Source: Verrucomicrobiota bacterium
GTDB taxonomy: Bacteria > Verrucomicrobiota > Verrucomicrobiia > CAIQCK01
Direction of reading: 5' to 3'
NCBI GenBank assembly: GCA_026397915.1
Contig: JAPLTX010000047.1
Span: 124,001 to 188,000, forward strand
DNA: 64,000 bases
Part shown: piece after piece, positions 1-64,000 of the stretch
Layout: each line of letters begins with the position of its first letter
Numbering within the stretch: position 1 is the first letter of the stretch
The notes under the pieces: generated by a model
Database searches by the model: none
The model's input: the letters and a program-made list of their open reading frames with translations, nothing else
What the model was told of the DNA's origin: nothing
Program-made: the position numbers and the translations under genes

Positions 1-637
1 TCGCCGGGACGCCGCCCGCTTCGCCGCTGTCCTTGGTGACGAGCACGCCGATGTTGAACTGCCGGATGAGTCGGCGGTTCTCCTCCACGCTGAATGGTCC
101 GCGGCCTGTAACGATCCGGTCATCGGGCAAGCCGGCTGCGCGACAGAGTTGGATGGAATCGTCATGCGGGAGAACGCGCGCCATGAGCGGGATGCCACTG
201 CGGGCGGCGGCCTGCGCATAAACGGCGACATTCTTCGAGCCGACGGTGAGGAGGATGGGGCGGCGCGGTTCGCAGGCCAGTCGGGCAGCCTCTTGATGCG
301 TGGCAGCGAGTTGGACACCGTGATGTTCACCGGCGGTGCCGGGTCTGACGAATGTGAGGTAGGGGACCTTGGCTTGTTCAGCGACGCGCTCTGCTGTGGC
401 ACGCACGTTCGTTGCATAGGGATGCGTGCCGTCTACGATGGCGCGGACAGCGCGTTCCCGAACCAGCGTGATCATGTCGGCTTCCGTCAGCCGCCCACTG
501 CGATGGGAGATTCGCGGACGGTCGCCGACGGACAGCGGCACATCGGTGGCGGTGGAGACTAGCACATCATAGCCGGCGTCGGCCAAAGCTTCCGCCAGAG
601 GAGCCGTCTCGCTGGTGCCGCCGAGGAGCAGAATCAT
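1..637 (-). CDS. cbiJ: Precorrin-6A / cobalt-precorrin-6A reductase, 3' end beyond window
   Basis: Reduces the macrocycle of (cobalt-)precorrin-6A with NAD(P)H in cobalamin synthesis. Translating the minus strand from the ATG at 637 gives an uninterrupted frame to the window edge, about 212 residues. It opens with LLLGGTSE, a Rossmann-type nucleotide loop, and later shows DGTHPYA, VGSKN and TKDSG, all typical of the CobK/CbiJ family (usually about 250 aa), so only the last tens of residues are missing. The start forms an ATGA overlap with the stop of the upstream cbiH, so translation is probably coupled. Identity is clear from the motifs and neighbours; whether it uses the cobalt-free or cobalt-bound substrate is inferred from cbiD and cbiG in the operon. 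Confidence 0.9.
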   Translation of the reverse strand, partial: MILLLGGTSETAPLAEALADAGYDVLVSTATDVPLSVGDRPRISHRSGRLTEADMITLVRERAVRAIVDGTHPYATNVRATAERVAEQAKVPYLTFVRPGTAGEHHGVQLAATHQEAARLACEPRRPILLTVGSKNVAVYAQAAARSGIPLMARVLPHDDSIQLCRAAGLPDDRIVTGRGPFSVEENRRLIRQFNIGVLVTKDSGEAGGVPA

Positions 638-1362
638 ACGGCGTAGCCCCGCGGCGTCACGAACCAGCCGTTCAGGCTCTTGGAGGAGCGGTTGCCGATG
701 ATGACAATGCTCTTCATGGTGATCTCCAGTTCGAGGAAGTGATCGAGATCGGTGAGAACGATGTGTTCGTCATCGGAGCCGACGGCCGAGGCCACGCCGA
801 CGGGCGTCGTGCCGGGACGATGGTGGCGTAGGATGACGGCGACCTCTTCGATCTGTGTGACGCGCTTGGTGCTCTTGGGATTGTAGAGCGCGACGACGAG
901 GTCCGCCGTGGCCACGGCTTCAACGCGTTGCCGGATGGTCTCCCACGGCACGAGCAAGTCGCTAAGGCTGATGCACGCGTAGTCGAGCATCAACGGTGCG
1001 CCGAACCGCGCGGCGGCGGCACTCGCCGCGGTGACGCCGGGGATGATCTCAATCGGCACTTTGATTCCTTCGGCGGCGGCCATCTCGATGGCGAGACCGG
1101 CCATGCCGTAGATGCCGGCGTCGCCCGACGAGACAAACGCAACGACCGCGCCATCGCGGGCGCGCTCCAACGCGAGCTTGCAACGCACTGTCTCCTGCGT
1201 CATGCCGGAGGAAACCAGTTCCTTGCCAGCGGTCAGGTCGCGGATATGGTCGAGGTAGAGCCGATAGCCGACGACGACGCTGCTCGCGGCGATGGCCGCC
1301 TCGGCGCGGTGGGTGCGGTCTTGTGCGCTGCCGGGGCCGATGCCGACTACAAACAGTTTTCC
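634..1362 (-). CDS. cbiH: Cobalt-precorrin-3B C17-methyltransferase
   Basis: SAM-dependent methylation at C17 with ring contraction in corrin synthesis. The first in-frame ATG (1203) would give only 189 residues and would remove the family N-terminus. Upstream codons in the same frame encode GKLFVVGIGPGS followed by VVVGYRLYLD and SSGMTQE, the standard start of the family, restoring about 242 residues. No ATG, GTG or TTG lies in frame ahead of this segment: the nearest candidates are a CTG (1356) and an ATT (1413). The left boundary is certain and the start is not; 1362 marks the first conserved codon, not a proven initiator. The N-terminal part overlaps the 3' end of cbiG in another frame. 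CIGPG-type loop, GVTAASAAAA and YNPKS are further family motifs. Confidence 0.88.
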   Translation of the reverse strand, partial: GKLFVVGIGPGSAQDRTHRAEAAIAASSVVVGYRLYLDHIRDLTAGKELVSSGMTQETVRCKLALERARDGAVVAFVSSGDAGIYGMAGLAIEMAAAEGIKVPIEIIPGVTAASAAAARFGAPLMLDYACISLSDLLVPWETIRQRVEAVATADLVVALYNPKSTKRVTQIEEVAVILRHHRPGTTPVGVASAVGSDDEHIVLTDLDHFLELEITMKSIVIIGNRSSKSLNGWFVTPRGYAV

Positions 1363-2120
1363 CGCGCGATCGCCACCGTCACTCCGTGTAGGATGGTCTT
1401 GGGTAGTATTAATTGGGTTCTCCTTCCAGCCAGCAACGCGGCAGGCTCGGCCACGGCTGGCAGATTGACTTTGCTCTTTACGAACTTGGATCGTTGAAAC
1501 TTCCGTGGCGTGGCGCGGATTTCGTCGGACGTGATGAAACGCAGGCTCAGGCCAAGCCGCGCGGCGGCTTTGATCAAACCTGTCTCCTTCGCCTTGATGT
1601 CTGCCGACGCGAGAAGCCGCACCTGCTCCGGTGTAGCACTCACCTTGCGCAGCGCCTCGTGCACGGCGGCAACGATCTGCTCGCTCGCCGCGCCGCGCCG
1701 GCAGCCCACACCAACGATCAGGTTCTTCGCGGCTTCCGTCGTCGTGGTGACGACCGGCTCCGCGCCGAGAATGTTCGCGACGCGGAGCGCGAGCGCGTTC
1801 GCGCCGCCTTCGTGGCCGCTGAGTAGGCTAATCGCGAACCGCGCGCCCACGTCCAGAACGACGACAGCCGGATCGCTGAGCTTATGGTGAACGAGTGGCG
1901 CAATCGCACGCACCACGACGCCGGTCGGGCAGACATAGACCAGTCCTGCATAGCGCCGGAAAATCTTCCGACTCAGCGCGACGATGGCATCGAAGCGTTT
2001 GGCTTTCGCCATCTGCGCCACGGCGCTGTGCAGATAGAGATCGGCTTCCGGCATTGCGCAGGCCAGTCGCTTGGCGACACGGGCGCCTTCGGCTGAAAGC
2101 GTGATCAAGGCCAGTTTCAC
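1347..2120 (-). CDS. cbiG: Cobalt-precorrin-5A hydrolase CbiG, lacking middle domain
   Basis: CbiG opens the delta-lactone of cobalt-precorrin-5A and releases acetaldehyde, a step of the anaerobic pathway. A GTG start at 2120 overlaps the upstream cbiF stop as GTGA and yields 257 residues. Residues about 45-130 match the CbiG N-terminal domain (VCPTGVVVRAIAP, LLSGHEGGANALA, TTTTEA). Residues 135-255 match the C-terminal domain (VGVGCRRGAASEQI). The usual central domain of roughly 90 residues between them is absent; full-length family members are about 330-350 aa. Longer upstream reading is open but is out of frame with cbiF and has no family similarity. Function is supported by context; activity of the short form is assumed. 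Confidence 0.88.
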   Translation of the reverse strand: MKLALITLSAEGARVAKRLACAMPEADLYLHSAVAQMAKAKRFDAIVALSRKIFRRYAGLVYVCPTGVVVRAIAPLVHHKLSDPAVVVLDVGARFAISLLSGHEGGANALALRVANILGAEPVVTTTTEAAKNLIVGVGCRRGAASEQIVAAVHEALRKVSATPEQVRLLASADIKAKETGLIKAAARLGLSLRFITSDEIRATPRKFQRSKFVKSKVNLPAVAEPAALLAGRRTQLILPKTILHGVTVAIARENCL

Positions 2121-2875
2121 TTGCGCGTTCCCTTCCGGCAGCCATGTGAGAAGGCCGCGTCGTAGAGTTTTGAAACGGGAATGTCGCGCTGCAGCGCGCG
2201 GCCGACGATGATCATCGCTGTCTTGCGAATGTTCTGCTTCGCCATCTTTGCTGCGATGTCCGTCAGCGTGGCACGGATGATCTTCTGGTCGGGCCACGAG
2301 GCGCGATAAACCACGGCTATTGGGCAGGCGCGCCCGTAGTGTTTGGCCAGCGTGCGAGCGATGTCGTTCATCTTCGCCGCCGACAGGAAGAGACAAAGCG
2401 TGGCGTGCGTCCGCGCGAGGCGGTCGAGTTCCTGTTCGCCGGGCAGCGGTGTCCGGCCGGAGGTGCGTGTCAGTATGATAGTCTGCGAAACCTCTGGCGC
2501 GGTCAGCTCCGTTTTCAGCGCGGCGGCGGCGGCTTGGAAGGAGCTGACGCCCGGCACGACCTCGTAGCCGATGCCCAGCTTGTCCAGTTCGTTCATCTGC
2601 TCGCGGATTGCGCCGTAGATGGACGGGTCGCCCGAATGAAGCCGGACGACGTTGACATTCCGCTTCTTCGCCTGACGGCACAGTTCAACAATCTCAGGCA
2701 ACGCGAGCGCGGCGGAGTCGTGTTTCGCGGCGTTGGCCGGCAACAGCGCCAGCACGCGCGGGCTGACCAGCGAGCCGGCGTAGATGCAGCAACGACAACT
2801 CTTGAGCAGCCGCGCGGCTTTGACAGTGAGCAATTCCGGATCGCCAGGGCCGGCACCGACGAAGATGACTTTCAT
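2117..2875 (-). CDS. cbiF: Cobalt-precorrin-4 C11-methyltransferase
   Basis: SAM-dependent methylation at C11 of the corrin precursor. The 252-residue product has the tetrapyrrole methylase layout: N-terminal VGAGPGDPELLT SAM loop, a central HSGDPSIYGAIREQ motif, VVPGVSSFQAAAA, and the family signature TRTSGRTPLP. Length matches CobM/CbiF (about 250 aa). The ATG at 2875 overlaps the stop of cbiL (2872) and its own stop overlaps the cbiG GTG, so it sits in a tightly coupled string. CbiF rather than CobM is chosen because cbiD and cbiG mark the cobalt-early route. Confidence 0.95.
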   Translation of the reverse strand: MKVIFVGAGPGDPELLTVKAARLLKSCRCCIYAGSLVSPRVLALLPANAAKHDSAALALPEIVELCRQAKKRNVNVVRLHSGDPSIYGAIREQMNELDKLGIGYEVVPGVSSFQAAAAALKTELTAPEVSQTIILTRTSGRTPLPGEQELDRLARTHATLCLFLSAAKMNDIARTLAKHYGRACPIAVVYRASWPDQKIIRATLTDIAAKMAKQNIRKTAMIIVGRALQRDIPVSKLYDAAFSHGCRKGTRK

Positions 2876-3600
2876 TGCGCGCTCCTTTCGTCGGCGTGGA
2901 CGAGGATGATGGAGAGATAACCGGCCTTCGCGTCAGCTTGCTTGAGCTTGCGCAGGTCGGTTTCGATCTGCTGGGCTTCCTGCCCGGCGCGCGCGACGAA
3001 CACCGCGCGCCCGATCAGGCCGGTCTCTTCGAGGAGGTTGAGAATGTCCTGCAATCGGTCGCCGATCTTCATGAGCACCACCGTTCCTCCGGTCTCGCTG
3101 GCGCGGCGCACGGGTTCCAGATCGTCGGCGGTCGGCACGATGGTGACGGGTTGCTTGCCTTCGCCGATGGGGAACTGCGTCAGCGCCGCCACGGCGCTGA
3201 ACGCGGTGATGCCGGGAACGGTGACGACGTTGGCTTCAGGCAGTTGGCGTTTAAGTTCGCGGAGCAGGTAGATATAGGTCGAGTAGAGCAGGGGATCGCC
3301 GAGCGTGAGGAAGCAGGCGTCCTCGCCGGCCTGGAGCACGGGCGCGATTTGAGCGGCGGCATCGGTCCAGTGGCGGGAGAGCTTCTCGCGGTCGGTGAGC
3401 ATGGGAAAGAGAAGCTCGTGGACGGCGGCGTCCTTGCCGACGTGTCGTTGGGCGATCTCCAGCGCCACGCTGTCGGCGGTCATCTTGGACTTGGGCACGA
3501 AGACGTGGCGGCAGCGGCCCAGCACAGCGGCGGCTTTGAGCGTCAGCAACTCGGGGTCGCCGGGGCCGACGCCGATGCCGTAGAAGGTTCCGACGGTCAT
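2872..3600 (-). CDS. cbiL: Cobalt-precorrin-2 C20-methyltransferase
   Basis: Adds the C20 methyl group early in corrin ring synthesis. The start was moved to the ATG at 3600, which overlaps the cbiE stop (3597); the longer open frame up to 3987 is antisense-like filler. The 242-residue protein begins GTFYGIGVGPGDPELLTLKA and has FLTLGDPLLYSTYIYL, VPGITAFSAVAAL and VLMKIGDRLQDI, characteristic of CobI/CbiL. Length matches the family (about 230-250 aa). It lies between cbiE and cbiF in a chain of 4-nt overlaps. Confidence 0.95.
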   Translation of the reverse strand: MTVGTFYGIGVGPGDPELLTLKAAAVLGRCRHVFVPKSKMTADSVALEIAQRHVGKDAAVHELLFPMLTDREKLSRHWTDAAAQIAPVLQAGEDACFLTLGDPLLYSTYIYLLRELKRQLPEANVVTVPGITAFSAVAALTQFPIGEGKQPVTIVPTADDLEPVRRASETGGTVVLMKIGDRLQDILNLLEETGLIGRAVFVARAGQEAQQIETDLRKLKQADAKAGYLSIILVHADERSAQ

Positions 3601-4232
3601 GACAGCACTTCCTTGTGGATCAGCAGGACGATGGAGCGGCTTGCGAGTTTCATGGTTTGCAGTTCGGACGGGTTGATCTGCCGAACGCGCTCGTCGGGCA
3701 GGGTCAGGTTCTCGCAGACGACAATCTGATGGCTCGCTGCAAGCGACGCGGCCAGCGAGGCGATCCATGCTTGCGTGGCGTCGTTGCCGGCAAGGACGGC
3801 GAGCTTCTTCTCGCCCGCCAGCGTGGCTGCGGTAACCTCCGGCATCTTGTCGTGGGCGGTGACGATGCGCGCGTCGAGCCAATCGAGACCGATCCGCGCA
3901 AACGCAACTTGAACCGAGCTGATGCCGGGGATGACTTCGCAGGCATCGCGACCGAGGCGTTTGATAACCGGCTTCGCCAAGCTGCATAAGCCGGGGTCGC
4001 CGGAGACCATGACCGCGACCTTCTTGTGGCCGGCACGCGCGGCAATCTGGTTCAGCACGTCCTCGATGTCGGTTCTCACGACGACGCGCTCGGCGCGGTG
4101 CGCAGGGAAGGCGTCAAGCAGCCGCGGTGCTCCGATGAGCACTTCGGCGTTCTCGATGGCGGCGCGCGCCGCGGGCGTCAAGTAGTCCAACGCGCCCGGC
4201 CCGCAGCCGACGATGATAATCTTGTGTTTCAT
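3597..4232 (-). CDS. cbiE: Cobalt-precorrin-7 C5-methyltransferase
   Basis: Methylates C5 of the macrocycle. The 211-residue product starts MKHKIIIVGCGPGALDYLTPAA, the CbiE SAM loop, followed by VMVSGDPGLCSLAKPV and VIPGISSVQVAFARIG. Length is that of a stand-alone CbiE; the C-terminal CbiT half found in fused CobL proteins is absent. The ATG at 4232 is preferred to one at 4238 because it forms the ATGA overlap with cbiD (stop 4229) seen throughout the operon. No separate cbiT is visible in the window. Confidence 0.93.
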   Translation of the reverse strand: MKHKIIIVGCGPGALDYLTPAARAAIENAEVLIGAPRLLDAFPAHRAERVVVRTDIEDVLNQIAARAGHKKVAVMVSGDPGLCSLAKPVIKRLGRDACEVIPGISSVQVAFARIGLDWLDARIVTAHDKMPEVTAATLAGEKKLAVLAGNDATQAWIASLAASLAASHQIVVCENLTLPDERVRQINPSELQTMKLASRSIVLLIHKEVLS

Positions 4233-5284
4233 GTCCATGGTTTCAGGTCGCCGTTGTGGCCGAGAATGTTGCCTGTGAGGTTGATTAGCACAACAGCGAT
4301 TTCGCGCTGCGAGGCGAGGCGTTCGGCGATGGTTGAACGAATCTTCGCCGCCAGCGCATCGGCTAGTTTACGTTGCTCCTCTGTGGACAGGCTCTCAAAG
4401 ATACCCTCGACTGTCGTGCTTTCCGGCAGCGGGTGCGACAACGCCGCTTCCGCCAGACGTGCCACAATCGGCACGGCGTTGGGCGACTGCGAGGAGTGCG
4501 TGTCCCAGTGGCCTTCGACCAGCTTCGCGAGCTTGCCGGGATGGCCGAGAACCATGAGGCGCGGGAAGTCACGCTCGGCAAACTGCTCCAGCATGAAGCC
4601 CCACTGGTTGCTGACTTGGACGACCTGCTCGGCGCTGAGCCGGAAGTTCTTGCGCGCGGCACGCTCGCCGATGTTGCCGGGCACGAGCACGGGTGAACGC
4701 ACGCCGTTTGCTGCCGCGACATCGAGTGAGCACTGCAACGCATCGCGCAACGCCGCCGAACTGAACGGGCGGACGCGACCGGAAGTGCCGATGATGGAGA
4801 TGCCGCCAACGACGCCGAGACGCGGGTTGAACGTGCGCTCGGCCAGTTCGCGCCCACCGGGGACGGAGATGGTGACTCGCACGCCGCGGTCAGTGACTTC
4901 GCGGATGGCGCTGCGAATCATCTGGCGCGGGACGGGATTGATGGCCGGTTCGCCGGGCGGCAGGGAGAGGCCGGGCTTCGTGATGGTGCCGACGCCTTCG
5001 CCGGCGGCAAAGAGAACCTCGTTTCCGTCAACGAACGCGACGGTAGCGATGATGCGGGCTTTGTCCGTCACATCCGGGTCGTTGCCCGCGTCTTTGCGGA
5101 CGCTCGCGTTACAAGCGTCGCCGACGCGGCGACAGTTGAGGGCCAGGAACGTTGCCCGGCTTCCGTCCGGCAGTGTGATCTCGACCTCGGCGGGCGCGGA
5201 CGAACCGCAGAGTAGCATGGCAGCCGCTTTGGCCGCGGCAGCGGCGCACGTGCCGGTGGTGTAGCCTGTTCGCAAGCCGGTCAT
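4229..5284 (-). CDS. cbiD: Cobalt-precorrin-5B C1-methyltransferase
   Basis: SAM-dependent methylation at C1, specific to the anaerobic (cobalt-early) pathway. The protein is 351 residues, as usual for CbiD. It opens LRTGYTTGTCAAAAAKAA and contains GVGTITKPGL, NPVPRQMI, GGISIIGTSG, and a C-terminal HPGKLAKLVEGHWDTHSS segment, all family hallmarks. Its presence next to cbiG is the main reason for assigning this operon to the anaerobic route. It starts inside the stop of cbiO (ATGA). Confidence 0.96.
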   Translation of the reverse strand: MTGLRTGYTTGTCAAAAAKAAAMLLCGSSAPAEVEITLPDGSRATFLALNCRRVGDACNASVRKDAGNDPDVTDKARIIATVAFVDGNEVLFAAGEGVGTITKPGLSLPPGEPAINPVPRQMIRSAIREVTDRGVRVTISVPGGRELAERTFNPRLGVVGGISIIGTSGRVRPFSSAALRDALQCSLDVAAANGVRSPVLVPGNIGERAARKNFRLSAEQVVQVSNQWGFMLEQFAERDFPRLMVLGHPGKLAKLVEGHWDTHSSQSPNAVPIVARLAEAALSHPLPESTTVEGIFESLSTEEQRKLADALAAKIRSTIAERLASQREIAVVLINLTGNILGHNGDLKPWT

Positions 5285-6162
5285 TTCCGCTCCTCCGCCA
5301 CGGGTTTCACCAGCACTTCGTCAGGAATGAGCTTGAGCAGCAGCGTGCGCGCCTCGCCGAGCGTCAGCGGCACGCCTTCGATGGGCACGCCATCGAAGCG
5401 GTTGAGGTCGTCGAGCAGGTGCGACACGTAGGGCAGGCGAAGGCTGGCCTGCGCGATCAGGTCGCGGTCGCAGAAAATATCGCGCGACGGGCCTTCGCGG
5501 AGCACGCGGCCACGGTTGAGCAGATAGATGCGGTCAGCGAAAAGCGGCAGCAAGTCCACGGAATGCGTCGCGAGAATGACGGTGATGTCTTGCTGTCGAT
5601 TCAGGCGATGAAGCAGGCGCATGATCATGCTCTCACCGGCAGGATCGAGGCCAGCGGTCGGCTCGTCGAGAATCAGGATGGATGGCTTCATCGCTAGCAC
5701 GCCGGCGATGGCGACGCGTTTCTGCTCGCCGAAGCTCAGATGGTGAATCGCCCGCTCGCGCAGATGGGCAGCGGCAACGGCGTCGAGCGCGTCGGTGATG
5801 CGTTGTTGGACCTCGCTTTCGTCGAGGCCGAGGTTCCGCGGGCCGAATGCCACATCTTCCTCGACCGTGGCGCCGAAAATCTGGTCGTTCGGGTTCTGGA
5901 ACACGAGACCGACGGTTTGGTAAAGCTCCGCCTGCGGATAGCTGCCGATCTCGCGACCGGCGACGCGGACAGTTCCCTTTTGCGGCTTGAGGAGGCGGAC
6001 GAGTGTCTTGATGAGCGTGGTCTTGCCGGAGCCGTTGGAGGCGAGCATGGCGATGAACTCGCCGTAGTTGGCGCGGAAGTCAACGTCCGCCAGCGCGAGG
6101 GTTCCCTCCTGATACGCGAAGGAGACGCCGGCGGTTTCGATGGCAATCCCGTCGCGTTTCAT
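5281..6162 (-). CDS. cbiO: Cobalt ECF/ABC transporter ATP-binding subunit CbiO
   Basis: ATPase that powers cobalt uptake with CbiM and CbiQ at the inner membrane. The start is taken at the ATG at 6162, which overlaps the cbiQ stop (6159), giving 293 residues; the frame remains open upstream to 6228 without similarity. Motifs in order: Walker A-like ASNGSGKTT, Q-loop VFQNPNDQIFGATVEEDV, signature LSFGEQKRVAIAG, Walker B LILDEPTAGLD and switch ATHSVDLL. The first glycine of the usual Walker A G-x-x-G-x-G-K is alanine here. About 70 residues follow the ATPase core. Confidence 0.94.
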   Translation of the reverse strand: MKRDGIAIETAGVSFAYQEGTLALADVDFRANYGEFIAMLASNGSGKTTLIKTLVRLLKPQKGTVRVAGREIGSYPQAELYQTVGLVFQNPNDQIFGATVEEDVAFGPRNLGLDESEVQQRITDALDAVAAAHLRERAIHHLSFGEQKRVAIAGVLAMKPSILILDEPTAGLDPAGESMIMRLLHRLNRQQDITVILATHSVDLLPLFADRIYLLNRGRVLREGPSRDIFCDRDLIAQASLRLPYVSHLLDDLNRFDGVPIEGVPLTLGEARTLLLKLIPDEVLVKPVAEERK

Positions 6163-6932
6163 GCGGTCCTCCCGATGATGGCGTAGAGCAAGAACAACGC
6201 CACGACCGCCAGCCCCGTGACGCAGCAATCCCGCGCAGCCAGCGGCGGCATCGGCCCGAAGGGGATTTCCCGCCGGTAGCCGCGGAGGACCATCGCCTCG
6301 TGCGTGCGAACAGCTTGATCAACGGAGCGGATGATGACGGTTCCGCAAACCGCGCCCATCGAAGTCAGCGCGCGGCCAGCGCCCGCATAGCCCATGCGCA
6401 ACTGCTGCGCGGCGGTGAGGTCGGCGGTGAGGTCCAGCAGCGTGAACGTGTAGCGATACATCAGCATCGCGATCTCCACCCAACCCTGCGGCACGCGAAA
6501 CCATCGCAGCGCATGGAAAATCCGGTGCGCCGGCGTGACGAGGCTCAACAGCAGCACGACGCTCACCGCACCGCAGACACGGCTCGCCGTCAGCGCCGCC
6601 GCGTGAACGCCCTCGCGGGTCGCGGTGAGTTTCCATGCGCCGAGCGGCACGCTCCAGAGCGGCGTCGCGCCGCTCGTGAAGGATTGCAGTAACGCAAGCA
6701 CCGCCACGATGCCCAGCGGCGCGGCGAGTCGCAGCGCCACAAGCCGCGTCGGAATCCGCAGTGCGAGTGTTGCCGCCACGGACAGGAAAAACACGGTGAC
6801 CGGCAGCGCAGGACTGGTGGAGAGAATCACGCAGAGGATCGCCGTCGTAGCGACGAGCAGCTTCGCCCGCGGGTCAACCCGGCTGAGCAGGTTGTCGCGG
6901 CAGGCAAAGAAATCTGAGAAGAGGCTAAACAT
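6159..6932 (-). CDS. cbiQ: Cobalt ECF transporter transmembrane subunit CbiQ
   Basis: Integral membrane T-component that couples CbiO ATP hydrolysis to the cobalt-binding CbiM. The 257-residue protein has several hydrophobic segments (around 27-60, 68-90, 115-135 and near the C-terminus). Its coupling region contains RVPQGWVEIAMLMYRY followed by QLRMGYAG and TVIIRSVDQAVRTHEAMVLRGY, the cytosolic helices with Ala-Arg-Gly-type signature seen in EcfT proteins. Its start overlaps the end of the small PDGLE-type gene by 8 nt. Confidence 0.92.
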   Translation of the reverse strand: MFSLFSDFFACRDNLLSRVDPRAKLLVATTAILCVILSTSPALPVTVFFLSVAATLALRIPTRLVALRLAAPLGIVAVLALLQSFTSGATPLWSVPLGAWKLTATREGVHAAALTASRVCGAVSVVLLLSLVTPAHRIFHALRWFRVPQGWVEIAMLMYRYTFTLLDLTADLTAAQQLRMGYAGAGRALTSMGAVCGTVIIRSVDQAVRTHEAMVLRGYRREIPFGPMPPLAARDCCVTGLAVVALFLLYAIIGRTA

Positions 6933-7215
6933 CGGAACGAGTCTCTGACGCTTTGGCTTTCGGCGGAAACAGTTCGCGGTAGTAATAGCCGCCCACGAAG
7001 CCGCCGGCTGTTCCCGCGATGAGAAAGACGAACAATAGCAGATCGCCTTGGTCGGTGTTGATCAACGGCTCGCGTGGCGGACGGCCTGCGGCACTGGCGA
7101 ACTTCTCCACTACGGTTTCATCTACGCCGGCCCATTTCGCGTCGCGGCGGGCTACGCCGAAGCAGAGCGCGGCCAACATGAGAACCAGCGCGCTGATGAT
7201 GATGGCTTTCTTCAT
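6925..7215 (-). CDS. Small PDGLE/CbiN-like subunit of the cobalt transporter
   Basis: A 96-residue protein with an N-terminal hydrophobic segment (about 4-22), an extracytoplasmic loop around residues 27-60 containing WAGVDETVVEKFASAA, and a second hydrophobic segment (about 62-80, with GTAGGFVGGYYY). This two-helix layout and position between cbiM and cbiQ match CbiN or the PDGLE domain that replaces it in many cobalt/nickel ECF transporters. The start at 7215 overlaps the cbiM stop (ATGA). The longer frame reaching 7470 is antisense-like. The family name is assigned by context and a weak motif match, so moderately sure. Confidence 0.75.
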   Translation of the reverse strand: MKKAIIISALVLMLAALCFGVARRDAKWAGVDETVVEKFASAAGRPPREPLINTDQGDLLLFVFLIAGTAGGFVGGYYYRELFPPKAKASETRSDV

Positions 7216-7958
7216 GCGACACCTCCGTGAGGCTGGTTGAGTGATGCGATGAGGCCGGGTCGCCGTTTCTCGATAAAGCGGCAGGCAGCGGCGGTGACGA
7301 GTCCTTCCAGGATGCCGAGCGGAATTTGCGTCGGGCAGAACGCGACCGCAATGGCGAGGAAGGTGTTGCTGAGGCTGGCGTTGCCGTGTAGGGCGCTGGC
7401 CAACTCGAACGAAGTGACGGCATACGTCGCCCAATCGGACAACACGCCTGCGAGAAACGCCGCCGGCCATCGTGGCAAGCCCAGGGCCGTCGCCAGCTTA
7501 AACACGCCGTAGCCGACGAACGCGCCGGCCACGCCCATCGAAACGATGTCCGCGCCGAGCGTGGTAAGCCCGCCGTGCGCCAGGAACAACGCCTGCAACA
7601 GAAGTGCGATGCTGGTGATGACGACCGTCAGCGCCGGGCCGATTAGAATTGCAGCCATGCCGGTCGCGCAAGGATGCGAGCAAGTGCCGGCGGTCGGCAC
7701 GGGGATGGGCATGCAAGAGATGACGAAGACCGCCGCGCCGACGAGTCCCACGAGCGATTTGAACATCGGTTCCCGCTCGCTACGAATGCGGAGGTCACGC
7801 AGTCCCCAGATCAGGAATGGCACGGACAAAACGAACCAAAGTCCGGCCCACGGCGCGGGGAGAATGCCCTCGGAGATGTGCATGGCCGAAGCCGTTGGCG
7901 GAAACGCTAATAGCACCAGCGCAGCCATTGCTATGAGCGCGAAGCGTAAGCGTGTCAT
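7212..7958 (-). CDS. cbiM: Cobalt ECF transporter substrate-binding subunit CbiM
   Basis: Binds the metal and forms the translocation core of the cobalt transporter. The 248-residue protein begins with a cleavable-looking signal (to about residue 25) followed by MHISEGILP, the exposed Met-His start that ligates the metal in CbiM/NikM proteins. Further motifs are GTCSHPCATGMAAILIGP, LFLAHGGLTTLGAD and FCPTQIPLGILEG, with about six membrane segments. ATGA overlaps tie it to cbiC upstream and the PDGLE gene downstream. The cobalt assignment rests on the cobalamin riboswitch and surrounding genes. Confidence 0.95.
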   Translation of the reverse strand: MTRLRFALIAMAALVLLAFPPTASAMHISEGILPAPWAGLWFVLSVPFLIWGLRDLRIRSEREPMFKSLVGLVGAAVFVISCMPIPVPTAGTCSHPCATGMAAILIGPALTVVITSIALLLQALFLAHGGLTTLGADIVSMGVAGAFVGYGVFKLATALGLPRWPAAFLAGVLSDWATYAVTSFELASALHGNASLSNTFLAIAVAFCPTQIPLGILEGLVTAAACRFIEKRRPGLIASLNQPHGGVA

Positions 7959-8644
7959 GACTGCTTTGCCTCCTTCTCCTGTCGTGCTGCCAGAGTGCAG
8001 AACGCGTGGAGCGCGGCAACGGCGAGCGTGCTGCCGCCGCGCGTGCCAGTGATCGCCACATGAGGGACCGGCAGCGACTGAAGTTCCTCTTTGCTCTCGA
8101 TGACGTGGACGAAGCCGACCGGCATCGCCAACACCAGCGCGGGGCGAACCTGGTCCTCGGTGATCATGCGGTTGAGTTCGAGCAAGGCGACGGGCGCGTT
8201 GCCGAACACGGCAATGCCACCGTCGAGCATGGCTTTGGCTTTGCGGATGGCGAAAAGCGACCGAGGCAGGTTGGTTTGTGCTGATTGTTTGGCGACGTCC
8301 TCATCCGCGACATGGCAGAAAACCTTAGCGGCATTGTAGCCGGCGTTGGCGCTCTTGAGTCGGGGCAGTGAAAGCCCAGCGCGAATCATGTTTGAGTCCA
8401 CATAGATCGGACGGCCTTGTCGGAGCGCGGTGACGCCGGACTCAATCGCATCGGGCGAGAAGCGCACGATCTCCGCGATGGTCGGGTCGCCGACTGTGTG
8501 AATCATGCGGCGGACGATCTCCCATTGATCGGCAGGAAACTCGTGGCGCGCGTCGCGGTCAATCGCCTCGAAGGAGCGCCGCTCGATTTCGGGGCCGCTC
8601 AACGGAGCTTCGAGGAACTTGTGGATGAATGGAATTTGGGTCAT
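7955..8644 (-). CDS. cbiC: Cobalt-precorrin-8 methylmutase
   Basis: Moves the C11 methyl group to C12, forming cobyrinate. The 229-residue protein matches CbiC/CobH in length. Visible motifs are MIHTVGDPTIAEIVRFSP (with the conserved active-site histidine), DSNMIRAGL, ALLELNRMI and MPVGFVHVIESKEEL, then GTRGGSTLAVAALHA. It overlaps cbiA upstream and cbiM downstream by four nucleotides each. Confidence 0.96.
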   Translation of the reverse strand: MTQIPFIHKFLEAPLSGPEIERRSFEAIDRDARHEFPADQWEIVRRMIHTVGDPTIAEIVRFSPDAIESGVTALRQGRPIYVDSNMIRAGLSLPRLKSANAGYNAAKVFCHVADEDVAKQSAQTNLPRSLFAIRKAKAMLDGGIAVFGNAPVALLELNRMITEDQVRPALVLAMPVGFVHVIESKEELQSLPVPHVAITGTRGGSTLAVAALHAFCTLAARQEKEAKQS

Positions 8645-10038
8645 GGCGTATGACGGCTTTCTGCCAGCCGGGCGACGAAATGGCGGACGGCCTCCGGACG
8701 GGAAGCGAAATGGATGTGCGTGTAGCTGGCCAGCACCCGGTCGCGCTGGAAGCCTTCAGCCGTGACAGCGTCGGATTGGCGATGCCGCACTTCGTAGGCG
8801 GTCTGCCATCCTGAACCGGCCGTGGGACTGCCGACCAACTCGGAGTAGTGGAACTCGTGTCCGCGCAATCGCTCGCCGCGCTTGCCCCAGAGCGAATCGC
8901 GGCTCAGTGTGACCTCCACATAGCCCAGAGATTTACGGCGCGGGCACATGCGCGTCCACGCCGGCAGCAAGCCCAGCAGCGCGTGTCGTTCGCCGCTAAT
9001 GGTCTCGATTCCTTCCGCGAGATACATCAACCCGCCGCATTCGGCGTAGATCAAGCCACCGACTACGGCGGACTGACGAATCTGTTGGAGCAGGCTTTGA
9101 TTGGCAGCGAGCGCGGCGGCATGTTCCTCCGGGTAGCCGCCGCCGAAGTAGATGCCGCTAAGGTTCTGCGGTAGCGCCGCGTCGTGGATTGGCGAGAACG
9201 GAACCAGTTTACAGCCGGCTTGCTCCAAGGCTTGGAGGTTATCTGGATAATAGAAGTGAAACGCCTCATCGCGAGCGACGCCGAGCCTGTATCTGAACGC
9301 GCCAGCGTTCGGAGGCGATGGCGAACGTTGGCGCGTTGGGCGACAACCGGCTTGTCGCGCTGCTTCCATAATCGCATCCAGCGACAACCCGGCTTCCAGC
9401 GCGTCCGCGAGATTGTCGAGCAGAGCAGGGGAGAGGTTCGTAGAGTCGGCGGTCACGAGGCCCAGGTGGCGGCTCGGCAGTTCCGGCAGCGCGTCTCGGC
9501 CCACGCTTCCGAGCAGCGGCGGAAGCTTCGCTGCTTTCAGCGAGTCGCCCAGCCAGCGGGCGTGACGCTCCGAGCCGCAGCGGTTGGCGATCACGCCGGC
9601 CATGCGAAGCTGCGGGTCGAAGCTCGCATAACCGTGAACTACGGCCGCCAGACTGCGCGCCATGCCGTGGGCGTTGACGACGAGGAGCACCGGCGCATCC
9701 AGCCAGCGCGCGATTTCCGCCGTGCTGCCTTCCGAGGATGCCGGGTCTGCGCCGTCGAAGAGTCCCATGACGCCCTCGATGATTGCGATGTCAGCGTCGG
9801 CAGAAGCGCGGCGGAAGATCGTCTCCACATGCGGGCGGCCCATCATCCAGCCGTCGAGGTTGTAGCAGTGGCGGCCGGAAGCCAGCGCGAGATAGCCGGG
9901 GTCGAGATAGTCCGGCCCGACCTTGAACGTTTGCACGCGCAAGCCGCGCCGCCGCAGCAGAGCCACCAAGCCCAGCGTCAGCGAGGTCTTGCCGACGCCG
10001 CTCTGTGTGCCTGCGATGACGAGGCGGGGAATGTCCAT
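8641..10038 (-). CDS. cbiA: Cobyrinate a,c-diamide synthase
   Basis: Amidates the a and c carboxylates of cobyrinate using glutamine and ATP. The 465-residue protein has the two expected parts. The N-terminal synthetase carries the P-loop AGTQSGVGKTSLTLG and GLFDGADP. The C-terminal glutaminase domain carries GGGYPEEHA and YAECGGLMYL with the nucleophile cysteine, then GHEFHYSE and a late histidine in THIHFAS. Length is normal for CbiA/CobB. One nucleotide separates its ATG from the cobO stop. Confidence 0.96.
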   Translation of the reverse strand: MDIPRLVIAGTQSGVGKTSLTLGLVALLRRRGLRVQTFKVGPDYLDPGYLALASGRHCYNLDGWMMGRPHVETIFRRASADADIAIIEGVMGLFDGADPASSEGSTAEIARWLDAPVLLVVNAHGMARSLAAVVHGYASFDPQLRMAGVIANRCGSERHARWLGDSLKAAKLPPLLGSVGRDALPELPSRHLGLVTADSTNLSPALLDNLADALEAGLSLDAIMEAARQAGCRPTRQRSPSPPNAGAFRYRLGVARDEAFHFYYPDNLQALEQAGCKLVPFSPIHDAALPQNLSGIYFGGGYPEEHAAALAANQSLLQQIRQSAVVGGLIYAECGGLMYLAEGIETISGERHALLGLLPAWTRMCPRRKSLGYVEVTLSRDSLWGKRGERLRGHEFHYSELVGSPTAGSGWQTAYEVRHRQSDAVTAEGFQRDRVLASYTHIHFASRPEAVRHFVARLAESRHTP

Positions 10039-10039
10039 A

Positions 10040-10567
10040 CTACAACTCCACCCCCGTCTGCGCCCAGACGCCGGCGTTCAACGCGTGCTTCACGCACTTC
10101 ATCTCCGTGACCGTGTCGGCTTCCTCGATAAGCCGCTGGCTCGCGCCGCGGCCGGTGAGCACGAGGCAGAGCTTCTCCGGCGCGCTCTGGATCATCTCCA
10201 GCACATTGTCCTCGGCAATCAGTCCGTGCGCGAGGGCGACGCAAATCTCGTCGAGCACGATCAGGTCATATTTGTCCGAAGTGACAGCTTCGACGGCGGC
10301 GGCGAACGCGTGCTCGGCGGCGTCGCGATGGACGGCGAACTTCGAACTGGTCGGAGGCGGGATGAAGCCACGGCCCATCTGCACGATCTCCACGCCGGGC
10401 AGGCGCTGGCAGGCCGCGAGTTCGCCGGTCTTGGAGTCCGCCTTGATGAACTGAATCATCTTCACGCTCTGGCCGTGGCCGGCCGCGCGCAACACCATGC
10501 CGAGCGCCGCCGTTGTCTTGCCCTTGCCGTCGCCAGTGAAAACCAGAAGCCGCCGGTTCTTTCTCAT
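10040..10567 (-). CDS. cobO: Cob(I)yrinic acid a,c-diamide adenosyltransferase (CobA/CobO type)
   Basis: Transfers the adenosyl group of ATP to Co(I) corrinoids. The 175-residue protein shows the P-loop FTGDGKGKTTAALGMVLRAAGHG near the N-terminus, MIQFIKAD, a GRGF segment and LIVLDEICVAL, as in the CobA/BtuR family. Length is slightly under the common 180-200 aa. The ATG overlaps the upstream cbiB stop. Confidence 0.95.
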   Translation of the reverse strand: MRKNRRLLVFTGDGKGKTTAALGMVLRAAGHGQSVKMIQFIKADSKTGELAACQRLPGVEIVQMGRGFIPPPTSSKFAVHRDAAEHAFAAAVEAVTSDKYDLIVLDEICVALAHGLIAEDNVLEMIQSAPEKLCLVLTGRGASQRLIEEADTVTEMKCVKHALNAGVWAQTGVEL

Positions 10568-11541
10568 GAGTGTCCTCCGTTGCAGAAGCGTGGAAGTTCC
10601 AGCGCAGCCAGCCGCGCGCCGTTGAAGACGATCAACGCCAGCGTGGCGGTCGCGAGCATGAGCGCGTTGGCGCGCGGAATGTCGCGGCGCTCCAGCGGGC
10701 GCGTCGGGTCGCCCATGCGCGGATGCTCCGACGGCTCGCCGCCGTAGTAGTTCAGCCCGCCGAGCTGCACGCCGAGCGCGCCGGCGACGGCGGCCTCTGA
10801 GAGTCCAGCGTTCGGGCTGGCGTGTTTGCGACCGTCGCGGAGCCAGATGCGCAGCGAGCGGAGGGCGTTGTGACCAAGCAGCGCGGCGGCGACGGCGACC
10901 AAGGGCGCGGTGAGGCGCGCAGGCAGGAAGTTGGCGACATCGTCGAGTCGAGCCGACGCCCAGCCGAACTGGAGGTATCGCTCGTCCTTGTAACCGAAGG
11001 TGGAGTCGAGCGTGTTGACGGCTTTGTAAAGCATCGCGCCGATCGGCCCGCCAAGCACGGAGAAGAACAGCGGCGCGGTCACGCCGTCCACGAGGCTCTC
11101 CGCGACGCTCTCGACGGTGGCGCGCACGACCTCGCGCTCGTCGAGATTGGCGGTGTCGCGGCCGACGATCATGGCGACGCGACGACGAGCTTCCGGCAAG
11201 CCGTCGTCTGCTAGCGCGCGATAGACGGCGTGTGCGTGCTGCGCCAGGTCCTTCGTGGCGAAAGTGGTGTAGAGAAGCAGGATCGAAACGACATCGCCCG
11301 CAATGGGGTGCAACGCCGCAGCGCAGTGGACAAGCGCAAACGCAATCAACCCCGTCACGCTAAGCACGATTACCACGGCGATGACACCGGCGACGCGCGC
11401 GTTCGAGATGCTGCGGCGGAGTGGCGCTTCCAATGCTGCCGCAAATCGTCCGATCAGCTTGACCGGATGCGGCAGCCAGCGCGGGTCGCCGAGGAGCAAG
11501 TCCAAGGCGAACGCGGCGATAACTTGGCATTCGAGCCTCAT
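10564..11541 (-). CDS. cbiB: Adenosylcobinamide-phosphate synthase (membrane)
   Basis: Attaches the aminopropanol (phosphate) arm to adenosylcobyric acid at the membrane. The 325-residue protein has [17 protein letters not shown] at the start, the CbiB signature, then hydrophobic helices around 50-100, [50 protein letters not shown], and a C-terminal helix. It is directly coupled to the cobD-cobQ fusion upstream (overlap 11538-11541), whose CobD half would make its aminopropanol-phosphate substrate. Confidence 0.95.
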
Positions 11542-14117
11542 CGCAGTCCCATCAGTCGGTAGAGCTTGGCGACGTCCAGACTCTTGCGGACGACTTCCGC
11601 AAGCCGTTCAAAGGCTGGCTCCAAATCGTAGGCGGCGCAGACCGTGCCGAGCGGCGACAAGCCGCGGCGGCTGCGGAGGCGGTTCACGAACCACCGGCGG
11701 AATTCGTCGGCGTCGAATAGCCCGTGCAGGTAAGTCCCCCAGACGAGACCGCCAGCCGAGCTAGCGCCGATCAACTCGCCGTCGTCGCGAGACACGATCG
11801 GCTCCAGGGCACCGCCATCGCTCTGACCGTGATGAATCTCATAGCCGTGAACAGTCAATCCTGACGGTGTGTGCTTTGCAGTGACGCGACGCAGAATCTT
11901 CTCGCGCTCAAAAACCGTCGAGAGAGGGAGCAAACCCAGTCCGTGAGTCGCCTGTCCGGTAGATTCGATGCCGTGCGGATCGCTGAGTTCCGCGCCAAGC
12001 ATCTGGTAGCCGCCGCAGATGCCGATCACTTCGGTCTTGCCGGTGCGGGCGAGTTTGCAGAGCGCGATGTCGAGGCGGCTCTGACGAAGATGTGCCAAGT
12101 CGCCGATGACGTTCTTGCTGCCGGGCAGGATGACGGCGTCGGGCTGGCCGAGGTTGGCGACGGATCGCACGATTCGCAATCGCACGTCCGGTTCGAGCCG
12201 CAGCGCGTCGAAGTCGGTAAAGTTGGAGATATGCGGCAGATCAATGACGGCGATTTCCACAGAGTTTCCGTTGGTGGCGTGTGGCGCGGGGTTACCTGTT
12301 CCGCTCTTAAAGGTGACGGAGTCTTCGTCGGGCAGGCCGAGGTTGTGCAGATATGGGACGACGCCGAACACTGGCCGGGCCGTGTGGCGCGCGGTGTAGT
12401 CGAGCGCGTCCTTCAGCAGCGACTCGTTGCCGCGGAACTTGTTGACGACGAAGCCGGCGATCAGGTCGCGTTCCCATTCCGCCAGCACCTCCATCGTGCC
12501 GACGAACGACGCGAACACACCGCCGCGGTCAATGTCGCCCACGAGCAGCACCGGCGCGCCGGCGTGGCGGGCCATGCTCATGTTCACGATGTCGTGGTGC
12601 TTGAGGTTCACCTCAGCGGGACTGCCGGCGCCTTCCAGCACGAGCACGTCGTGTTCGCGCGCCAGCGAGTCGTAGGCTTGCTTGGCCGCCTCGAACGCCT
12701 GCGGCTTGAAGCGGATATACTCGCCGACGTTCATGTTGCCGACCGGCTTGCCGAGCAGGATGACCTGCGAGCCGGTATCGGAGTTCGGCTTGAGCAGAAT
12801 CGGGTTCATCGTCGCGCGTGGCTCGATGCGGCACGCCTGCGCCTGCACGACCTGTGCACGGCCCATCTCGCAGCCGTCCCGTGTGACAAAGGAGTTCAGC
12901 GACATGTTCTGCGACTTGAACGGTGCGACGCGGAAGCCATCCTGAAGCAGGATGCGGCAGAACGCGGCAGTGAGGATGCTCTTGCCAGCGTTGGAACTGG
13001 TGCCTTGGAACATGATGGCCGGCGTCCGGCGTTTCGGATGGGCAGGGCGTTTGACGCCGAGCGCGGCGCGCAGACTGTCGGAGAGACGGGCGTTTTCGTC
13101 CTCGCGGCGCACAGCGATGCGGAAGAAGCGAGCGTCAAGATCCTCGAAGTTGCCGCAGAGGCGGATCGCAATGCCGTCAGCGAGGAGCCGACGCGCGAGG
13201 GTTGGTGCGTCCATGCTGTCCCGGTCGATCCGGAGAAGAAGGAAGTTGGCTTCGCCGGGATAAACTGTGAGGCCCGGCAGTGATTTCAACTGAGCGATGA
13301 GCGCCTCGCGCTGCTGGCGGACGTGGAGTTGCGTCTGGCAGAGGTAGTCGCGGTCGTGGAGCGCGGCGACGCCTACAGCTTGGGCGAGTGAGTTCACGGA
13401 CCAAGGCGGTTGCAGTTCCCGAACACGCTGGATCACGGTGCGGTCGGCGATGGCGCAGCCCAGTCGAAGACCGGGGATGGCAAAGATCTTCGTGAGCGAC
13501 AGCAGGACGATGACGTTGACGGGCCGGTTTCGAGTGAGACTGTCGAAGCCTTCCACGAAGTCGCCGAACGCCTCGTCCACAAGAAACATGGTGGCCGGAT
13601 GTCTCGCGGCCAGCACGCGGAGAGCATCGGCGTTGCAGACATGGCCGGTGGGATTGTTGGGGCGACCGAACAAGACCATCTCGCGGCCACTGAGTTGAGT
13701 TTCCAGCGCCGCTGACTCCAGGCGAAACGCGTCCGTGTCGCGCAGCGGCAGGCTCCTGACCTGCATCCCGGCAAGTTTCGAGGCGCGGACGTAGTCGCTG
13801 TAAGATGGAACGGGAATGAGCGCGTGTTCCCTGCCGACGGCGCGCGGAAGCAGATAGAGCAACTCCGTCGAACCGTTGCCGACAATCACCTCATCGGTGG
13901 CGACTCCGTAGCGCGCGGCGGCGGCTTCGACCAGCGCGGCGCAATCGGGGTCGGGGTAATGAGTGAGCGCGGTGATCTGCGCACTGATTGCCGGTCGCAG
14001 CCACTCCGGTGGGCCGAGGGGGTTGATGTTGGCGGAGAAATCCAGAATGTCGCGCTCGGCCTTGCCTGCCGCGCGTGCCAGTTGCCGGAGATTGCCGCCG
14101 TGACCGGGAGTGCTCAT
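11538..14117 (-). CDS. Fused threonine-phosphate decarboxylase (CobD) and cobyric acid synthase (CobQ)
   Basis: An 859-residue protein joining two cobalamin enzymes. Residues 1-355 are a PLP aminotransferase-fold domain ([45 protein letters not shown] lysine about 210 in [16 protein letters not shown]), as in CobD, which makes aminopropanol phosphate from threonine phosphate. Residues about 367-859 are CobQ: P-loop [53 protein letters not shown], glutaminase cysteine in [10 protein letters not shown] and HGYEIHHG. A short basic linker (PKRR) separates them. It is the first gene after the riboswitch. CobQ makes cobyric acid and CbiB joins it to the CobD product, so the fusion supplies both CbiB substrates. 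Confidence 0.95.
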
Positions 14118-14374
14118 GACGTTCCCGACTTGCGGCTCGATGTCGTCACGCGGGCGCGCGCGAACGCAGCGGAACCGTGGCGGCGCGCTGGCTCCGTTTC
14201 ACCGTGACGAACTTGAAACACACTCGTCTTCATGGACTGGCGCTGAGGACTGCGCCTCACGAAGAGAGCAGGGCCGGAACGGCCCGTGGACTTCGATGTC
14301 TGGCGAGCCTCAACCTTATTTGTTGCGAATAAGTTGTTCGGCCGCCTCATTTGCTGTTGAGGGCGGGCCGGTTG
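14118..14374 (-). promoter_or_regulatory. Leader between riboswitch and cobD-cobQ (expression platform)
   Basis: A 257-nt untranslated stretch follows the aptamer. It holds a small perfect hairpin at 14315-14333 (six-bp arms CTTATT / AATAAG, seven-base loop). It has no U-rich terminator that I can identify, so control may act on ribosome access or through a more complex fold. A 78-codon open frame crosses it but has no recognisable features. Confidence 0.45.
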
Positions 14375-14572
14375 AGAACATCGCGGCCGTTATCCGGACT
14401 TCAGGCGTCATGCCTTACCCCTGCCTTCACCCAGCACATCGGGTTGGCAGTCGAGGGGATCGTAGCCTGTTACCGTGGCGCAACCGTTCCCGAATCGCAC
14501 GGGATTCCCTGCGCCGCGATGTCACTAATAAAGAACGTCCTGGGCGCGCACACTACAAGCCCGTGCCAATGG
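14375..14572 (-). promoter_or_regulatory. Cobalamin riboswitch (Cbl aptamer)
   Basis: Read on the minus strand, the segment contains the conserved aptamer core GGGAATCCCGTGCGATTCGG followed by GCGCCACGGTAAC, matching the Cbl consensus GGGAA...GGUG...AAUCC...GCCACUGUAA. Downstream is GAAGTCCGGATAACGGCC, a B12-box-like element. An upstream GGCACGGGC stretch could form the outer stem. The motif lies about 250 nt ahead of the cobD-cobQ start, so adenosylcobalamin should repress the whole cob/cbi/cobalt-uptake operon. Edges are approximate because I could not fold it. Confidence 0.9.
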
Positions 14573-14714
14573 TGTCAATAACTGTGAGGGCGACTTGGCG
14601 GCGCAAAATCCGACGGCAACGATCCGGCTGACATTCACACCCGCGTCGTCGGCTGCGACCAGATCGCGGCACTGACGGCGGAGAGTTTGTGCAAGAAGCC
14701 GCGACGCGGCCGTC

Positions 14715-15164
14715 TCAGCTATGCGGCTGCACGTTTTGGAGCAGCCAGTATAGCCCCAGTTCCGTCACGGCGGTGGCGAAGCTCTCGAACTCTACCGGTT
14801 TGACGATGTAACTGTTCACCCCAAGTTTGTAACAAATCTCAAGGTCCTGTTCCTCGCGCGAGGATGTGAGGATCACCACGGGAATGACCTTTGCCACGGC
14901 ATCGGACTTGAGCCGCTGCAAGACCTCGATGCCGTTCAGCTTGGGCATCTTCAAGTCCAATAATATCAGTCTCGGCTTACGACAGACTTTGCTGCCCGCG
15001 TCGCTGTGTGGCCCGAAGATAAACTCCAAGGCCGCGACACCGTCCTTTACCCAAACCAGCCTGTCGGCGAGATTGCGCCTCTTCAACACGCGCATGGTCA
15101 ATTCGGCATCGTGCGGGTCGTCCTCTGCCAGAAGTATTTGAGTCTGATTGTTGTCAGCCTCCAT
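14715..15164 (-). CDS. Stand-alone response regulator (Rcp1-like REC domain)
   Basis: A single receiver domain of 149 residues with no output domain. Acidic pocket AEDDPHDAELT, phospho-acceptor aspartate in LILLDLKMPKLNG, conserved threonine in VVILTSSREEQD and lysine in SYIVKPVEF. The REDL-type spacing and the DDPHD start resemble Rcp1-type regulators that usually pair with phytochrome or hybrid kinases. The start at 15164 is preferred over an in-frame ATG at 15224, which would add a tail without similarity. No kinase is adjacent, so its partner is unknown. Confidence 0.88.
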   Translation of the reverse strand: MEADNNQTQILLAEDDPHDAELTMRVLKRRNLADRLVWVKDGVAALEFIFGPHSDAGSKVCRKPRLILLDLKMPKLNGIEVLQRLKSDAVAKVIPVVILTSSREEQDLEICYKLGVNSYIVKPVEFESFATAVTELGLYWLLQNVQPHS

Positions 15165-15283
15165 GCCGTGCCTTCTAGCGCCTAAGGGTTCCGATGGCCA
15201 GTTAAAAAATACGGGCTGCGACACGACCGCCGCGCTGACGGTGGAGAAGCCTTGGCTAGTGGTTGAAAGCCAACGTCTTCCGC

Positions 15284-16827
15284 TTACTTCGTCGGCGTGA
15301 GCTTCAGCAAGACGACGCCGTGAGGCGGGACGGTGGCCTTGATGGTATCCTTCACGTCGTCGAGGTCTTTTTGCCGCCAGAGGTCGCGGACGTGTTGCTT
15401 GCCGGCCATGCCGTGGCGGCCGAGTTTGTTGAAAACGACCGTTTCCTCAACGCGGCTGCGGTTGAAGAGGCCGAGGGCCTTGGAGCCGTCTTCAAGTTCC
15501 TTGAGGTAGATGTCCACCGCGCCGTTGGCGGCGACCCGGACGGCTTGGCGGCCGAGCGCGTCTTGGTCGAGAGCAAGAACTTCGTCGTTGCTGAGCAGAC
15601 TCACAGTGAATGGGTCGAGCCGGTCCATATCGCAGCCGATGAGCAGCGGCGCGGAGAGCATGCACCACATGCTGATGTGGGTGTATTGCTCGTCGGGGGT
15701 GAGGCGGGTCTGGTGTAGTTTTGGTCCCCAGCCGACCCAGCCGACGACGAGCATGTCGGGATCGTTCCAGTGGCCCGGCGCGGCGAACGGCGCCCAGCGT
15801 TCCTGGATGAAGCCGATCTCGGAGATGCCATACTGCCATTCGCCGGAGTTCTCGTTCCAATGGTCCCAGATGTCGCCAGTGGTGCGCCAGCAGTTGGACC
15901 ACTTGGCCCAGTCGGCGGCGTGCGCGAAGGGCGCGGAGTTGGAGAGGCTGTAGATGATGTCGCGCTTACAGGCGCGCAGGGCTTTGCTCATCTCGGCCAC
16001 GTGCGGCACGTCGTTGGGGTTCCAGTCGTATTTGAGGTAGTCGAAGCCCCACGCGGCCCACTGCTTGGCGTCGGCCTCGGCGAAGGGGAACTTGCCGTGC
16101 CGCCAAAACTTCGCGTCGGTCATCGTCTTGTCCCACTTGCCGTCGCGCGTGTCGCTGGAGCCGCCGGCGAACTTCGCATAGCTGGTGATCCACGGCGTGG
16201 AGTAGATGCCGGCCTTGAGACCGAGGCCGTGGATGTCGTCGCAGAGCTTCTTCATGTCGGGGAACTTCTCGTTGCCTTGCAAGCCGCCGAACGGCCCGCC
16301 GCGCTTGCCCTGCCACGTGTCGTCAATGTTGATGTAAGCCCAGCCGTGGTTGATGAGGCCGGTCGAGACCATCTCGCGCGCCGAACGCATGACCTTGTCC
16401 TGGTCCACCGCCTCGGCCCAGCAGTTCCAACTGTTCCAGCCCATCGGTGGCGTGAGGGCGATCTTGTCGCCACAGACGATGCGGAACTTCTTCTCCGCCG
16501 CGCCGCGGGTGTTCTTGGCGCGCAGCACGAGCTTGAACTCGCCCTTGGACTTGAGCGTGCCGGTGATGCGGCCGCTGGCGGCGTCGAGGCAGAGGTCTTT
16601 CGGCAGACCGTCCGCGCTGAACTGCATTGGCCGTTCGCCGGTGGCAGGAATGGTGTAGAGCAGCGGCGAGCCGGGCCGCACGCCGAACACGCTTGGGCCA
16701 TTGATGCGCGGCGTCGGCGGGGCAGGGGGGGGGTGAGAATGGGCGAGGAGTCTGCGGCCATGACGGCGGAAACCATCAGCATTAGCGGAAACAACAAGCA
16801 GTGGGGCAGGCGATTGTTCGTGTTCAT
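15284..16827 (-). CDS. Secreted GH27 alpha-galactosidase, split by a frameshift after the signal peptide
   Basis: Hydrolyses alpha-galactosyl groups. The main frame (15284 up to about 16725) encodes an Ig-like domain starting RINGPSVFGVRPGSPLLYTI, then the GH27 barrel: TPPMGWNSWNCWAEAVD, YINIDDTWQG, nucleophile aspartate in DYLKYDWNPND and acid/base aspartate in GHWNDPDMLVVG, ending in a C-terminal beta domain. A clear signal peptide (MNTNNRLPH ... MVSAVMAADSS) starts at 16827 but in a different frame. The two join at a run of nine G (plus strand 16725-16733); one extra base would restore a continuous protein. This may be a sequence error or a variable tract. The first ATG of the main frame (16690) would give an unsecreted, truncated start. 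Confidence 0.88.
16725..16733. repeat. Nine-G homopolymer at the GH27 frameshift
   Basis: Nine consecutive G on the plus strand (C on the coding strand), just after the signal-peptide codons of the GH27 gene. Ten (or seven) bases would put the signal peptide and enzyme in the same frame. Such tracts are prone both to slippage in cells and to miscounting in sequencing. Confidence 0.9.
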
Positions 16828-17006
16828 GTCGTGGTTGGTTGGACGCGCACTATGCCAGCATGGCAGCGGGACGGCAAACTCTACGTTGAGGCGTTGTTCT
16901 CGAACTGGAGCGCTTATTCACAGCGTGTATTCACCGCTTGCCTTCGATTGGACGCGAGCCTACGCTGCGCAACAGACGAGATTACAAATCGAGAAAGGCA
17001 TCTGCC
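16828..17006. promoter_or_regulatory. Divergent intergenic region between GH27 and Gfo/Idh genes
   Basis: The 179-nt gap separates two divergently transcribed genes and so should hold both promoters. A plausible ribosome site GAGAAAGG (16991-16998) precedes the ATG at 17007. I see no confident -35/-10 pair or operator. Confidence 0.4.
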
Positions 17007-18329
17007 ATGACCCAGCCAAGCATCCGCATCTCCCGCAGACGGTTCCTGAAAGCATCCGTCAGCGTTGTTGGCGCGCCGCTATTCCTGCGCTCGCCGCTGT
17101 TCGGTGCGAACGCGCCCAGTAACCGCATTACTATCGGCTGCATCGGCGTTGGGCGGATGGGGACGGGCGACCTGCGGGACATCATGGGTCGGCAAGGCGT
17201 GCAGGTCGTGGCGGTCTGCGACGTGGATGCGAAGCGGCTGGCCACCGCGAAGAGCACGGTGGAGAAGCAATACGCTGCCGTGAAAGATGGCGGCGGTTAC
17301 AAAGGCTGCGCTGCCTACGGCGATTTCCGCGAGCTGATTGCCCGGCCGGACATTGACGCAGTGCAGATCGTCACTCCGGATCATTGGCACGCCATCCCGG
17401 CCATCGAGGCGGCGCGCGCGGGGAAGGATTTGTTCGTGCAGAAGCCGCTGACCTACACGCTCCAGGAAGGCCGCGTCTTGAGCGATACCGTCCGGCGTTA
17501 CGGGCGGATCCTTCAGGTCGGTTCACAGCATCGCTCGAACAACCGCATCCGGTTCGGCTGCGAGTTGGTGCGCAACGGCCGGATCGGAAAGTTGCACACG
17601 GTGAAGGTCGGCCTGCCGACCGATCCTGCGGGGCCGGTCCGAACCTTGACGCCACCGCCGGCGGAGTTGAACTACAACGCATGGCTCGGCTCGGCGCCTT
17701 GGGCGGACTATGTCGAAGACCGCGTTCATCCGCAGAACAGCCTCGACCGTCCGGGCTGGTTGCGTGTGACTGACTACTGCCTCGGCATGATTACCGGCTG
17801 GGGCGCTCACTACAACGATGTTGCACAGTGGGGCATGGGAACAGAACTTACCGGCCCCGTCGAGATTGAGGGGCACGCGGCCTATCCCACGGAAGGCGTG
17901 TGGGACGTGCATGGGGCGTTCCACATTGAATACACCTACGCCAACGGCGTGAAGTTAATTTGTGCGGATGCAAAGCCGGACCAACTGGGCATTCGCTTCG
18001 AGGGCAGCGAGGGATGGGTCTTTGTGGATCCCAGCCGCGTGGATGCGCATCCGAAGTCGCTGTTGGCTTCGACGATTAGTGCCGACGAGATCCATCTCTG
18101 CGAGAGTAAACATCACAAGCAGAACTTCCTCGACAGCGTCCGCTCCCGCAAAGATCCCATCGCACCCGTCGAGGTGGCACACCGTTCATGCAGCGTGTGC
18201 ATTCTCGGCCACATCGCGATGAAGACCGGCCGTAAACTGAAGTGGAATCCGCAGCAGGAGCGGTTTACGAACGACGAGGCCGCCAACCGCATGCTCTCCC
18301 GTCCCGCGCGCGAGCCGTGGAATGTCTGA
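17007..18329 (+). CDS. Tat-exported Gfo/Idh/MocA-family oxidoreductase
   Basis: NAD(P)-dependent sugar dehydrogenase fold, 440 residues. The N-terminus has a Tat-type signal (SRRRFLKAS followed by a hydrophobic stretch to about residue 35). The Rossmann start is ITIGCIGVGRMGTGD, the catalytic-lysine motif is QKP in GKDLFVQKPLTYTL, and a later RPGWL...GWGAHYNDVAQWG segment contains the conserved active-site histidine/aspartate area. The ATG at 17007 has a good ribosome site; the longer open frame from 16938 would bury the signal. It ends 11 nt from the convergent 18341 gene. The substrate is not deducible; secreted members commonly act on polysaccharide-derived sugars. Confidence 0.9.
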   Translation: MTQPSIRISRRRFLKASVSVVGAPLFLRSPLFGANAPSNRITIGCIGVGRMGTGDLRDIMGRQGVQVVAVCDVDAKRLATAKSTVEKQYAAVKDGGGYKGCAAYGDFRELIARPDIDAVQIVTPDHWHAIPAIEAARAGKDLFVQKPLTYTLQEGRVLSDTVRRYGRILQVGSQHRSNNRIRFGCELVRNGRIGKLHTVKVGLPTDPAGPVRTLTPPPAELNYNAWLGSAPWADYVEDRVHPQNSLDRPGWLRVTDYCLGMITGWGAHYNDVAQWGMGTELTGPVEIEGHAAYPTEGVWDVHGAFHIEYTYANGVKLICADAKPDQLGIRFEGSEGWVFVDPSRVDAHPKSLLASTISADEIHLCESKHHKQNFLDSVRSRKDPIAPVEVAHRSCSVCILGHIAMKTGRKLKWNPQQERFTNDEAANRMLSRPAREPWNV

Positions 18330-18340
18330 GGCGGCAAGAG

Positions 18341-20827
18341 CTACTTGAGTGTTGTCTCGCGCCGCACCTCTAGGTCATGCCCGCGCCACGTCAGTCGCGC
18401 GTCGCCGAACCCGTGGAAGATGTGCGTGTTCTTGCCGTCCATCCGCACTGTAAACAGCACCGGCGCGCTGTAATCACGGCCGGCCCAACTCGTCGCATGG
18501 AATGCGATGAACCGCGGTGACTCGATCAGAAAGCCCCATGTTGGCAGCCTTACCTTGCCGCCCTGCGGTGATTGGGTGACAAACTCGCTTACGCCGAAAT
18601 TCACGGTCACGGTCGCCGCTGGACGACTTCCGCTGCTACCGAAGGTGGCACGACGCACGGCGCGGTCGGGCGTCAGAAACTCGAGCTTCGTCAGCCGCGC
18701 GTGGGTCGTGATGGCCGCCAACGGGCCGAGGATCTCGTGCGTGTTCTTCGCAAAACGATCCATCGGGCAAAGCCCTTCGGCCCAGCCATCATCGGCACGC
18801 ACGAAGCACGAACGGTCGCCCAACTCAGGAAGCGGCGCGGCCTTCTCGAACGCAATCGCCGGATTCAACCGCAACCGCCCCACCGGCACGCGACCGTCGG
18901 TGCCACCGCCAGGCAACCTCGCGCGCTCGATTCCGCCCGGGCCGCGGTAGAGGCCGACATAGACATCCACCGCGTCTGCCTTCATCGTGGGCGGCACCGT
19001 CACCTCGAACGGGCCTTCTTCGATCACATCGCCCGCGCGCCAAGTCGCCACCGGCCGCGCTGGCGTGTGGTCGTTCTGGAACGGCGGCGGCTGCTCCTTG
19101 CCGAAATGCACGCACACGCGCCAGTCGCCCGCACAGTCCGCCTCCACCTGCCAGCGGTAGCGGATCTGAAATTTCAAATTTGAAATCTGAGATACCGACA
19201 CCACACTCGGTCGCGCCTTCACCTGCGGCACGGGCTGTTTCCAGTAGAGGTGCGGGTCAAACCGGTGATAGTTCAGCGTCCGGCCACAGAGCGCGTGGTG
19301 CGCGACGTATTCGGCGGCGGCCTCCGGCGCGTAGCCGTATTTGCCAAAGACGACCTCGCAGTCGTGATAGACCATCTCGAACAGCGGCACCACCGTCGCA
19401 CCGAGCTTCTCCGGGTCAATGTTGTTGTGGAAGTATTTGCCGCTGACGCCGCTGAGTCCCTCGAAGAACTCACTGTGTGGGATCGCCCACTCGCGCCCGC
19501 ACTCGGAGCCGAAGATGCCGAAGACCTTGCGCGTGTAGTCGCTGAGCTTCTGTTTCCAGCGGATGTCGTCGTTGCGCGTTAGCGGATGCTTGGGGTCGAA
19601 ACATTCCTGTGGATCCACGGCGTAGGTCGTGTCTATGAAATATGCCTGCGGCCGGAATAGCTTCTGCACCGCCGGCAGGTTCTGCGGCCGTTGCGCCAGC
19701 TCCAGCGTCTTTGGCGCGCACACCAACCACGCCCGGCCGCCCAGCCATTGCCCACCCGACATTGGTGAGCCGTCGGGCTTCTTCTGGATGCAATCGGGGT
19801 TCCACGACTTCGCGTCGCGATACATGTCTTGGTAATTGTCATGAAAACACGCGACGTAGCCGAGCGACTTGATGCGGGCCACCGCCGCGGCGAGCGCGTC
19901 GTTGCCGCCGCACTCGGGGTTCGCCGGCAACGCGTCGGGATGGCGGCAGTCGTAGCCGCCCTCGGTCCAGCCACCGAGCGTAAACAGGCAGCGGTCCATG
20001 CCGAGGTCGCGGCTGAGATGCTCGGCCACCTGCGCGGTCTCGTCGAACGTCCACTTTACCTCGACGCTCTCGTCCTTCGTGCTGTCCTCGCTGCGTCGGC
20101 GCGCCAAGCAGGTCCAGAGCTTTGCGTTGGACGCGCCGAAGAGCTTCGTCGTCTCCGGATTGCGCCGCGCCTTCGCCGCAAGCGTCACCGCCAGTCCCTT
20201 CGCCTCGGCGATCTTGCGATACGCTGCGGCGATGGTGTTCCAGTCGCCGCGGCCCAACGGCGTCAGCGTGATCGAAAACTCTGCGCTCTCACAATGCGGT
20301 GGCCGGCGCGCGTGGACCGAGCATTTCAACGATTGCTTTGTCTTCACCAACTCCGGCCGGATGTAAGCGTCGTCCCAGGTCATTAACAGCGCCGCGCCGC
20401 GTTTGACGAAGCCCATCATGTTCATGTGGCAGCCTTCGTAACCGGATGTGCTGAAGCTCCGGTTGAACTCAACGCCGCTATCGGCGGGAATCAGCAACCC
20501 TTCGCGTGCCGGCACGAGCGCACAGCCGGCTTCGCCCGCGACAATCTCCAACGCGCCATCGAGCAGCCGAAGCGCTTCATTGCCGGTGGCCGTGCGGCAG
20601 ACCACTAGGCTACGGCCGTCTTTGGAGAGCGCGGCGACGGGCACCACGCCGAGGTCCCACGTGACACCACTGTGTTTGTCGAGGAGCGTGGCACGGCCGC
20701 TTGCGGCATCGGCCGCGAGCTTGAGGTAATTGCTTTCGTTTCGAGAAGTGGCGAGGGCTGGAATCGAAGCGGCAAGGAGCGCGAAAAGGAAGAAGCGGAA
20801 AGATTGTATGAAAAGGGGATGTGTCAT
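18341..20827 (-). CDS. Secreted TIM-barrel glycosidase-like protein (family uncertain)
   Basis: An 828-residue protein with a signal peptide (hydrophobic 10-26, ALAT cleavage area). N-terminal beta-rich part to about 230, then a likely TIM barrel with FTLGGWTEGGYDCRHPDALP, GYVACFHDNYQDMY, YFIDTTYAVDPQECFD and GSECGREWAIPHSEFFEG, where acidic residues at strand ends could be catalytic, then a beta-sandwich C-terminus. The pattern resembles DUF5696 / endo-alpha-N-acetylgalactosaminidase-like proteins, but I cannot fix the family. Residues around SQISNLKFQIRYRW are encoded by a palindromic AT-rich insert unlike the flanking DNA. It shares its minus-strand run with the next three genes upstream. 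Confidence 0.75.
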   Translation of the reverse strand: MTHPLFIQSFRFFLFALLAASIPALATSRNESNYLKLAADAASGRATLLDKHSGVTWDLGVVPVAALSKDGRSLVVCRTATGNEALRLLDGALEIVAGEAGCALVPAREGLLIPADSGVEFNRSFSTSGYEGCHMNMMGFVKRGAALLMTWDDAYIRPELVKTKQSLKCSVHARRPPHCESAEFSITLTPLGRGDWNTIAAAYRKIAEAKGLAVTLAAKARRNPETTKLFGASNAKLWTCLARRRSEDSTKDESVEVKWTFDETAQVAEHLSRDLGMDRCLFTLGGWTEGGYDCRHPDALPANPECGGNDALAAAVARIKSLGYVACFHDNYQDMYRDAKSWNPDCIQKKPDGSPMSGGQWLGGRAWLVCAPKTLELAQRPQNLPAVQKLFRPQAYFIDTTYAVDPQECFDPKHPLTRNDDIRWKQKLSDYTRKVFGIFGSECGREWAIPHSEFFEGLSGVSGKYFHNNIDPEKLGATVVPLFEMVYHDCEVVFGKYGYAPEAAAEYVAHHALCGRTLNYHRFDPHLYWKQPVPQVKARPSVVSVSQISNLKFQIRYRWQVEADCAGDWRVCVHFGKEQPPPFQNDHTPARPVATWRAGDVIEEGPFEVTVPPTMKADAVDVYVGLYRGPGGIERARLPGGGTDGRVPVGRLRLNPAIAFEKAAPLPELGDRSCFVRADDGWAEGLCPMDRFAKNTHEILGPLAAITTHARLTKLEFLTPDRAVRRATFGSSGSRPAATVTVNFGVSEFVTQSPQGGKVRLPTWGFLIESPRFIAFHATSWAGRDYSAPVLFTVRMDGKNTHIFHGFGDARLTWRGHDLEVRRETTLK
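19171..19186. repeat. AT-rich palindrome inside the 18341-20827 gene
   Basis: ATTTCAAATTTGAAAT is a perfect 16-bp palindrome, flanked by near-repeats ATCTGA and CTGAGAT, in otherwise GC-rich coding DNA. It is translated as part of SNLKFQI. It looks like a short interspersed palindromic element that has entered the gene in frame. Confidence 0.75.
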
Positions 20828-20849
20828 GGCGTATCACTTGTGGTGCTGT

Positions 20850-22022
20850 TCAGCGTTCGTAGAACCTTGCTGTGGTGGTGAAGTCTTTGACTTCCGTAGT
20901 GGTCTTGTTGGAGAAAACCTCGAGTTTTAGTTTGCGCGGCTCGACCATGTGCGCCAGCAGCACGCCATAAACACGTTCGTCAAAACCCGCCATTGGCCGG
21001 CCCGTGCGGCTGTCCACGTTGGGAGAGATGAGGCTGTATTTCACGACGCCGTCGGCGGGGCCGATTCTTGCCGGGTCGGGCGCGTTGCCTTGCACCGCAA
21101 ACTGGCGCGTGCGGCCGTCCAGTTCGCCGATGGAGATGATGATCTGCGACGGGGCGAGGTGATGATAGGCGAAGGTCAAGTGGCCGACCCAGTAATCCCA
21201 GCGCCGATCGAGGCCCGCGTAGCCGCCGGAGCCTTCACGATACCAGTTACCCGCGAGGCGGCCATTCACGTCGTAGTCAATCCGCCCGCCGAACGGTGCG
21301 ACCTTGCGCGGGTTCAGCGCCAGCAGCTTGCCTCGCAGCGGTTCGTTCACGTAATCGAAGGGGTCCACCGTGTGCGGCTTCCACGGGTCGCGCTTGAGGA
21401 ATTGCTCTGGTCGGACAAACCCTTTGCGCGTGACGGCCGTGTCAATGAGCGCGAAGTCGAAGGTGAAACCACCGCGCACCTTGCCGATGACCTGCCCGGC
21501 CTTCACGGGAACGCGCACCGCCACGGGCTGACCCGGTTTCAGTTCGCCGCCGACCTGTTTCTGGATCACAGTGTCCAACTCGACGAGATGGTCCAGATAG
21601 CTCCAGCACGTCGGGGTGTGTTCGATGATGACCTTCAAGTCCACCGCGCGGTCGAACACGGTCGGGTCGGGTTGGCCGCCGGGCGGATTGGGGCGCCACT
21701 GAATCGCCACCACGCGCCCATCAGTCACGGCGAGCACGTCGTAGAGTTTGGTCTTCGGCTCCTTGCCGACGAGGTAGAGATGGTCGTTCGGTGTCACGTG
21801 ACCGCTGGCCATCATGCCCATCGGGTTGATGTGGCTGATGTCCTCGACGCGGAGCGGAAACGTTGTCAGCTTCACGGGTCCCGCACCCTCGGCTTGGCCC
21901 CGGCTCCACATGCGGCTGACCGCCTCGGCCGTGGAGGTGGGCGGCGCGGTTGTTTGCGCAAAGACAGAAGCGGCGACATTGATGGCTGCAAGGCAGATTG
22001 AAGAAAGCGTCTTAGCGTTCAT
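20850..22022 (-). CDS. Secreted protein with a degenerate M23/LytM-like domain
   Basis: A 390-residue exported protein of unknown role. The ATG at 22022 gives a tidy signal peptide (MNAKTLSSICLAAINVAASVFAQ); an in-frame ATG at 22037 adds five residues. The middle region, about residues 55-180, follows the M23 peptidase order: GHVTPNDHLYL, DVLAVTDGRVVAIQW, LKVIIEHTPTCWSYLDHLVEL, GQVIGKVRGGF. The canonical zinc ligands (HxxxD and HxH) are not clearly preserved, so it may bind rather than cut glycan or peptide. The C-terminal half is unrecognised. Immediately upstream lies the tail of a lost paralogue. Confidence 0.65.
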   Translation of the reverse strand: MNAKTLSSICLAAINVAASVFAQTTAPPTSTAEAVSRMWSRGQAEGAGPVKLTTFPLRVEDISHINPMGMMASGHVTPNDHLYLVGKEPKTKLYDVLAVTDGRVVAIQWRPNPPGGQPDPTVFDRAVDLKVIIEHTPTCWSYLDHLVELDTVIQKQVGGELKPGQPVAVRVPVKAGQVIGKVRGGFTFDFALIDTAVTRKGFVRPEQFLKRDPWKPHTVDPFDYVNEPLRGKLLALNPRKVAPFGGRIDYDVNGRLAGNWYREGSGGYAGLDRRWDYWVGHLTFAYHHLAPSQIIISIGELDGRTRQFAVQGNAPDPARIGPADGVVKYSLISPNVDSRTGRPMAGFDERVYGVLLAHMVEPRKLKLEVFSNKTTTEVKDFTTTARFYER

Positions 22023-22135
22023 AGACCTTAGCCGCACCGGTGAAGCCGTTGACGTCCGCGCCGGTCTTGGCGGGAAACGTCTCGAACTTCAGTTTTTGAT
22101 TCGGTAGCACCTGCGCGAGCAGGACACCTTGTAAC
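22012..22135 (-). pseudogene. C-terminal remnant of a second copy of the 20850-22022 family
   Basis: Minus-strand translation of about 22125-22015 reads GVLLAQVLPNQKLKFETF, continuing to AAKVYER and a TAA at 22012-22014. This aligns with the C-terminus of the adjacent gene (YGVLLAHMVEPRKLKLEVF ... TTARFYER). There is no start or N-terminal portion before the GH116-like gene ends at 22162. It appears to be what remains of an upstream tandem paralogue after deletion. Its stop overlaps the ATG of the intact gene, as in a former coupled pair. Confidence 0.85.
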
Positions 22136-22161
22136 TACAAACGATCCCGCCGCCGACGGAC

Positions 22162-25100
22162 TCAGCGGAGGACAACCTCTATTCGTTCGCCCGCCTGTAA
22201 GACAGCATCGGCAGCCAGCGTCACCAGAGCTTTGTCGTCAGTCACCGCCACTCTTGCGTCTTCAGCCTTGCCGTTCACGCTGACCGTCACCGACTGCGCC
22301 GTCTTGCCGGTCGGAATCAGCGCCAGCGTTCGCACGCGGAGCCTGCCGTGTTTCACGGCAATTTCCGTCTTCTGCCTTCCGCCTTCTACGTTCTGGCTGA
22401 ATGTTCCCCAACCTTCGGCGCTCGTGAACGGCGCGCGGAAATGCTCCGGGGTCAACCGCGGCGCGAAAGCGATGTGGCACTTCGGTCCGTGATATTCGAA
22501 ACCACACGCGGCAAGGAACACGCCGTAGCTGGCCATGGAGCGCGCATAGTGGTCGCCGCACTCGACTTCGTTCCACGGGTTGCGCCGCGATGGGTGATAG
22601 CGGTCGTGGAGCGCGCGCGTGATGGCGAGTCCCTCGGTTAACATGCCCTCCCAGATCATGTGGCTGGCGACCTGATACTCGAAGCCGTTCATACACTCGT
22701 TGAAGTAGCCCGCCGCCCACTCCGGACCTTTGCCGGCGGCTTTTTTGTAGTCCCAGTCGGTGCGCGGGAAAGAGCACATCAGCAGGCCTGCCTCGCCCGG
22801 CATTGCATACCACCGACCAGGCTTGAGCGCCTCGCGATAGGGGCCGACATCGGGCGAGAAGTTGTAGCGCCACAGCGACCGCAGCGCTGCGAGCGTCTCC
22901 TTCTCAGGTAGCACGCGCCCCAACCCGACCTGCCACGCCCAGCTCTGGCCAAAAACCTGGTCAATCTCACAGCCTGTGCCGGAGTTGATGGCTTCGGGAT
23001 GCTTGGGGTCAGGCTTGTTGATGAAGTATTCGCCATCGAAGAGATCGAGAATGCCTTTGAAGCCCTTCTTGAAAATCCCGCCGCACTGCGCGGCAAAGGC
23101 GCCGTCGCCGACTTCGCGCGCCATTTCCTCGCCTGCGCGCAACGCGGCGAGATAGAGGCTCGTCAGCCACGCCACGGGGCCGTGCCAGTTCGTGTCGAGC
23201 GTGTTGTGCTGCGAACCGGTGAGAACGCCGCTCGCTCCACCGTCCTGCTCGATGAGATGTTGTAACGCGCGTTTAATCTTCGGCCAGTTTCGCTTCAGGA
23301 AGTTGTCGTCGGCGGACACCTGATGTTCGCGCAAGGAGCGCAAGATGACGCCGCACTGGCCGTCAATCGCCAGCCCCGCACCTTCGCCACGGAATTTGAT
23401 AAGGCCCGTCTCCGGGTTGAACGCCAGCCCGTAGTCGGTGCGCTCGCGGAGGTCGCGTTCGAGTTGCGGGAAGATCCGGCCAACGGCGTGCGCGTAACCC
23501 CAGACATGCGTGCAAGTGCCGGCGCAACAGCCGACGCCTTCCCAACCGTAAAAACGGCCGTCCGCGAACCAGTGGCACGTCGAGCTGGCGAGGATGGAGG
23601 TGTTGAGCATCGTCCGGTTAAGGAGCCAGAAAGGCAGTGTTGAATCATACCACGTGTCGTGCCACAGCCGCGTCTGGCTCGCGAGCGAGTCGAAGTGTTT
23701 CGCCAGGTGCTCGACCACGGCCGTGGCGTTGGCGAAACGCGCGGCGTAGCGCCGGCCTTCGGAGCCGCGCACCGGTTCGAGTGTGTGGTTTGGGAAATGC
23801 CACGCGATGACGAACGTCACCGTCGCCGACTTGCCGGGCGCGAGCGTGAGCTTGCGCTTCAATGCGCCCACTAGCTTCTGGCCGAAGGGCTTCTCCTTTT
23901 CCGTCTCGCCGCTGGCACCGGGGAAGATCTCCTCCGCCAGATTGCCGGCGGGCAGGGAGGGGAGAGCGGTAGCATCGCCGAGACAGGCCAGCGCCATTGT
24001 TCCGAAATCGGACCGCTTCTCCAGCGGGCCGGCGAGCGCCGAATCGTCGGTGAAGACGATCTGGTCCACGCCGATGTTACCCCAGGAACCTTGTTTGTCG
24101 TCCACGATTTCGATGTGCGCGGTCTTGCCTTCGAGGTCTCGCACGTCGAGCGACTGCCTAGTCATCTGGTTGTTGGCCTTGCCGGTCATCGTGCGCGCGA
24201 CCTTGCCGTTCACGATGAGATTGAGGCAGGTCTTGCCGGCGTGGTTGCCGCCGCCGATGTAGAAAGAGATGAAGCGCCGATCGATCTTGAACTCGCGGCT
24301 GACGAGCTTGCCGGTGGCGTTGTCGCGTCCGCCTACTTCGTTGCCGGTCGCGCTGGCGTGACTGTTGACGACGCGTTTTCCTTCACCACCCACGTCGCCC
24401 TGATAGCTCGGTATCTGTTTTTTCTCGACCGGCCCGGAGCCGAACGCCGTGCCGGTCGCGGTCCAGCCTTCGTAGGTCGGTTTTTCGAAATCCTCGAACA
24501 CGATGTCTGGGCGGCGTGGTTTGTTTTCGCGTGGGGCGGGGATGGCGGAAGATTCGATCATTGTCAGACCGTTGCCATGCGCAATCTGGTTGCGGCGCGA
24601 GCCATCGCCGGGAGCGGCGCTGTTGATGCAGACGGCGTTCTCCAGCCATCCGGCCAGCTCTGCTTCAACCTTCTCGTTGCACGTGTTTTTCAGTGTGAAC
24701 TGCATCACCGTCGCTGGTAGCGCGGAGTCGTCGGGGTTAAGCGGGATGAATGGCGAGAACGCTTCCACCGAAACGCTGACAGGTGAATTGCTGTCGCGAT
24801 ACTCAACGAAAGCGATGGGGTATTCGCCGCAGAAGCTCACATCTTTCCAGCCGTTGGCGTCCAGCGTCCGAACTTGCGACTTGCCGCCGCTTGTGACCTT
24901 GAGCGCGAAGCCTTGCTCCACCGGGGATTTGGCTTCGAGCGGCTTCGCATAGTGCTCTGCGCCGGTGCGGATGTGCTGATTGAAGATGTCCCAATACCAC
25001 AGTCGGCCGTCGCCTCCGATGTAAAGCTGCCCGGTGCAGATGCCGCCAATGGGCATGCCGATCTTCTCCAGATCGGCGCCGCGATACACTTCGCGTTCGC

Positions 25101-25323
25101 CGCGTGCCGTAAGTGACTTCACCCAATCTGCCCGCAGTTTCTTGTCGGCTGGCACGAGCTTCTCGAAATCCGCCCGCGTAAACGGTCCTGCCATCGCATA
25201 TCGGCTACCTGCGATTGCGGTGGCGCTCCAACCAAGAATCTTCAGCACGTCGCGCCGGTTCAGTTCGCCGCAACAACCGGGCGATGCGCAGGTGGTGTTT
25301 TTAATGTCGGGGTGTTGGTTCAT
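22162..25323 (-). CDS. GH116-like glucosidase (GBA2/DUF608 type), Tat-type leader
   Basis: A 1053-residue exported enzyme. It starts at the ATG at 25323 and has a leader with NRRDVLKILGW (twin arginine plus hydrophobic stretch). Then comes the GH116 N-terminal domain (GMPIGGICTGQLYIGGDGRLWYWD) and an inserted beta-sandwich of about 170 residues around 290-450 (VFEDFEKPTYEGW ... VNGKVARTM). It ends in the (alpha/alpha)6 catalytic barrel: GWEGVGCCAGTCTHVWGYAH, FRGEGAGLAIDGQCG, NSGTGCEIDQVFGQSWAW and NECMNGFEYQVASHMIWEG. The family acts on beta-glucosides or related linkages; the substrate here is unknown. It lies 34 nt downstream of the 25358 gene. Confidence 0.85.
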   Translation of the reverse strand: MNQHPDIKNTTCASPGCCGELNRRDVLKILGWSATAIAGSRYAMAGPFTRADFEKLVPADKKLRADWVKSLTARGEREVYRGADLEKIGMPIGGICTGQLYIGGDGRLWYWDIFNQHIRTGAEHYAKPLEAKSPVEQGFALKVTSGGKSQVRTLDANGWKDVSFCGEYPIAFVEYRDSNSPVSVSVEAFSPFIPLNPDDSALPATVMQFTLKNTCNEKVEAELAGWLENAVCINSAAPGDGSRRNQIAHGNGLTMIESSAIPAPRENKPRRPDIVFEDFEKPTYEGWTATGTAFGSGPVEKKQIPSYQGDVGGEGKRVVNSHASATGNEVGGRDNATGKLVSREFKIDRRFISFYIGGGNHAGKTCLNLIVNGKVARTMTGKANNQMTRQSLDVRDLEGKTAHIEIVDDKQGSWGNIGVDQIVFTDDSALAGPLEKRSDFGTMALACLGDATALPSLPAGNLAEEIFPGASGETEKEKPFGQKLVGALKRKLTLAPGKSATVTFVIAWHFPNHTLEPVRGSEGRRYAARFANATAVVEHLAKHFDSLASQTRLWHDTWYDSTLPFWLLNRTMLNTSILASSTCHWFADGRFYGWEGVGCCAGTCTHVWGYAHAVGRIFPQLERDLRERTDYGLAFNPETGLIKFRGEGAGLAIDGQCGVILRSLREHQVSADDNFLKRNWPKIKRALQHLIEQDGGASGVLTGSQHNTLDTNWHGPVAWLTSLYLAALRAGEEMAREVGDGAFAAQCGGIFKKGFKGILDLFDGEYFINKPDPKHPEAINSGTGCEIDQVFGQSWAWQVGLGRVLPEKETLAALRSLWRYNFSPDVGPYREALKPGRWYAMPGEAGLLMCSFPRTDWDYKKAAGKGPEWAAGYFNECMNGFEYQVASHMIWEGMLTEGLAITRALHDRYHPSRRNPWNEVECGDHYARSMASYGVFLAACGFEYHGPKCHIAFAPRLTPEHFRAPFTSAEGWGTFSQNVEGGRQKTEIAVKHGRLRVRTLALIPTGKTAQSVTVSVNGKAEDARVAVTDDKALVTLAADAVLQAGERIEVVLR

Positions 25324-25357
25324 GGGATTCAGTGACCTTGGTATTCTGGGATGTGCT

Positions 25358-26620
25358 TCATTTCGCGAGCACGCGCGCAGCGCGGGCGGCAACCAACTGG
25401 CACGGCAAACAGTAGTCCGCCACCTTCTTTCCGGGCGGCAGCGTCACTTGCTCGTATGCGGTGAGATGTCCTTCGGCTTGATGATACGCGACATGGCCGT
25501 AGAGGCTCAGCAGGAAATCATCCTTGCGGCCCAGCCACCACAGCCCTTCGAGATAATCCGCCAGCGGCCAATCATCCAGATGATTGGAGAAGCGGGTCAT
25601 GCCGCAGAACTGCCCGCCGGATGACAGCCGCACGTTGACGACGCGCTCGGCCAGGGCGCGAGGCAATACGCGGCTGGAAAGCAGTTCCGGCCAGTAGCGG
25701 TAGTTTGTGTAGCTGCCGACGCGCGTGGCGGTGATCTTTCCTTGAGGGCGCTCCGCTAATTCGACGGTGGGGCTGAGCCACCAGTCCTTGGAGTCGCTTG
25801 GCCAAGTTCGGCGAATCGCGTCGAGCAAGAGCTTGCGCAACTCGCCGGTCTGCGCGGGGGGCTTCGCCAGCGTTGCCCAATCGTCGAGACCGCGCACGAT
25901 CCATGCGTTGTTGTGGAAGTAGGTGGCGGTCTGCTTGCGCTCGTCAGCTTCAGGGACGCCGGAGGTAAGCGCGACGCGACCAGTTTGACGGATAAGCGAC
26001 TGCAAGTGTTGTGCAAGCCGGGCGAGAGCGTCGCGGTGCTTGGCCAGCCACTCGCGCGAACCGCCTCGTTGCATGAGACGGCGGGCGCTGGTAAGCAACT
26101 GGCCGTATTCGCCTAGCGATGGGCCATAGTAGGCGATGGTGCCGTCAGGCCGGACGAAGTGGTCGAGCCAGTAGCCGAATAGTTGCTCCGCGCGCGGTGT
26201 CAGGTCCCAGAGGGTCAACGCGTCCACGGCGGCAATGATCGTCGGCGGAAAACCGTCATGCTCTGGGCGTGCGTAGGTGCCGACGCCATACTTGGGATGG
26301 TCGCCCTGAAACGTCGCGTCAATGTGCGCAAGTCCCACCTTTACCGACAAATCCAGGAACCGGTGGCCCGTGTTCACCGCCGGTTTCGTCTTCAGTTTCG
26401 CCACCTTGTCGGCAATCAGCTCAGGATCAAACGCCGGCGCACTCGTCGTGCGCGGATACAACGCGAGAATCCGGTCCAAGTTTGGTTTGCCGTTGAACAG
26501 TTTTCGCGCGGGATCCTCGCACGCTGCGAGCCAGTCTTGTTTCTCTGCGCCGCGAGCCGTAGCCAGCGGCCAGAGCGTGGTGGAAACTACGCTGATGAAG
26601 CTGCGGCGGTTCATCTTCAT
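25358..26620 (-). CDS. Secreted (alpha/alpha)-barrel glycosidase-like protein
   Basis: A 420-residue protein with a Tat-like signal (MKMNRRSFISVVSTTLWPLATARG). The rest is helix-rich with repeated aromatic, glycan-enzyme-like motifs: FLDLSVKVGLAHIDATFQGDHPKYGVGTYARPEHDGFPP, YYGPSLGEYGQLL, YFHNNAWIVRGLDDW and GQFCGMTRFSNHLDDWPLADYLEGLWWLG. This suggests a six-hairpin glycosidase/lyase fold, but I recognise no named family. It heads the minus-strand group 26620-18341 and is divergent from the 26726 gene. Confidence 0.65.
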   Translation of the reverse strand: MKMNRRSFISVVSTTLWPLATARGAEKQDWLAACEDPARKLFNGKPNLDRILALYPRTTSAPAFDPELIADKVAKLKTKPAVNTGHRFLDLSVKVGLAHIDATFQGDHPKYGVGTYARPEHDGFPPTIIAAVDALTLWDLTPRAEQLFGYWLDHFVRPDGTIAYYGPSLGEYGQLLTSARRLMQRGGSREWLAKHRDALARLAQHLQSLIRQTGRVALTSGVPEADERKQTATYFHNNAWIVRGLDDWATLAKPPAQTGELRKLLLDAIRRTWPSDSKDWWLSPTVELAERPQGKITATRVGSYTNYRYWPELLSSRVLPRALAERVVNVRLSSGGQFCGMTRFSNHLDDWPLADYLEGLWWLGRKDDFLLSLYGHVAYHQAEGHLTAYEQVTLPPGKKVADYCLPCQLVAARAARVLAK

Positions 26621-26725
26621 GGACGCAGGATAGCAGGCGAGTGCAGGATGGCAATCCTACAGACTTTTGGATTAGACAGCGGCGGGTGATGTGATAGTCT
26701 GCCAAACGCTGCCTGCGGAGAAACC

Positions 26726-28291
26726 ATGATGAACATCGGATCTTTCATTCCCCGCCTTCTTGCCATCACCTCTGCGTTTCTGCTCGGCTCAGCCGCGATG
26801 GGAACTGAATCGCCGAGAACGTTTCTCTGGGTCTGGCTGCAAAACCTCGATGGCCGGTGGAAAGATTACGTGGACTTCGCCGCGGACTGGAAATGCACGG
26901 GCGTGGTCATCTGGGGTCTCGACGGATGGAAACAAACGGCGGATGTGAAAGGGAGGGGCAGCGAGGCATTTTGTCGCGAGCTGGTGGGCTACGCCCACGC
27001 GCGTGGTGTGCAGGTCATTCACGGCTTCGGGCTGAACGGCTACGACGAAGGCCGTCACATCTGCAAAACGCTGCCTTCCACCAACGCAGTGATTCCTGAG
27101 AAGCTCAGGAACACGGCGAAGGGTAAGGATAGCGCCGGTTACATATTCTGCCCGTCGAATCCCGATGCGCTGAAGCTCATGCGCGAAACGCTGCTGCGAG
27201 CGGCAGACACGGGCATCGACGGGTTTAATTTCGAAACCGCCGATGTGGATTACATCACGTGTCACTGTGCAGCGTGCGAACGACGGTTTCAGAGCGCGTC
27301 CGAGACGGAGCACGAGAACAAGCCGCCGCGCTGGAGCATCGAGCAGGCGAACTGGGCCATCGAGCTTCTCAAGAGGGAACGGCCGAAGCTCTGGCTCTCG
27401 ATTGAGTTTGCAATGCAGCGCTTTGGCCGGCCGCCGTATCTCGACTCTGCCGTCATGACGCAACTCAACAGCGAGATAGACGAACGGGCAACGGTCGTCT
27501 GGGCCGAGGGCACGTATCCGCCGCAGCCAATCTGCGAGAAACTCGCCGGCGCCCGGCGAAACATCGGCTTTTACGTCCGCAGCGCTGAGTTCATGGGGCG
27601 GGACGGCCCGAGCAAGATCAAACCCGCCGACATCATCGGCACGATGCGCCGGCTCTGGCCGTTGCATCCACAGGGTTTGATGTATCGAAGCTGGCGGCCA
27701 TTCGAGCGTTGGGCGGTGAACATGGCAATCGCAGCGGAGGCGATGCGCGATCCTTTGCAGACCGATGCGCACTTCGCCGAGGTCGAGCGCAAGGCTGAGG
27801 CGATGGCGGCGCCCGGTCAGAAATACAGCAGCATCAAACACATCGTTCCTGGCAATCTTGCCTCGCCAGCCGTGGCGAGGACCGTCGCGTGCAGCAGCGA
27901 GGACGGCGCGCTCCACACGCTTGTTGGCCTGACCGATGGCGTGGCGGAACCGGATCGCGGCATGTGGTTGACCGAGAGGAATAATCCGAAGGAGGCGTGG
28001 GCCGAAATCCGCTGGCCGACACCGCAGCGCATTGGCCGCGTGCGCGTCTTCCATCAAATGGACGGTCACTATCGCAGCCTCGATTACGTCATCGAATGTT
28101 GGACCAACGGTGCATGGCAGGCGATGGGGGACACACCTGTTGCGAACAACGCCGTCCGTGGTTGGCGCGAGCACGTCTTCGCGCCTGTGGTGACCGACCG
28201 GCTGCGGATTCAGATCACGCGCTCAATGCACGGCAACCGGATGGGCGTGGGAGAACTGGAAGTTTACGCGGCCGGCGAGAAGTCCCGTTAG
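26726..28291 (+). CDS. Secreted TIM-barrel glycoside-hydrolase-like protein with C-terminal discoidin-type domain
   Basis: A 521-residue protein with a signal peptide (hydrophobic 8-25). The barrel has VWLQNLDGRWKDYVDFAADWKCTGVVIWGLDGW, GVQVIHGFGLNGYDEG, a FNFETADVDYITCHCAACE strand and AEGTYPPQPICEKL; the FETADVD and WAEG acidic residues could be catalytic. From about residue 380 a beta domain (GLTDGVAEPDRGMW, PQRIGRVRVFHQMDGHYRSLDYVIE, TDRLRIQITRSMHGN, GVGELEVYA) matches the F5/8 type C carbohydrate-binding layout. Start ATG at 26726 with GGAG 7-10 nt upstream. It stands alone on the plus strand. Confidence 0.72.
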   Translation: MMNIGSFIPRLLAITSAFLLGSAAMGTESPRTFLWVWLQNLDGRWKDYVDFAADWKCTGVVIWGLDGWKQTADVKGRGSEAFCRELVGYAHARGVQVIHGFGLNGYDEGRHICKTLPSTNAVIPEKLRNTAKGKDSAGYIFCPSNPDALKLMRETLLRAADTGIDGFNFETADVDYITCHCAACERRFQSASETEHENKPPRWSIEQANWAIELLKRERPKLWLSIEFAMQRFGRPPYLDSAVMTQLNSEIDERATVVWAEGTYPPQPICEKLAGARRNIGFYVRSAEFMGRDGPSKIKPADIIGTMRRLWPLHPQGLMYRSWRPFERWAVNMAIAAEAMRDPLQTDAHFAEVERKAEAMAAPGQKYSSIKHIVPGNLASPAVARTVACSSEDGALHTLVGLTDGVAEPDRGMWLTERNNPKEAWAEIRWPTPQRIGRVRVFHQMDGHYRSLDYVIECWTNGAWQAMGDTPVANNAVRGWREHVFAPVVTDRLRIQITRSMHGNRMGVGELEVYAAGEKSR

Positions 28292-28387
28292 ATTCGGCGC
28301 ACAGAGCTATTCATGCACCAAGCCAGGATGGCCGCGAGGTCACTGCCGGCGTGCGGATACGGTTAGTGGACGGAGAGAATCGGGCGC

Positions 28388-31300
28388 TTAAGGAAGGCTT
28401 TGCGATAGTGTGCAATCGTCGTAGGTTACATGGCCTTCCTGATAAGGAGAGTGAATGGCCGTATCGAGAATGAAGCGGACTTGGGTTGTATGCGCGCCGG
28501 TGGTGAACCGCCTGATCAAATGCTGATAGGGGCCGGCGGTTCTGGTTTCGATCTTGGCGTGCTTATGGAGCACCTTGCCGGCGTCGTCGAGTTCCCAGAC
28601 TTCAAGACTGGCGGAATCTTTCGGGTCATGGCCGAAGCCTTTGCCGTGGAGGTCAACCGTTCGCACCCAGACCGACGCCGTGTAGGTTGTGTTGGGCGAA
28701 ACCTCGACATCCTGAGAGATCATCGTGTGGCCGCTGCCATCGGTGTGCGTGCGGATGGCACCGCTGCCGCTGTGAAACTCCGGCAGGCCCCACGCCGGAT
28801 GCCGGCCGTAGTCGCGTTCCTGCCAGATGTAGGATTTCACCGGCCCGGCGAACTGATACGTCCACCCTGCTTTGTCGTGCTGTGAGCCGCGCAGCATCGT
28901 TGCGCCGTGTTCTGTCTCCTCGAATCCAGGATTCAGCAGCAGGTTGCCTGTCGGTTCTAGCGCGGATGAAGAAACGGGCTGCGTTCCTTTGCCGCCGTCG
29001 CCGGGGCCGAGTTCGAGGGCTTGCACGAAGGCTTCGCCGCAAACGGGTTTTTCGCCGTCCATGACGCGAGCGCCCTTGAACCGGACCTCGATGATGCCGT
29101 TGCGCGGCGCGATGCCGTTGAAGACGAGGTCGGCGGCGCGATTCGGACCGCCGGCGGTGGCGGCGACATCCAATCGCTTCGCGACGATGTGGCCGTTGAT
29201 GCGGATGTCGAAGCAGTTCAGGCGCGTGTCGAAACCGCGCGTGGCGGCGAACTTCAGCCGCACGTGATACTTGCCCGGCCCGACCGTCGCGTTCACCCAG
29301 AATTCACGTCCGTGAACGCCGTAGCGATACAACTCAAGGTCCGATGTGCCGCTGATCGCATTGGTGGACGGCGTAGGCCACCATGAAGTAGCCACCGAGT
29401 CCGCGCCGTTGCCTGTGCGGGTGACAAACTCGGTGGCGGGCCGCCAACTCTGGCCTTGCGAGTCGCAGTAGTCGTTCCCGATCGTGCAGCCGAAGATCAT
29501 CCGCTGGGTCTCCACCGGCCCGGTGCCAGACGGAAAACCGTGCGCCTTGTTTGCGCTGGAGAACTGCACGGCCTCCAGGGCGACGCGGCTGCCCTTCGAA
29601 TACGGGTTGTGCTCGTCGCGCGGCACGATCTTCAGCGTGTGCCGGCCCTGCGGTAGGCCGTTCTTGTAGTAGAGCAACTGACGGCTTCGTGGTGTCGGGT
29701 TCCATGCGTCTATGTGAACCAATTGTTTCTGACCGTCGAGATACACATCGGCCAAACCGCCATCGGGCCCCACGCTCCCAATCAGGCGGACTTGATTGCC
29801 CTCGAACTCATGCACCAACGCCGCGCTCTCAATCTCCTGCTGTGGGTCGTCGCCGATGATGACGATTCTCTTCGCGCCGTCGTGGCGGATGGTGACGATC
29901 TCGTCGCCGTTGGGAAGTTGTTTCACTGTGTAGCCGTTGGCGTCGCTGTCTGTCCGGCGCTCCAGCTTCTTGCCGTCCGCCGCCACCGACCTTGGCAAAA
30001 ACGCAAGACGGAGCACCTCGGTGGTGTTGGCTGGGGCGTCGAAGGTGGTGTATTCGATCCGGCCATCGCCGTAATTCACTGAGTTCACCACGGCGGTCGA
30101 GCGGACGATGTGGTTCTCCCGGCTGGCACCAACCTCTTCCGGCAACCAGCCGATGCTGGCGAGCATGAACCGCAGCGGCAACGGATGCGCGATGTTGAAC
30201 CACGCGCCGTTGACGATGGCGCCGCCGTCTATGTTGTCCTCGGAGACGCCCGTCTCGTGGATGTCGTAGGTTTGCAGCACCATCTGGCGGTAGGCCAGTT
30301 CGCGCATCCAAGCGTCGCCTGTCTCCACGGCGTATTGCGCGAACGCAGGCGCGTGAATCATCGGGCTATACCAGAGCGAGCGCCCGCAGCATCCTGACGA
30401 TTCCGGATACGCCCAGGCGCCGCTGTAGACGTCGCCGTTGGAGGCGGGGCTGACGCTGGTGTGGTTGAAGAACAGCGTGAGGATGTTCCGCGCATCGTAG
30501 GCCCAGTTGGGAAACTCGGCCTTGTTGTCCAGGATGTATCGCACCACCTCGGAGGTGATGAGGCACGACTGGACCGGGTCTTCCCAGTCCCAGAAGTAGC
30601 GGCCCCAAGTGCCGTTCACCCACCACGCCGGCAGCAGCTTGTCGCGCAGGTAGTGCCGCCCCGCGTCGCGCGCAGCCACGATGGCGTTGGCCTTGCCCGT
30701 GTAGCCGAGCCGGATGACTTCATCGAGGAAGCGCGTGATCATCACAACGCCGGCCGTTTGTTTGTTACCGAGTTCCTTTTTCCCCCACTTCGCATCGTCG
30801 GGGTTGGCGTAGCGTGGCCACGGGTCGGCGCCCGCGGTGAGGTTGCATTTCGCGGCAAGGACGTCGGCCCAATGTTTCGCCGCCTCCAGCCAGCGCTTGT
30901 TGCTGCCGAGCTGATACGCGCGCAGCAGGCCCTCGCCGGTGGAGCCAATGATGTCGAGCTGGATCATCCCCGTCGGGTCGGCCTTACGGTAAGTCTTCCC
31001 CTTGGTCGGCACGCTGATGAACACACCGGGCCACGGGTGATCGTCCGCCGTCACGCAATGATCCAGCACGTAATCTGCCATGTAGGTGACGTGGGCGATG
31101 GCGGCCGGGTCGCCCGTATAGCGGTAGTAGTCCACGAACCCGTTGAGCACGCTGGTGGCGCGCTGGCCAAGGTCACCGTTGTGCCAGTCGGCCGTCGTCA
31201 GCGGCGTAATCGTGCCGTTGGTCGCGATCTTCCAGTGGCCGGTGAAGACGTAATGCGGATAAACGGCGATGGCATTGGTCGCCGTGGTCCACGGATAACG

Positions 31301-31483
31301 CTTCAGCGTTTCCGCTGCGATGCGCACGCGCAGATCGCACTGGCCGTTCAGTCCGCGATACCACGGCGCGATAACGCCGTGCGCGTCGTGGACGGTTTCG
31401 TGGCCGTAGTAGCGGTCCTGAACGGTGGCCGCCCAGACGGAAGAAACCAAAAAGCCAACGAGGATAGTCATCAGGTGTTTCAT
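28388..31483 (-). CDS. Large secreted six-hairpin glycosidase-like protein with malectin- and CBM-like domains
   Basis: A 1031-residue exported protein (signal MKHLMTILVGFLVSSVWAA). Residues about 30-480 are helical and barrel-like (PHYVFTGHWKIATNG, GMIQLDIIGSTGEGLLRAYQLG, GRYFWDWEDPVQSCL, YPESSGCCGRSLWYSPMIHAPAFA). A beta domain follows. A malectin-like segment around 680-840 (YRYGVHGREFWVNATVGPGKYHVRLKFA) and a CBM4/9-like jelly roll (NLLLNPGFEETEHG ... YDDCTLSQSLP) finish the protein. It is the last gene of the 15-gene run and overlaps the UroD-like gene by four nucleotides. Likely glycan-binding and cleaving; specificity unknown. Confidence 0.75.
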   Translation of the reverse strand: MKHLMTILVGFLVSSVWAATVQDRYYGHETVHDAHGVIAPWYRGLNGQCDLRVRIAAETLKRYPWTTATNAIAVYPHYVFTGHWKIATNGTITPLTTADWHNGDLGQRATSVLNGFVDYYRYTGDPAAIAHVTYMADYVLDHCVTADDHPWPGVFISVPTKGKTYRKADPTGMIQLDIIGSTGEGLLRAYQLGSNKRWLEAAKHWADVLAAKCNLTAGADPWPRYANPDDAKWGKKELGNKQTAGVVMITRFLDEVIRLGYTGKANAIVAARDAGRHYLRDKLLPAWWVNGTWGRYFWDWEDPVQSCLITSEVVRYILDNKAEFPNWAYDARNILTLFFNHTSVSPASNGDVYSGAWAYPESSGCCGRSLWYSPMIHAPAFAQYAVETGDAWMRELAYRQMVLQTYDIHETGVSEDNIDGGAIVNGAWFNIAHPLPLRFMLASIGWLPEEVGASRENHIVRSTAVVNSVNYGDGRIEYTTFDAPANTTEVLRLAFLPRSVAADGKKLERRTDSDANGYTVKQLPNGDEIVTIRHDGAKRIVIIGDDPQQEIESAALVHEFEGNQVRLIGSVGPDGGLADVYLDGQKQLVHIDAWNPTPRSRQLLYYKNGLPQGRHTLKIVPRDEHNPYSKGSRVALEAVQFSSANKAHGFPSGTGPVETQRMIFGCTIGNDYCDSQGQSWRPATEFVTRTGNGADSVATSWWPTPSTNAISGTSDLELYRYGVHGREFWVNATVGPGKYHVRLKFAATRGFDTRLNCFDIRINGHIVAKRLDVAATAGGPNRAADLVFNGIAPRNGIIEVRFKGARVMDGEKPVCGEAFVQALELGPGDGGKGTQPVSSSALEPTGNLLLNPGFEETEHGATMLRGSQHDKAGWTYQFAGPVKSYIWQERDYGRHPAWGLPEFHSGSGAIRTHTDGSGHTMISQDVEVSPNTTYTASVWVRTVDLHGKGFGHDPKDSASLEVWELDDAGKVLHKHAKIETRTAGPYQHLIRRFTTGAHTTQVRFILDTAIHSPYQEGHVTYDDCTLSQSLP

Positions 31484-32589
31484 TGTCGTAAACCAGCGCG
31501 GCGGCTGTAGCGGACAATGTCCTCTGCCGTCTGCACCAAATCTGCGGTTGCCCAGATGAACAACCGCGTTGGGTCCAGTGCGCCGCAGAGGACATCCAGT
31601 TCATGTTTCAGGTCGGCATCACCTCCGTGCCCTTCGCCATAATAAAGCTGGATGGATTTTCCGCCCGCTTGGATGCGTCGCAGGAGGTCGAGCCATTGCG
31701 ACGGCAACGGGTTGCCCGCGCCTTGAATCCACTGGATGCAGTCCAGTTGCTCCAACCGCAGCAGCAACGGCACATGCCGGACGGCTCCGGGGCCGTCGAG
31801 GTGATACAACGAATGGTCCGCATGGGCACAACATTCCAGGTTGTCCCGCCTGCAAAACGTCTCGAACATGGCCGGACTGATCATGCAACTAAAGTCATTC
31901 TGACCGACGCACAGAAAGCGATCCTTGCTCCAGCCCATGGTCCAGTTCGACGTGCCTTGTCCGGCGGGCAAGATGATCTCTGAAGCCGTATCCACGACAA
32001 ACTTCCACAAGTCGGTCATCTGCCGCATGGCGTGGTGGATGGCATCTGGATTGTTCGTGAAGTCCATGGCTAGATCTTCGGGACCGCGGATGGCGCTCAG
32101 GGCGTCAATGCCAGTGTGCAGATCGGGATAACCGGTCACCCATTTGCCCGCGCCGGCGCGAACCGACTCCCGCAGCAATTGCAAGTAGAGCCGCCACCAC
32201 TGGTTCTCCGGATCAATCCGCAGTTGCGGATGCTCCGCCCAATCCCGCACGAAAGGTTTGCACCAGGAAGTGTTCTGGCGCGGTCGGAGTTCAAGGTCTG
32301 CGCCGAGCCATGCGGCAAACTGATCCGGTCCCAGCCACGGACAGAAGACCGGCAACGCGTCGCCGGCGTAGTGAGTGCCGCCGAGGGCGCGCTCGGCCGC
32401 CGCCATCACATAATCCACGTTCGTCCACAGTTCATCTTCCGAGGCAGGCTCCGGCACAGGCTGCGAAGGCTTTGCTCCGGGCGCGGTCATCCACAGTAAC
32501 GGACCTTCCTCGAGTTCGCCTCTCCAGAACGCTTCGTTGCGCTGGAGCGCCAGGGACAGTTGCTTCTCTTCAATCCAAATGGTCTTCAC
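31480..32589 (-). CDS. UroD / corrinoid methyltransferase superfamily protein
   Basis: A 369-residue cytoplasmic TIM-barrel protein of the uroporphyrinogen decarboxylase superfamily. Late motifs YHLDGPGAVRHVPLLLRLEQLDCIQWIQGAG are typical of the non-haem branch, which includes corrinoid-dependent methyltransferases. In methylcobamide:CoM-type members the equivalent position is His-x-Cys; here it is His-Leu-Asp, so a Cys/His zinc site is not obvious. No dedicated corrinoid protein gene lies beside it. It sits between a secreted glycosidase-like protein and an amidohydrolase in a sugar-catabolic run, so a role in porphyrin synthesis is unlikely. Function not established. Confidence 0.72.
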   Translation of the reverse strand: MKTIWIEEKQLSLALQRNEAFWRGELEEGPLLWMTAPGAKPSQPVPEPASEDELWTNVDYVMAAAERALGGTHYAGDALPVFCPWLGPDQFAAWLGADLELRPRQNTSWCKPFVRDWAEHPQLRIDPENQWWRLYLQLLRESVRAGAGKWVTGYPDLHTGIDALSAIRGPEDLAMDFTNNPDAIHHAMRQMTDLWKFVVDTASEIILPAGQGTSNWTMGWSKDRFLCVGQNDFSCMISPAMFETFCRRDNLECCAHADHSLYHLDGPGAVRHVPLLLRLEQLDCIQWIQGAGNPLPSQWLDLLRRIQAGGKSIQLYYGEGHGGDADLKHELDVLCGALDPTRLFIWATADLVQTAEDIVRYSRRAGLRQ

Positions 32590-33623
32590 GTCCGTGCATG
32601 CTTGATTCGCGCCGCGACTTCGTCAACCAGGGTTTTCGCGTTGTCGTAGAACAACGCGGCGATGTTGGCGCGGGAAAGTTTGGCAGCGGTTGCGGCTTGT
32701 TGGATGGCGCGCAACTGTTCGTTGAGGAAGGAGGTGAACTGTAGTTTCTTATTCTCGTCGCACAGCGAGAGCGACCACGGACGCGGTGTGATGTAGGTGT
32801 ATTGGTGGTTGAGCTCGACAGACTTGCCCTGCGCGAGCGCGATGGGGATGTCCGAGCCGAAAAGGACTTTGCTGATGGGGACTTGGCGGAACAGGTAGGC
32901 CATCACCTCCCAGTGCTGAACCATCGCGAGATCGTAGTAGAGGTTGGGCAAGTCGCGCAGGCCGTCGAGGAGGCCGGTGACGCCGCGCAGATAGTAGGCG
33001 CGGCCGATGTGGGCGAGGATGATTTTCGCGCCGGGCCAGCGGACGCAGAGTTCGCGCAACTGGCGGCGGTTGAGCGGGTCTTCGAGGCGCTTCGCACGCG
33101 GGATGTGGAGCATCACGAGCAGACGGCGCTCGTGCGCGATGGCCATCGCCCAATCCGGCAGCATTTCGGGAATCTCGGCGTTTGGAACGTCGCTGGGGCG
33201 CGCGTAGTCGGGATAAGGCTTGAGGCCGAGGAAACCGAAGCGGTCAATGTTGGCGTTGACCGATGCGGCGGTGTCGCGGCGCGGATCGAGCAGGCGCAGC
33301 GGAAAGAATCGGCGAAAATCCGCGCTGCCGCCGCCGTAGGCGTTGTTGCGCTCGTGATTCAGTTTCGGGTCCGGGAAACCGAAGCAAAGCGTCTCGACCT
33401 GCCGTTTTGGAAAAGCGAGTTTCAAGTCCGCAGCCAGTGTCGTGTAGGTGTAGGACATGATGGGCACGCCGCCGCAGGAGAACGGCGCACCGGGGAGAAA
33501 GCCGTTCGCTGGCGCCACGTGGACGTGCGCATCGAAGATTTTCGCGGGAAGGAAGTCGTCCAGTTCCTCGTCGAAGATGCGGCGGTTGTAATCACGTTCT
33601 ACGGGAGTGTTCCAGGCGTTCAT
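32586..33623 (-). CDS. Amidohydrolase family 2 (metal-dependent hydrolase/decarboxylase-like)
   Basis: A 345-residue TIM-barrel metal enzyme. Metal ligands are visible as HVHV in FDAHVHVAPANG near the N-terminus, a histidine in IILAHIGRAYYLRG, and the late aspartate in VLFGSDIPIAL. This is the amidohydrolase_2 layout used by hydrolases, lactonases and decarboxylases. It lies between the UroD-like gene and the isomerase-like gene with overlaps or a 6-nt gap. In sugar loci such proteins often open lactones or act on acyl sugars; that role here is inference. Confidence 0.82.
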   Translation of the reverse strand: MNAWNTPVERDYNRRIFDEELDDFLPAKIFDAHVHVAPANGFLPGAPFSCGGVPIMSYTYTTLAADLKLAFPKRQVETLCFGFPDPKLNHERNNAYGGGSADFRRFFPLRLLDPRRDTAASVNANIDRFGFLGLKPYPDYARPSDVPNAEIPEMLPDWAMAIAHERRLLVMLHIPRAKRLEDPLNRRQLRELCVRWPGAKIILAHIGRAYYLRGVTGLLDGLRDLPNLYYDLAMVQHWEVMAYLFRQVPISKVLFGSDIPIALAQGKSVELNHQYTYITPRPWSLSLCDENKKLQFTSFLNEQLRAIQQAATAAKLSRANIAALFYDNAKTLVDEVAARIKHART

Positions 33624-33629
33624 GGTTGG

Positions 33630-35021
33630 TCAGGAAATGTTGCAGTGTTCGATTTTCAGGAAGGCGGCGAAAGCGGCCAGCGCTTCGACGTGATCGCCGA
33701 ACATCAGCGCGCTGTGGTGCGTGCCGCCAAGGTGCGAATACTCTTCGAGGAACCGCGCCAGCGGCAGCGCGGGACGAATCCAGCCGCGCACCCACTGCTT
33801 GAAGCCGGGATGCGTGCCGTCGGCGAGCACTTCGACCGGCGCGGTGATGAGACGGAAGCTGTCGCTAGGGCCGGGCGCGAGGTTCACCAGCGTGGCGTGT
33901 CCGGGGCGTGGCGCGCAGGCGAGCGTGGCGGGATTCAGCGCGGGGGTAAACGGATAGTCCTTTTCGTGGAGCAAAGGTTGCGCGGCGGCGACGGCGGGAT
34001 TGATCTCGCCCATGTGCGAGAGGAACAGCGATTGCCCGGCCCAGTCCGCGCAGAAGATTTCCGTGAACGTCGTTGCGCCGAAGCCCTGCAACAGCGCGCC
34101 GACGAGCGCGGCGGTGAGCGCGTCGCCTTCGCCGGCGTAGCCGGTCCCACACGCCATCGCCTTGCAACATTCGAGGAACGGCACCGAGTTGACCGGCCCG
34201 GTGGATTCCTTGAACGCGAAGAAGTTGAGGCTGAACGCGCCAAAGTCGCTGCGTTCGAGAAACCGGCGCAAGCCAAGCCCGATGCGGACGGAGCGCGCGT
34301 GAACCGCTTCGTCGCACTCCACGCGGAATTGTTTCCGGTCGGCGGCGATCTCGGCGGTGACGGTGTCTTCGCCGACGGCGTTGACCGCATCGGCGAGTCC
34401 GGCGGGTTCGATGTTTTCGACGGTGATGCCGAGAACTTTCTGGAGCACACCGTCGGACACCGCGAAGTCGCCCATGCCTGGGAACATTCCGCCGATGCGC
34501 AGGACGCGCATCGAACGCAAACGTTGCGCCGCGCGCGCCGCTCGAACCGCCGCCGCGCATCGCTCGATCACGCTGGAATCATCGAGATGGCCGGCCACGA
34601 TGCGATACGGCTTGCCGAGCCGTCGCAGCATCGATGCCAAATCTTGCACGCCGTGGATGCCGTGGTTCTCCAAGAGGCGCATCGGGTCCACGTGGCCGCC
34701 GAAGTCGCGGTCGGGCGTCGTGTTGAGCATGACGATGGGCAGCCGCGATTGGGCGAGCACCTCGACGGATTCGAGCGAGGGCGAGTAGGCCAAGTGCAGC
34801 GTGATGATCGCGTCTACGCTCTCTGCCTCGAACCGCTCCACGGCGCTAGCGAAATCCGGGCGCGTCCGACCGATGGGCGCGACGACGACCTCCAGCCCGC
34901 CGCGCTTGAGATGCTCCTGGACGCGCTGGACAAACGGCGCGACCTTGGCCGCGAGGTCCGGCAAGGCATCGTCGTAGAACTTCAAATAGAGGGGCAGCAA
35001 TCCGACTTTGGGGTTCTTCAT
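33630..35021 (-). CDS. L-fucose/L-arabinose isomerase-like protein
   Basis: A 463-residue protein starting MKNPKVGLLPLYLKFYD at the ATG at 35021, which overlaps the kinase stop (35018). The N-terminal domain is Rossmann-like (LTLHLAYSPSLESVEVL, GIHGVQDLASML). The C-terminal part contains GGMFPGMGDFAVSDGVLQK, FSLNFFAFKE, ACGTGYAGEGDALTAAL and SHMGEINP, where Glu, Asp and His residues can bind a divalent metal. It belongs to the fucose-isomerase-like superfamily of aldose-ketose isomerases; the sugar is unknown. Pairing with an FGGY kinase is the classical isomerase-kinase order for pentoses or deoxyhexoses. Confidence 0.82.
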   Translation of the reverse strand: MKNPKVGLLPLYLKFYDDALPDLAAKVAPFVQRVQEHLKRGGLEVVVAPIGRTRPDFASAVERFEAESVDAIITLHLAYSPSLESVEVLAQSRLPIVMLNTTPDRDFGGHVDPMRLLENHGIHGVQDLASMLRRLGKPYRIVAGHLDDSSVIERCAAAVRAARAAQRLRSMRVLRIGGMFPGMGDFAVSDGVLQKVLGITVENIEPAGLADAVNAVGEDTVTAEIAADRKQFRVECDEAVHARSVRIGLGLRRFLERSDFGAFSLNFFAFKESTGPVNSVPFLECCKAMACGTGYAGEGDALTAALVGALLQGFGATTFTEIFCADWAGQSLFLSHMGEINPAVAAAQPLLHEKDYPFTPALNPATLACAPRPGHATLVNLAPGPSDSFRLITAPVEVLADGTHPGFKQWVRGWIRPALPLARFLEEYSHLGGTHHSALMFGDHVEALAAFAAFLKIEHCNIS

Positions 35022-36496
35022 TGTCTGAGTGTGTATGGTTTGCCGGCGGGCACGTGGCCGTAGAGGCGTTCGAATGTTTTCAGATAGAGAGAGCGGGCTT
35101 CGGCCATCGCTGTCTGGTCGAGGCGGGCGTTGCACCGCACGGGCGCGGTCGGAGCGCGAGAGATGCGTGGTGCGAAAGCGTGGAGACAGCCGCGCGTGCC
35201 CATCAGTTTGGTCTCGATCACGCGATGAACCGGCAGCGGCGCGAGCAATGCGGCGAACAGCGACCGGATGTGCGCATTCTTCGCGGTGCCGCCGCAGAGC
35301 ACGAGACTGTCAACCGCGCCACACTTGGCGACGTGGTTGAACACGCGGGCAAACTCGAAAGTCATCGCGGCGACGACGGCGCGGAAGAAATCGGCGCGCG
35401 TCGTGGACGGGCCGATGCCGAAGAACGCGGCGGAGCCGGTGTGCGCGGGACGGAGCGTGTTAGGGCGATTGAGCCACGGCAGCGCAACGAGACCCGACGG
35501 CGGCAGCAGTCGCTCAACGAGAATCTCAGCGGCCTGTGTGAGCGCGGTTTCGTGGTCGGCGTGGACGAAGGTCGCGAGCGCCCAGTCCAACGTGACGTTG
35601 CCGGTCAGCAACGGCATGATGACCTGCCGGCCGCTTCCGTTCGGCGCGGTGATGCAGAGTTGGAACGGTGCGCTGCCGCGAAACGCGGGCGGGAGGACGA
35701 AGTTGCCGACCCACGCCGTGCCGAGCGAACATTCGAGCGGCCGGCGTGAAACGTGGAGAACCGACAGATAACCGGCCTCGTGGTCGTTGTAAGGCCCGGC
35801 CACCGGAATGCCGGTGGGCAGTCGCAGCAGAGCCGCCGCTTCCTGCGTGAGCGGATGCGTCTCGTGTCCTTGCCGCAACGGCGCGAAAAAGTCCGTCGGC
35901 AAACCAAGCTCCGCCAGCGGGCGCGTGGTGAGGCGGTTTCTCACGGCGTCGTAACAGCCGGATTGCAGCGCGTGGCAGGCGTCCTGCCGCCATTGTCCCG
36001 TGAGCGCAAAATAAACATGCTCGCCGGCGCCGACGCAGAGCAGATTGCCCTTGAAGAGTCGTGGCCACTTCTCGCGCATCCATTGCGCGCGGGCCAAGCC
36101 CATGCCCGGCTCGTCGCGCAACGAAAACGCGCGCCACCAACGCGACGGAAACTTCGCGGTGATCTTATGGAAGTGGCCGAAGGCGCGCGTGTCGTTCCAC
36201 AGAATCATCCGCGTCGCGGGCGCGCCCGTCTCGCGGTTGACGAGAATGGTGCTGCCGCCTTGCGTGGCGAGGCCGATGCCGCGGACGTGTCGCCTATGGC
36301 CGTTGACTTGCCGGCGCAACGAGCCGGTGGCGGCGCACAGCGCACGGATGAGCGCGGCGGGGTCTTGCTCGCGCTTGCCGGTTTCGTCCACGTCGAGCGG
36401 CAGGTGCTGCTCGGTCTGCGCGAGCAGCCGGCCGCGCCGCGCGTCGAACGCCGCGGCTTTGAGCGAGGTCGAGCCAATGTCTATGCCGAGATACAT
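35018..36496 (-). CDS. FGGY-family carbohydrate kinase
   Basis: ATP-dependent sugar kinase, about 492 residues. The ATG at 36496 begins MYLGIDIGSTSLKAAAFD, the phosphate-1 motif, and leaves one nucleotide after the upstream stop; an ATG at 36511 is also in frame. Further motifs are GIGLATQGGSTILVN, ILWNDTRA, NDHEAGYLS, LVLCGGTAKNAHIRSL and GTRGCLHAF. The family phosphorylates ketoses such as xylulose, ribulose, fuculose or glycerol. The product would be the phosphorylated ketose from the downstream isomerase-like protein. No aldolase lies nearby. Confidence 0.9.
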   Translation of the reverse strand: MYLGIDIGSTSLKAAAFDARRGRLLAQTEQHLPLDVDETGKREQDPAALIRALCAATGSLRRQVNGHRRHVRGIGLATQGGSTILVNRETGAPATRMILWNDTRAFGHFHKITAKFPSRWWRAFSLRDEPGMGLARAQWMREKWPRLFKGNLLCVGAGEHVYFALTGQWRQDACHALQSGCYDAVRNRLTTRPLAELGLPTDFFAPLRQGHETHPLTQEAAALLRLPTGIPVAGPYNDHEAGYLSVLHVSRRPLECSLGTAWVGNFVLPPAFRGSAPFQLCITAPNGSGRQVIMPLLTGNVTLDWALATFVHADHETALTQAAEILVERLLPPSGLVALPWLNRPNTLRPAHTGSAAFFGIGPSTTRADFFRAVVAAMTFEFARVFNHVAKCGAVDSLVLCGGTAKNAHIRSLFAALLAPLPVHRVIETKLMGTRGCLHAFAPRISRAPTAPVRCNARLDQTAMAEARSLYLKTFERLYGHVPAGKPYTLRQ

Positions 36497-36497
36497 G

Positions 36498-37649
36498 TCA
36501 GTTGGGATCAATCTTCACGACGGATGCGGTGCGATGCGATTCCAGCGCGGCGGTGAAAATCTTATGGTGCAGATGCGTCTCCTGCGGCGTGACGCAGCCG
36601 GCGAATTTCTTCAGCGGCTTGCCATGCGCCAACTCGAAAAGGAACGCGGCCCACATCTGGAGGATCGAGTCGCTGAAGCCAAACTGGAAGATGCCGCCGG
36701 TGATGCTCTTGAAGGCGGTCTCGTGGCCGGTCTGGATTTGCGTCCAGGCTTGTTCGCCGCCGTTGTAGTCGAGCACTTCGAGGATGTCGGCGCGAACGCT
36801 CGACCAGCGCACGGAGGTTTTCGTGCCGCTGATTTCGGTGAACCAATGGTTCTTCTGGCCCGGCGCGATGCGCTGGAGCTTGATGAACATCGGGAACGGC
36901 TCGCCGGTGGCGGGATCGAGCGTCTCGCAAAAGAGCGAGGCGTTGTCCCAGGTCTTGCAGGGCACGAGCCGGCCGGTGGCGTCGGGGCGTTGCTTGACGA
37001 TGTCGGAAAGAATGGCCCGGACGTTGCGGGGCGTCCAGCCGGCGCGGAGCGGCACGTGGAGCGCGTGCATGCCGAGGTCGCCCATCACGCCATACTCGCC
37101 GTTGAATTCGATCATCCGTTTCCAATTGATCGGCTTGCTCGGGTCGAGATCGCTGGAGTGCAGGAAGCCGGTGTTGACCTCGATGATGCGGCCGAGGGCG
37201 TTGCGCTCGATGAGTTCGCAAAGCCGCTGCATCGCCGGAAAGAAAGGCGACTCGGAGGAGCAGCGCACGAAGACGTCCGGGTGCTGGCGCGCGCAGGCGA
37301 GGATGGCGTCATTGGCCGCGCGGTCAATCCCGAACGGCTTCTCGCCCATGAGATGTTTGCCCGCGGCGATGGCGGCGCAATAGACCTCGCGGTGCAGGTG
37401 GTGGGGCAGGGCGACATAGACCGCCTCGACCCGCGGGTTCGCCAGCAACGCGCGGTAGTCGTCGGTGACTTGCGCGATGGTCGGGAAGTTTTGTTGATAC
37501 CACGGGTAGAGCGCGGGGACTTTGTCGCAGAGGACGACAATCTCCGGCCGCACGTCCATGTCGGGCAGGTGCGCCCAGCGGGCCGCCGCGCTCGCAAACT
37601 CGCGGCCCATCAAGCCGCCGCCGATAATTCCAAAGCGAATGGTTTTCAT
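36498..37649 (-). CDS. Cytoplasmic Gfo/Idh/MocA-family oxidoreductase
   Basis: A 383-residue NAD(P)-dependent dehydrogenase without a signal peptide. It starts [21 protein letters not shown] (Rossmann glycine motif) at the ATG at 37649, overlapping the alanine dehydrogenase stop. The catalytic motif EKP is intact in GKHLMGEKPFGID. A substrate-domain segment YGVMGDLGMHALHVPLRAGW contains the conserved Asp/His pair. It is the intracellular member among five Gfo/Idh proteins in the window and is flanked by kinase and alanine dehydrogenase genes. Confidence 0.92.
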   Translation of the reverse strand: MKTIRFGIIGGGLMGREFASAAARWAHLPDMDVRPEIVVLCDKVPALYPWYQQNFPTIAQVTDDYRALLANPRVEAVYVALPHHLHREVYCAAIAAGKHLMGEKPFGIDRAANDAILACARQHPDVFVRCSSESPFFPAMQRLCELIERNALGRIIEVNTGFLHSSDLDPSKPINWKRMIEFNGEYGVMGDLGMHALHVPLRAGWTPRNVRAILSDIVKQRPDATGRLVPCKTWDNASLFCETLDPATGEPFPMFIKLQRIAPGQKNHWFTEISGTKTSVRWSSVRADILEVLDYNGGEQAWTQIQTGHETAFKSITGGIFQFGFSDSILQMWAAFLFELAHGKPLKKFAGCVTPQETHLHHKIFTAALESHRTASVVKIDPN

Positions 37650-38764
37650 AGTTTTACCGCGGCGTCGAAAGGATTGGGCGAGCACGGCAGGCCGAGGGCT
37701 TCGGCGACAGCGGGATAAACGATTCTGCCCTGGTAGGTGTTCAGGCCGAGGCGCAGGTCGGGCATCAGTTCGAGCGCGCGGTCGGCGCCGAGGTTGGCGA
37801 GCTTGACGGCGTAGGGCATCGTGGCGTTGGTGAGCGCCTGCGTGGCGGTGCGGGCGTAAGCGCCGGGCATGTTGGTGACGCAGTAGTGAACGACGTCGTG
37901 CTCGACGTAGATCGGGTCGTCGTGCGTGGTCGGGCGCGAGCTTTCGGCGCAGCCGCCTTGGTCAATCGCGATGTCCACGAACACCGAGCCGGGTTTCATC
38001 TGGCTGAGCATGTCGCGGCGGATGAGCTTGGGCGCAGCCGCGCCGGGCACGAGCACCGCGCCGATCAAGAGGTCCACCGTGGCCAGACGCTCGATGAGAT
38101 TTTGCTCGTTGGAGTAGAGCGTGTGCGCCGAGTGATCGAACGTAATGTCTAGGAAGCGCATTCGCTCCAGATCCACATCGAGGATGGTGACATTGGCACC
38201 GAGACCAACAGCCACGCGGCCCGCGTTGATGCCGGACGTGCCGCCACCGAGCACCAGCACGTTGCCGGGCAGGACGCCGGGCACTCCGCCCAACAAGACT
38301 CCTTTTCCACCTTGTGCTTTGCTCAGGTAGTAGGAGCCGATTATGGCACTCATGCGCCCGGCGATTTCGCTCATCGGTTCGAGCAGCGGACGGCGGCGAC
38401 CGACTTCGACGGTTTCGTAGGCGATGCCGCAGGTGCGGCTTTCGAGAAGGCGGCGGGTCAGGGCCGGTTCGGCGGCAAGGTGCAGGTAGGTGAAAAGCAC
38501 GAGGTCGGGCCGCAGGAAGCGATACTCGTCGTGTTGCGGTTCCTTGACCTTGATGACCATTTCCGCAGCCCACGCGTCGGCGGCGGTCGGGGCGATGGTG
38601 GCGCCGGCCTGGCGGTAGATGTCGTCGGAGAAGCCGGAGCCGACGCCCGCGCCGGTTTCGACGAAGACTTCGTGCTTCTGCTGGACGAGCATGCGGACGC
38701 CGCCCGGCGTGCAGGAGACACGGTTCTCTTTGATCTTAATCTCTTTCGGGATTCCGATTTTCAT
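37646..38764 (-). CDS. ald: Alanine dehydrogenase
   Basis: Interconverts L-alanine and pyruvate plus ammonia with NAD. The 372-residue protein has the full family pattern: [73 protein letters not shown] (NAD site), [20 protein letters not shown] and [19 protein letters not shown]. Length matches Ald (about 370 aa). It overlaps the class III aminotransferase stop by four nucleotides, strongly suggesting the two work together as an alanine/pyruvate cycle. Confidence 0.96.
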
Positions 38765-40341
38765 TTTGATTCTTTCGCTTGGATTGCCGCTTCGAACCGC
38801 GCCAGGATGAAATCCACGACGGCGGGCGTGGCGATGAGTGGGATCTTGGTGAGCACGGCGGGCGGGCAGTCCTGTTTGTAGGTCTGCGTGCTGATGTCGA
38901 GGCCGCGCTCATTGAGGCGGCGGGCGAAGGCTTTTGCGGCGTCGAGTTCCTTGAAATAGAGCGTCGTCATGTGACGCTTGCCCTCGACGGCGGCGATTGT
39001 GTCCGGGTGCGCGGTGGCGAACTCGCGCATCCGGCCTTCGTAGTAATCGCCCACGGCGCGGGTGGCGCGGGCGTTCGCGCGCGCCCAACGCATGGTGATC
39101 AGATAGGCGAGTGAGGCGAGTTCCTCCTGGCCGTTCGTCACGAGTGCGCCGAACTGCGGCATGCAATCCATCGCGGCGCTGAAGATCAAACGCGACGCGG
39201 GATATTCGCCACCGGGAAACCCTTTGCCGACCGCCACGAACGACGGCGTGAGGCCCCATTCGCGGAACATGAGCAAATCGTGGTGCCACATGCAGGACTG
39301 GATTTCGTCCACCACCGTCGGCACGTCGTGCTGGCGGCAGAGGGCGTAGGCGCGTTGGAGGAACTCGCGCGACAACAGACGGCCGCCGTAGTTCATCATC
39401 ACAATCTCGTGGAAGAAGCACGCGATCTTGTGCCCGTCGCGTTCCCACTTCGCGAACGCGGCTTCGAGATCAGCGATGCTGTTGGGCCGGATCGGGCAGA
39501 CGCGGCAGAGGCCCGCCTTCTCGATCCCGGCGCAAAACTCCGGCCACATGCCGCGCGCGGCCTGAATCAGAATCGTCGTGCCGTGGTAGTTGGCCTGAAG
39601 CCCGCCATCGTCGTTGCCCATCACGAGGATGACGGGAGTGCGCCCGCGGTATTTCGGTTCGGGGTAACCCGGCTCGATCCGGTAGAAGCGGGCGAGAATC
39701 ATCTTCAGCGCCGCCTCGGCCGCGAGACTGCCGGTTTCGAGATTCAGCACGCGGTTGCAGACATACGGGTCCTGGCTGGCGAGGACTTTCGCCAAACCCG
39801 CCGCATCCTCGGGCGCGAGTCCGTTGGCAGCGCAGACCAGTTGTTCTTCGAGCAGCCGGGTGATCTGACCGCGGGTGTTGTTGTGCGTTGCGTTTGGGAT
39901 GCCCAGTTGCCGCGCGCGCTCCAGCAACGCGTAGCCGGGAAACCCGTGTCCGAGCGGGGCGTGGTAATGCTCGCTCTTGGAAATCAAATACAACCGCCCA
40001 TCTTCGCCGACCCGAAACAGCCCCAGCGCGCTCAGCGGCGCCATGCCGGGTTTGGTGGCGGCATCAAACGTCTTTGTTGAAGCGCCGCGAACCGGCGCGC
40101 CCGTCTGCGGCCCGGCCACGCGCTCGCCGACTTGCTTCAGCAGCGCGTGTTGGCGCGCCATGAACTCCGCTGGCAGAAAATCAACCTGCTCGCGGGCGAG
40201 CGCGGCCAGTGTGGCGGCGTCTTCGCCGGTCAGCGCGGCGCGCGCGCGGCAGGAAGCCTCGACGCGTTCGCGCCCGATCAAGTCGGCGAGCGACACGTTG
40301 ACGGAATTGAAATCCAAGTTGGAATCAGATTTGTTTGTCAT
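38761..40341 (-). CDS. Class III PLP aminotransferase
   Basis: A 526-residue fold-type I aminotransferase, longer than the usual 430-460 aa because of an N-terminal extension of about 80 residues. PLP motifs: DDGGLQANYHGTT, VVDEIQSCMWH (cofactor aspartate), FVAVGKGFPGGEYPAS (Schiff-base lysine). It has unusual cysteine-rich wording LCRVCPIRPNS. Class III members move amino groups from terminal amines or amino sugars, commonly to pyruvate. The overlapping alanine dehydrogenase gene could recycle the alanine. Substrate unknown. Confidence 0.88.
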   Translation of the reverse strand: MTNKSDSNLDFNSVNVSLADLIGRERVEASCRARAALTGEDAATLAALAREQVDFLPAEFMARQHALLKQVGERVAGPQTGAPVRGASTKTFDAATKPGMAPLSALGLFRVGEDGRLYLISKSEHYHAPLGHGFPGYALLERARQLGIPNATHNNTRGQITRLLEEQLVCAANGLAPEDAAGLAKVLASQDPYVCNRVLNLETGSLAAEAALKMILARFYRIEPGYPEPKYRGRTPVILVMGNDDGGLQANYHGTTILIQAARGMWPEFCAGIEKAGLCRVCPIRPNSIADLEAAFAKWERDGHKIACFFHEIVMMNYGGRLLSREFLQRAYALCRQHDVPTVVDEIQSCMWHHDLLMFREWGLTPSFVAVGKGFPGGEYPASRLIFSAAMDCMPQFGALVTNGQEELASLAYLITMRWARANARATRAVGDYYEGRMREFATAHPDTIAAVEGKRHMTTLYFKELDAAKAFARRLNERGLDISTQTYKQDCPPAVLTKIPLIATPAVVDFILARFEAAIQAKESK

Positions 40342-40344
40342 ATC

Positions 40345-41958
40345 TCAGAGTCCTTTGGCTGGTCCGAAAAACTGGAAGTAAAACAGGTAGGCATACAACG
40401 CGACGACCGCGCCCGCGAAAATCGCCCACCACAGGAACAGGCTGCGCCAGCCGCCATACTTCAGGCGTTCCGCCGCCGGCAGCGGTGCCATTGTCGGCGA
40501 CCAGATGATACCTGCGAGTTTCTCCGGCGACGGCGCGCGCGTGAAGAGCGAGACGACCACCATGAGCGCCATGCAGGAGAGCCACACGACGAAAGTGCGG
40601 TTCAGCCAGTTGTCGAACGGACGCAGCAGCGCGACGTGCTTGAACAGCACGTGCTCCACGAACGCCGTGAAGGGGAAGCGGAACCACAACACAAATGGCG
40701 CCGCCGCCGCCGTGGCCCGCTTCCACATCACGCCGACCAGGAACAGCGAGGCAATCGGCGCCGCCACCCACGCGCCGACGTTTTGGATCGCGATGAAGAC
40801 GCCCATCTGGCGCTTCGTGAACCAGACCGCCAGCAACGTCGCGGTGAGCAGGATCAGGAACGCGCTCCAGCGTCCCACGGCGACCATGTGATGGTCGTTC
40901 TTGCCTTTTCCAAGGAACGGGCGATACAAATCCATCGTGAACACCGTGCTGCAGGAGTTCAGCACCGAGCTGATGTGTGAGAGCATGCCGCTGGCGAGCG
41001 CCGCCATCACGATCCCGCTCAAGCCGACGGGCAGCAGTTCGCGCACGAGTTTCGGGAAGGCCAGGTCCTTGTCCGCCAGGCCCGGATACAGCCGGAACGC
41101 GATGATGCCGGGAATCACGACCAGCAACGGCAGGAGGATTTTCATGAAGCCGGCGAAAACGACGCCCATGCGCGCATCCCATTCGCTGCGCGCGCCGAGG
41201 CATCGCTGCACGATGAACTGGTTGGTGCAGTTATACCAGATGCCCACGGAGAGGAACAAAGTCCACACGCCCAACCACGGGTATTCGGGATCGGTGATCG
41301 GGTAGGCGATCTTGAACTTTTCCGGCGCGGCGTGCATGAGCGCGGTCAGTCCGCCGACTTTCACCAGACCCAGGACAGCCACCATCAAGCCGCCGGCCAT
41401 CATCACGACGAACTGGAGGAAGTCCGTCCACGCCACTGACCGCAGTCCGCCGTAGATGGTGTAGCTGCCGGCGAGCAACGCGAGCGCGACGATGGTGACG
41501 GTTTCGTTCACGTCAAACATGCCGCGCATCGCCTTCGCCCCCGCGAGCATCACGACCGCCATTTGCGCGACGATCCAGAGCACGAGGCAGCAGACGGCGA
41601 AGAAGTAGCGGCAGTGCGCGTTGTAGCGGCGCTCCAGAAACTCCGGCATCGTGTAAAGGCCGCCGCGGATGTAGAAGGGCAGGAAAATCCAGATCAACGC
41701 GGAGAAGGTGATGACGTTGCCCCATTCCCACTGCGCCACGACGAAGCCCACCGCGTAGGCGATGCCCACCATGCCGATGAAATGCTCCGTGCTGATGTTC
41801 GCGGCGATGATCGAGCCACCGATGGCATACCAAGGCAGACCCTCGCCCGCCAGAAAGTATTCCCGCGCGTTGGCCGTGTGCCGCCGGGCGACCGCCAACC
41901 CGATGACGACGTTCAGCAGGAGATACAACGCGAAGAGCGCAAAGTTCAATATCTGCAT
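40345..41958 (-). CDS. Sodium/solute symporter (SSS family)
   Basis: A 537-residue inner-membrane transporter with about 14 hydrophobic segments. Family motifs include YFLAGEGLPWYAIGGSIIAANISTEHFIG in the first helices, TIYGGLRSVAWTDFLQ, and SGMLSHISSVLNSCSTVFTMDLYRP with the serine pair that forms the Na2 site. It resembles the SGLT branch that imports sugars. It begins 32 nt after the upstream oxidoreductase and ends 3 nt before the aminotransferase, making it the likely importer for the locus. Confidence 0.92.
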   Translation of the reverse strand: MQILNFALFALYLLLNVVIGLAVARRHTANAREYFLAGEGLPWYAIGGSIIAANISTEHFIGMVGIAYAVGFVVAQWEWGNVITFSALIWIFLPFYIRGGLYTMPEFLERRYNAHCRYFFAVCCLVLWIVAQMAVVMLAGAKAMRGMFDVNETVTIVALALLAGSYTIYGGLRSVAWTDFLQFVVMMAGGLMVAVLGLVKVGGLTALMHAAPEKFKIAYPITDPEYPWLGVWTLFLSVGIWYNCTNQFIVQRCLGARSEWDARMGVVFAGFMKILLPLLVVIPGIIAFRLYPGLADKDLAFPKLVRELLPVGLSGIVMAALASGMLSHISSVLNSCSTVFTMDLYRPFLGKGKNDHHMVAVGRWSAFLILLTATLLAVWFTKRQMGVFIAIQNVGAWVAAPIASLFLVGVMWKRATAAAAPFVLWFRFPFTAFVEHVLFKHVALLRPFDNWLNRTFVVWLSCMALMVVVSLFTRAPSPEKLAGIIWSPTMAPLPAAERLKYGGWRSLFLWWAIFAGAVVALYAYLFYFQFFGPAKGL

Positions 41959-41990
41959 AAAATCCGGCGTGCCGCGTCTGGCGCGCCCGC

Positions 41991-43190
41991 CTACAATTTG
42001 TATTGTGGGACTTTCAGCAACTCGCCGTCCTTGAGGGCGGACTGATGCGCCACGATGCCGGCAACGCTCATGTTCAGCGCCGCGACGACGTCCACCAGCG
42101 GCTGGCGGTCTTGCAGAATCGCCGTGATGAACTCGTTCGTCAGTTGGCCGTGCGAGCCACCGTGGCCGCCGGGCTGCACGCCGGGCGGCAGCGGCGGACG
42201 CTCCAACGACGGCAGCTTCTTTTCGAGGCCGGCATACTTCTCATAGAAAGAGCCTCGCTGCCCGCGAATCCGGCCCATTTCCCCACCGGCACCGGGCGTG
42301 TCCCAACTCACCGCCATGCGCGCCATCCCGCCTTCGCTTGTGCGGAACAGCGCGGTCTCCGTGCCGAACGGATTCTTGTAGCGATTGTTCGCCGCTTGCA
42401 GGTGCTTGACCACGCTCGGCATGCCCATGCACGACACCTCGGTGAAACTCCCGCCAGTCACGCCCACGAAGTAGGCGTTGGAGTGCGTCGGATAAAACTG
42501 TGGCGGCAGGCCGACGCGCCAGTCCTTGTAGGAAGGCAGCGGCCCGTCCATGTAGTGATAGTATTCGCCTTCCGCATAGACCAGTTTGCCCAAACCGCCG
42601 GCCTTGTAAATCTGCCGCATCGCGTGGAGGTCGGCGTGAAAATACGATGTCTCGAACATCATGTATTTCTTGCCACTCGACTTGACGGCTTGGAGGAGCG
42701 GCTCGGCATCATCTACCGAGCCAAAGACCGCCGGCACAGCCGTGGCGACGTGCTTGCCGTGTTTCAGCACCTCGATGCAATGCCGCGCGTGACTCGGCGC
42801 GTCGGTCGCCACGAAGACCGCCTCGATGCTGTCGTCCTTCACCATCTCTTCGAGCGACGGATACGTCTTGCCGCAACGGCACGCCTTCGCCAGTCCGTCG
42901 CGGCGTTCGGGAATGAGATCGCTCACGGCCACGATCTGGACGTTCGGATGATCCTGAAAACCAAAGCTCGCGCCGAACTTGCACAGCCCGTAACCGGCGA
43001 TGCCCACGCGAATCTTGCGGTCGGACACCGGCTTCCATCCTTTGGAGGCGTTGGGGTCGGCGGCGGTCTTCTCAAAGCCGGGAATGACCTTCTCCGCGGC
43101 GTGAACAGACGCATTCAGCCCCAGCGCGGCGGCGCCGAGGCCGATGGTCTGTAAGAACGAACGGCGAGTCGTGGTGACGGATGTTTTCAT
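41991..43190 (-). CDS. Tat-exported Gfo/Idh/MocA-like protein lacking the EKP lysine
   Basis: A 399-residue exported protein. The ATG at 43190 starts a Tat signal (TTRRSFLQTIGLGAAALGL). The Rossmann region is IRVGIAGYGLCKFGASFGF. Where related enzymes have EKP, this one reads GKHVATAVPAVFGSVDD, so the usual catalytic/cofactor lysine is replaced by Ala-Val-Pro. The C-terminal half keeps THSNAYFVGVTGGSFTEVSCMG, GGHGGSHGQLTNEFI and family length. It may be a non-redox or differently acting member. Confidence 0.88.
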   Translation of the reverse strand: MKTSVTTTRRSFLQTIGLGAAALGLNASVHAAEKVIPGFEKTAADPNASKGWKPVSDRKIRVGIAGYGLCKFGASFGFQDHPNVQIVAVSDLIPERRDGLAKACRCGKTYPSLEEMVKDDSIEAVFVATDAPSHARHCIEVLKHGKHVATAVPAVFGSVDDAEPLLQAVKSSGKKYMMFETSYFHADLHAMRQIYKAGGLGKLVYAEGEYYHYMDGPLPSYKDWRVGLPPQFYPTHSNAYFVGVTGGSFTEVSCMGMPSVVKHLQAANNRYKNPFGTETALFRTSEGGMARMAVSWDTPGAGGEMGRIRGQRGSFYEKYAGLEKKLPSLERPPLPPGVQPGGHGGSHGQLTNEFITAILQDRQPLVDVVAALNMSVAGIVAHQSALKDGELLKVPQYKL

Positions 43191-43277
43191 GGGTTGGTTC
43201 CTTGAGTGTGGATGTTGCATTTGCTTCGTGGTTAAAGGGGTGAAATTGGATGCATTGTTTGCTGCCAGCGGCAGGCG

Positions 43278-44339
43278 CTAGAATTCGTTGAAGACGCGCG
43301 CGGGCTTGCCCGTGTCGGCGGATTCCCACGCGGCGGCGGCGACGGCGCAGGCACGCGCGCCGTCGAGCACGTTCGGGCTGGGTTCGCGGTCGTGGTCGAG
43401 GCATTCCTGGAAATGGCGCATGTAGCGGATCACCGTCGCGCCGTGGCCATAAACGCTTGTGTCGCGCTCAGGCTCGAAGTGCAGCGTCTGCGCTTTGTCC
43501 GGCGCGGGCGTGTCGTGAACGATCTGTAATCGGCCGGGTTTGTTGTCGGTGAACTCCGCGACGGCCGTGCCGCGCGTGCCGTAGAGCGCAAGCTGCATCA
43601 TCGGCAGCGGCGGCTCGACGACGTCGTAGAGGCCTTTGACCTGCGCGATGACGCCGTTGGCAAACTTGAGGTTCAGGAAGAAAAGGTTCCGCAGCGGATA
43701 GGCCGGCGTCAGTTTTCCTTTCGCCGCGTAGCAATGCACCTCGGCCACGTCGCCGAGGAAGCAGCGCAGGATGTCCACCGGATGCGTCACGCCGCCATAC
43801 ATGAGGTCCTGCGGCATCTTCAGCCGCCACGGCGTGAAGTCATATACCGGCCGCATGTCGTGGATGTAAAACGCCTCGGCGGCCATCATCTCGCCGAGGT
43901 CGCCGTCGTCCGCGAACTTTCGCAGCGCCGCAAATTGACGATCGAAGCGCATCGTCTGACCAACGAGAAATGTTCGCTTGTTGCGCCGCACGGCCGCGAC
44001 CACAGCTTTCGCTTGCTCCAGACTGGTCACCATCGGTTTGGTGCAGATGACGTGCTTGCCCGCGTCGAGCGCGGCGATGCAATGCTCGGCGTGCAGCGCG
44101 TCGGGCGAATAGACCGCCACCACATCCACGTCGGGCCGGCGCACCAGTTCGCGATAGTCGGTCGTCGTGAACGGACCCCCGGGCTGCTTCGCGTAAGGCT
44201 CCAGTTCTTCGCGCAGTCGCGCGCACGCCGCGACGAGCCGGTAGCGCAGGTCGGACACGCCCGCGAGCAGTGTCATCGTGCTGCCCATGTTCCGCGGGTT
44301 TATGCCGATGACACCGAGGCCGATGGGTTTTGCGCTCAT
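43278..44339 (-). CDS. Gfo/Idh/MocA-family oxidoreductase
   Basis: A 353-residue NAD(P)-dependent dehydrogenase, starting MSAKPIGLGVIGINPRNMG at the ATG at 44339; no signal peptide. The conserved motif appears as TKP in GKHVICTKPMVTSLEQA, keeping the lysine. A conserved GGVTHPVDILRCFLGDV stretch gives the substrate-domain histidine. The longer open frame to 44492 lacks family similarity. It lies 10 nt downstream of the 44350 TIM-barrel gene. Probably oxidises a sugar or sugar derivative. Confidence 0.9.
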   Translation of the reverse strand: MSAKPIGLGVIGINPRNMGSTMTLLAGVSDLRYRLVAACARLREELEPYAKQPGGPFTTTDYRELVRRPDVDVVAVYSPDALHAEHCIAALDAGKHVICTKPMVTSLEQAKAVVAAVRRNKRTFLVGQTMRFDRQFAALRKFADDGDLGEMMAAEAFYIHDMRPVYDFTPWRLKMPQDLMYGGVTHPVDILRCFLGDVAEVHCYAAKGKLTPAYPLRNLFFLNLKFANGVIAQVKGLYDVVEPPLPMMQLALYGTRGTAVAEFTDNKPGRLQIVHDTPAPDKAQTLHFEPERDTSVYGHGATVIRYMRHFQECLDHDREPSPNVLDGARACAVAAAAWESADTGKPARVFNEF

Positions 44340-44349
44340 GTGAGTTCTC

Positions 44350-45261
44350 CTATCGTTGCGCGTTGTTTGCCGCTGCGGCCAGTTGCGCGGAGATTGTTTT
44401 CCACGCGGCCATTGAGCGGGCGAGGATGTCGCGGGCATCGCCCTTGATGCTGACGCATTGCAACCCGATGGGGCCTCGATAACCCGCCGCAATGAACGGC
44501 CTCAGGAATCCGGCCACGTCGTAGGCGCCGCGGTCCAACGTGTCGTAGGAACCGAGTTCCATCGTCTCCTTCGTTCCTTCCGGCGAGGTCCCGTTGATGG
44601 TGACCAGAAAGAGGTGAGGCATCGCGTCGCGGACCAGCGACTCCAGGTTGCCGTGCGGATCGGTGCGGCGCCAATGAAACAGGTTGAAACAGACGCCCAG
44701 GTTTTCTCGGCCGCATTGTTTGGCGATGCGCACCGCGTGATCCACCCGCTCGCACCAAACGTTCACGTGCGGATAGATGGCCAGACGCACGCCGTAACCG
44801 CGGGCGAAGTCGGCCAGCTCGCGGCCCAACTCGACCGCCCGCACATCGCCTGCGGGCGATGATGGCGGGTGGGTCTTGCTTGTGAATTGAATCAGCAGCA
44901 AAGTCTTCCGGCCCTTTAACTGTTGGATTGCCTCCTTCAAACTCGCAGGGCATGTCCCGCCCGCATCAACCGGGATGTTGTAGGGCTGCACCGCCGCCGC
45001 GAACATCTCCAAACCTTCCGCGCCCAGCGCGCGGCGCGCTTCGTTCATACCGGCGAGCGTCCCCAAGTAAAGCGCGCCGTCATAGCCCAACTCCTTCAGC
45101 AGCTTGGCCTGCGTTTCTCGCGACGCGGAAATCTTCGGATCGCGCTCGAAGTTCATGGCGAAGAAAGGATTCGCCAAGCCCCTTCGCGCCACCTCGGCCG
45201 CTGGTGACGTTCCGCAGCCGCCCGCAAGTATGAGGGCCAAGACGATGTGTTTCGCTCTCAT
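44350..45261 (-). CDS. Exported xylose-isomerase-like TIM barrel with altered metal ligands
   Basis: A 303-residue protein with an N-terminal signal that may be lipoprotein-like (LILAGGCGTSPAAE). The remainder follows the sugar phosphate isomerase/epimerase (AP endonuclease 2) barrel. Positions that normally give Glu, Asp, His and Glu metal ligands read IYPHVN, CFNLFHW, TINGTS and GLQCVS, so the canonical site is largely substituted. It overlaps nothing but is only 1 nt from the 45263 gene, a canonical paralogue, suggesting a division of labour. It could bind a different metal or act as a lyase; unknown. Confidence 0.8.
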   Translation of the reverse strand: MRAKHIVLALILAGGCGTSPAAEVARRGLANPFFAMNFERDPKISASRETQAKLLKELGYDGALYLGTLAGMNEARRALGAEGLEMFAAAVQPYNIPVDAGGTCPASLKEAIQQLKGRKTLLLIQFTSKTHPPSSPAGDVRAVELGRELADFARGYGVRLAIYPHVNVWCERVDHAVRIAKQCGRENLGVCFNLFHWRRTDPHGNLESLVRDAMPHLFLVTINGTSPEGTKETMELGSYDTLDRGAYDVAGFLRPFIAAGYRGPIGLQCVSIKGDARDILARSMAAWKTISAQLAAAANNAQR

Positions 45262-45262
45262 G

Positions 45263-46153
45263 TCAGTCTTCCAATCCGAGATTGTGCATGAAGCGATACG
45301 ACGCGGCGATGCCTTCATCAATGAACTCCGGCGTCGGGTCGGTCGTGCCGGGGCCGTGGAATTGGATTTCCAGGCTGAACGGCCCGCGGTAGCCGACGCG
45401 GCGGAAGATGGCGGCGAGCGCCTTGAAGTTGACCTCGCCCTCGCCGAGGGGCGGGAAGTCCCAGTTGGCCTTGCCGCCGCGGTGGTCCTTGATGTGGACG
45501 TGGAAGATGCGGTCGCGAAGTTCTTTCTCGCACGATTCCAGGTCCGCGACGGGATCGAGGCCGGAGTAGAACCGCACGTTGCCGGCGTCGTAGTTAAGGC
45601 CGAGATTTGGCCGGCCGAGCTTGTTGCACAGCGCGAGTGTGGCCACGGCGGTTTCCGTCAGACCCGCGTGGCTTTCGAGGCCGATCTTGATCTTGCGCTT
45701 CTCGGCATAACCAAGCAACGCGTCGAACTCGCGATAGAATCTCTCGACCTCCTTTTGATCGGAGGTCACACCGATGCCCGTGTTGACGATCTCGACGCCG
45801 AGATGGCTGGCGAGATCAATGCGGCTGCGCAACCGCACGAAGCCTTCGCGCGCGATGTCCGTGCCGGGTGGGAGTTTCGGCATCTGCTCGATGTCCGCGC
45901 GTTTGCCCATAAGCGGCCAGCCCAGGTCCACATGGCCCGCGATGCTGGCGATGCGCAACCCGGAACGCTCGACGAGTTTCGCCAGCCGGTCCATGTCGCC
46001 CGCGCTCATCGCCTCCGGCACGATGTGCTCGCAGTAGGCGGAGATGCAGGCGACTTCGATGGCGCGGAAGCCCGATTTGGCGATGCCTTCCAGCGCGCGT
46101 TCCAACGATTGCTGCCGATACGTCACAGTGCCACAGACCAGTCTCGTGTTCAT
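45263..46153 (-). CDS. Sugar phosphate isomerase/epimerase family protein (canonical metal site)
   Basis: A 296-residue cytoplasmic TIM barrel. The start MNTRLVCGTVTYRQQSLE at 46153 replaces a longer frame with no similarity. Metal-ligand positions are intact: Glu in KIGLESHAGL, Asp in GLNYDAGNV, His in IFHVHIKDHRGG and Glu in FSLEIQFHG. The family includes isomerases, epimerases, dehydratases and, in keto-glycoside pathways, lyases. Its placement with several Gfo/Idh dehydrogenases fits oxidised-sugar metabolism. Exact reaction unknown. Confidence 0.88.
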   Translation of the reverse strand: MNTRLVCGTVTYRQQSLERALEGIAKSGFRAIEVACISAYCEHIVPEAMSAGDMDRLAKLVERSGLRIASIAGHVDLGWPLMGKRADIEQMPKLPPGTDIAREGFVRLRSRIDLASHLGVEIVNTGIGVTSDQKEVERFYREFDALLGYAEKRKIKIGLESHAGLTETAVATLALCNKLGRPNLGLNYDAGNVRFYSGLDPVADLESCEKELRDRIFHVHIKDHRGGKANWDFPPLGEGEVNFKALAAIFRRVGYRGPFSLEIQFHGPGTTDPTPEFIDEGIAASYRFMHNLGLED

Positions 46154-46172
46154 GATGCTCCTTTGTTGTTGT

Positions 46173-47312
46173 CTAACGAAAAACCTGAAAGATCGCCCGC
46201 GCGCCGTCCACGATGCCGTTGAAGAAGACGCTCTTGCCATCGGGTGCGAAGCGGGCCATGTCTTCCGTCCGCAGTTTGCTCGTCACGCGTTTGCAGAGGC
46301 GCTCCTTGCGATATTTGCCGCCGCCCTCCAGATGATAAAGGTTGATGTAGCCATCGCTCCAGTTGCCATCGCCAACCAGCGAGTGACCGTCGGGCGAGAC
46401 ACAGAAATGGAAGTTCCACTCCTGTGGGGGAAGAACCTGCTCCGTCTTCCGAGTGCGGCGGTGCCACCGCCAGTAGGCCCAGGGCGGGCCTTCGCCGAAA
46501 TCGTAATAGACGCAGTTGCCATCGGGCGACCAGATATGATGATGACCGCCTTCCACCGCGCATTCGCTGCCGGTGATGAGGCCATCGGTCCGCATGAGCC
46601 AGATGCCGCCGCCGTCCCGCTCAGCGGCGCTGTAGCGGATGTAGTTGAAAAGCGTTGGATCGGTGGGTGAGCACTGCAAATGGTCTGGGAACGTGCGGTT
46701 CCAGTAGAAGTCCTTTCGCTCCCCGGTCTCCAGGTCAATGGTGAAGAAAGTGTATTTCAGGTTCAGGCGCGCGAGCTTGGCCACCCACCCCGGCTGCCCG
46801 CGGAGCTTCCGGCTTTCCTCGGTCGTTTCCATATAACCGGCCACGACGTAGCGACCGTCGGCGGTGGTGTCCGTGTTTCCACCGTCACCAGCAGGGCGAT
46901 CCGTCAACCGTCGAAGCTTCCCCTTGGGCACGCTCAGTAGGTGATAGGCATCGGCCGATAAGACGAGCGCCTCATTGCGCCGGGCAACCACGCCGGCGAG
47001 GCCGCCCTGACCCGTGTGCGTTAGCCGGGAGATTGTTTCCGTGCGAAGATCAAAGGCGTAGATGTCCGTCCCCGCGTCGTTGCTTCCCGTGAAACACATC
47101 CAGCGGCCGTCCGCCGTGAACGCGCGCACGTGGTGATAGGCGACGTAAGCGTGCGTCATGGAGGGAGGCGTGATGCGGCGCACGCGGCGACCGGTTTCTT
47201 CGTCGCGCCATTCCTTGAGCGCGCTGGCTTCTCCAAAGACATTCCTCCGAAGTCCCAGTCCCGCGACGATGAGGCCCGTGCTTTTTAGAAACGCTCGCCT
47301 GCTCGAATTCAA
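46173..47312 (-). CDS. Oligogalacturonate lyase-like (PL22) beta-propeller, Tat signal
   Basis: A 379-residue protein with a twin-arginine leader (SSRRAFLKSTGLIVAGLGL). Blade repeats of a seven-bladed propeller are visible (AFTADGRWMCFTGSND, ISRLTHTGQG, DTTADGRYVVAGY, IWSPDGNCVYYDF, FCVSPDGHSLVGD, RFAPDGKSVFFNG). The EGGHHHIW and EWNFHFCVS histidines sit where PL22 enzymes bind a divalent metal. PL22 cleaves unsaturated digalacturonate. Many relatives in PVC bacteria are annotated this way without proof, so pectin activity is possible, not shown. Confidence 0.8.
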   Translation of the reverse strand: MNSSRRAFLKSTGLIVAGLGLRRNVFGEASALKEWRDEETGRRVRRITPPSMTHAYVAYHHVRAFTADGRWMCFTGSNDAGTDIYAFDLRTETISRLTHTGQGGLAGVVARRNEALVLSADAYHLLSVPKGKLRRLTDRPAGDGGNTDTTADGRYVVAGYMETTEESRKLRGQPGWVAKLARLNLKYTFFTIDLETGERKDFYWNRTFPDHLQCSPTDPTLFNYIRYSAAERDGGGIWLMRTDGLITGSECAVEGGHHHIWSPDGNCVYYDFGEGPPWAYWRWHRRTRKTEQVLPPQEWNFHFCVSPDGHSLVGDGNWSDGYINLYHLEGGGKYRKERLCKRVTSKLRTEDMARFAPDGKSVFFNGIVDGARAIFQVFR

Positions 47313-47343
47313 TTCGGTCTCCTGCGCTCAGCCGTTAAGCGCC

Positions 47344-48678
47344 CTACCACGCGACCGTGTTTCCCGGCACGGCCACCGGATACTTGCCGTCCTTGTCGGG
47401 CATGACCGGCGGATCGGCGTCGAGAGCATACTTGGCTGGCGAAAGACTCACTTTGGAATTGAGGGCCGCATCCCACGTGACCTCCTTGCCGGAGTAAAGG
47501 GCCATCCGTCCCATGATCGCGCTCATGGCGCTGGTCGCCGCGTAGTCGCCCTCGAAGAACGGCTGGCCAGCATGAATGGCGGCGAAGAGCCGGTCGTGCT
47601 GCATTTGGTAGGCATTGCCGGCCTTCTGGTTGCCTCTCCCCAGTTCCACCAAGCCGCCACCGACGGAGATTTCTCCCTTCGTTCCCAACGCGAAGAGATT
47701 GACCTGCGTGAAGCAGCCCGGAATCTGGCGCGCGAAAACCAAATGGCGGCAACCGTTGGCGAACTCGTATTCCACCACGCCGTGGTCAAAGATTTGTCCA
47801 GTGCCCGGGCCGTTGCGAACCTGGCGTCCGCCCAAACCGTGAGCTTTGATCGGGCACGCGTCGGCGACCCAGTTGCCCACGTCCACCGCGTGGACAGCCT
47901 GCTCGACGAAGTGATCTCCGGAGAGCCACGTGAAATACAGCCAGTTGCGAATCTGATATTCCATCTCCGTTTGCTCAGGAGTCTTGGAACGGCCGCTAAC
48001 AATGCCGCCCATCAAATAGTAGCTGCGGATCATCCGCACCTGGCCGATCTGACCGTCGCGAATCTGTTGGATACACCCCCGGCAGGAATCCTGATGGCGC
48101 CGCTGAAATCCCACCGCCACCGCCAGCTTCTTCTTCCGCGCCTCCTCGTTGGCGGCCATGACCGCACGCACGCCCGGTCCATCCACGGCCACCGGCTTCT
48201 CCATATATACATGCTTCCCCGCCGCCACGGCCGCCGCGTAGTGGAGCGGGCGAAAGTGAGGAACCGTGGTGAGAATGACCATGTCCACGCCGCACTCGAT
48301 CGCTTTCCGGTAGGCATCGAATCCGGTGAACCGCCGCTCCGGTGGCACATCTATCTTTCCGCGAATCGCCTCGTTCTTCAGCAGGTGGCCGAGACTGGTT
48401 TCGATGCGGTCGGCGAACAGATCGGCCATGGCCACCAGCTTGACCGGGCCGGCCGTGCTCAACGCCTGGCTGGCAGCGCCGGTGCCCCGCCCGCCGCAAC
48501 CAATAAATGCCAGTCGGATCATGTCGCTCCCGGCGGCGTGTGCCGACCGGGCGATGGGCAAACCAGCGGCGAACGTTGCCGCGCCGGCCAAGGCACCGGT
48601 CAATCCAAGGAAACTTCGGCGTGAGTGCAGGCTCGGGTTGGGGGAGTCGGATTGGCTGTGAGGTGAATTGGGATTCAT
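47344..48678 (-). CDS. Tat-exported Gfo/Idh/MocA-family oxidoreductase
   Basis: A 444-residue protein starting at the ATG at 48678 (another at 48693). A Tat leader contains SRRSFLGLTGALAGAATFAAG. Rossmann motif RLAFIGCGGRGTG, intact EKP in GKHVYMEKPVAVDG, and a substrate domain with WLSGDHFVEQAVHAVDVGNW. It is the first gene of the fifteen-gene minus-strand run and is divergent from the AraC-type regulator at 48767. Confidence 0.92.
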   Translation of the reverse strand: MNPNSPHSQSDSPNPSLHSRRSFLGLTGALAGAATFAAGLPIARSAHAAGSDMIRLAFIGCGGRGTGAASQALSTAGPVKLVAMADLFADRIETSLGHLLKNEAIRGKIDVPPERRFTGFDAYRKAIECGVDMVILTTVPHFRPLHYAAAVAAGKHVYMEKPVAVDGPGVRAVMAANEEARKKKLAVAVGFQRRHQDSCRGCIQQIRDGQIGQVRMIRSYYLMGGIVSGRSKTPEQTEMEYQIRNWLYFTWLSGDHFVEQAVHAVDVGNWVADACPIKAHGLGGRQVRNGPGTGQIFDHGVVEYEFANGCRHLVFARQIPGCFTQVNLFALGTKGEISVGGGLVELGRGNQKAGNAYQMQHDRLFAAIHAGQPFFEGDYAATSAMSAIMGRMALYSGKEVTWDAALNSKVSLSPAKYALDADPPVMPDKDGKYPVAVPGNTVAW

Positions 48679-48693
48679 GGCTCTAGAGTTCAT

Positions 48694-48766
48694 GGGCCGG
48701 ATTCTGACCGAACGCCCCGATAATTGACATAGACGCGGCGCGGAAAAAACATGCATTATTTCAACC
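48694..48766. promoter_or_regulatory. Divergent control region between the catabolic run and its AraC-type regulator
   Basis: Seventy-three nucleotides separate the two start codons, so both promoters and probably the regulator's site lie here or in the early coding DNA. The region has an AT-rich patch (ATGCATTATTTCAACCATGC) next to the araC-like start. I see no clear direct repeat that could be called an operator. Confidence 0.4.
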
Positions 48767-49615
48767 ATGCACTGGCAGCCGTATCACAAGGACTGGAAGC
48801 CGCTCTTTCAGGGCGAGCTGGGCCTGCGCGTCCACTGGTTCGGGCGCTACGGCGGTTACCCCAAGTGGAGCGTCCGGCCCGCGCGGCTGGCGGCCGACAT
48901 GGTGTCCTTCTTTTTCGTGGAGAAAAGCTCCTGTTGGGCAATCGTCAATAACCGCCGCATGGTCCTGCGCCGGGGCGACCTGCTGGTGATTCGGGGCGGC
49001 GAGCAATTCAGCTACGGCCACGACCCCGCGCGGCCACACGTCAGCCTGAGCGCGTCGCTGGCGTTGCGTCAGGGGAATGTGGCGAACCTGCTCCTGCACC
49101 GCCGGTTCAAGCGGCGATACACCTGGCCCAATCCGGCGGAGTTCGTGCGGGAGTTCGAAAAAGTCCTCCGCATCAAAGCCGACAAGTCCCGCTTCCAAGA
49201 CATGGAGATGGCCGGGGCCGTCTTGGAATGGCTGGCCGGCCTGCTCAATCGCTTGCGCCCACCGCTGCTGCCCGCTGCGGACGCGGCTCGCGACGTGGTG
49301 GATCGCATCCTGGTGGCGGAGGCATGGGTCGTGCCGCGGCTGTCGCAAGTCATCATGCTGGCCGACTGGGCGCGAGCGGCGGGATTTACTCCGGTCTATT
49401 TTGGCCGCGCGTTCAAGCGCGAGACCGGGCTGCGTCCGATGGAATGGCTCAACCAGCGCCGATTGCAACAGGCACGTCAACAACTCGTAGGCACCCAGCA
49501 AACGGTGACGGAGATTGCCGAGGCATGCGGTTTTGTCAGCCAGTTTTACTTCTCACGCGTGTTCAGGAAACACTTTGGGCAATCGCCACAACGCTACCGC
49601 AAAAGATGCCGGTGA
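48767..49615 (+). CDS. AraC-family transcriptional regulator
   Basis: A 282-residue regulator. The N-terminal ~150 residues form a cupin-like sensing region (LRVHWFGRYGGYPKW, RRGDLLVIRGGEQFSYGHDP). Residues about 185-282 contain two helix-turn-helix motifs: MLADWARAAGFTPVYFGRAFKRETG and VTEIAEACGFVSQFYFSRVFRKHFG, the AraC signature. Divergent from the oxidoreductase that begins the catabolic run, so it is the natural candidate for its activator in response to the locus substrate. Confidence 0.92.
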   Translation: MHWQPYHKDWKPLFQGELGLRVHWFGRYGGYPKWSVRPARLAADMVSFFFVEKSSCWAIVNNRRMVLRRGDLLVIRGGEQFSYGHDPARPHVSLSASLALRQGNVANLLLHRRFKRRYTWPNPAEFVREFEKVLRIKADKSRFQDMEMAGAVLEWLAGLLNRLRPPLLPAADAARDVVDRILVAEAWVVPRLSQVIMLADWARAAGFTPVYFGRAFKRETGLRPMEWLNQRRLQQARQQLVGTQQTVTEIAEACGFVSQFYFSRVFRKHFGQSPQRYRKRCR

Positions 49616-49718
49616 AATGCCACCCGCGCCCAGTGATCGGCACAGCCTTGCGGCTTTCCAGCTAGTCTTCCAAGTCGAATCGTTGAGGTGGTGTGCCGAC
49701 CTCTGTTGGCAGTTCGTG

Positions 49719-50504
49719 TTAAAACGGGGTTGACGTCTTCTTGCGCTTTGAGAAACGGCAGAAGCTCGAATAGCCCGCCGCGCGGGCCAGCGCCACGGCC
49801 TTGTCAAAGTCGCGGCCGACGTGACGCGGCTGATGCGCGTCGCTGCCGAACGTGATCGCCACGCCGTGGGCGCGCGCCAGTTTCAGGAACTCCAGCGACG
49901 GGTAAATCTCCTTGCACGGCTTGTGCAAGCCGGCGGTGCTGATCTCGATGGCGGTGCCGGCGTCGGCGCACGCTTTGAGGAACGGCTCGAACAACGGCGT
50001 CGGGTCACGCTTTGGTCGGAAGCCGAACTTTTTTGGCAGGTCTGGATGTGCCATCGAATCGTAAAGACTTGTGCGCGCCGCGTCGGTCAGCAGTTTGAAA
50101 TAGGCCGCCCACTCGACATCCACGTCGCACGTGCGCCAGCGTGCGATGGCCTCCGGCGCGTCGTGGTTCCACTCGCCGATGAAGTGGATGCCGCCGAGGA
50201 AGAAGTCCCAGTCGAAGCGTTGTTGCAGCTCGCGCAGCTCCGGCTCGATGCCGGGAAGGTAGTCCAGTTCCAGTCCGAGCAGGATGCTCAGTTGCGGAAA
50301 CTCCTGGCGCGCGGCCTCCACCCAGCCGACATAGATCGGCAGATCCTCTGGGCGCATGTAGCCGTTGGCAAACGGCCGCACCAGCGGCATGTGGTCGGTG
50401 CAGGCAATCTCCGCCACGCCGGCGGCAACGGCGGCGCGCGCATAATCGCGCGGCTCTTCCAGTCCGTCGGTCAGCCGCGTGTGCATGTGGTAATCGCAGA
50501 GCAT
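49719..50504 (-). CDS. PHP-domain phosphatase (histidinol-phosphatase-like)
   Basis: A 261-residue metal-dependent phosphoesterase. PHP motifs in order: CDYHMHTRLTDG, CTDHMPLV, GLELDYLPG, LGGIHFIGEW, DSMAHPDLPKKFG and TFGSDAHQPRHVG, giving the expected His/Asp/Glu set for a trinuclear site. The length and layout match HisK-type histidinol phosphatase, but without other his genes nearby the substrate remains open. It converges on the araC-like gene across a 103-nt gap with no clear terminator hairpin. Confidence 0.85.
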   Translation of the reverse strand: MLCDYHMHTRLTDGLEEPRDYARAAVAAGVAEIACTDHMPLVRPFANGYMRPEDLPIYVGWVEAARQEFPQLSILLGLELDYLPGIEPELRELQQRFDWDFFLGGIHFIGEWNHDAPEAIARWRTCDVDVEWAAYFKLLTDAARTSLYDSMAHPDLPKKFGFRPKRDPTPLFEPFLKACADAGTAIEISTAGLHKPCKEIYPSLEFLKLARAHGVAITFGSDAHQPRHVGRDFDKAVALARAAGYSSFCRFSKRKKTSTPF

Positions 50505-50555
50505 GGTTCACTGTAGAAATTCGTCGCGCTTCATGTCAAACTCAACCGTTAGGCA

Positions 50556-50687
50556 ATGAAGAAACTGTCATTGACACTGTTGATCCTGATTGCGTTGGCG
50601 GGGCTGTTTTTTGCCGGCGCTTACTACTACGAGCAGCGATGGGGTCTCGAAGGCCCGTTCCCAGCGCGTCATCATCACCACCATTGA
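50556..50687 (+). CDS. 43-residue membrane-anchored small protein ending in five histidines
   Basis: ATG at 50556 opens a 43-codon frame: basic start MKK, a hydrophobic helix (LSLTLLILIALAGLFFAGA), a YYYEQRWGLEG segment, and a C-terminus ARHHHHH before TGA. This is a one-helix protein with the tail probably outside the cytoplasm. The histidine cluster could bind Ni, Co, Zn or Cu. No strong ribosome site is seen (GTTAGGCA upstream). No homologue recognised; composition argues for real coding. Confidence 0.6.
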   Translation: MKKLSLTLLILIALAGLFFAGAYYYEQRWGLEGPFPARHHHHH

Positions 50688-50726
50688 TCGCTCAACCTTG
50701 CGTCATTGCCGGGCTGCGAACCTGCT

Positions 50727-50837
50727 GTGGTCATCAGATTACCTATCAAGTTGCTCAATAAGAGCCTCGATAACGCTTGCAGGAAAGTCGCGGAACACTA
50801 TAAAAGAGTTGCCACCGAGCAGAAGGAGAAGCCTTGA
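50727..50837 (+). CDS. Possible 36-residue basic small protein coupled to the REC gene
   Basis: A GTG at 50727 opens VVIRLPIKLLNKSLDNACRK... ending EQKEKP, amphipathic and lysine-rich. Its TGA overlaps the TTG start of the next gene (TTGA), the coupling pattern used across this genome. There is no recognisable family, and the segment could equally be leader RNA. Confidence 0.35.
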   Translation: MVIRLPIKLLNKSLDNACRKVAEHYKRVATEQKEKP

Positions 50838-51280
50838 ATACAACATTCGAAGCTGTAACCGAACCCCCTCAAGAGTCGTCGTCTGCGCAAATCCTTGTCG
50901 TGGACGACGAAACCACGATCTTTGATGTCTTTGCGCTCATGTTTGCAAAACCGGATTACGCACTCGCGGCGGCGGCCAACGGTGATCAGGCGTTGCGGTT
51001 GGCGGCGACACGGAGTTTCGACGTGGCCTTCGTGGATTGTTTTTTGGGGAACGAAAACGGCGCCGAAGTCGCGCAGAGGTTGCACAAGGCGCAACCGAAT
51101 CTCAAGATTGTGTTGATGAGCGGCTATCTGCGGGAGGAAAGAGCCGCGGCAATGGAGCAGGCTGGCGCGCGCGCGTTTCTGACGAAACCGTTCAGTTTTG
51201 AAACCGCGCAGGCGCTCGTGCGCCGACTGGCTGGCCGGAAAGAGCCGGGCGCCAAGGATGGACGCGCATCGGAGGAATGA
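50834..51280 (+). CDS. Stand-alone response regulator receiver
   Basis: A 148-residue single REC domain. It starts at TTG 50834 behind a strong ribosome site (AGAAGGAGAAG). Pocket VVDDETTIFD, phospho-acceptor in FVDCFLGNENGAE (Asp followed by Cys, not the usual hydrophobic-Met/Pro), threonine position replaced by serine in VLMSGYLREE, and lysine in FLTKPFSF. The C-terminal tail is charged. No kinase is adjacent. Confidence 0.85.
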   Translation: MNTTFEAVTEPPQESSSAQILVVDDETTIFDVFALMFAKPDYALAAAANGDQALRLAATRSFDVAFVDCFLGNENGAEVAQRLHKAQPNLKIVLMSGYLREERAAAMEQAGARAFLTKPFSFETAQALVRRLAGRKEPGAKDGRASEE

Positions 51281-51287
51281 TGGCGTG

Positions 51288-51761
51288 ATGACGACAATTA
51301 TCTTGGCGGGTTTGGGGGGTGTATTCGTTGCGATTCTTTGCATGGCGCTGTTCAAATCCACCAAACGGCCGGTGCCGGGTTCCAAACATACCCGACCGGC
51401 CATTCTTGTCATTGATGACAACACCAGCGTTCTCAACATGGTCCGCCTGGCGTTGGAGAGCGAGGGTTACACGGTCCACGCGGCCTTCCATCCGCAAGAA
51501 GGCATTGAGTTGTTCAAGCAGCATTCGGAGAGCATCAGTCTGGTGCTGTTGGATTTTCGGATGCCGGAAATGAACGGCGACCGGGTGTTCGATTGTCTGC
51601 AAAAGATCAACGCCGACGTGCCGGTCCTGCTGATGACGGGCTTCTACGAAGACACGAAGGAGGCGACGCAACTCTTGCAGGACGTTCGTGGCTATTTGAT
51701 CAAGCCCTTCCACTTGGGCAATCTCATCGGCAAGGTCCGCGAAGTCGTCAGCGCGGAGTGA
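51288..51761 (+). CDS. Membrane-anchored response regulator receiver
   Basis: A 157-residue protein with an N-terminal transmembrane helix (TTIILAGLGGVFVAILCMAL) followed by one REC domain: VIDDNTSVLNM, phospho-acceptor LVLLDFRMPEMNGD, threonine in LLMTGFYED and lysine in YLIKPFHLG. The ATG at 51288 lies just after GGAGGAA (51271). Receivers tethered to the membrane without output or kinase domains are uncommon. Seven nucleotides follow the previous REC gene, so the two are co-transcribed. Confidence 0.87.
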   Translation: MTTIILAGLGGVFVAILCMALFKSTKRPVPGSKHTRPAILVIDDNTSVLNMVRLALESEGYTVHAAFHPQEGIELFKQHSESISLVLLDFRMPEMNGDRVFDCLQKINADVPVLLMTGFYEDTKEATQLLQDVRGYLIKPFHLGNLIGKVREVVSAE

Positions 51762-51774
51762 TCTCGCGAGGAAG

Positions 51775-51796
51775 TCGGCCGTGACGGCCGGCTCTA
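51775..51796. repeat. REP-like hairpin
   Basis: CGGCCGTGACGGCCG followed by GCTCTACG forms a short GC-rich inverted repeat between convergent genes. A similar hairpin followed by GCTACAG occurs at 56011. It also supplies the stop of the 51794 gene and could act in termination. Confidence 0.5.
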
Positions 51797-52426
51797 CGCC
51801 GGTTCCAACGTCAGCGTCGCCAGCGGGTCGAGGCCGGCCGTGCGCGTATAGATGCCCACCGGATCATCGCCGCCGCTCTTCAGGCCACTCCAAACCACGA
51901 CCGTCTCGTTCGTCACGAACATCGTCGCTTCCACCACCAGCTTCCATTGCGCGGCGGCACCATCATAATAGATGCGCGGCGCGGCGCCGCTGAGCATCTG
52001 CGCGGGGTCGTCGTTGACGAGATGACACCAGCCGCTGCCGAAGTTGATCCAGTAGCCGCCGCCCGCGCCGGGAGCGGTGCCGGGCTTGAGATAGGCGCTC
52101 CAGAAGAGCGCGCCACTGGTGGGGTAGCGCGCCGTGTCGCGGTAGAAGGTGCCGTCCCAGCGGACGCCGCCCGAAACACCCGGCCCCCAGAGCGGGCCGC
52201 CGGGGCTGGGCATGTCGAAGCGCAGGCCGGAGTCGAAGTGAGGCTTCAGCACGCTGCACTCAGGACTCGCGCCCACGAGACCGTCGGTGTAGCCGGCAAT
52301 GCGGTAGGCGTTCGCTGTGGGCGTGACCGGCCCGACAGACTGGGCGAATTGCTGGCGTAGGAAATCGGCCGCGGCGTCGTGCGGATGCCGACGCTTGCGA
52401 TGATGATGCTCCACCGGGTCGGACAT
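51794..52426 (-). CDS. Unknown protein, 210 aa
   Basis: Begins with a charged, histidine-rich stretch (PVEHHHRKRRHPH) and continues with a glycine- and aromatic-rich beta-like sequence (GGVRWDGTFYRDTARYP, GALFWSAYLKPG, GGGYWINFGSGWCHLV, RIYYDGAAAQWKLVVEA). No signal peptide or known domain. The texture resembles surface or phage-structural proteins, but that is only an impression. It follows the 52432 gene by 5 nt and is likely co-transcribed with it. Confidence 0.6.
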   Translation of the reverse strand: MSDPVEHHHRKRRHPHDAAADFLRQQFAQSVGPVTPTANAYRIAGYTDGLVGASPECSVLKPHFDSGLRFDMPSPGGPLWGPGVSGGVRWDGTFYRDTARYPTSGALFWSAYLKPGTAPGAGGGYWINFGSGWCHLVNDDPAQMLSGAAPRIYYDGAAAQWKLVVEATMFVTNETVVVWSGLKSGGDDPVGIYTRTAGLDPLATLTLEPA

Positions 52427-52431
52427 TCGGA

Positions 52432-53145
52432 CTAGGACGTGGGCGTGGTCTTGGCCTTCGCGGCCTTTGCGGCCATCTGCTCCTGCGTGAGGTGCGAGCC
52501 GGGGTCCACGATCACGCGCGCCACCTGATACGCCTGGAAGAAATCGGCGTTGCTCTTCCGGTATTTCTCCATCAACCGGTCAAGCTGCCGCTCCAACGTC
52601 CGGTCGTTCGCCAGCAACGCCGTCGGGAGCTGGTCCGTTGCGGCCTTCGTGGCGGCCTTGGCCTGGCGGGGCCGCGTCAGAATCGCGCCGAACGCATCCA
52701 CCTGCGCCTGCAACGCGTCGAGGTCGGCCTGCGTCAACGTCTGCGCCGCCGCCATCGCGGCCAGATTGTCCGTGCCGGCCTTGAGGATGTTCGCGCAGTT
52801 GGTCTCGCACGCCTCCTCCGGCCCGTGCATCAAATCGGCCACCGTGAAATCCACCGCCGCGAACAACTCGTGATTGTCCTGGCTGTCGGCGTAGGAGGCC
52901 ACCGCGCCGGCCACAAGCACGGCTGCTTCGGCCAGCCGCCGCCGGACCACGGCCTTGTCCTCCGTGACGCCGGTGATGACATTGCCCTGCGTCTGCTGGA
53001 GGGTGACAACGTATTCGTTGCCCGTGTTGAGCTGGTTGCGCGCGGCCGTAAAGGCCGCGGAGCCTTGCCAGATGGAGTTGTTGGTGTCGAGCACGCCGAG
53101 AACAGATTCGTGCATCTTGTGGTGGGCCATTTGGGATGCGTTCAT
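52432..53145 (-). CDS. Unknown helical protein, 237 aa
   Basis: Starts MNASQMAHHKMHESVLGVLD at 53145 (ATG at 53160 also in frame). Predominantly helical, alanine-rich (TKAATDQLPTALL, RRRLAEAAVLVAGAVASYAD), with EEACETNCANILKAG holding two cysteines and DALQAQVDAFGAILTRPRQAK. No membrane segment, signal or family recognised. Its pairing with the 51794 gene suggests shared function. Divergent from the KAP NTPase gene across about 150 nt. Confidence 0.62.
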   Translation of the reverse strand: MNASQMAHHKMHESVLGVLDTNNSIWQGSAAFTAARNQLNTGNEYVVTLQQTQGNVITGVTEDKAVVRRRLAEAAVLVAGAVASYADSQDNHELFAAVDFTVADLMHGPEEACETNCANILKAGTDNLAAMAAAQTLTQADLDALQAQVDAFGAILTRPRQAKAATKAATDQLPTALLANDRTLERQLDRLMEKYRKSNADFFQAYQVARVIVDPGSHLTQEQMAAKAAKAKTTPTS

Positions 53146-53293
53146 AATTGCGGACAGCAACAGGTTTGCCCGCTGCCGTCAAGCACCATTTTCACTCCAA
53201 ACAACTCCAAAACCAACCATCCACCTGTGTTAGCCCGCAAGGCGTAGCTCCGACCCCAAGGGCATCGCTTGATTGGCGATGTGACAAGTGTGT

Positions 53294-55969
53294 ATGATGC
53301 CGGGCGTGAACTTGGCCGCAAATAGCCGCATGGCTGTATCTCTCAAGAGATGGAGGGACTTGGCTTGTTACGGTTTACTCGGTCTCTTGTTCGCCCCGCT
53401 GTTTTCATCCGTATATTCCAATTCATTGGCTGCTCTCACGAGGTTTGGGTGCTATCCGGAATGGTTAAGTCAAGCTGTCCAGTGGTTGTTTTCTCTCGTT
53501 CTCCTTATGTTGACGTGGCGGTTTGGCCGCTTCCGGTTGACGCAACTCCGCAGGCTTTGGTCTTACCCGCCAACATACATTGCCGTTGTTTTGGCTTGGT
53601 GCTTTGCGCTCGCGGTCTTTTTCTTTTGCGAGCTTGTTTATGATGCGGAGACATTGCCACTTCCAGTGCCACCCGGCTGGGCCGTGCCATTATGGTGGGG
53701 CACAGTGGGCGGGATCGTGTTGCTAATTGGAGCTTCAGCCCATCTCGCGATGCGCGAACGAGGAACGGCGGCAAATAAGCTAATGAGCGAGCCGCAGCGC
53801 AAGGACCTTGCTCAGATGCCGTTTGAGGAGATCGTTCAATGGGTGAATAACGAGATGCCGATAAATGATCCCACCAAGGATTACTTGATGGCAGCAATCC
53901 GGGCAACTCGTGTCTGGGAAGCAATTCAAACACCGCGGCCAAACCGCGATGGACGAGACCTCAGAAACACCGTGGTTATCCAAGGTCCTTTCGGATCGGG
54001 CAAGTCCAGCCTCTTGAATTTGGTGCAACGCGAAGCCAGAAACTCAGCCGACCGGAGCTATATCTTCGCTCGGATCAGTTGCTGGGGATTTTCCTCACTT
54101 GCAGCTCCGCAACATATCCTTGAACAAGCTATCAAGGATTTGTCTTCCCAAGTGGATTGCTTGGGGCTTCGAAATCTTCCGGTCAGCTACATCGAAGCTC
54201 TTAAAGCTGGCAGTCCTTGGCTACAGGCGGCTGCTCATGTTTTAAGCGTGCCTCAAAGCGCAGTTGAACAATTGAAACGTTTCACGCCGATCCTCAAAGC
54301 CATTAACGCCCAGTTAGTGATTCTTCTCGAAGATGCGGACCGCGCGGGTTCGGATTTCGACGAGAAAGACATCGAGGCGATGCTTAACAACATCCGTGAC
54401 GTGGAACGGCTCTCTTTTGTGTTCACGGTCGGCGACCGAAGCGGAATAGAATTTCCAAGAGTGGCAGAGAACATTGAATTCTTACCAAGGATTCCAATCG
54501 AGACCGTCCTCGATTTCCTTGATAAGGTGCGCGACGATTGTCGGAGCAAATACGGTGACATAGACCCATCACCCAAACGCCAAGAGAGTTTGCGGGCTGA
54601 TGCCGACGAAGATACAAAGATTCCAGCCGCCATGCTTGGCGTAGATGTCGAACGCTGGGGCCTAGCATTAGGCACACTGCTTAAGACGCCTCGTCAACTC
54701 AAGTGCGTGCTCAGAGACATTATGCTGTCTTGGAAAACGCTTCACGGGGAGGTTGACTTGGACGATCTTATCATGGTGACCACGCTCCGCCATGCAGCTC
54801 CAGGCGCTTTTACTTTCATCGGCACGAACTTTTCCAGGCTTCGTGAATTGCGTCCCAAAGAGAAGCAGGGGCCAAACAGTGCTCTCAACGACAAGAATGC
54901 TGAGGAGATACTGGAGCGTTTGAAGAAAAGGTGGCAAGGGGTCGCCGAGGCTTCGGAACATAATCCAGAAGACCTGACGACCATCCTTAATGAACTCCTT
55001 CCTCAAACGATACGGATAACAGGTAATCGCTACTGGGAGCAGCACAACCGCGCGCAATCCGTGAGGCGCAACCGTGGGGAAGAGTATTGGCAGCGATTGT
55101 CCACGCAGGCGCTTGAGCCATGTATCGTGCGAGACCAAGAAGTATTGCGGGCGTTGCGCGCGGCGAGCAATGACAAGGGGGCGGCACATTTGGGCGAGGC
55201 AATTGCCTCCAGCGCTGATTTTGGGAAACGGCTGGTCTTCTTAAATGGCTACTCGCCGCAGTTGGGCGCTAATGTGGCACAAGCTGCTGCTTCAGCGCTC
55301 CTGCGATCAAGTTCAATTAACCGCGGTTTCGGCCTCCGCAAGACTGCGTCATGGTATTACAGCACTCGTTGGATGGACAACTATATCAAGAGAGACGCAT
55401 CATGGGTGCCTTGGTTTGAGAATGAGATTGCCAAGTGTTTTCCGGAATGCCTGCAGCTCGCGATTGAATTGTTCGATCTTGCAAAAGATAGACTGGGCAT
55501 TGAGGAAGAGGCCCGCTTGCGCAAGACTTTGGTAGAAAGCGCGCGAGCCAGTTATGAGAACATAGATGCGCCGCGATTCGCGGAATGTTTCAACCGTGAT
55601 TTTCCATACACACTGGGATATTTGCTGTGGATCTATCGCAAGAAGTATCGGCCGGAACTTTTGACACAGCCCGGTGACTGGACTTGGATCGCGCCAGCAT
55701 TGCTGCGCGGTTTGGCATCGAAGCCGGATGTTTTCGTTCCTCAAGTTATGTGCGCATTTGGCGAATCCGGCCCCGGCGGTGAACCGCCCAAGTGGTTCAA
55801 CTTCAATGCAGATGCAGTCAATGTCGTTTTTGGGGCTGAGTCTAACCTTTTCTACCGACTGCTTTCGCAGCCGTGCGACATTTCGCGTAATTTGGATGCA
55901 AGCTTTTCCCTTGCGATCCCACTGGCACGGAAGCAAGCGGAAACGCTTTCAGCCAAACAAACGACGTAG
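53294..55969 (+). CDS. Membrane-anchored KAP family P-loop NTPase
   Basis: About 891 residues. Four transmembrane segments lie in the first 155 residues. A KAP NTPase domain follows: Walker A GPFGSGKSSLLN (about 233-243), Walker B LVILLEDADRAGSD (about 343-355), then an FVFTVGDRSGIEFPRV sensor-like strand. The long C-terminal region is helical and has no known domain. In KAP proteins the helices are usually inserted within the NTPase domain; here they precede it. The DNA is less GC-rich than its neighbours, suggesting acquisition. Several KAP proteins act in phage exclusion, but no partner is recognised. Start uncertain: ATG 53294, 53297 or 53330; none has a good ribosome site. Confidence 0.82.
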   Translation: MMPGVNLAANSRMAVSLKRWRDLACYGLLGLLFAPLFSSVYSNSLAALTRFGCYPEWLSQAVQWLFSLVLLMLTWRFGRFRLTQLRRLWSYPPTYIAVVLAWCFALAVFFFCELVYDAETLPLPVPPGWAVPLWWGTVGGIVLLIGASAHLAMRERGTAANKLMSEPQRKDLAQMPFEEIVQWVNNEMPINDPTKDYLMAAIRATRVWEAIQTPRPNRDGRDLRNTVVIQGPFGSGKSSLLNLVQREARNSADRSYIFARISCWGFSSLAAPQHILEQAIKDLSSQVDCLGLRNLPVSYIEALKAGSPWLQAAAHVLSVPQSAVEQLKRFTPILKAINAQLVILLEDADRAGSDFDEKDIEAMLNNIRDVERLSFVFTVGDRSGIEFPRVAENIEFLPRIPIETVLDFLDKVRDDCRSKYGDIDPSPKRQESLRADADEDTKIPAAMLGVDVERWGLALGTLLKTPRQLKCVLRDIMLSWKTLHGEVDLDDLIMVTTLRHAAPGAFTFIGTNFSRLRELRPKEKQGPNSALNDKNAEEILERLKKRWQGVAEASEHNPEDLTTILNELLPQTIRITGNRYWEQHNRAQSVRRNRGEEYWQRLSTQALEPCIVRDQEVLRALRAASNDKGAAHLGEAIASSADFGKRLVFLNGYSPQLGANVAQAAASALLRSSSINRGFGLRKTASWYYSTRWMDNYIKRDASWVPWFENEIAKCFPECLQLAIELFDLAKDRLGIEEEARLRKTLVESARASYENIDAPRFAECFNRDFPYTLGYLLWIYRKKYRPELLTQPGDWTWIAPALLRGLASKPDVFVPQVMCAFGESGPGGEPPKWFNFNADAVNVVFGAESNLFYRLLSQPCDISRNLDASFSLAIPLARKQAETLSAKQTT

Positions 55970-56010
55970 TCTGACAGAACTTCTGGGTAACAGGTGATGA
56001 TGGATGCTCT

Positions 56011-56029
56011 CGGCGGTCATAGACCGCCG
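56011..56029. repeat. REP-like hairpin upstream of the 56051 gene
   Basis: CGGCGGTC and GACCGCCG are perfect 8-bp inverted arms around a 3-nt loop (ATA), followed by GCTACAG. Similar in design to the element at 51775. Typical of short interspersed palindromes between genes; it may also act as a weak terminator for the KAP gene. Confidence 0.65.
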
Positions 56030-56050
56030 CTACAGAGGCGGAGAGTGACG

Positions 56051-56884
56051 ATGGAGAACTTGTTGGATTTCTGCGGGCAGAAGTGGAAGCCGATGAGGCA
56101 GGGCGAGTTGACGTTGTTTCTGCCGAAACATCCGCCGACGCGGGAGGGGGACACGTATTTTCACGCGTCCATGCAGTTTGTGCCGCCGTGGCTGGACGAG
56201 GAGGATTCCGAGTCGGCGTTCCGGATGCTGTATGTGGATTTCCACGGGGAGTTGCCGGACTTGCGGGACTGGCGGGCGATGGCGGAGGTGACGCTGGAGG
56301 CGCGCGACGAGGTGGTGGTGTTGGGCGAGAAGGTGATGGCGGAGATGCGCCCGCCGGAAATCCAGCTCTGGAGCCACGGGATGCGCGGGGCGGGCGGGAT
56401 TCACGAGCATACGTGCGCTGGCTGGGATACGCGTCTGTCGTTCGGCGCGTGGGAGGGCGACGGGTATGAGTTGCCGGTGGAGTTGGAGGCGTTCTATCCG
56501 AGCGAGCGGGCGCGGAAGGCGGGCATAGATTTGGCGGTGAAGGAGTTTTTTGGGGAGGTGGGGCCGGAGGATTGGGCGAAGGCCGAGCTGCTCAACGAGG
56601 GCTGGCGGCTGAGCTATCGCGGGCGGGTGCGGTTTGATGACGTCAGTTGCACCGTGCCGATCAACACGGCGGACCCGGTGCAATGGGCCAGGAATATGGC
56701 CCGGCGCGATCTGGCGATGACGGAGTTCGGTTTTTGCCGCGTGAACGGCGGGGAGTGGTTCACGGGGGCGTTCAAGCCGGAGGATGGCATCTGCGGCGAC
56801 GGCCGGCTGGTGCTCGTGCATACGCCGACGGAGTTTTTCTACCGCTGGCAAGAGGAGCAGAGGAAGAAGAGAAAGGCATCGTGA
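56051..56884 (+). CDS. Unknown protein, 277 aa
   Basis: ATG at 56051 is preferred because it lies in a start region repeated at 56924 (GAGAGTGACGATGGAGAA). The protein is soluble, acidic and tryptophan-rich (FCGQKWKPMRQGELTLFLPKHPP, PPWLDEEDSESAFRMLYVDFHGELP, GGIHEHTCAGWDTRLSFGAWEGDGYELPVE, VPINTADPVQWARNMARRDL). DUF-like, with a C-terminal lysine/arginine tail. No motif I can assign. It follows the KAP gene by 81 nt on the same strand. Confidence 0.62.
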   Translation: MENLLDFCGQKWKPMRQGELTLFLPKHPPTREGDTYFHASMQFVPPWLDEEDSESAFRMLYVDFHGELPDLRDWRAMAEVTLEARDEVVVLGEKVMAEMRPPEIQLWSHGMRGAGGIHEHTCAGWDTRLSFGAWEGDGYELPVELEAFYPSERARKAGIDLAVKEFFGEVGPEDWAKAELLNEGWRLSYRGRVRFDDVSCTVPINTADPVQWARNMARRDLAMTEFGFCRVNGGEWFTGAFKPEDGICGDGRLVLVHTPTEFFYRWQEEQRKKRKAS

Positions 56885-56923
56885 GCAGGGCGCGTTATTT
56901 TTTCCATAGCGGAGAGAGTGACG

Positions 56924-57151
56924 ATGGAGAAGGATAACACGGCACCGGTGTTTGCGGTGGGCTGCGGCACGACCTGGTTGGAGTTGGGCAATGCCGATGT
57001 CTTCCGGCAGATGACTGTGGCGGGGGTGGTGGCGTGCAGCCGGAGGCTTCCGGACAAGGAGGATTCGTCTTTCTTCTTCGTGCGCGGCGCGGCGGCGGTG
57101 CGGGTGTTTGACAAGGGGCTGCGGGCGGTCACGAGCCGACTGCAAAGGTAA
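56924..57151 (+). CDS. Unknown small protein, 75 aa
   Basis: ATG at 56924 shares an 18-nt start region with the preceding gene. The product begins MEKDNTAPVFAVGCGTTWLE and continues RQMTVAGVVACSRRLPDKED, FFFVRGAAAVRVFDKGLRAV. Composition looks coding and compact, possibly a small beta-alpha domain. No family recognised. Probably co-transcribed with 56051. Confidence 0.55.
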   Translation: MEKDNTAPVFAVGCGTTWLELGNADVFRQMTVAGVVACSRRLPDKEDSSFFFVRGAAAVRVFDKGLRAVTSRLQR

Positions 57152-57218
57152 GCTGGTATGGTGAAACGGGGTGGAATCGCTTGTTCTTACAGTCTTCAGC
57201 ACGCGGGGAGACCCGAAG

Positions 57219-57491
57219 GGCGTAAAACGGGACTTGAAGCGGCCAAGACGGGAGTTGAATGAGTGATAACGCGATCTGAAGCGTCCAAAACGCAAGGTCA
57301 AGTGGTCAAAACGAAACAGCGAGCAGCCAGAACGGAACCTTGAGGGGCCAAAACGCGAGTTGAAGCATCCAAAACGCAACTCCGGGCGCCCAGAACGGAA
57401 GTCGGAGCATGGCCGACGCAATGTTGAGCATGGCAAACGGAACTCCAAGAATGGCCGATGGAATACGGAGCATGACCGACGCAATCTTGAT
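57219..57491. repeat. Thirteen degenerate 21-bp tandem repeats, exactly phased
   Basis: An anchor (ACG, once ATG) recurs at 57227, 57248, 57269, 57290, 57311, 57332, 57353, 57374, 57395, 57416, 57437, 57458 and 57479, always 21 nt apart with no indel. Units loosely follow CCAAAACGCNAGTTGAAGC. On the plus strand in the frame of 57270 the units read as seven-residue repeats (such as LKRPKRK, SEQPERN, VEHGKRN), but stops at 57264 and 57267 interrupt the array. Minus-strand frames also give heptads. There are no unique spacers, so this is not a CRISPR. Confidence 0.88.
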
Positions 57492-57681
57492 CTGGCCCGG
57501 CACGAGATGATGTTTGCAGGATGCGATTCCCGCCAAGCGCGGGATGGGGCGGTGGGTGGGCGCGGTGTTTTCGCGAGGGGCAAGGAGCCGGGGAGATGCA
57601 CGCGCTGGCATTGTCAATCTTGATGCCAGCAAGGTTTCCTCTGACGTTGACGGGCGCGCGCGGCGCGGCTAGGCTCGGCGC
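57492..57681. other. Non-coding stretch before the LPS operon
   Basis: Together with 57152-57218 this flanks the 21-bp array in a 530-nt gap without a convincing gene. It should contain the promoter of the heptose/KDO operon, but I see no confident -35/-10 pair. Confidence 0.4.
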
Positions 57682-58623
57682 GTGGATTTTCCGCCGCTAG
57701 ACTGGAGCCGGATCAAAACGTATCCGTTGCGCGAACGGCCCAACAAGGTCAGGGCCGAGGAGTTCGCGCGCCCGTGGAGCAAGGGCGGCGCGCTGAAGGC
57801 TTTCCTCGGCACGCTTCCGGACACGCTGGCGGCGAGGGATTTTCGCGCGCTGGTGGCAGCCATCGCGGAGGCGGTGCGGCGCAAGAAGCCGGTGGTGGTC
57901 TGCATGGGCGCGCACGTGGTGAAGTGCGGCTTGGGGCCGCTGCTGGTGGATTTGATGCGGCGTGGCGTGGTGTCGTGCGTGGCGACAAACGGGGCGGGGG
58001 CGATCCATGATTTCGAGCTGGCGCTGATCGGCCAGACGAGCGAGGACGTGCAGCGCGGGTTGGATGATGGCAGTTTTGGGATGGCGGAGGAGACGGGGCG
58101 GTTGATGAACGCGGCGATCAAGGACGGCCTCAAGCAGGGGATCGGCTGCGGGCGGGCGTTGGGCGAGACGATGGTGAAGGGTAACCTGCCGAACCGCGAG
58201 CTGAGCATCCTGAACGCCGGCGTGACGGCGAATGTGCCGGTGACCGTCCACATTGCCATCGGCACGGACATCATCCACCAACATCCGACGTGCGACGGCG
58301 CGGCGTTGGGTGAAGCAAGCTATCTGGACTTCCAACGGTTCGCGTCAGTGGTGGCGGCGTTGGGCGACGGTGGCGTGGTGTTGAACATCGGTTCGGCAGT
58401 GGTGATGCCGGAGGTTTTCCTGAAGGCGCTCTCGGTGGCGCGCAATCTCGGTCACAAGGTGGAGAACTTCACGACGGCAACGCTGGACATGATCCGCCAA
58501 TACCGCCCGACGGAGAACATCGTGCGCCGGCCGGTGCATCGAGGTGGCAAAGGTTATTATATCGTCGGGCATCATGAGTTGATGCTGCCGCTGTTGGCGG
58601 CGAGTGTGATTGAAGAGTTATGA
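57682..58623 (+). CDS. Conserved-looking unknown, Rossmann-like (deoxyhypusine-synthase-like fold suspected)
   Basis: A GTG start at 57682 gives 313 residues. The core reads VVVCMGAHVVKCGLGPLLVDLM, CVATNGAGAIHDFELAL, GTDIIHQHPTCDGAALGEAS, GVVLNIGSAVVMPEVFLKAL and FTTATLDMIRQYRP. The order of glycine-rich turns loosely parallels the NAD-binding core of deoxyhypusine synthase, but its catalytic lysine motif is not seen. The stop overlaps the heptose kinase ATG (ATGA), so it is part of the LPS-core operon, perhaps acting in sugar-phosphate or nucleotide-sugar chemistry. Function not assigned. Confidence 0.75.
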   Translation: MDFPPLDWSRIKTYPLRERPNKVRAEEFARPWSKGGALKAFLGTLPDTLAARDFRALVAAIAEAVRRKKPVVVCMGAHVVKCGLGPLLVDLMRRGVVSCVATNGAGAIHDFELALIGQTSEDVQRGLDDGSFGMAEETGRLMNAAIKDGLKQGIGCGRALGETMVKGNLPNRELSILNAGVTANVPVTVHIAIGTDIIHQHPTCDGAALGEASYLDFQRFASVVAALGDGGVVLNIGSAVVMPEVFLKALSVARNLGHKVENFTTATLDMIRQYRPTENIVRRPVHRGGKGYYIVGHHELMLPLLAASVIEEL

Positions 58624-59588
58624 GCAATCTTTCGAGTAGTCGCGTGGATAAACTACTGGCTGAGTTCCGAAAACGGCGCGTGCTGGTCGTCGGCGACGTG
58701 ATGTTGGACCAGTTTCTCTACGGCCATGTGGCGCGCATTTCACCAGAAGCGCCGGTGCCGGTGGTGGAGGTGGCGCGCGAGGAGTGGCATCCGGGCGGCG
58801 CCGCGAACACGGCTCGAAACGTCAGTTCGTTGGGAGGACGCGCTATGCTGATCGGCCGCGTTGGGACGGATGCGGCGGCGGAGCAGTTGTTGCGGCTGCT
58901 CGAAGAAGAGAACGTGAATGCGAAGGGCTTACTGAAGGTCCGCGAGTTGCCGACAACGCGGAAGACGCGAATCATCGCGCAGCATCAACAGGTCTGCCGC
59001 GTGGACCGCGAACGTTGTGCGCCGCTGGATGCGGACGACGTGGAGGGAATCGTCGCCTTCGTGAGATCGCAGCCGAAGCTCGACGGAATCATTGTATGCG
59101 ACTACGGCAAGGGTTTCGTGACACAGGTGTTGCTGGACGCAATGAAGCGGCTGGCGCCAATCGTCACGCTCGACCCGAAGCCGACGGGAACGTTGCGCCT
59201 CAACGGTTTGACGGCGTTAACGCCGAATCGGCAGGAGACATTGCAATTGGCCGGCCGGCCGAGCAGTGACAGCGACTGGCGCAGGGCCGGCGAGGTGTTG
59301 CTGAAGAAGTGGCGGCCGAAAATGTTGCTCAGCACGCTCGGGGAGCAGGGCATGTGCCTCTTCCGGCGCGGTCAGAAGCCAGTTCAAATCCCGACGGTGG
59401 CGCGGGAGGTATTTGACGTAAGCGGCGCGGGCGACACGGTGATCGCGGCGTTTACGCTGGCGCTGGCCAGCGGTGCGACGCCGGAGGAAGCGGCGGTCAT
59501 TTCCAACTACGCGGCGGGTGTGGTGGTGGGCAAGCTCGGCACGGCCACCTGCAAGCCAGAGGAACTGCGCGCGAGTTTTGAGGCATGA
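58620..59588 (+). CDS. rfaE1: D-glycero-beta-D-manno-heptose-7-phosphate kinase (HldE kinase domain only)
   Basis: Phosphorylates heptose 7-phosphate at C1 in ADP-heptose synthesis for LPS core. The 322-residue PfkB-family protein has VLVVGDVMLDQFLYG, RISPEAPVPVVEV, GGAANTARNVSSLGG, DYGKGF, TPNRQE and the ATP/anion motif VSGAGDTVIAAF. It is the length of the kinase half of HldE; the adenylyltransferase half is not fused and not in the window. Overlaps at both ends with neighbouring genes. Confidence 0.95.
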   Translation: MSNLSSSRVDKLLAEFRKRRVLVVGDVMLDQFLYGHVARISPEAPVPVVEVAREEWHPGGAANTARNVSSLGGRAMLIGRVGTDAAAEQLLRLLEEENVNAKGLLKVRELPTTRKTRIIAQHQQVCRVDRERCAPLDADDVEGIVAFVRSQPKLDGIIVCDYGKGFVTQVLLDAMKRLAPIVTLDPKPTGTLRLNGLTALTPNRQETLQLAGRPSSDSDWRRAGEVLLKKWRPKMLLSTLGEQGMCLFRRGQKPVQIPTVAREVFDVSGAGDTVIAAFTLALASGATPEEAAVISNYAAGVVVGKLGTATCKPEELRASFEA

Positions 59589-60138
59589 AGAAAACATCTC
59601 ACAAGCGCGCCGTCTTCTTGGACCGCGACGGAACCATCATCGAAGAGAAGAACTACCTGCATCGCGAGCAGGACGTGACGTTGGTGAAGGGTGCAGCGGC
59701 GGCGTTGAAGAAGCTGCGGCGGGCGGGGTTCATGATTTTCATTGTGACCAACCAAGCGGGTATCGGCCGCGGCTATTACACAGAGGGCGACATGCAGCGC
59801 GTGCACCGGTTTCTGTTGGGCCTGCTCAGCAAGGATGGAGCGCTGATTGACGGCATCTATTTTTGTCCGCACCATCCGGAGGACCGCTGCAACTGCCGCA
59901 AACCGTCGCCGAAGTTTCTGTTCGACGCGGCGGTGCAGTTCAATATCCGACTGGCAGACTCGTTCATGGTCGGTGACCGAATCAGCGACCTGGAATCCGG
60001 CCGGCGTGCGGGCGCCCGGAGCGTTTTGGTGCGGACAGGCTATGGCGAGAACGAGATTAAGGAGTTTGGCAAGGAGCTCCCGGCGGATCACATCGCGAAG
60101 GATTTGGCGACGGCGGCGAACTGGGTGGTGAAACAGAA

Positions 60139-60142
<4 letters not shown>
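59585..60142 (+). CDS. gmhB: D-glycero-beta-D-manno-heptose-1,7-bisphosphate 7-phosphatase
   Basis: HAD-type phosphatase removing the 7-phosphate after the kinase step. The 185-residue protein has the nucleophile motif VFLDRDGTIIEE, IVTNQAGIGRGYY, the zinc-binding Cys/His loop CPHHPEDRCNCRKPSP, and MVGDRISDLESGRRAGA. Length fits GmhB. It overlaps the kinase and kdsB genes by four nucleotides. Confidence 0.95.
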
Positions 60143-63331
<3,189 letters not shown>

Positions 63332-63341
63332 ACGCGGCAAA

Positions 63342-63926
63342 ATGAAGCACTCACGAACGAAAAGCTTGCGCCTGTTGGCGAGCCGGATCCGGCTGTTGTT
63401 GCTGGACGTGGATGGCGTGCTGACCGACGGCCGCGTTTACATCGGCGACGCGGTTGGGGCCGATGGCAATTCATCGCGGGTGGAACTAAAGGCTTTTCAC
63501 ATCCAAGACGGGCATGGTATGAAAATGGCGGCCCGCGGTGGGTTGGAGGTAGGCTGGATTTCCAGCCGTTTCTCGCCTGTGACGGGCCGGCGCGCGAAGG
63601 AATTGGGCATCAGCTTGCTGTCGCAGCCCACGCCGGAGCAGAAGCCGCCGCCGGAAAAGCTGGATGTGGCGCGACAGATGGCGGCAAAGCTGGGTATCGG
63701 GCTGGATCAGGTTTGTTTTGTTGGCGACGACTTGGTGGATGCGCCGGTGATGAGAGCGGTTGCTCTGTCGGTGGCGGTGGCCGACGCGGCACCGGAAATT
63801 CGGCGGCTGGCGGTTTGCGTGACGCAGAAGCGCGGCGGCGAGGGCGCGGTGCGCGAGGTGATCGAGTTGATTTTTAAAAGCCAGGGTATATGGCGCAAGT
63901 TGGTGAGCAAATACGGAATTGAGTAA
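63342..63926 (+). CDS. kdsC: 3-deoxy-8-phosphooctulonate phosphatase
   Basis: HAD phosphatase that releases KDO from KDO 8-phosphate. ATG at 63342, 10 nt after kdsA; a TTG at 63324 is also possible. The 194-residue protein has LLLLDVDGVLTDGRVYIG, FHIQDGHGMKMAARGGLEVGWIS, the lysine-containing KPPPEKLDVA and VCFVGDDLVDAPVM. Slightly longer than typical KdsC (about 170-190 aa) because of a basic N-terminus. Its TAA overlaps the ATG of the next gene. Confidence 0.94.
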   Translation: MKHSRTKSLRLLASRIRLLLLDVDGVLTDGRVYIGDAVGADGNSSRVELKAFHIQDGHGMKMAARGGLEVGWISSRFSPVTGRRAKELGISLLSQPTPEQKPPPEKLDVARQMAAKLGIGLDQVCFVGDDLVDAPVMRAVALSVAVADAAPEIRRLAVCVTQKRGGEGAVREVIELIFKSQGIWRKLVSKYGIE

Positions 63927-64000
63927 TGATGAGACGGCGCTTGGCGATACTTGTGGCGATGGCGGCGTTCGTGGGTCATGCTCAGACCAACGCGCCTGTC
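63926..64000 (+). CDS. Start of an exported protein, cut by the window end
   Basis: ATG at 63926 (or 63929) overlaps the kdsC stop and begins MMRRRLAILVAMAAFVGHAQTNAPV, a classic signal peptide. In LPS operons the gene after kdsC is often lptC or lptA, part of LPS export. That identity is guessed from position; only 25 residues are visible. Confidence 0.6.
   Translation, partial: MMRRRLAILVAMAAFVGHAQTNAPV

Follow-up and report, generated by a model that had tools for sequence, protein, structure and literature searches.

The genes at 41991-48678 of the window (the whole 64,000 nucleotide stretch that was analysed) may form the front end of a two-compartment operon that breaks down glycosides by way of 3-keto sugars, a reading to which we give nearly even chances. 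It is built on gene content, active-site residues, the fusion of TIM2 relatives to PF06439 and purifying selection. In the predicted sequence of steps, exported Gfo1 would oxidize a glycoside at C3, exported TIM2 would expel the aglycone or process the 3-keto sugar via a conserved histidine, and the SSF symporter would take up the product. The cytoplasmic, metal-competent TIM1 would then hydrate or eliminate the imported product, cytoplasmic Gfo2 would reduce the ketone, and the AraA-like isomerase and FGGY kinase would channel the sugar into metabolism, while exported Gfo3 would act independently as a GH109-like redox glycosidase. Every catalytic step, its place in the order and the substrate are putative, and the compartments are those predicted from signal sequences.

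Carbohydrate biology has lately come to include glycoside cleavage that is oxidative and needs no hydrolase, and genomes of this kind hold more than 100 Gfo/Idh and dozens of barrel genes annotated by fold only. The outcome of the analysis is two testable families, a metal-less barrel linked through domain fusions with 3-keto-disaccharide hydrolases and a Tat-exported family resembling GH109. Should they prove active, both would help explain how sugar bonds are opened in the Verrucomicrobiota and Planctomycetota, which are rich in such genes.

Gene content and layout of the operon

An earlier note on this DNA had described three Gfo/Idh proteins (two of them Tat-exported), two barrels, a PL22-like propeller and an importer, and this inventory held. 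Three Gfo/Idh proteins, all above the PF01408 cut-off, lie on the minus strand with two proteins matching PF01261 and the PL22-like propeller, the sodium-symporter gene adjoins the segment, and the Tat signals are those of Gfo1 and Gfo3. These genes are the head of a tight 15-gene run (28388-48678) with intergenic gaps of -4 to 87 bases; the extent of the operon to 28388 had been overlooked, as had the Tat-type signal of the propeller. Gene starts were reassigned for the minus-strand genes from Gfo1 to the SSF symporter. The source is a groundwater bacterium.

48767..49615, plus: AraC-type regulator, divergent (type assigned by reading the sequence)
47344..48678, minus: Gfo1; Tat signal RRSFLG, EKP lysine; weakly BT2158-like; PF01408 27.7 bits
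46173..47312, minus: PL22-like propeller; RR signal RRAFLK; PF14583 43.1 bits
45263..46153, minus: TIM1, PF01261 barrel (116 bits); full metal site; no signal, predicted cytoplasmic
44350..45261, minus: TIM2, PF01261 barrel; N-terminal signal-like segment; without metal ligands
43278..44339, minus: Gfo2, Gfo/Idh with TKP lysine; no signal, predicted cytoplasmic; best PDB match DgpA
41991..43190, minus: Gfo3; Tat signal RRSFLQ; GH109-like Gfo/Idh without the EKP lysine
40345..41958, minus: SSF sodium:solute symporter (importer); PF00474 221.8 bits, TIGR00813 290.8 bits
38761..40341, minus: class-III aminotransferase, PF00202; start of the back-end module (synteny)
37646..38764, minus: alanine dehydrogenase; TIGR00518 508.5 bits, above cut-off
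36498..37649, minus: Gfo4, fourth Gfo/Idh; PF01408 53.8 bits; EKP
35018..36496, minus: FGGY sugar kinase; PF00370 101.4 bits
33630..35021, minus: AraA-like isomerase; PF11762 51.7, PF24856 43.8 and PF02610 31.2 bits
32586..33623, minus: Amidohydro_2 protein; PF04909 48.6 bits
31480..32589, minus: protein without a match in the Pfam scan
28388..31483, minus: 1031-aa exported-looking protein with malectin domain (PF11721 35.3 bits), last gene of the run

The genome holds 122 PF01408 and 68 PF01261 places. A chained cluster of at least three Gfo genes and at least two barrels occurs once in the genome and arose in 5 of 1000 random placements, making chance clustering unlikely under a null that ignores operon structure and contig ends and is lenient because Gfo genes tend to lie close to one another in any case (55 of the 122 have another within 4 kb, versus 17.7 expected).

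TIM1, TIM2, Gfo2 and Gfo3 stay together in genome G006 and are under purifying selection (dN/dS 0.035-0.20); TIM1 is 98.6% identical to its counterpart there, with a dN/dS of 0.035, and the alanine dehydrogenase could not be scored in this comparison. The sister species G002 retains the back-end operon, with the AraC-type regulator 89.6% conserved beside it. Gfo1, the propeller, TIM2 and Gfo2 are absent at that place, and TIM1 has no match in this species. That a sister species has the rest of the operon without five of these genes counts against the keto-sugar model. The back-end module, from the aminotransferase onward, is conserved on its own, and part of it occurs without barrels in G002, G048, G160 and G032. 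A search of viral contigs found no TIM1 relatives. The pairing of aminotransferase and alanine dehydrogenase is not accounted for by the keto-sugar model, and we counted it against that model.

The TIM1 and TIM2 barrels

The aligned active-site positions of TIM1 read E-x-H, D, H-x-K and E (locus L087, which has stop codons, was excluded from the alignment). By this alignment TIM1 retains all active-site positions of the known Mn-dependent 3-keto-glycoside eliminases, with both the Mn site and the catalytic histidine of a PF01261 barrel. The CGD residues E147, H149, D179, H269, K271 and E305 form a set of the TIM1 type (PMC8563793), and the AtOGE site resembles that of TIM1 but has histidine as its first ligand (PMC10628242). 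The same set may occur in epimerases and inosose dehydratases too. The NCBIfam matches of TIM1 included epimerases, IolO (39.6 bits) and IolE (32.6 bits), the iol scores being far below cut-off.

TIM2 has Y, a gap, T, N and Q at the ligand positions of strands 5-8 (motifs Y-x-H, T-x-N and Q), where a metal-dependent 3-keto-glycoside eliminase carries its ligands. Metal ligands were absent from all 17 aligned rows of the family, TIM2 included, and we therefore rejected TIM2 as a standard metal isomerase. The Y was invariant in 82 matches from 80 database loci; the Q in this set was preselected by the search pattern. A precedent for a metal-independent eliminase is LgdB1, whose activity was equal with or without Mn (PMC7676230). 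TIM2 supplies the second barrel expected in an operon for oxidation, elimination, hydration and reduction, albeit one without metal ligands.

Relatives of TIM2 were fused to the 3-keto-disaccharide hydrolase domain PF06439 in 31 of the 80 loci. These are the best 80 of 345 and mostly from Planctomycetota, so that the fusions are not independent events, and at least four (L131, L203, L204 and L210) come from genomes also within our class set. The count was made with a profile of our own, which overlooked at least one fusion (L159) recovered by Pfam. Pfam confirmed the fusion in five of five sequences submitted and in L112, which a single-sequence PF06439 query of the class genomes had missed. 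The fusion to a 3-keto-disaccharide hydrolase domain ties the TIM2 family to 3-keto sugars; PF06439 includes the 3-ketotrehalose hydrolase BT2157 (PMC9007349). A literature search found no paper naming both domains of this fusion. No PF06439 gene lies within the window, and 38 PF06439 places exist elsewhere in the genome, which counts against the keto-sugar model.

In the class genomes a same-strand Gfo gene lay within 2.5 kb of 22 of the 32 TIM2-family genes, and within 300 bases of 16. Among the 80 loci, 14 had a Gfo within 300 bases, which is within the random range (mean 8.8, maximum 16) and counts against the model; the figure for 2.5 kb, 46 of 80, comes without a random control. The closest outside TIM2 (58%), in a Rhodopirellula MAG, lies near a GH29 fucosidase, a fucose-isomerase-like protein and an FGGY kinase. 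A Foldseek search with the TIM2 model gave YcjR, a 3-keto-D-glucoside 4-epimerase, as second-best match (6wn6, E 6e-11), with many other barrels scoring about equally; the TIM2 profile also matched YcjR, weakly. It is tempting, if rather doubtful, to speculate that these widespread PF01261 barrels, exported here, lacking metal ligands, bearing invariant Y-x-H, N-L-x-H and Q and often fused to PF06439, are an unrecognized class of metal-free 3-keto-sugar eliminases or isomerases. Such a class would here divide the four steps of oxidative deglycosylation between the periplasm and the cytoplasm, and would stand next to a second new group, Tat-exported GH109-like redox glycosidases that lie outside GH109.

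The oxidoreductases and the propeller

The catalytic lysine is present in Gfo1 (EKP, long-ORF residue 190), Gfo2 and Gfo4, and all NCBIfam scores of these three were below cut-off. Against NF058561, the family of BT2158, Gfo1 scored a weak 52.7 bits (cut-off 750); it is only distantly related to this proven glycoside 3-dehydrogenase, the precedent for a periplasmic enzyme of the kind (PMC11300592). Twenty-one other places in the genome exceed 200 bits for the same family. That Gfo1 is so distant, with better 3-dehydrogenase candidates elsewhere in the genome, counts against the keto-sugar model. Exported NAD enzymes require recycling of their cofactor, which counts against the two-compartment model. 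For Gfo2 the best PDB match was DgpA (7xr9, 79.4 bits) and the top NCBIfam match inositol 2-dehydrogenase (107 bits, cut-off 355).

None of the 23 members of the Gfo3 family has the EKP lysine, and an ordinary 3-dehydrogenase role for Gfo3 was rejected on this ground. Its invariant residues Y210, H212, W224, R225 and Y233-H236 fall on GH109 positions, with H236 and H212, aligned to 6t2b, invariant in 23 of 23. Gfo3 thus has the GH109 catalytic histidine, in YPTH, together with Y-x-H; the H225A change in YPTH abolishes GH109 activity (PMC6521355). In VIA-align GH109 structures were the top two (Z 33.9 and 32.9), a small lead over levoglucosan dehydrogenase (Z 32.0), and in Foldseek ordinary dehydrogenases ranked first. 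The GH109 C-terminal domain PF21252 was found in none of the 23 members at E values up to 1 and over cut-off nowhere in the genome, and since this model fails we did not file Gfo3 under GH109. Gfo3 may nevertheless work like GH109, as an NAD-dependent glycosidase, without membership. At 12 other loci with Gfo3 relatives no other window gene was nearby; with no conserved partner, these neighborhoods were set aside as a guide to substrate.

The propeller scored 43.1 bits to PF14583 (cut-off 30), as expected of PL22, and its PDB matches were the oligogalacturonate lyases 3pe7 and 3c5m. PL22 oligogalacturonate lyases have a metal-binding H-x-H in their C-terminal part. In the unaligned sequence of the propeller no H-x-H occurs after residue 300.

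Related systems and competing explanations

Known pathways run through four enzymes, for oxidation, elimination, hydration and reduction (PMC7676230; PMC10628242). The levoglucosan set LgdA-LgdB1-LgdB2-LgdC likewise has two Gfo/Idh proteins and two PF01261 barrels, of which, in Lgd, one works without added Mn and the other is Mn-stimulated. The window differs in that its matches to levoglucosan dehydrogenase models are far below cut-off, one Gfo and one barrel bear export signals, and there is an extra GH109-like protein, Gfo3. The Agrobacterium GlycDH/AtOGE operon also has two oxidoreductases and two barrels, and TIM1 matches AtOGE in metal-site positions and catalytic histidine, whereas GlycDH is a flavoenzyme and TIM2 has no metal site. 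DgpABC/CGD includes the best solved relative of Gfo2, and CGD shares E-x-H, D, H-x-K and E with TIM1 but is a heteromer that includes a small beta-subunit, of which none came to notice here. With the Bacteroides BT2157/BT2158 pathway the window has in common an exported Gfo/Idh and, through TIM2 relatives, fusions to BT2157-type PF06439, but neither a PF06439 gene nor a Gfo1 near the BT2158 family cut-off. Gfo3 is like GH109 in lacking the EKP lysine, in having Y-x-H and WR...YPTH and in its top VIA-align structures, but it fails the C-terminal Pfam model and is about 20% identical.

The earlier note had read the segment as oxidation followed by elimination. The match in composition to four-enzyme pathways, the full TIM1 site and the PF06439 fusions of the TIM2 family speak for that reading, which has to be modified for Gfo3 (no catalytic lysine, resembling the single-enzyme redox glycosidase GH109), for the metal-less TIM2 and for the distance of Gfo1 from BT2158. 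Its particular extension to C-glycosides found no evidence among these genes.

It is quite unlikely that the Gfo/Idh proteins and barrels epimerize intact glycosides via 3-keto forms, as in Escherichia coli YcjQ-YcjR-YcjS, with cleavage left to hydrolases or Gfo3. The Ycj cluster comprises two dehydrogenases and one barrel epimerase (PMC11543891), the TIM2 model appears to share its fold with YcjR, which is matched by Foldseek and weakly by profile, and epimerases and IolO are among the TIM1 matches; yet many barrels score about as high as YcjR in Foldseek, the TIM2 family lacks metal ligands, and its fusion to a 3-keto-disaccharide hydrolase points to bond cleavage. Very unlikely, in our view, is an inositol or aminocyclitol (rhizopine-like) operon in which the Gfo proteins are cyclitol dehydrogenases, TIM1 acts as inosose dehydratase or isomerase, and an amino group is stripped off by the aminotransferase and alanine dehydrogenase. 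The best NCBIfam match of Gfo2, the IolO and IolE matches of TIM1, the above-cut-off alanine dehydrogenase adjoining an aminotransferase and the travel of part of the back end without barrels in the four genomes named above would fit it, but every iol match is far below cut-off and no further iol gene was seen in the 15-gene run. The AraA-like isomerase and FGGY kinase suit a sugar better, and the neighbors of the Rhodopirellula TIM2, with their fucosidase and fucose-isomerase-like protein, also speak against an inositol operon.

Unlikely as well is the absence of any shared keto-sugar pathway, the genes acting separately on different sugars with Gfo3 as the sole bond-cleaving enzyme here. The high background of Gfo/Idh and barrel places, the absence of the five front genes from G002, whose operon is otherwise syntenic, and the 12 solitary loci of Gfo3 relatives are consistent with such separate action. 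The shared 3-keto-sugar pathway is favored over it by a cluster that occurs once in the genome and seldom arises when genes are placed at random, by the four genes kept together in G006, and by the link of the TIM2 family to 3-keto enzymes through fusion.

Layout of the operon

The interval under study comprises the first six genes of a 15-gene run on the minus strand (48678 to 28388) with intergenic gaps of -4 to 87 bases, in a genome of 6.17 Mb on 62 contigs.

48767-49615, divergent from the operon and adjoining its start: AraC-type regulator
48678-47344, minus: Gfo1, Gfo/Idh oxidoreductase (PF01408)
47312-46173, minus: PL22-like propeller
46153-45263, minus: TIM1, PF01261 barrel
45261-44350, minus: TIM2, PF01261 barrel
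44339-43278, minus: Gfo2, Gfo/Idh oxidoreductase
43190-41991, minus: Gfo3, Gfo/Idh oxidoreductase
Seventh gene, minus, directly after Gfo3: symporter
Following genes, minus: class-III aminotransferase, alanine dehydrogenase, Gfo4, FGGY kinase, AraA-like isomerase, amidohydrolase
Last two genes, minus: protein without a Pfam match, then malectin-domain protein

The gene content described in the earlier note, from Gfo1 to the importer, is correct; in addition, an RR signal is present on the propeller too, and the operon extends eight genes past the importer. Window positions 31480-32589 encode a conserved protein of 369 amino acids with no Pfam match that by eye resembles a uroporphyrinogen decarboxylase, and a GH116-type glycosidase (PF12215, PF04685) lies downstream of the operon at 22162-25392.

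Residues and predicted activities of the encoded proteins

The C-glycoside deglycosidase is described as having metal ligands Glu147, Asp179, His269, Lys271 and Glu305 with His149 as base (PMC8563793), and AtOGE as having His132, Asp163, His189 and Glu233 with catalytic His134 (PMC10628242). TIM1 matches these positions with E-x-H, D, H-x-K and E, and so has all the residues needed. A TIM1 relative (78%) whose frame holds a stop is preceded in locus L087 by two tandem DUF3830-like genes (277-1244), the first confirmed by Pfam.

At the same metal-ligand positions TIM2 shows Y, a gap, T, N and Q, and keeps the base histidine alone. The ligands are absent from all 17 TIM2-family rows in the alignment, and a profile alignment of 19 members against IolI likewise left the IolI ligand positions unmatched. 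Across 82 hits from the best 80 of 345 TIM2-family database loci, there is no variation at the Y, at either histidine or at the N of N-L-x-H; the Q was preselected as part of the search pattern for that set. Since its dN/dS is 0.20, the family is not decaying.

In Gfo3, AVPA replaces the dehydrogenase EKP in 23 of 23 aligned members, and profile alignment to GH109 (6t2b) places the invariant Y210-x-H212, W224-R225 and Y233-P-T-H236 on YIH, WR and YPTH. A single GH109 protein is described as carrying out NAD-dependent C3 oxidation, elimination, addition of water and reduction, and as losing its activity when the YPTH histidine is replaced (PMC6521355). In VIA-align the predicted model of Gfo3 (mean pLDDT 86.2) scored highest against GH109 (Z 33.9 and 32.9), levoglucosan dehydrogenase following closely (32.0); Foldseek ranked ordinary dehydrogenases first. 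These residues and the modeled fold suggest that Gfo3 may work like GH109. The GH109 C-terminal Pfam model, however, matched none of the 23 members and nothing above cut-off across the genome, so Gfo3 is GH109-like yet was not filed as GH109. Relatives occur at 12 further loci without any other window gene close by, consistent with a self-sufficient enzyme.

Gfo1 combines an EKP motif with an RR signal. Against the family of BT2158, described as a periplasmic glycoside 3-dehydrogenase (PMC11300592), it scores 52.7 bits where the cut-off is 750, and more than 200 bits are reached at 21 other places in the genome. Gfo2 carries TKP; its top match among solved structures is DgpA (79.4 bits). The propeller is above the PL22 Pfam cut-off; no H-x-H, the PL22 metal-binding motif, follows residue 300, and its lyase activity therefore appears doubtful.

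Fusions, neighbors and alternative readings

The strongest clue to the TIM2 family is its fusion to PF06439, a 3-keto-disaccharide hydrolase domain that includes the 3-ketotrehalose hydrolase BT2157 (PMC9007349). The two share one reading frame in 31 of the best 80 of 345 loci (L139, L143, L151 and L195 among them), in reverse order in L195. Pfam confirmed the fusion in all five proteins scanned, including that of L159, which our own profile missed, and also in L112 (4316-5848); in L104 (3893-5986) a TIM2-type barrel is fused instead to a fungal-type glucuronyl-esterase domain (PF22244). Among class genomes, a Gfo on the same strand lies within 2.5 kb of 22 of 32 TIM2-family members (within 300 bases of 16), and PF06439 lies beside three of the 32 by a single-sequence query that missed the L112 fusion. 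In the window's own genome a Gfo lies within 4 kb of all four members versus 15 of 64 other barrels. On the other side, across the 80 loci 14 have one within 300 bases, no commoner than under random placement. The nearest relative outside the phylum among those best 80 of 345 loci (58%, a Rhodopirellula MAG) neighbors a GH29 fucosidase, a fucose-isomerase-like protein, an FGGY kinase and an amidohydrolase, the last three echoing the window's own isomerase, kinase and amidohydrolase.

Known pathways of this make-up are described as oxidation, elimination, hydration and reduction with two barrels; in the levoglucosan pathway elimination by LgdB1 is the same with or without Mn and LgdB2 is Mn-stimulated (PMC7676230), a pair that maps onto metal-less TIM2 and metal-competent TIM1. 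From the signals and the Lgd analogy, the most economical model would place oxidation and elimination outside the cell, followed by import of the product and by hydration and reduction inside. The earlier proposal of oxidation to a 3-keto sugar and elimination by the barrels is partly supported: it gains the PF06439 fusions as new support, but needs correction for Gfo3, which lacks EKP, and TIM2, which lacks the ligands.

Gfo-barrel pairs are common in this genome because it holds 122 PF01408, 68 PF01261 and 38 PF06439 places, and the six genes could be unrelated neighbors in a Gfo-rich genome. We consider this unlikely: theirs is the sole cluster with at least three Gfo and at least two barrels (places chained within 4 kb), and such a cluster arose in 5 of 1000 random placements, a null that takes no account of operons or contig ends. 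Epimerization via 3-keto forms, for which the Ycj cluster is a described precedent (PMC11543891), is less probable again; in its favor, YcjR is among the top structural matches of TIM2. The residue set of TIM1 may not be exclusive to eliminases, since epimerases and inosose dehydratases could share it. Cyclitol catabolism is the least probable of these readings.

Elsewhere in the genome, C14:128501-140000 (L122), C58:23001-32000 (L123) and C7:145501-156500 (L111) hold PF06439 and Gfo/Idh clusters, with a PF01261 barrel at C14 and C7, and are better candidates than the window for canonical 3-keto-glycoside cleavage.

Two modules in related genomes

In G002, a sister species of the same genus, the genes after AraC are Gfo3, the counterpart of the 31480-32589 gene, the malectin protein, the sodium symporter, the aminotransferase, alanine dehydrogenase, Gfo4, FGGY kinase, AraA-like isomerase and amidohydrolase; Gfo1, the propeller, TIM1, TIM2 and Gfo2 are absent from this syntenic operon. 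In DNA alignment, G002 locus L050 corresponds to window 49604-48581 and, after a further 20 bases, to 43104-41993, a 5.5-kb presence/absence difference (window 48581-43104 versus L050 12225-12245) that therefore sits between the Tat-signal stretches of Gfo1 and Gfo3. The G002 Gfo3 starts with a Gfo1-type signal, and the hybrid is in frame. Because most Gfo3 relatives have the window-like signal, deletion in G002 would be the simpler reading, and insertion in the window lineage the less simple one.

G006, of another genus, has TIM1, TIM2, Gfo2 and Gfo3 together (98, 88, 90 and 91% identity); TIM1 shows the strongest constraint among the four shared genes (dN/dS 0.035). The back end occurs on its own in three genomes: G048, G160 and G032 all have the aminotransferase, FGGY kinase and AraA-like isomerase; G048 and G160 also have alanine dehydrogenase, G048 has Gfo4, and an amidohydrolase is present in G160 and, at 25% identity, in G032. 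At window 37646-40341 the sugar operon pairs a class-III aminotransferase and an alanine dehydrogenase, which stay together in G002, G048 and G160. Of 286 class genomes, the window's own included, five hold an aminotransferase match at E up to 1e-60 and three a TIM1 match at E up to 1e-30.
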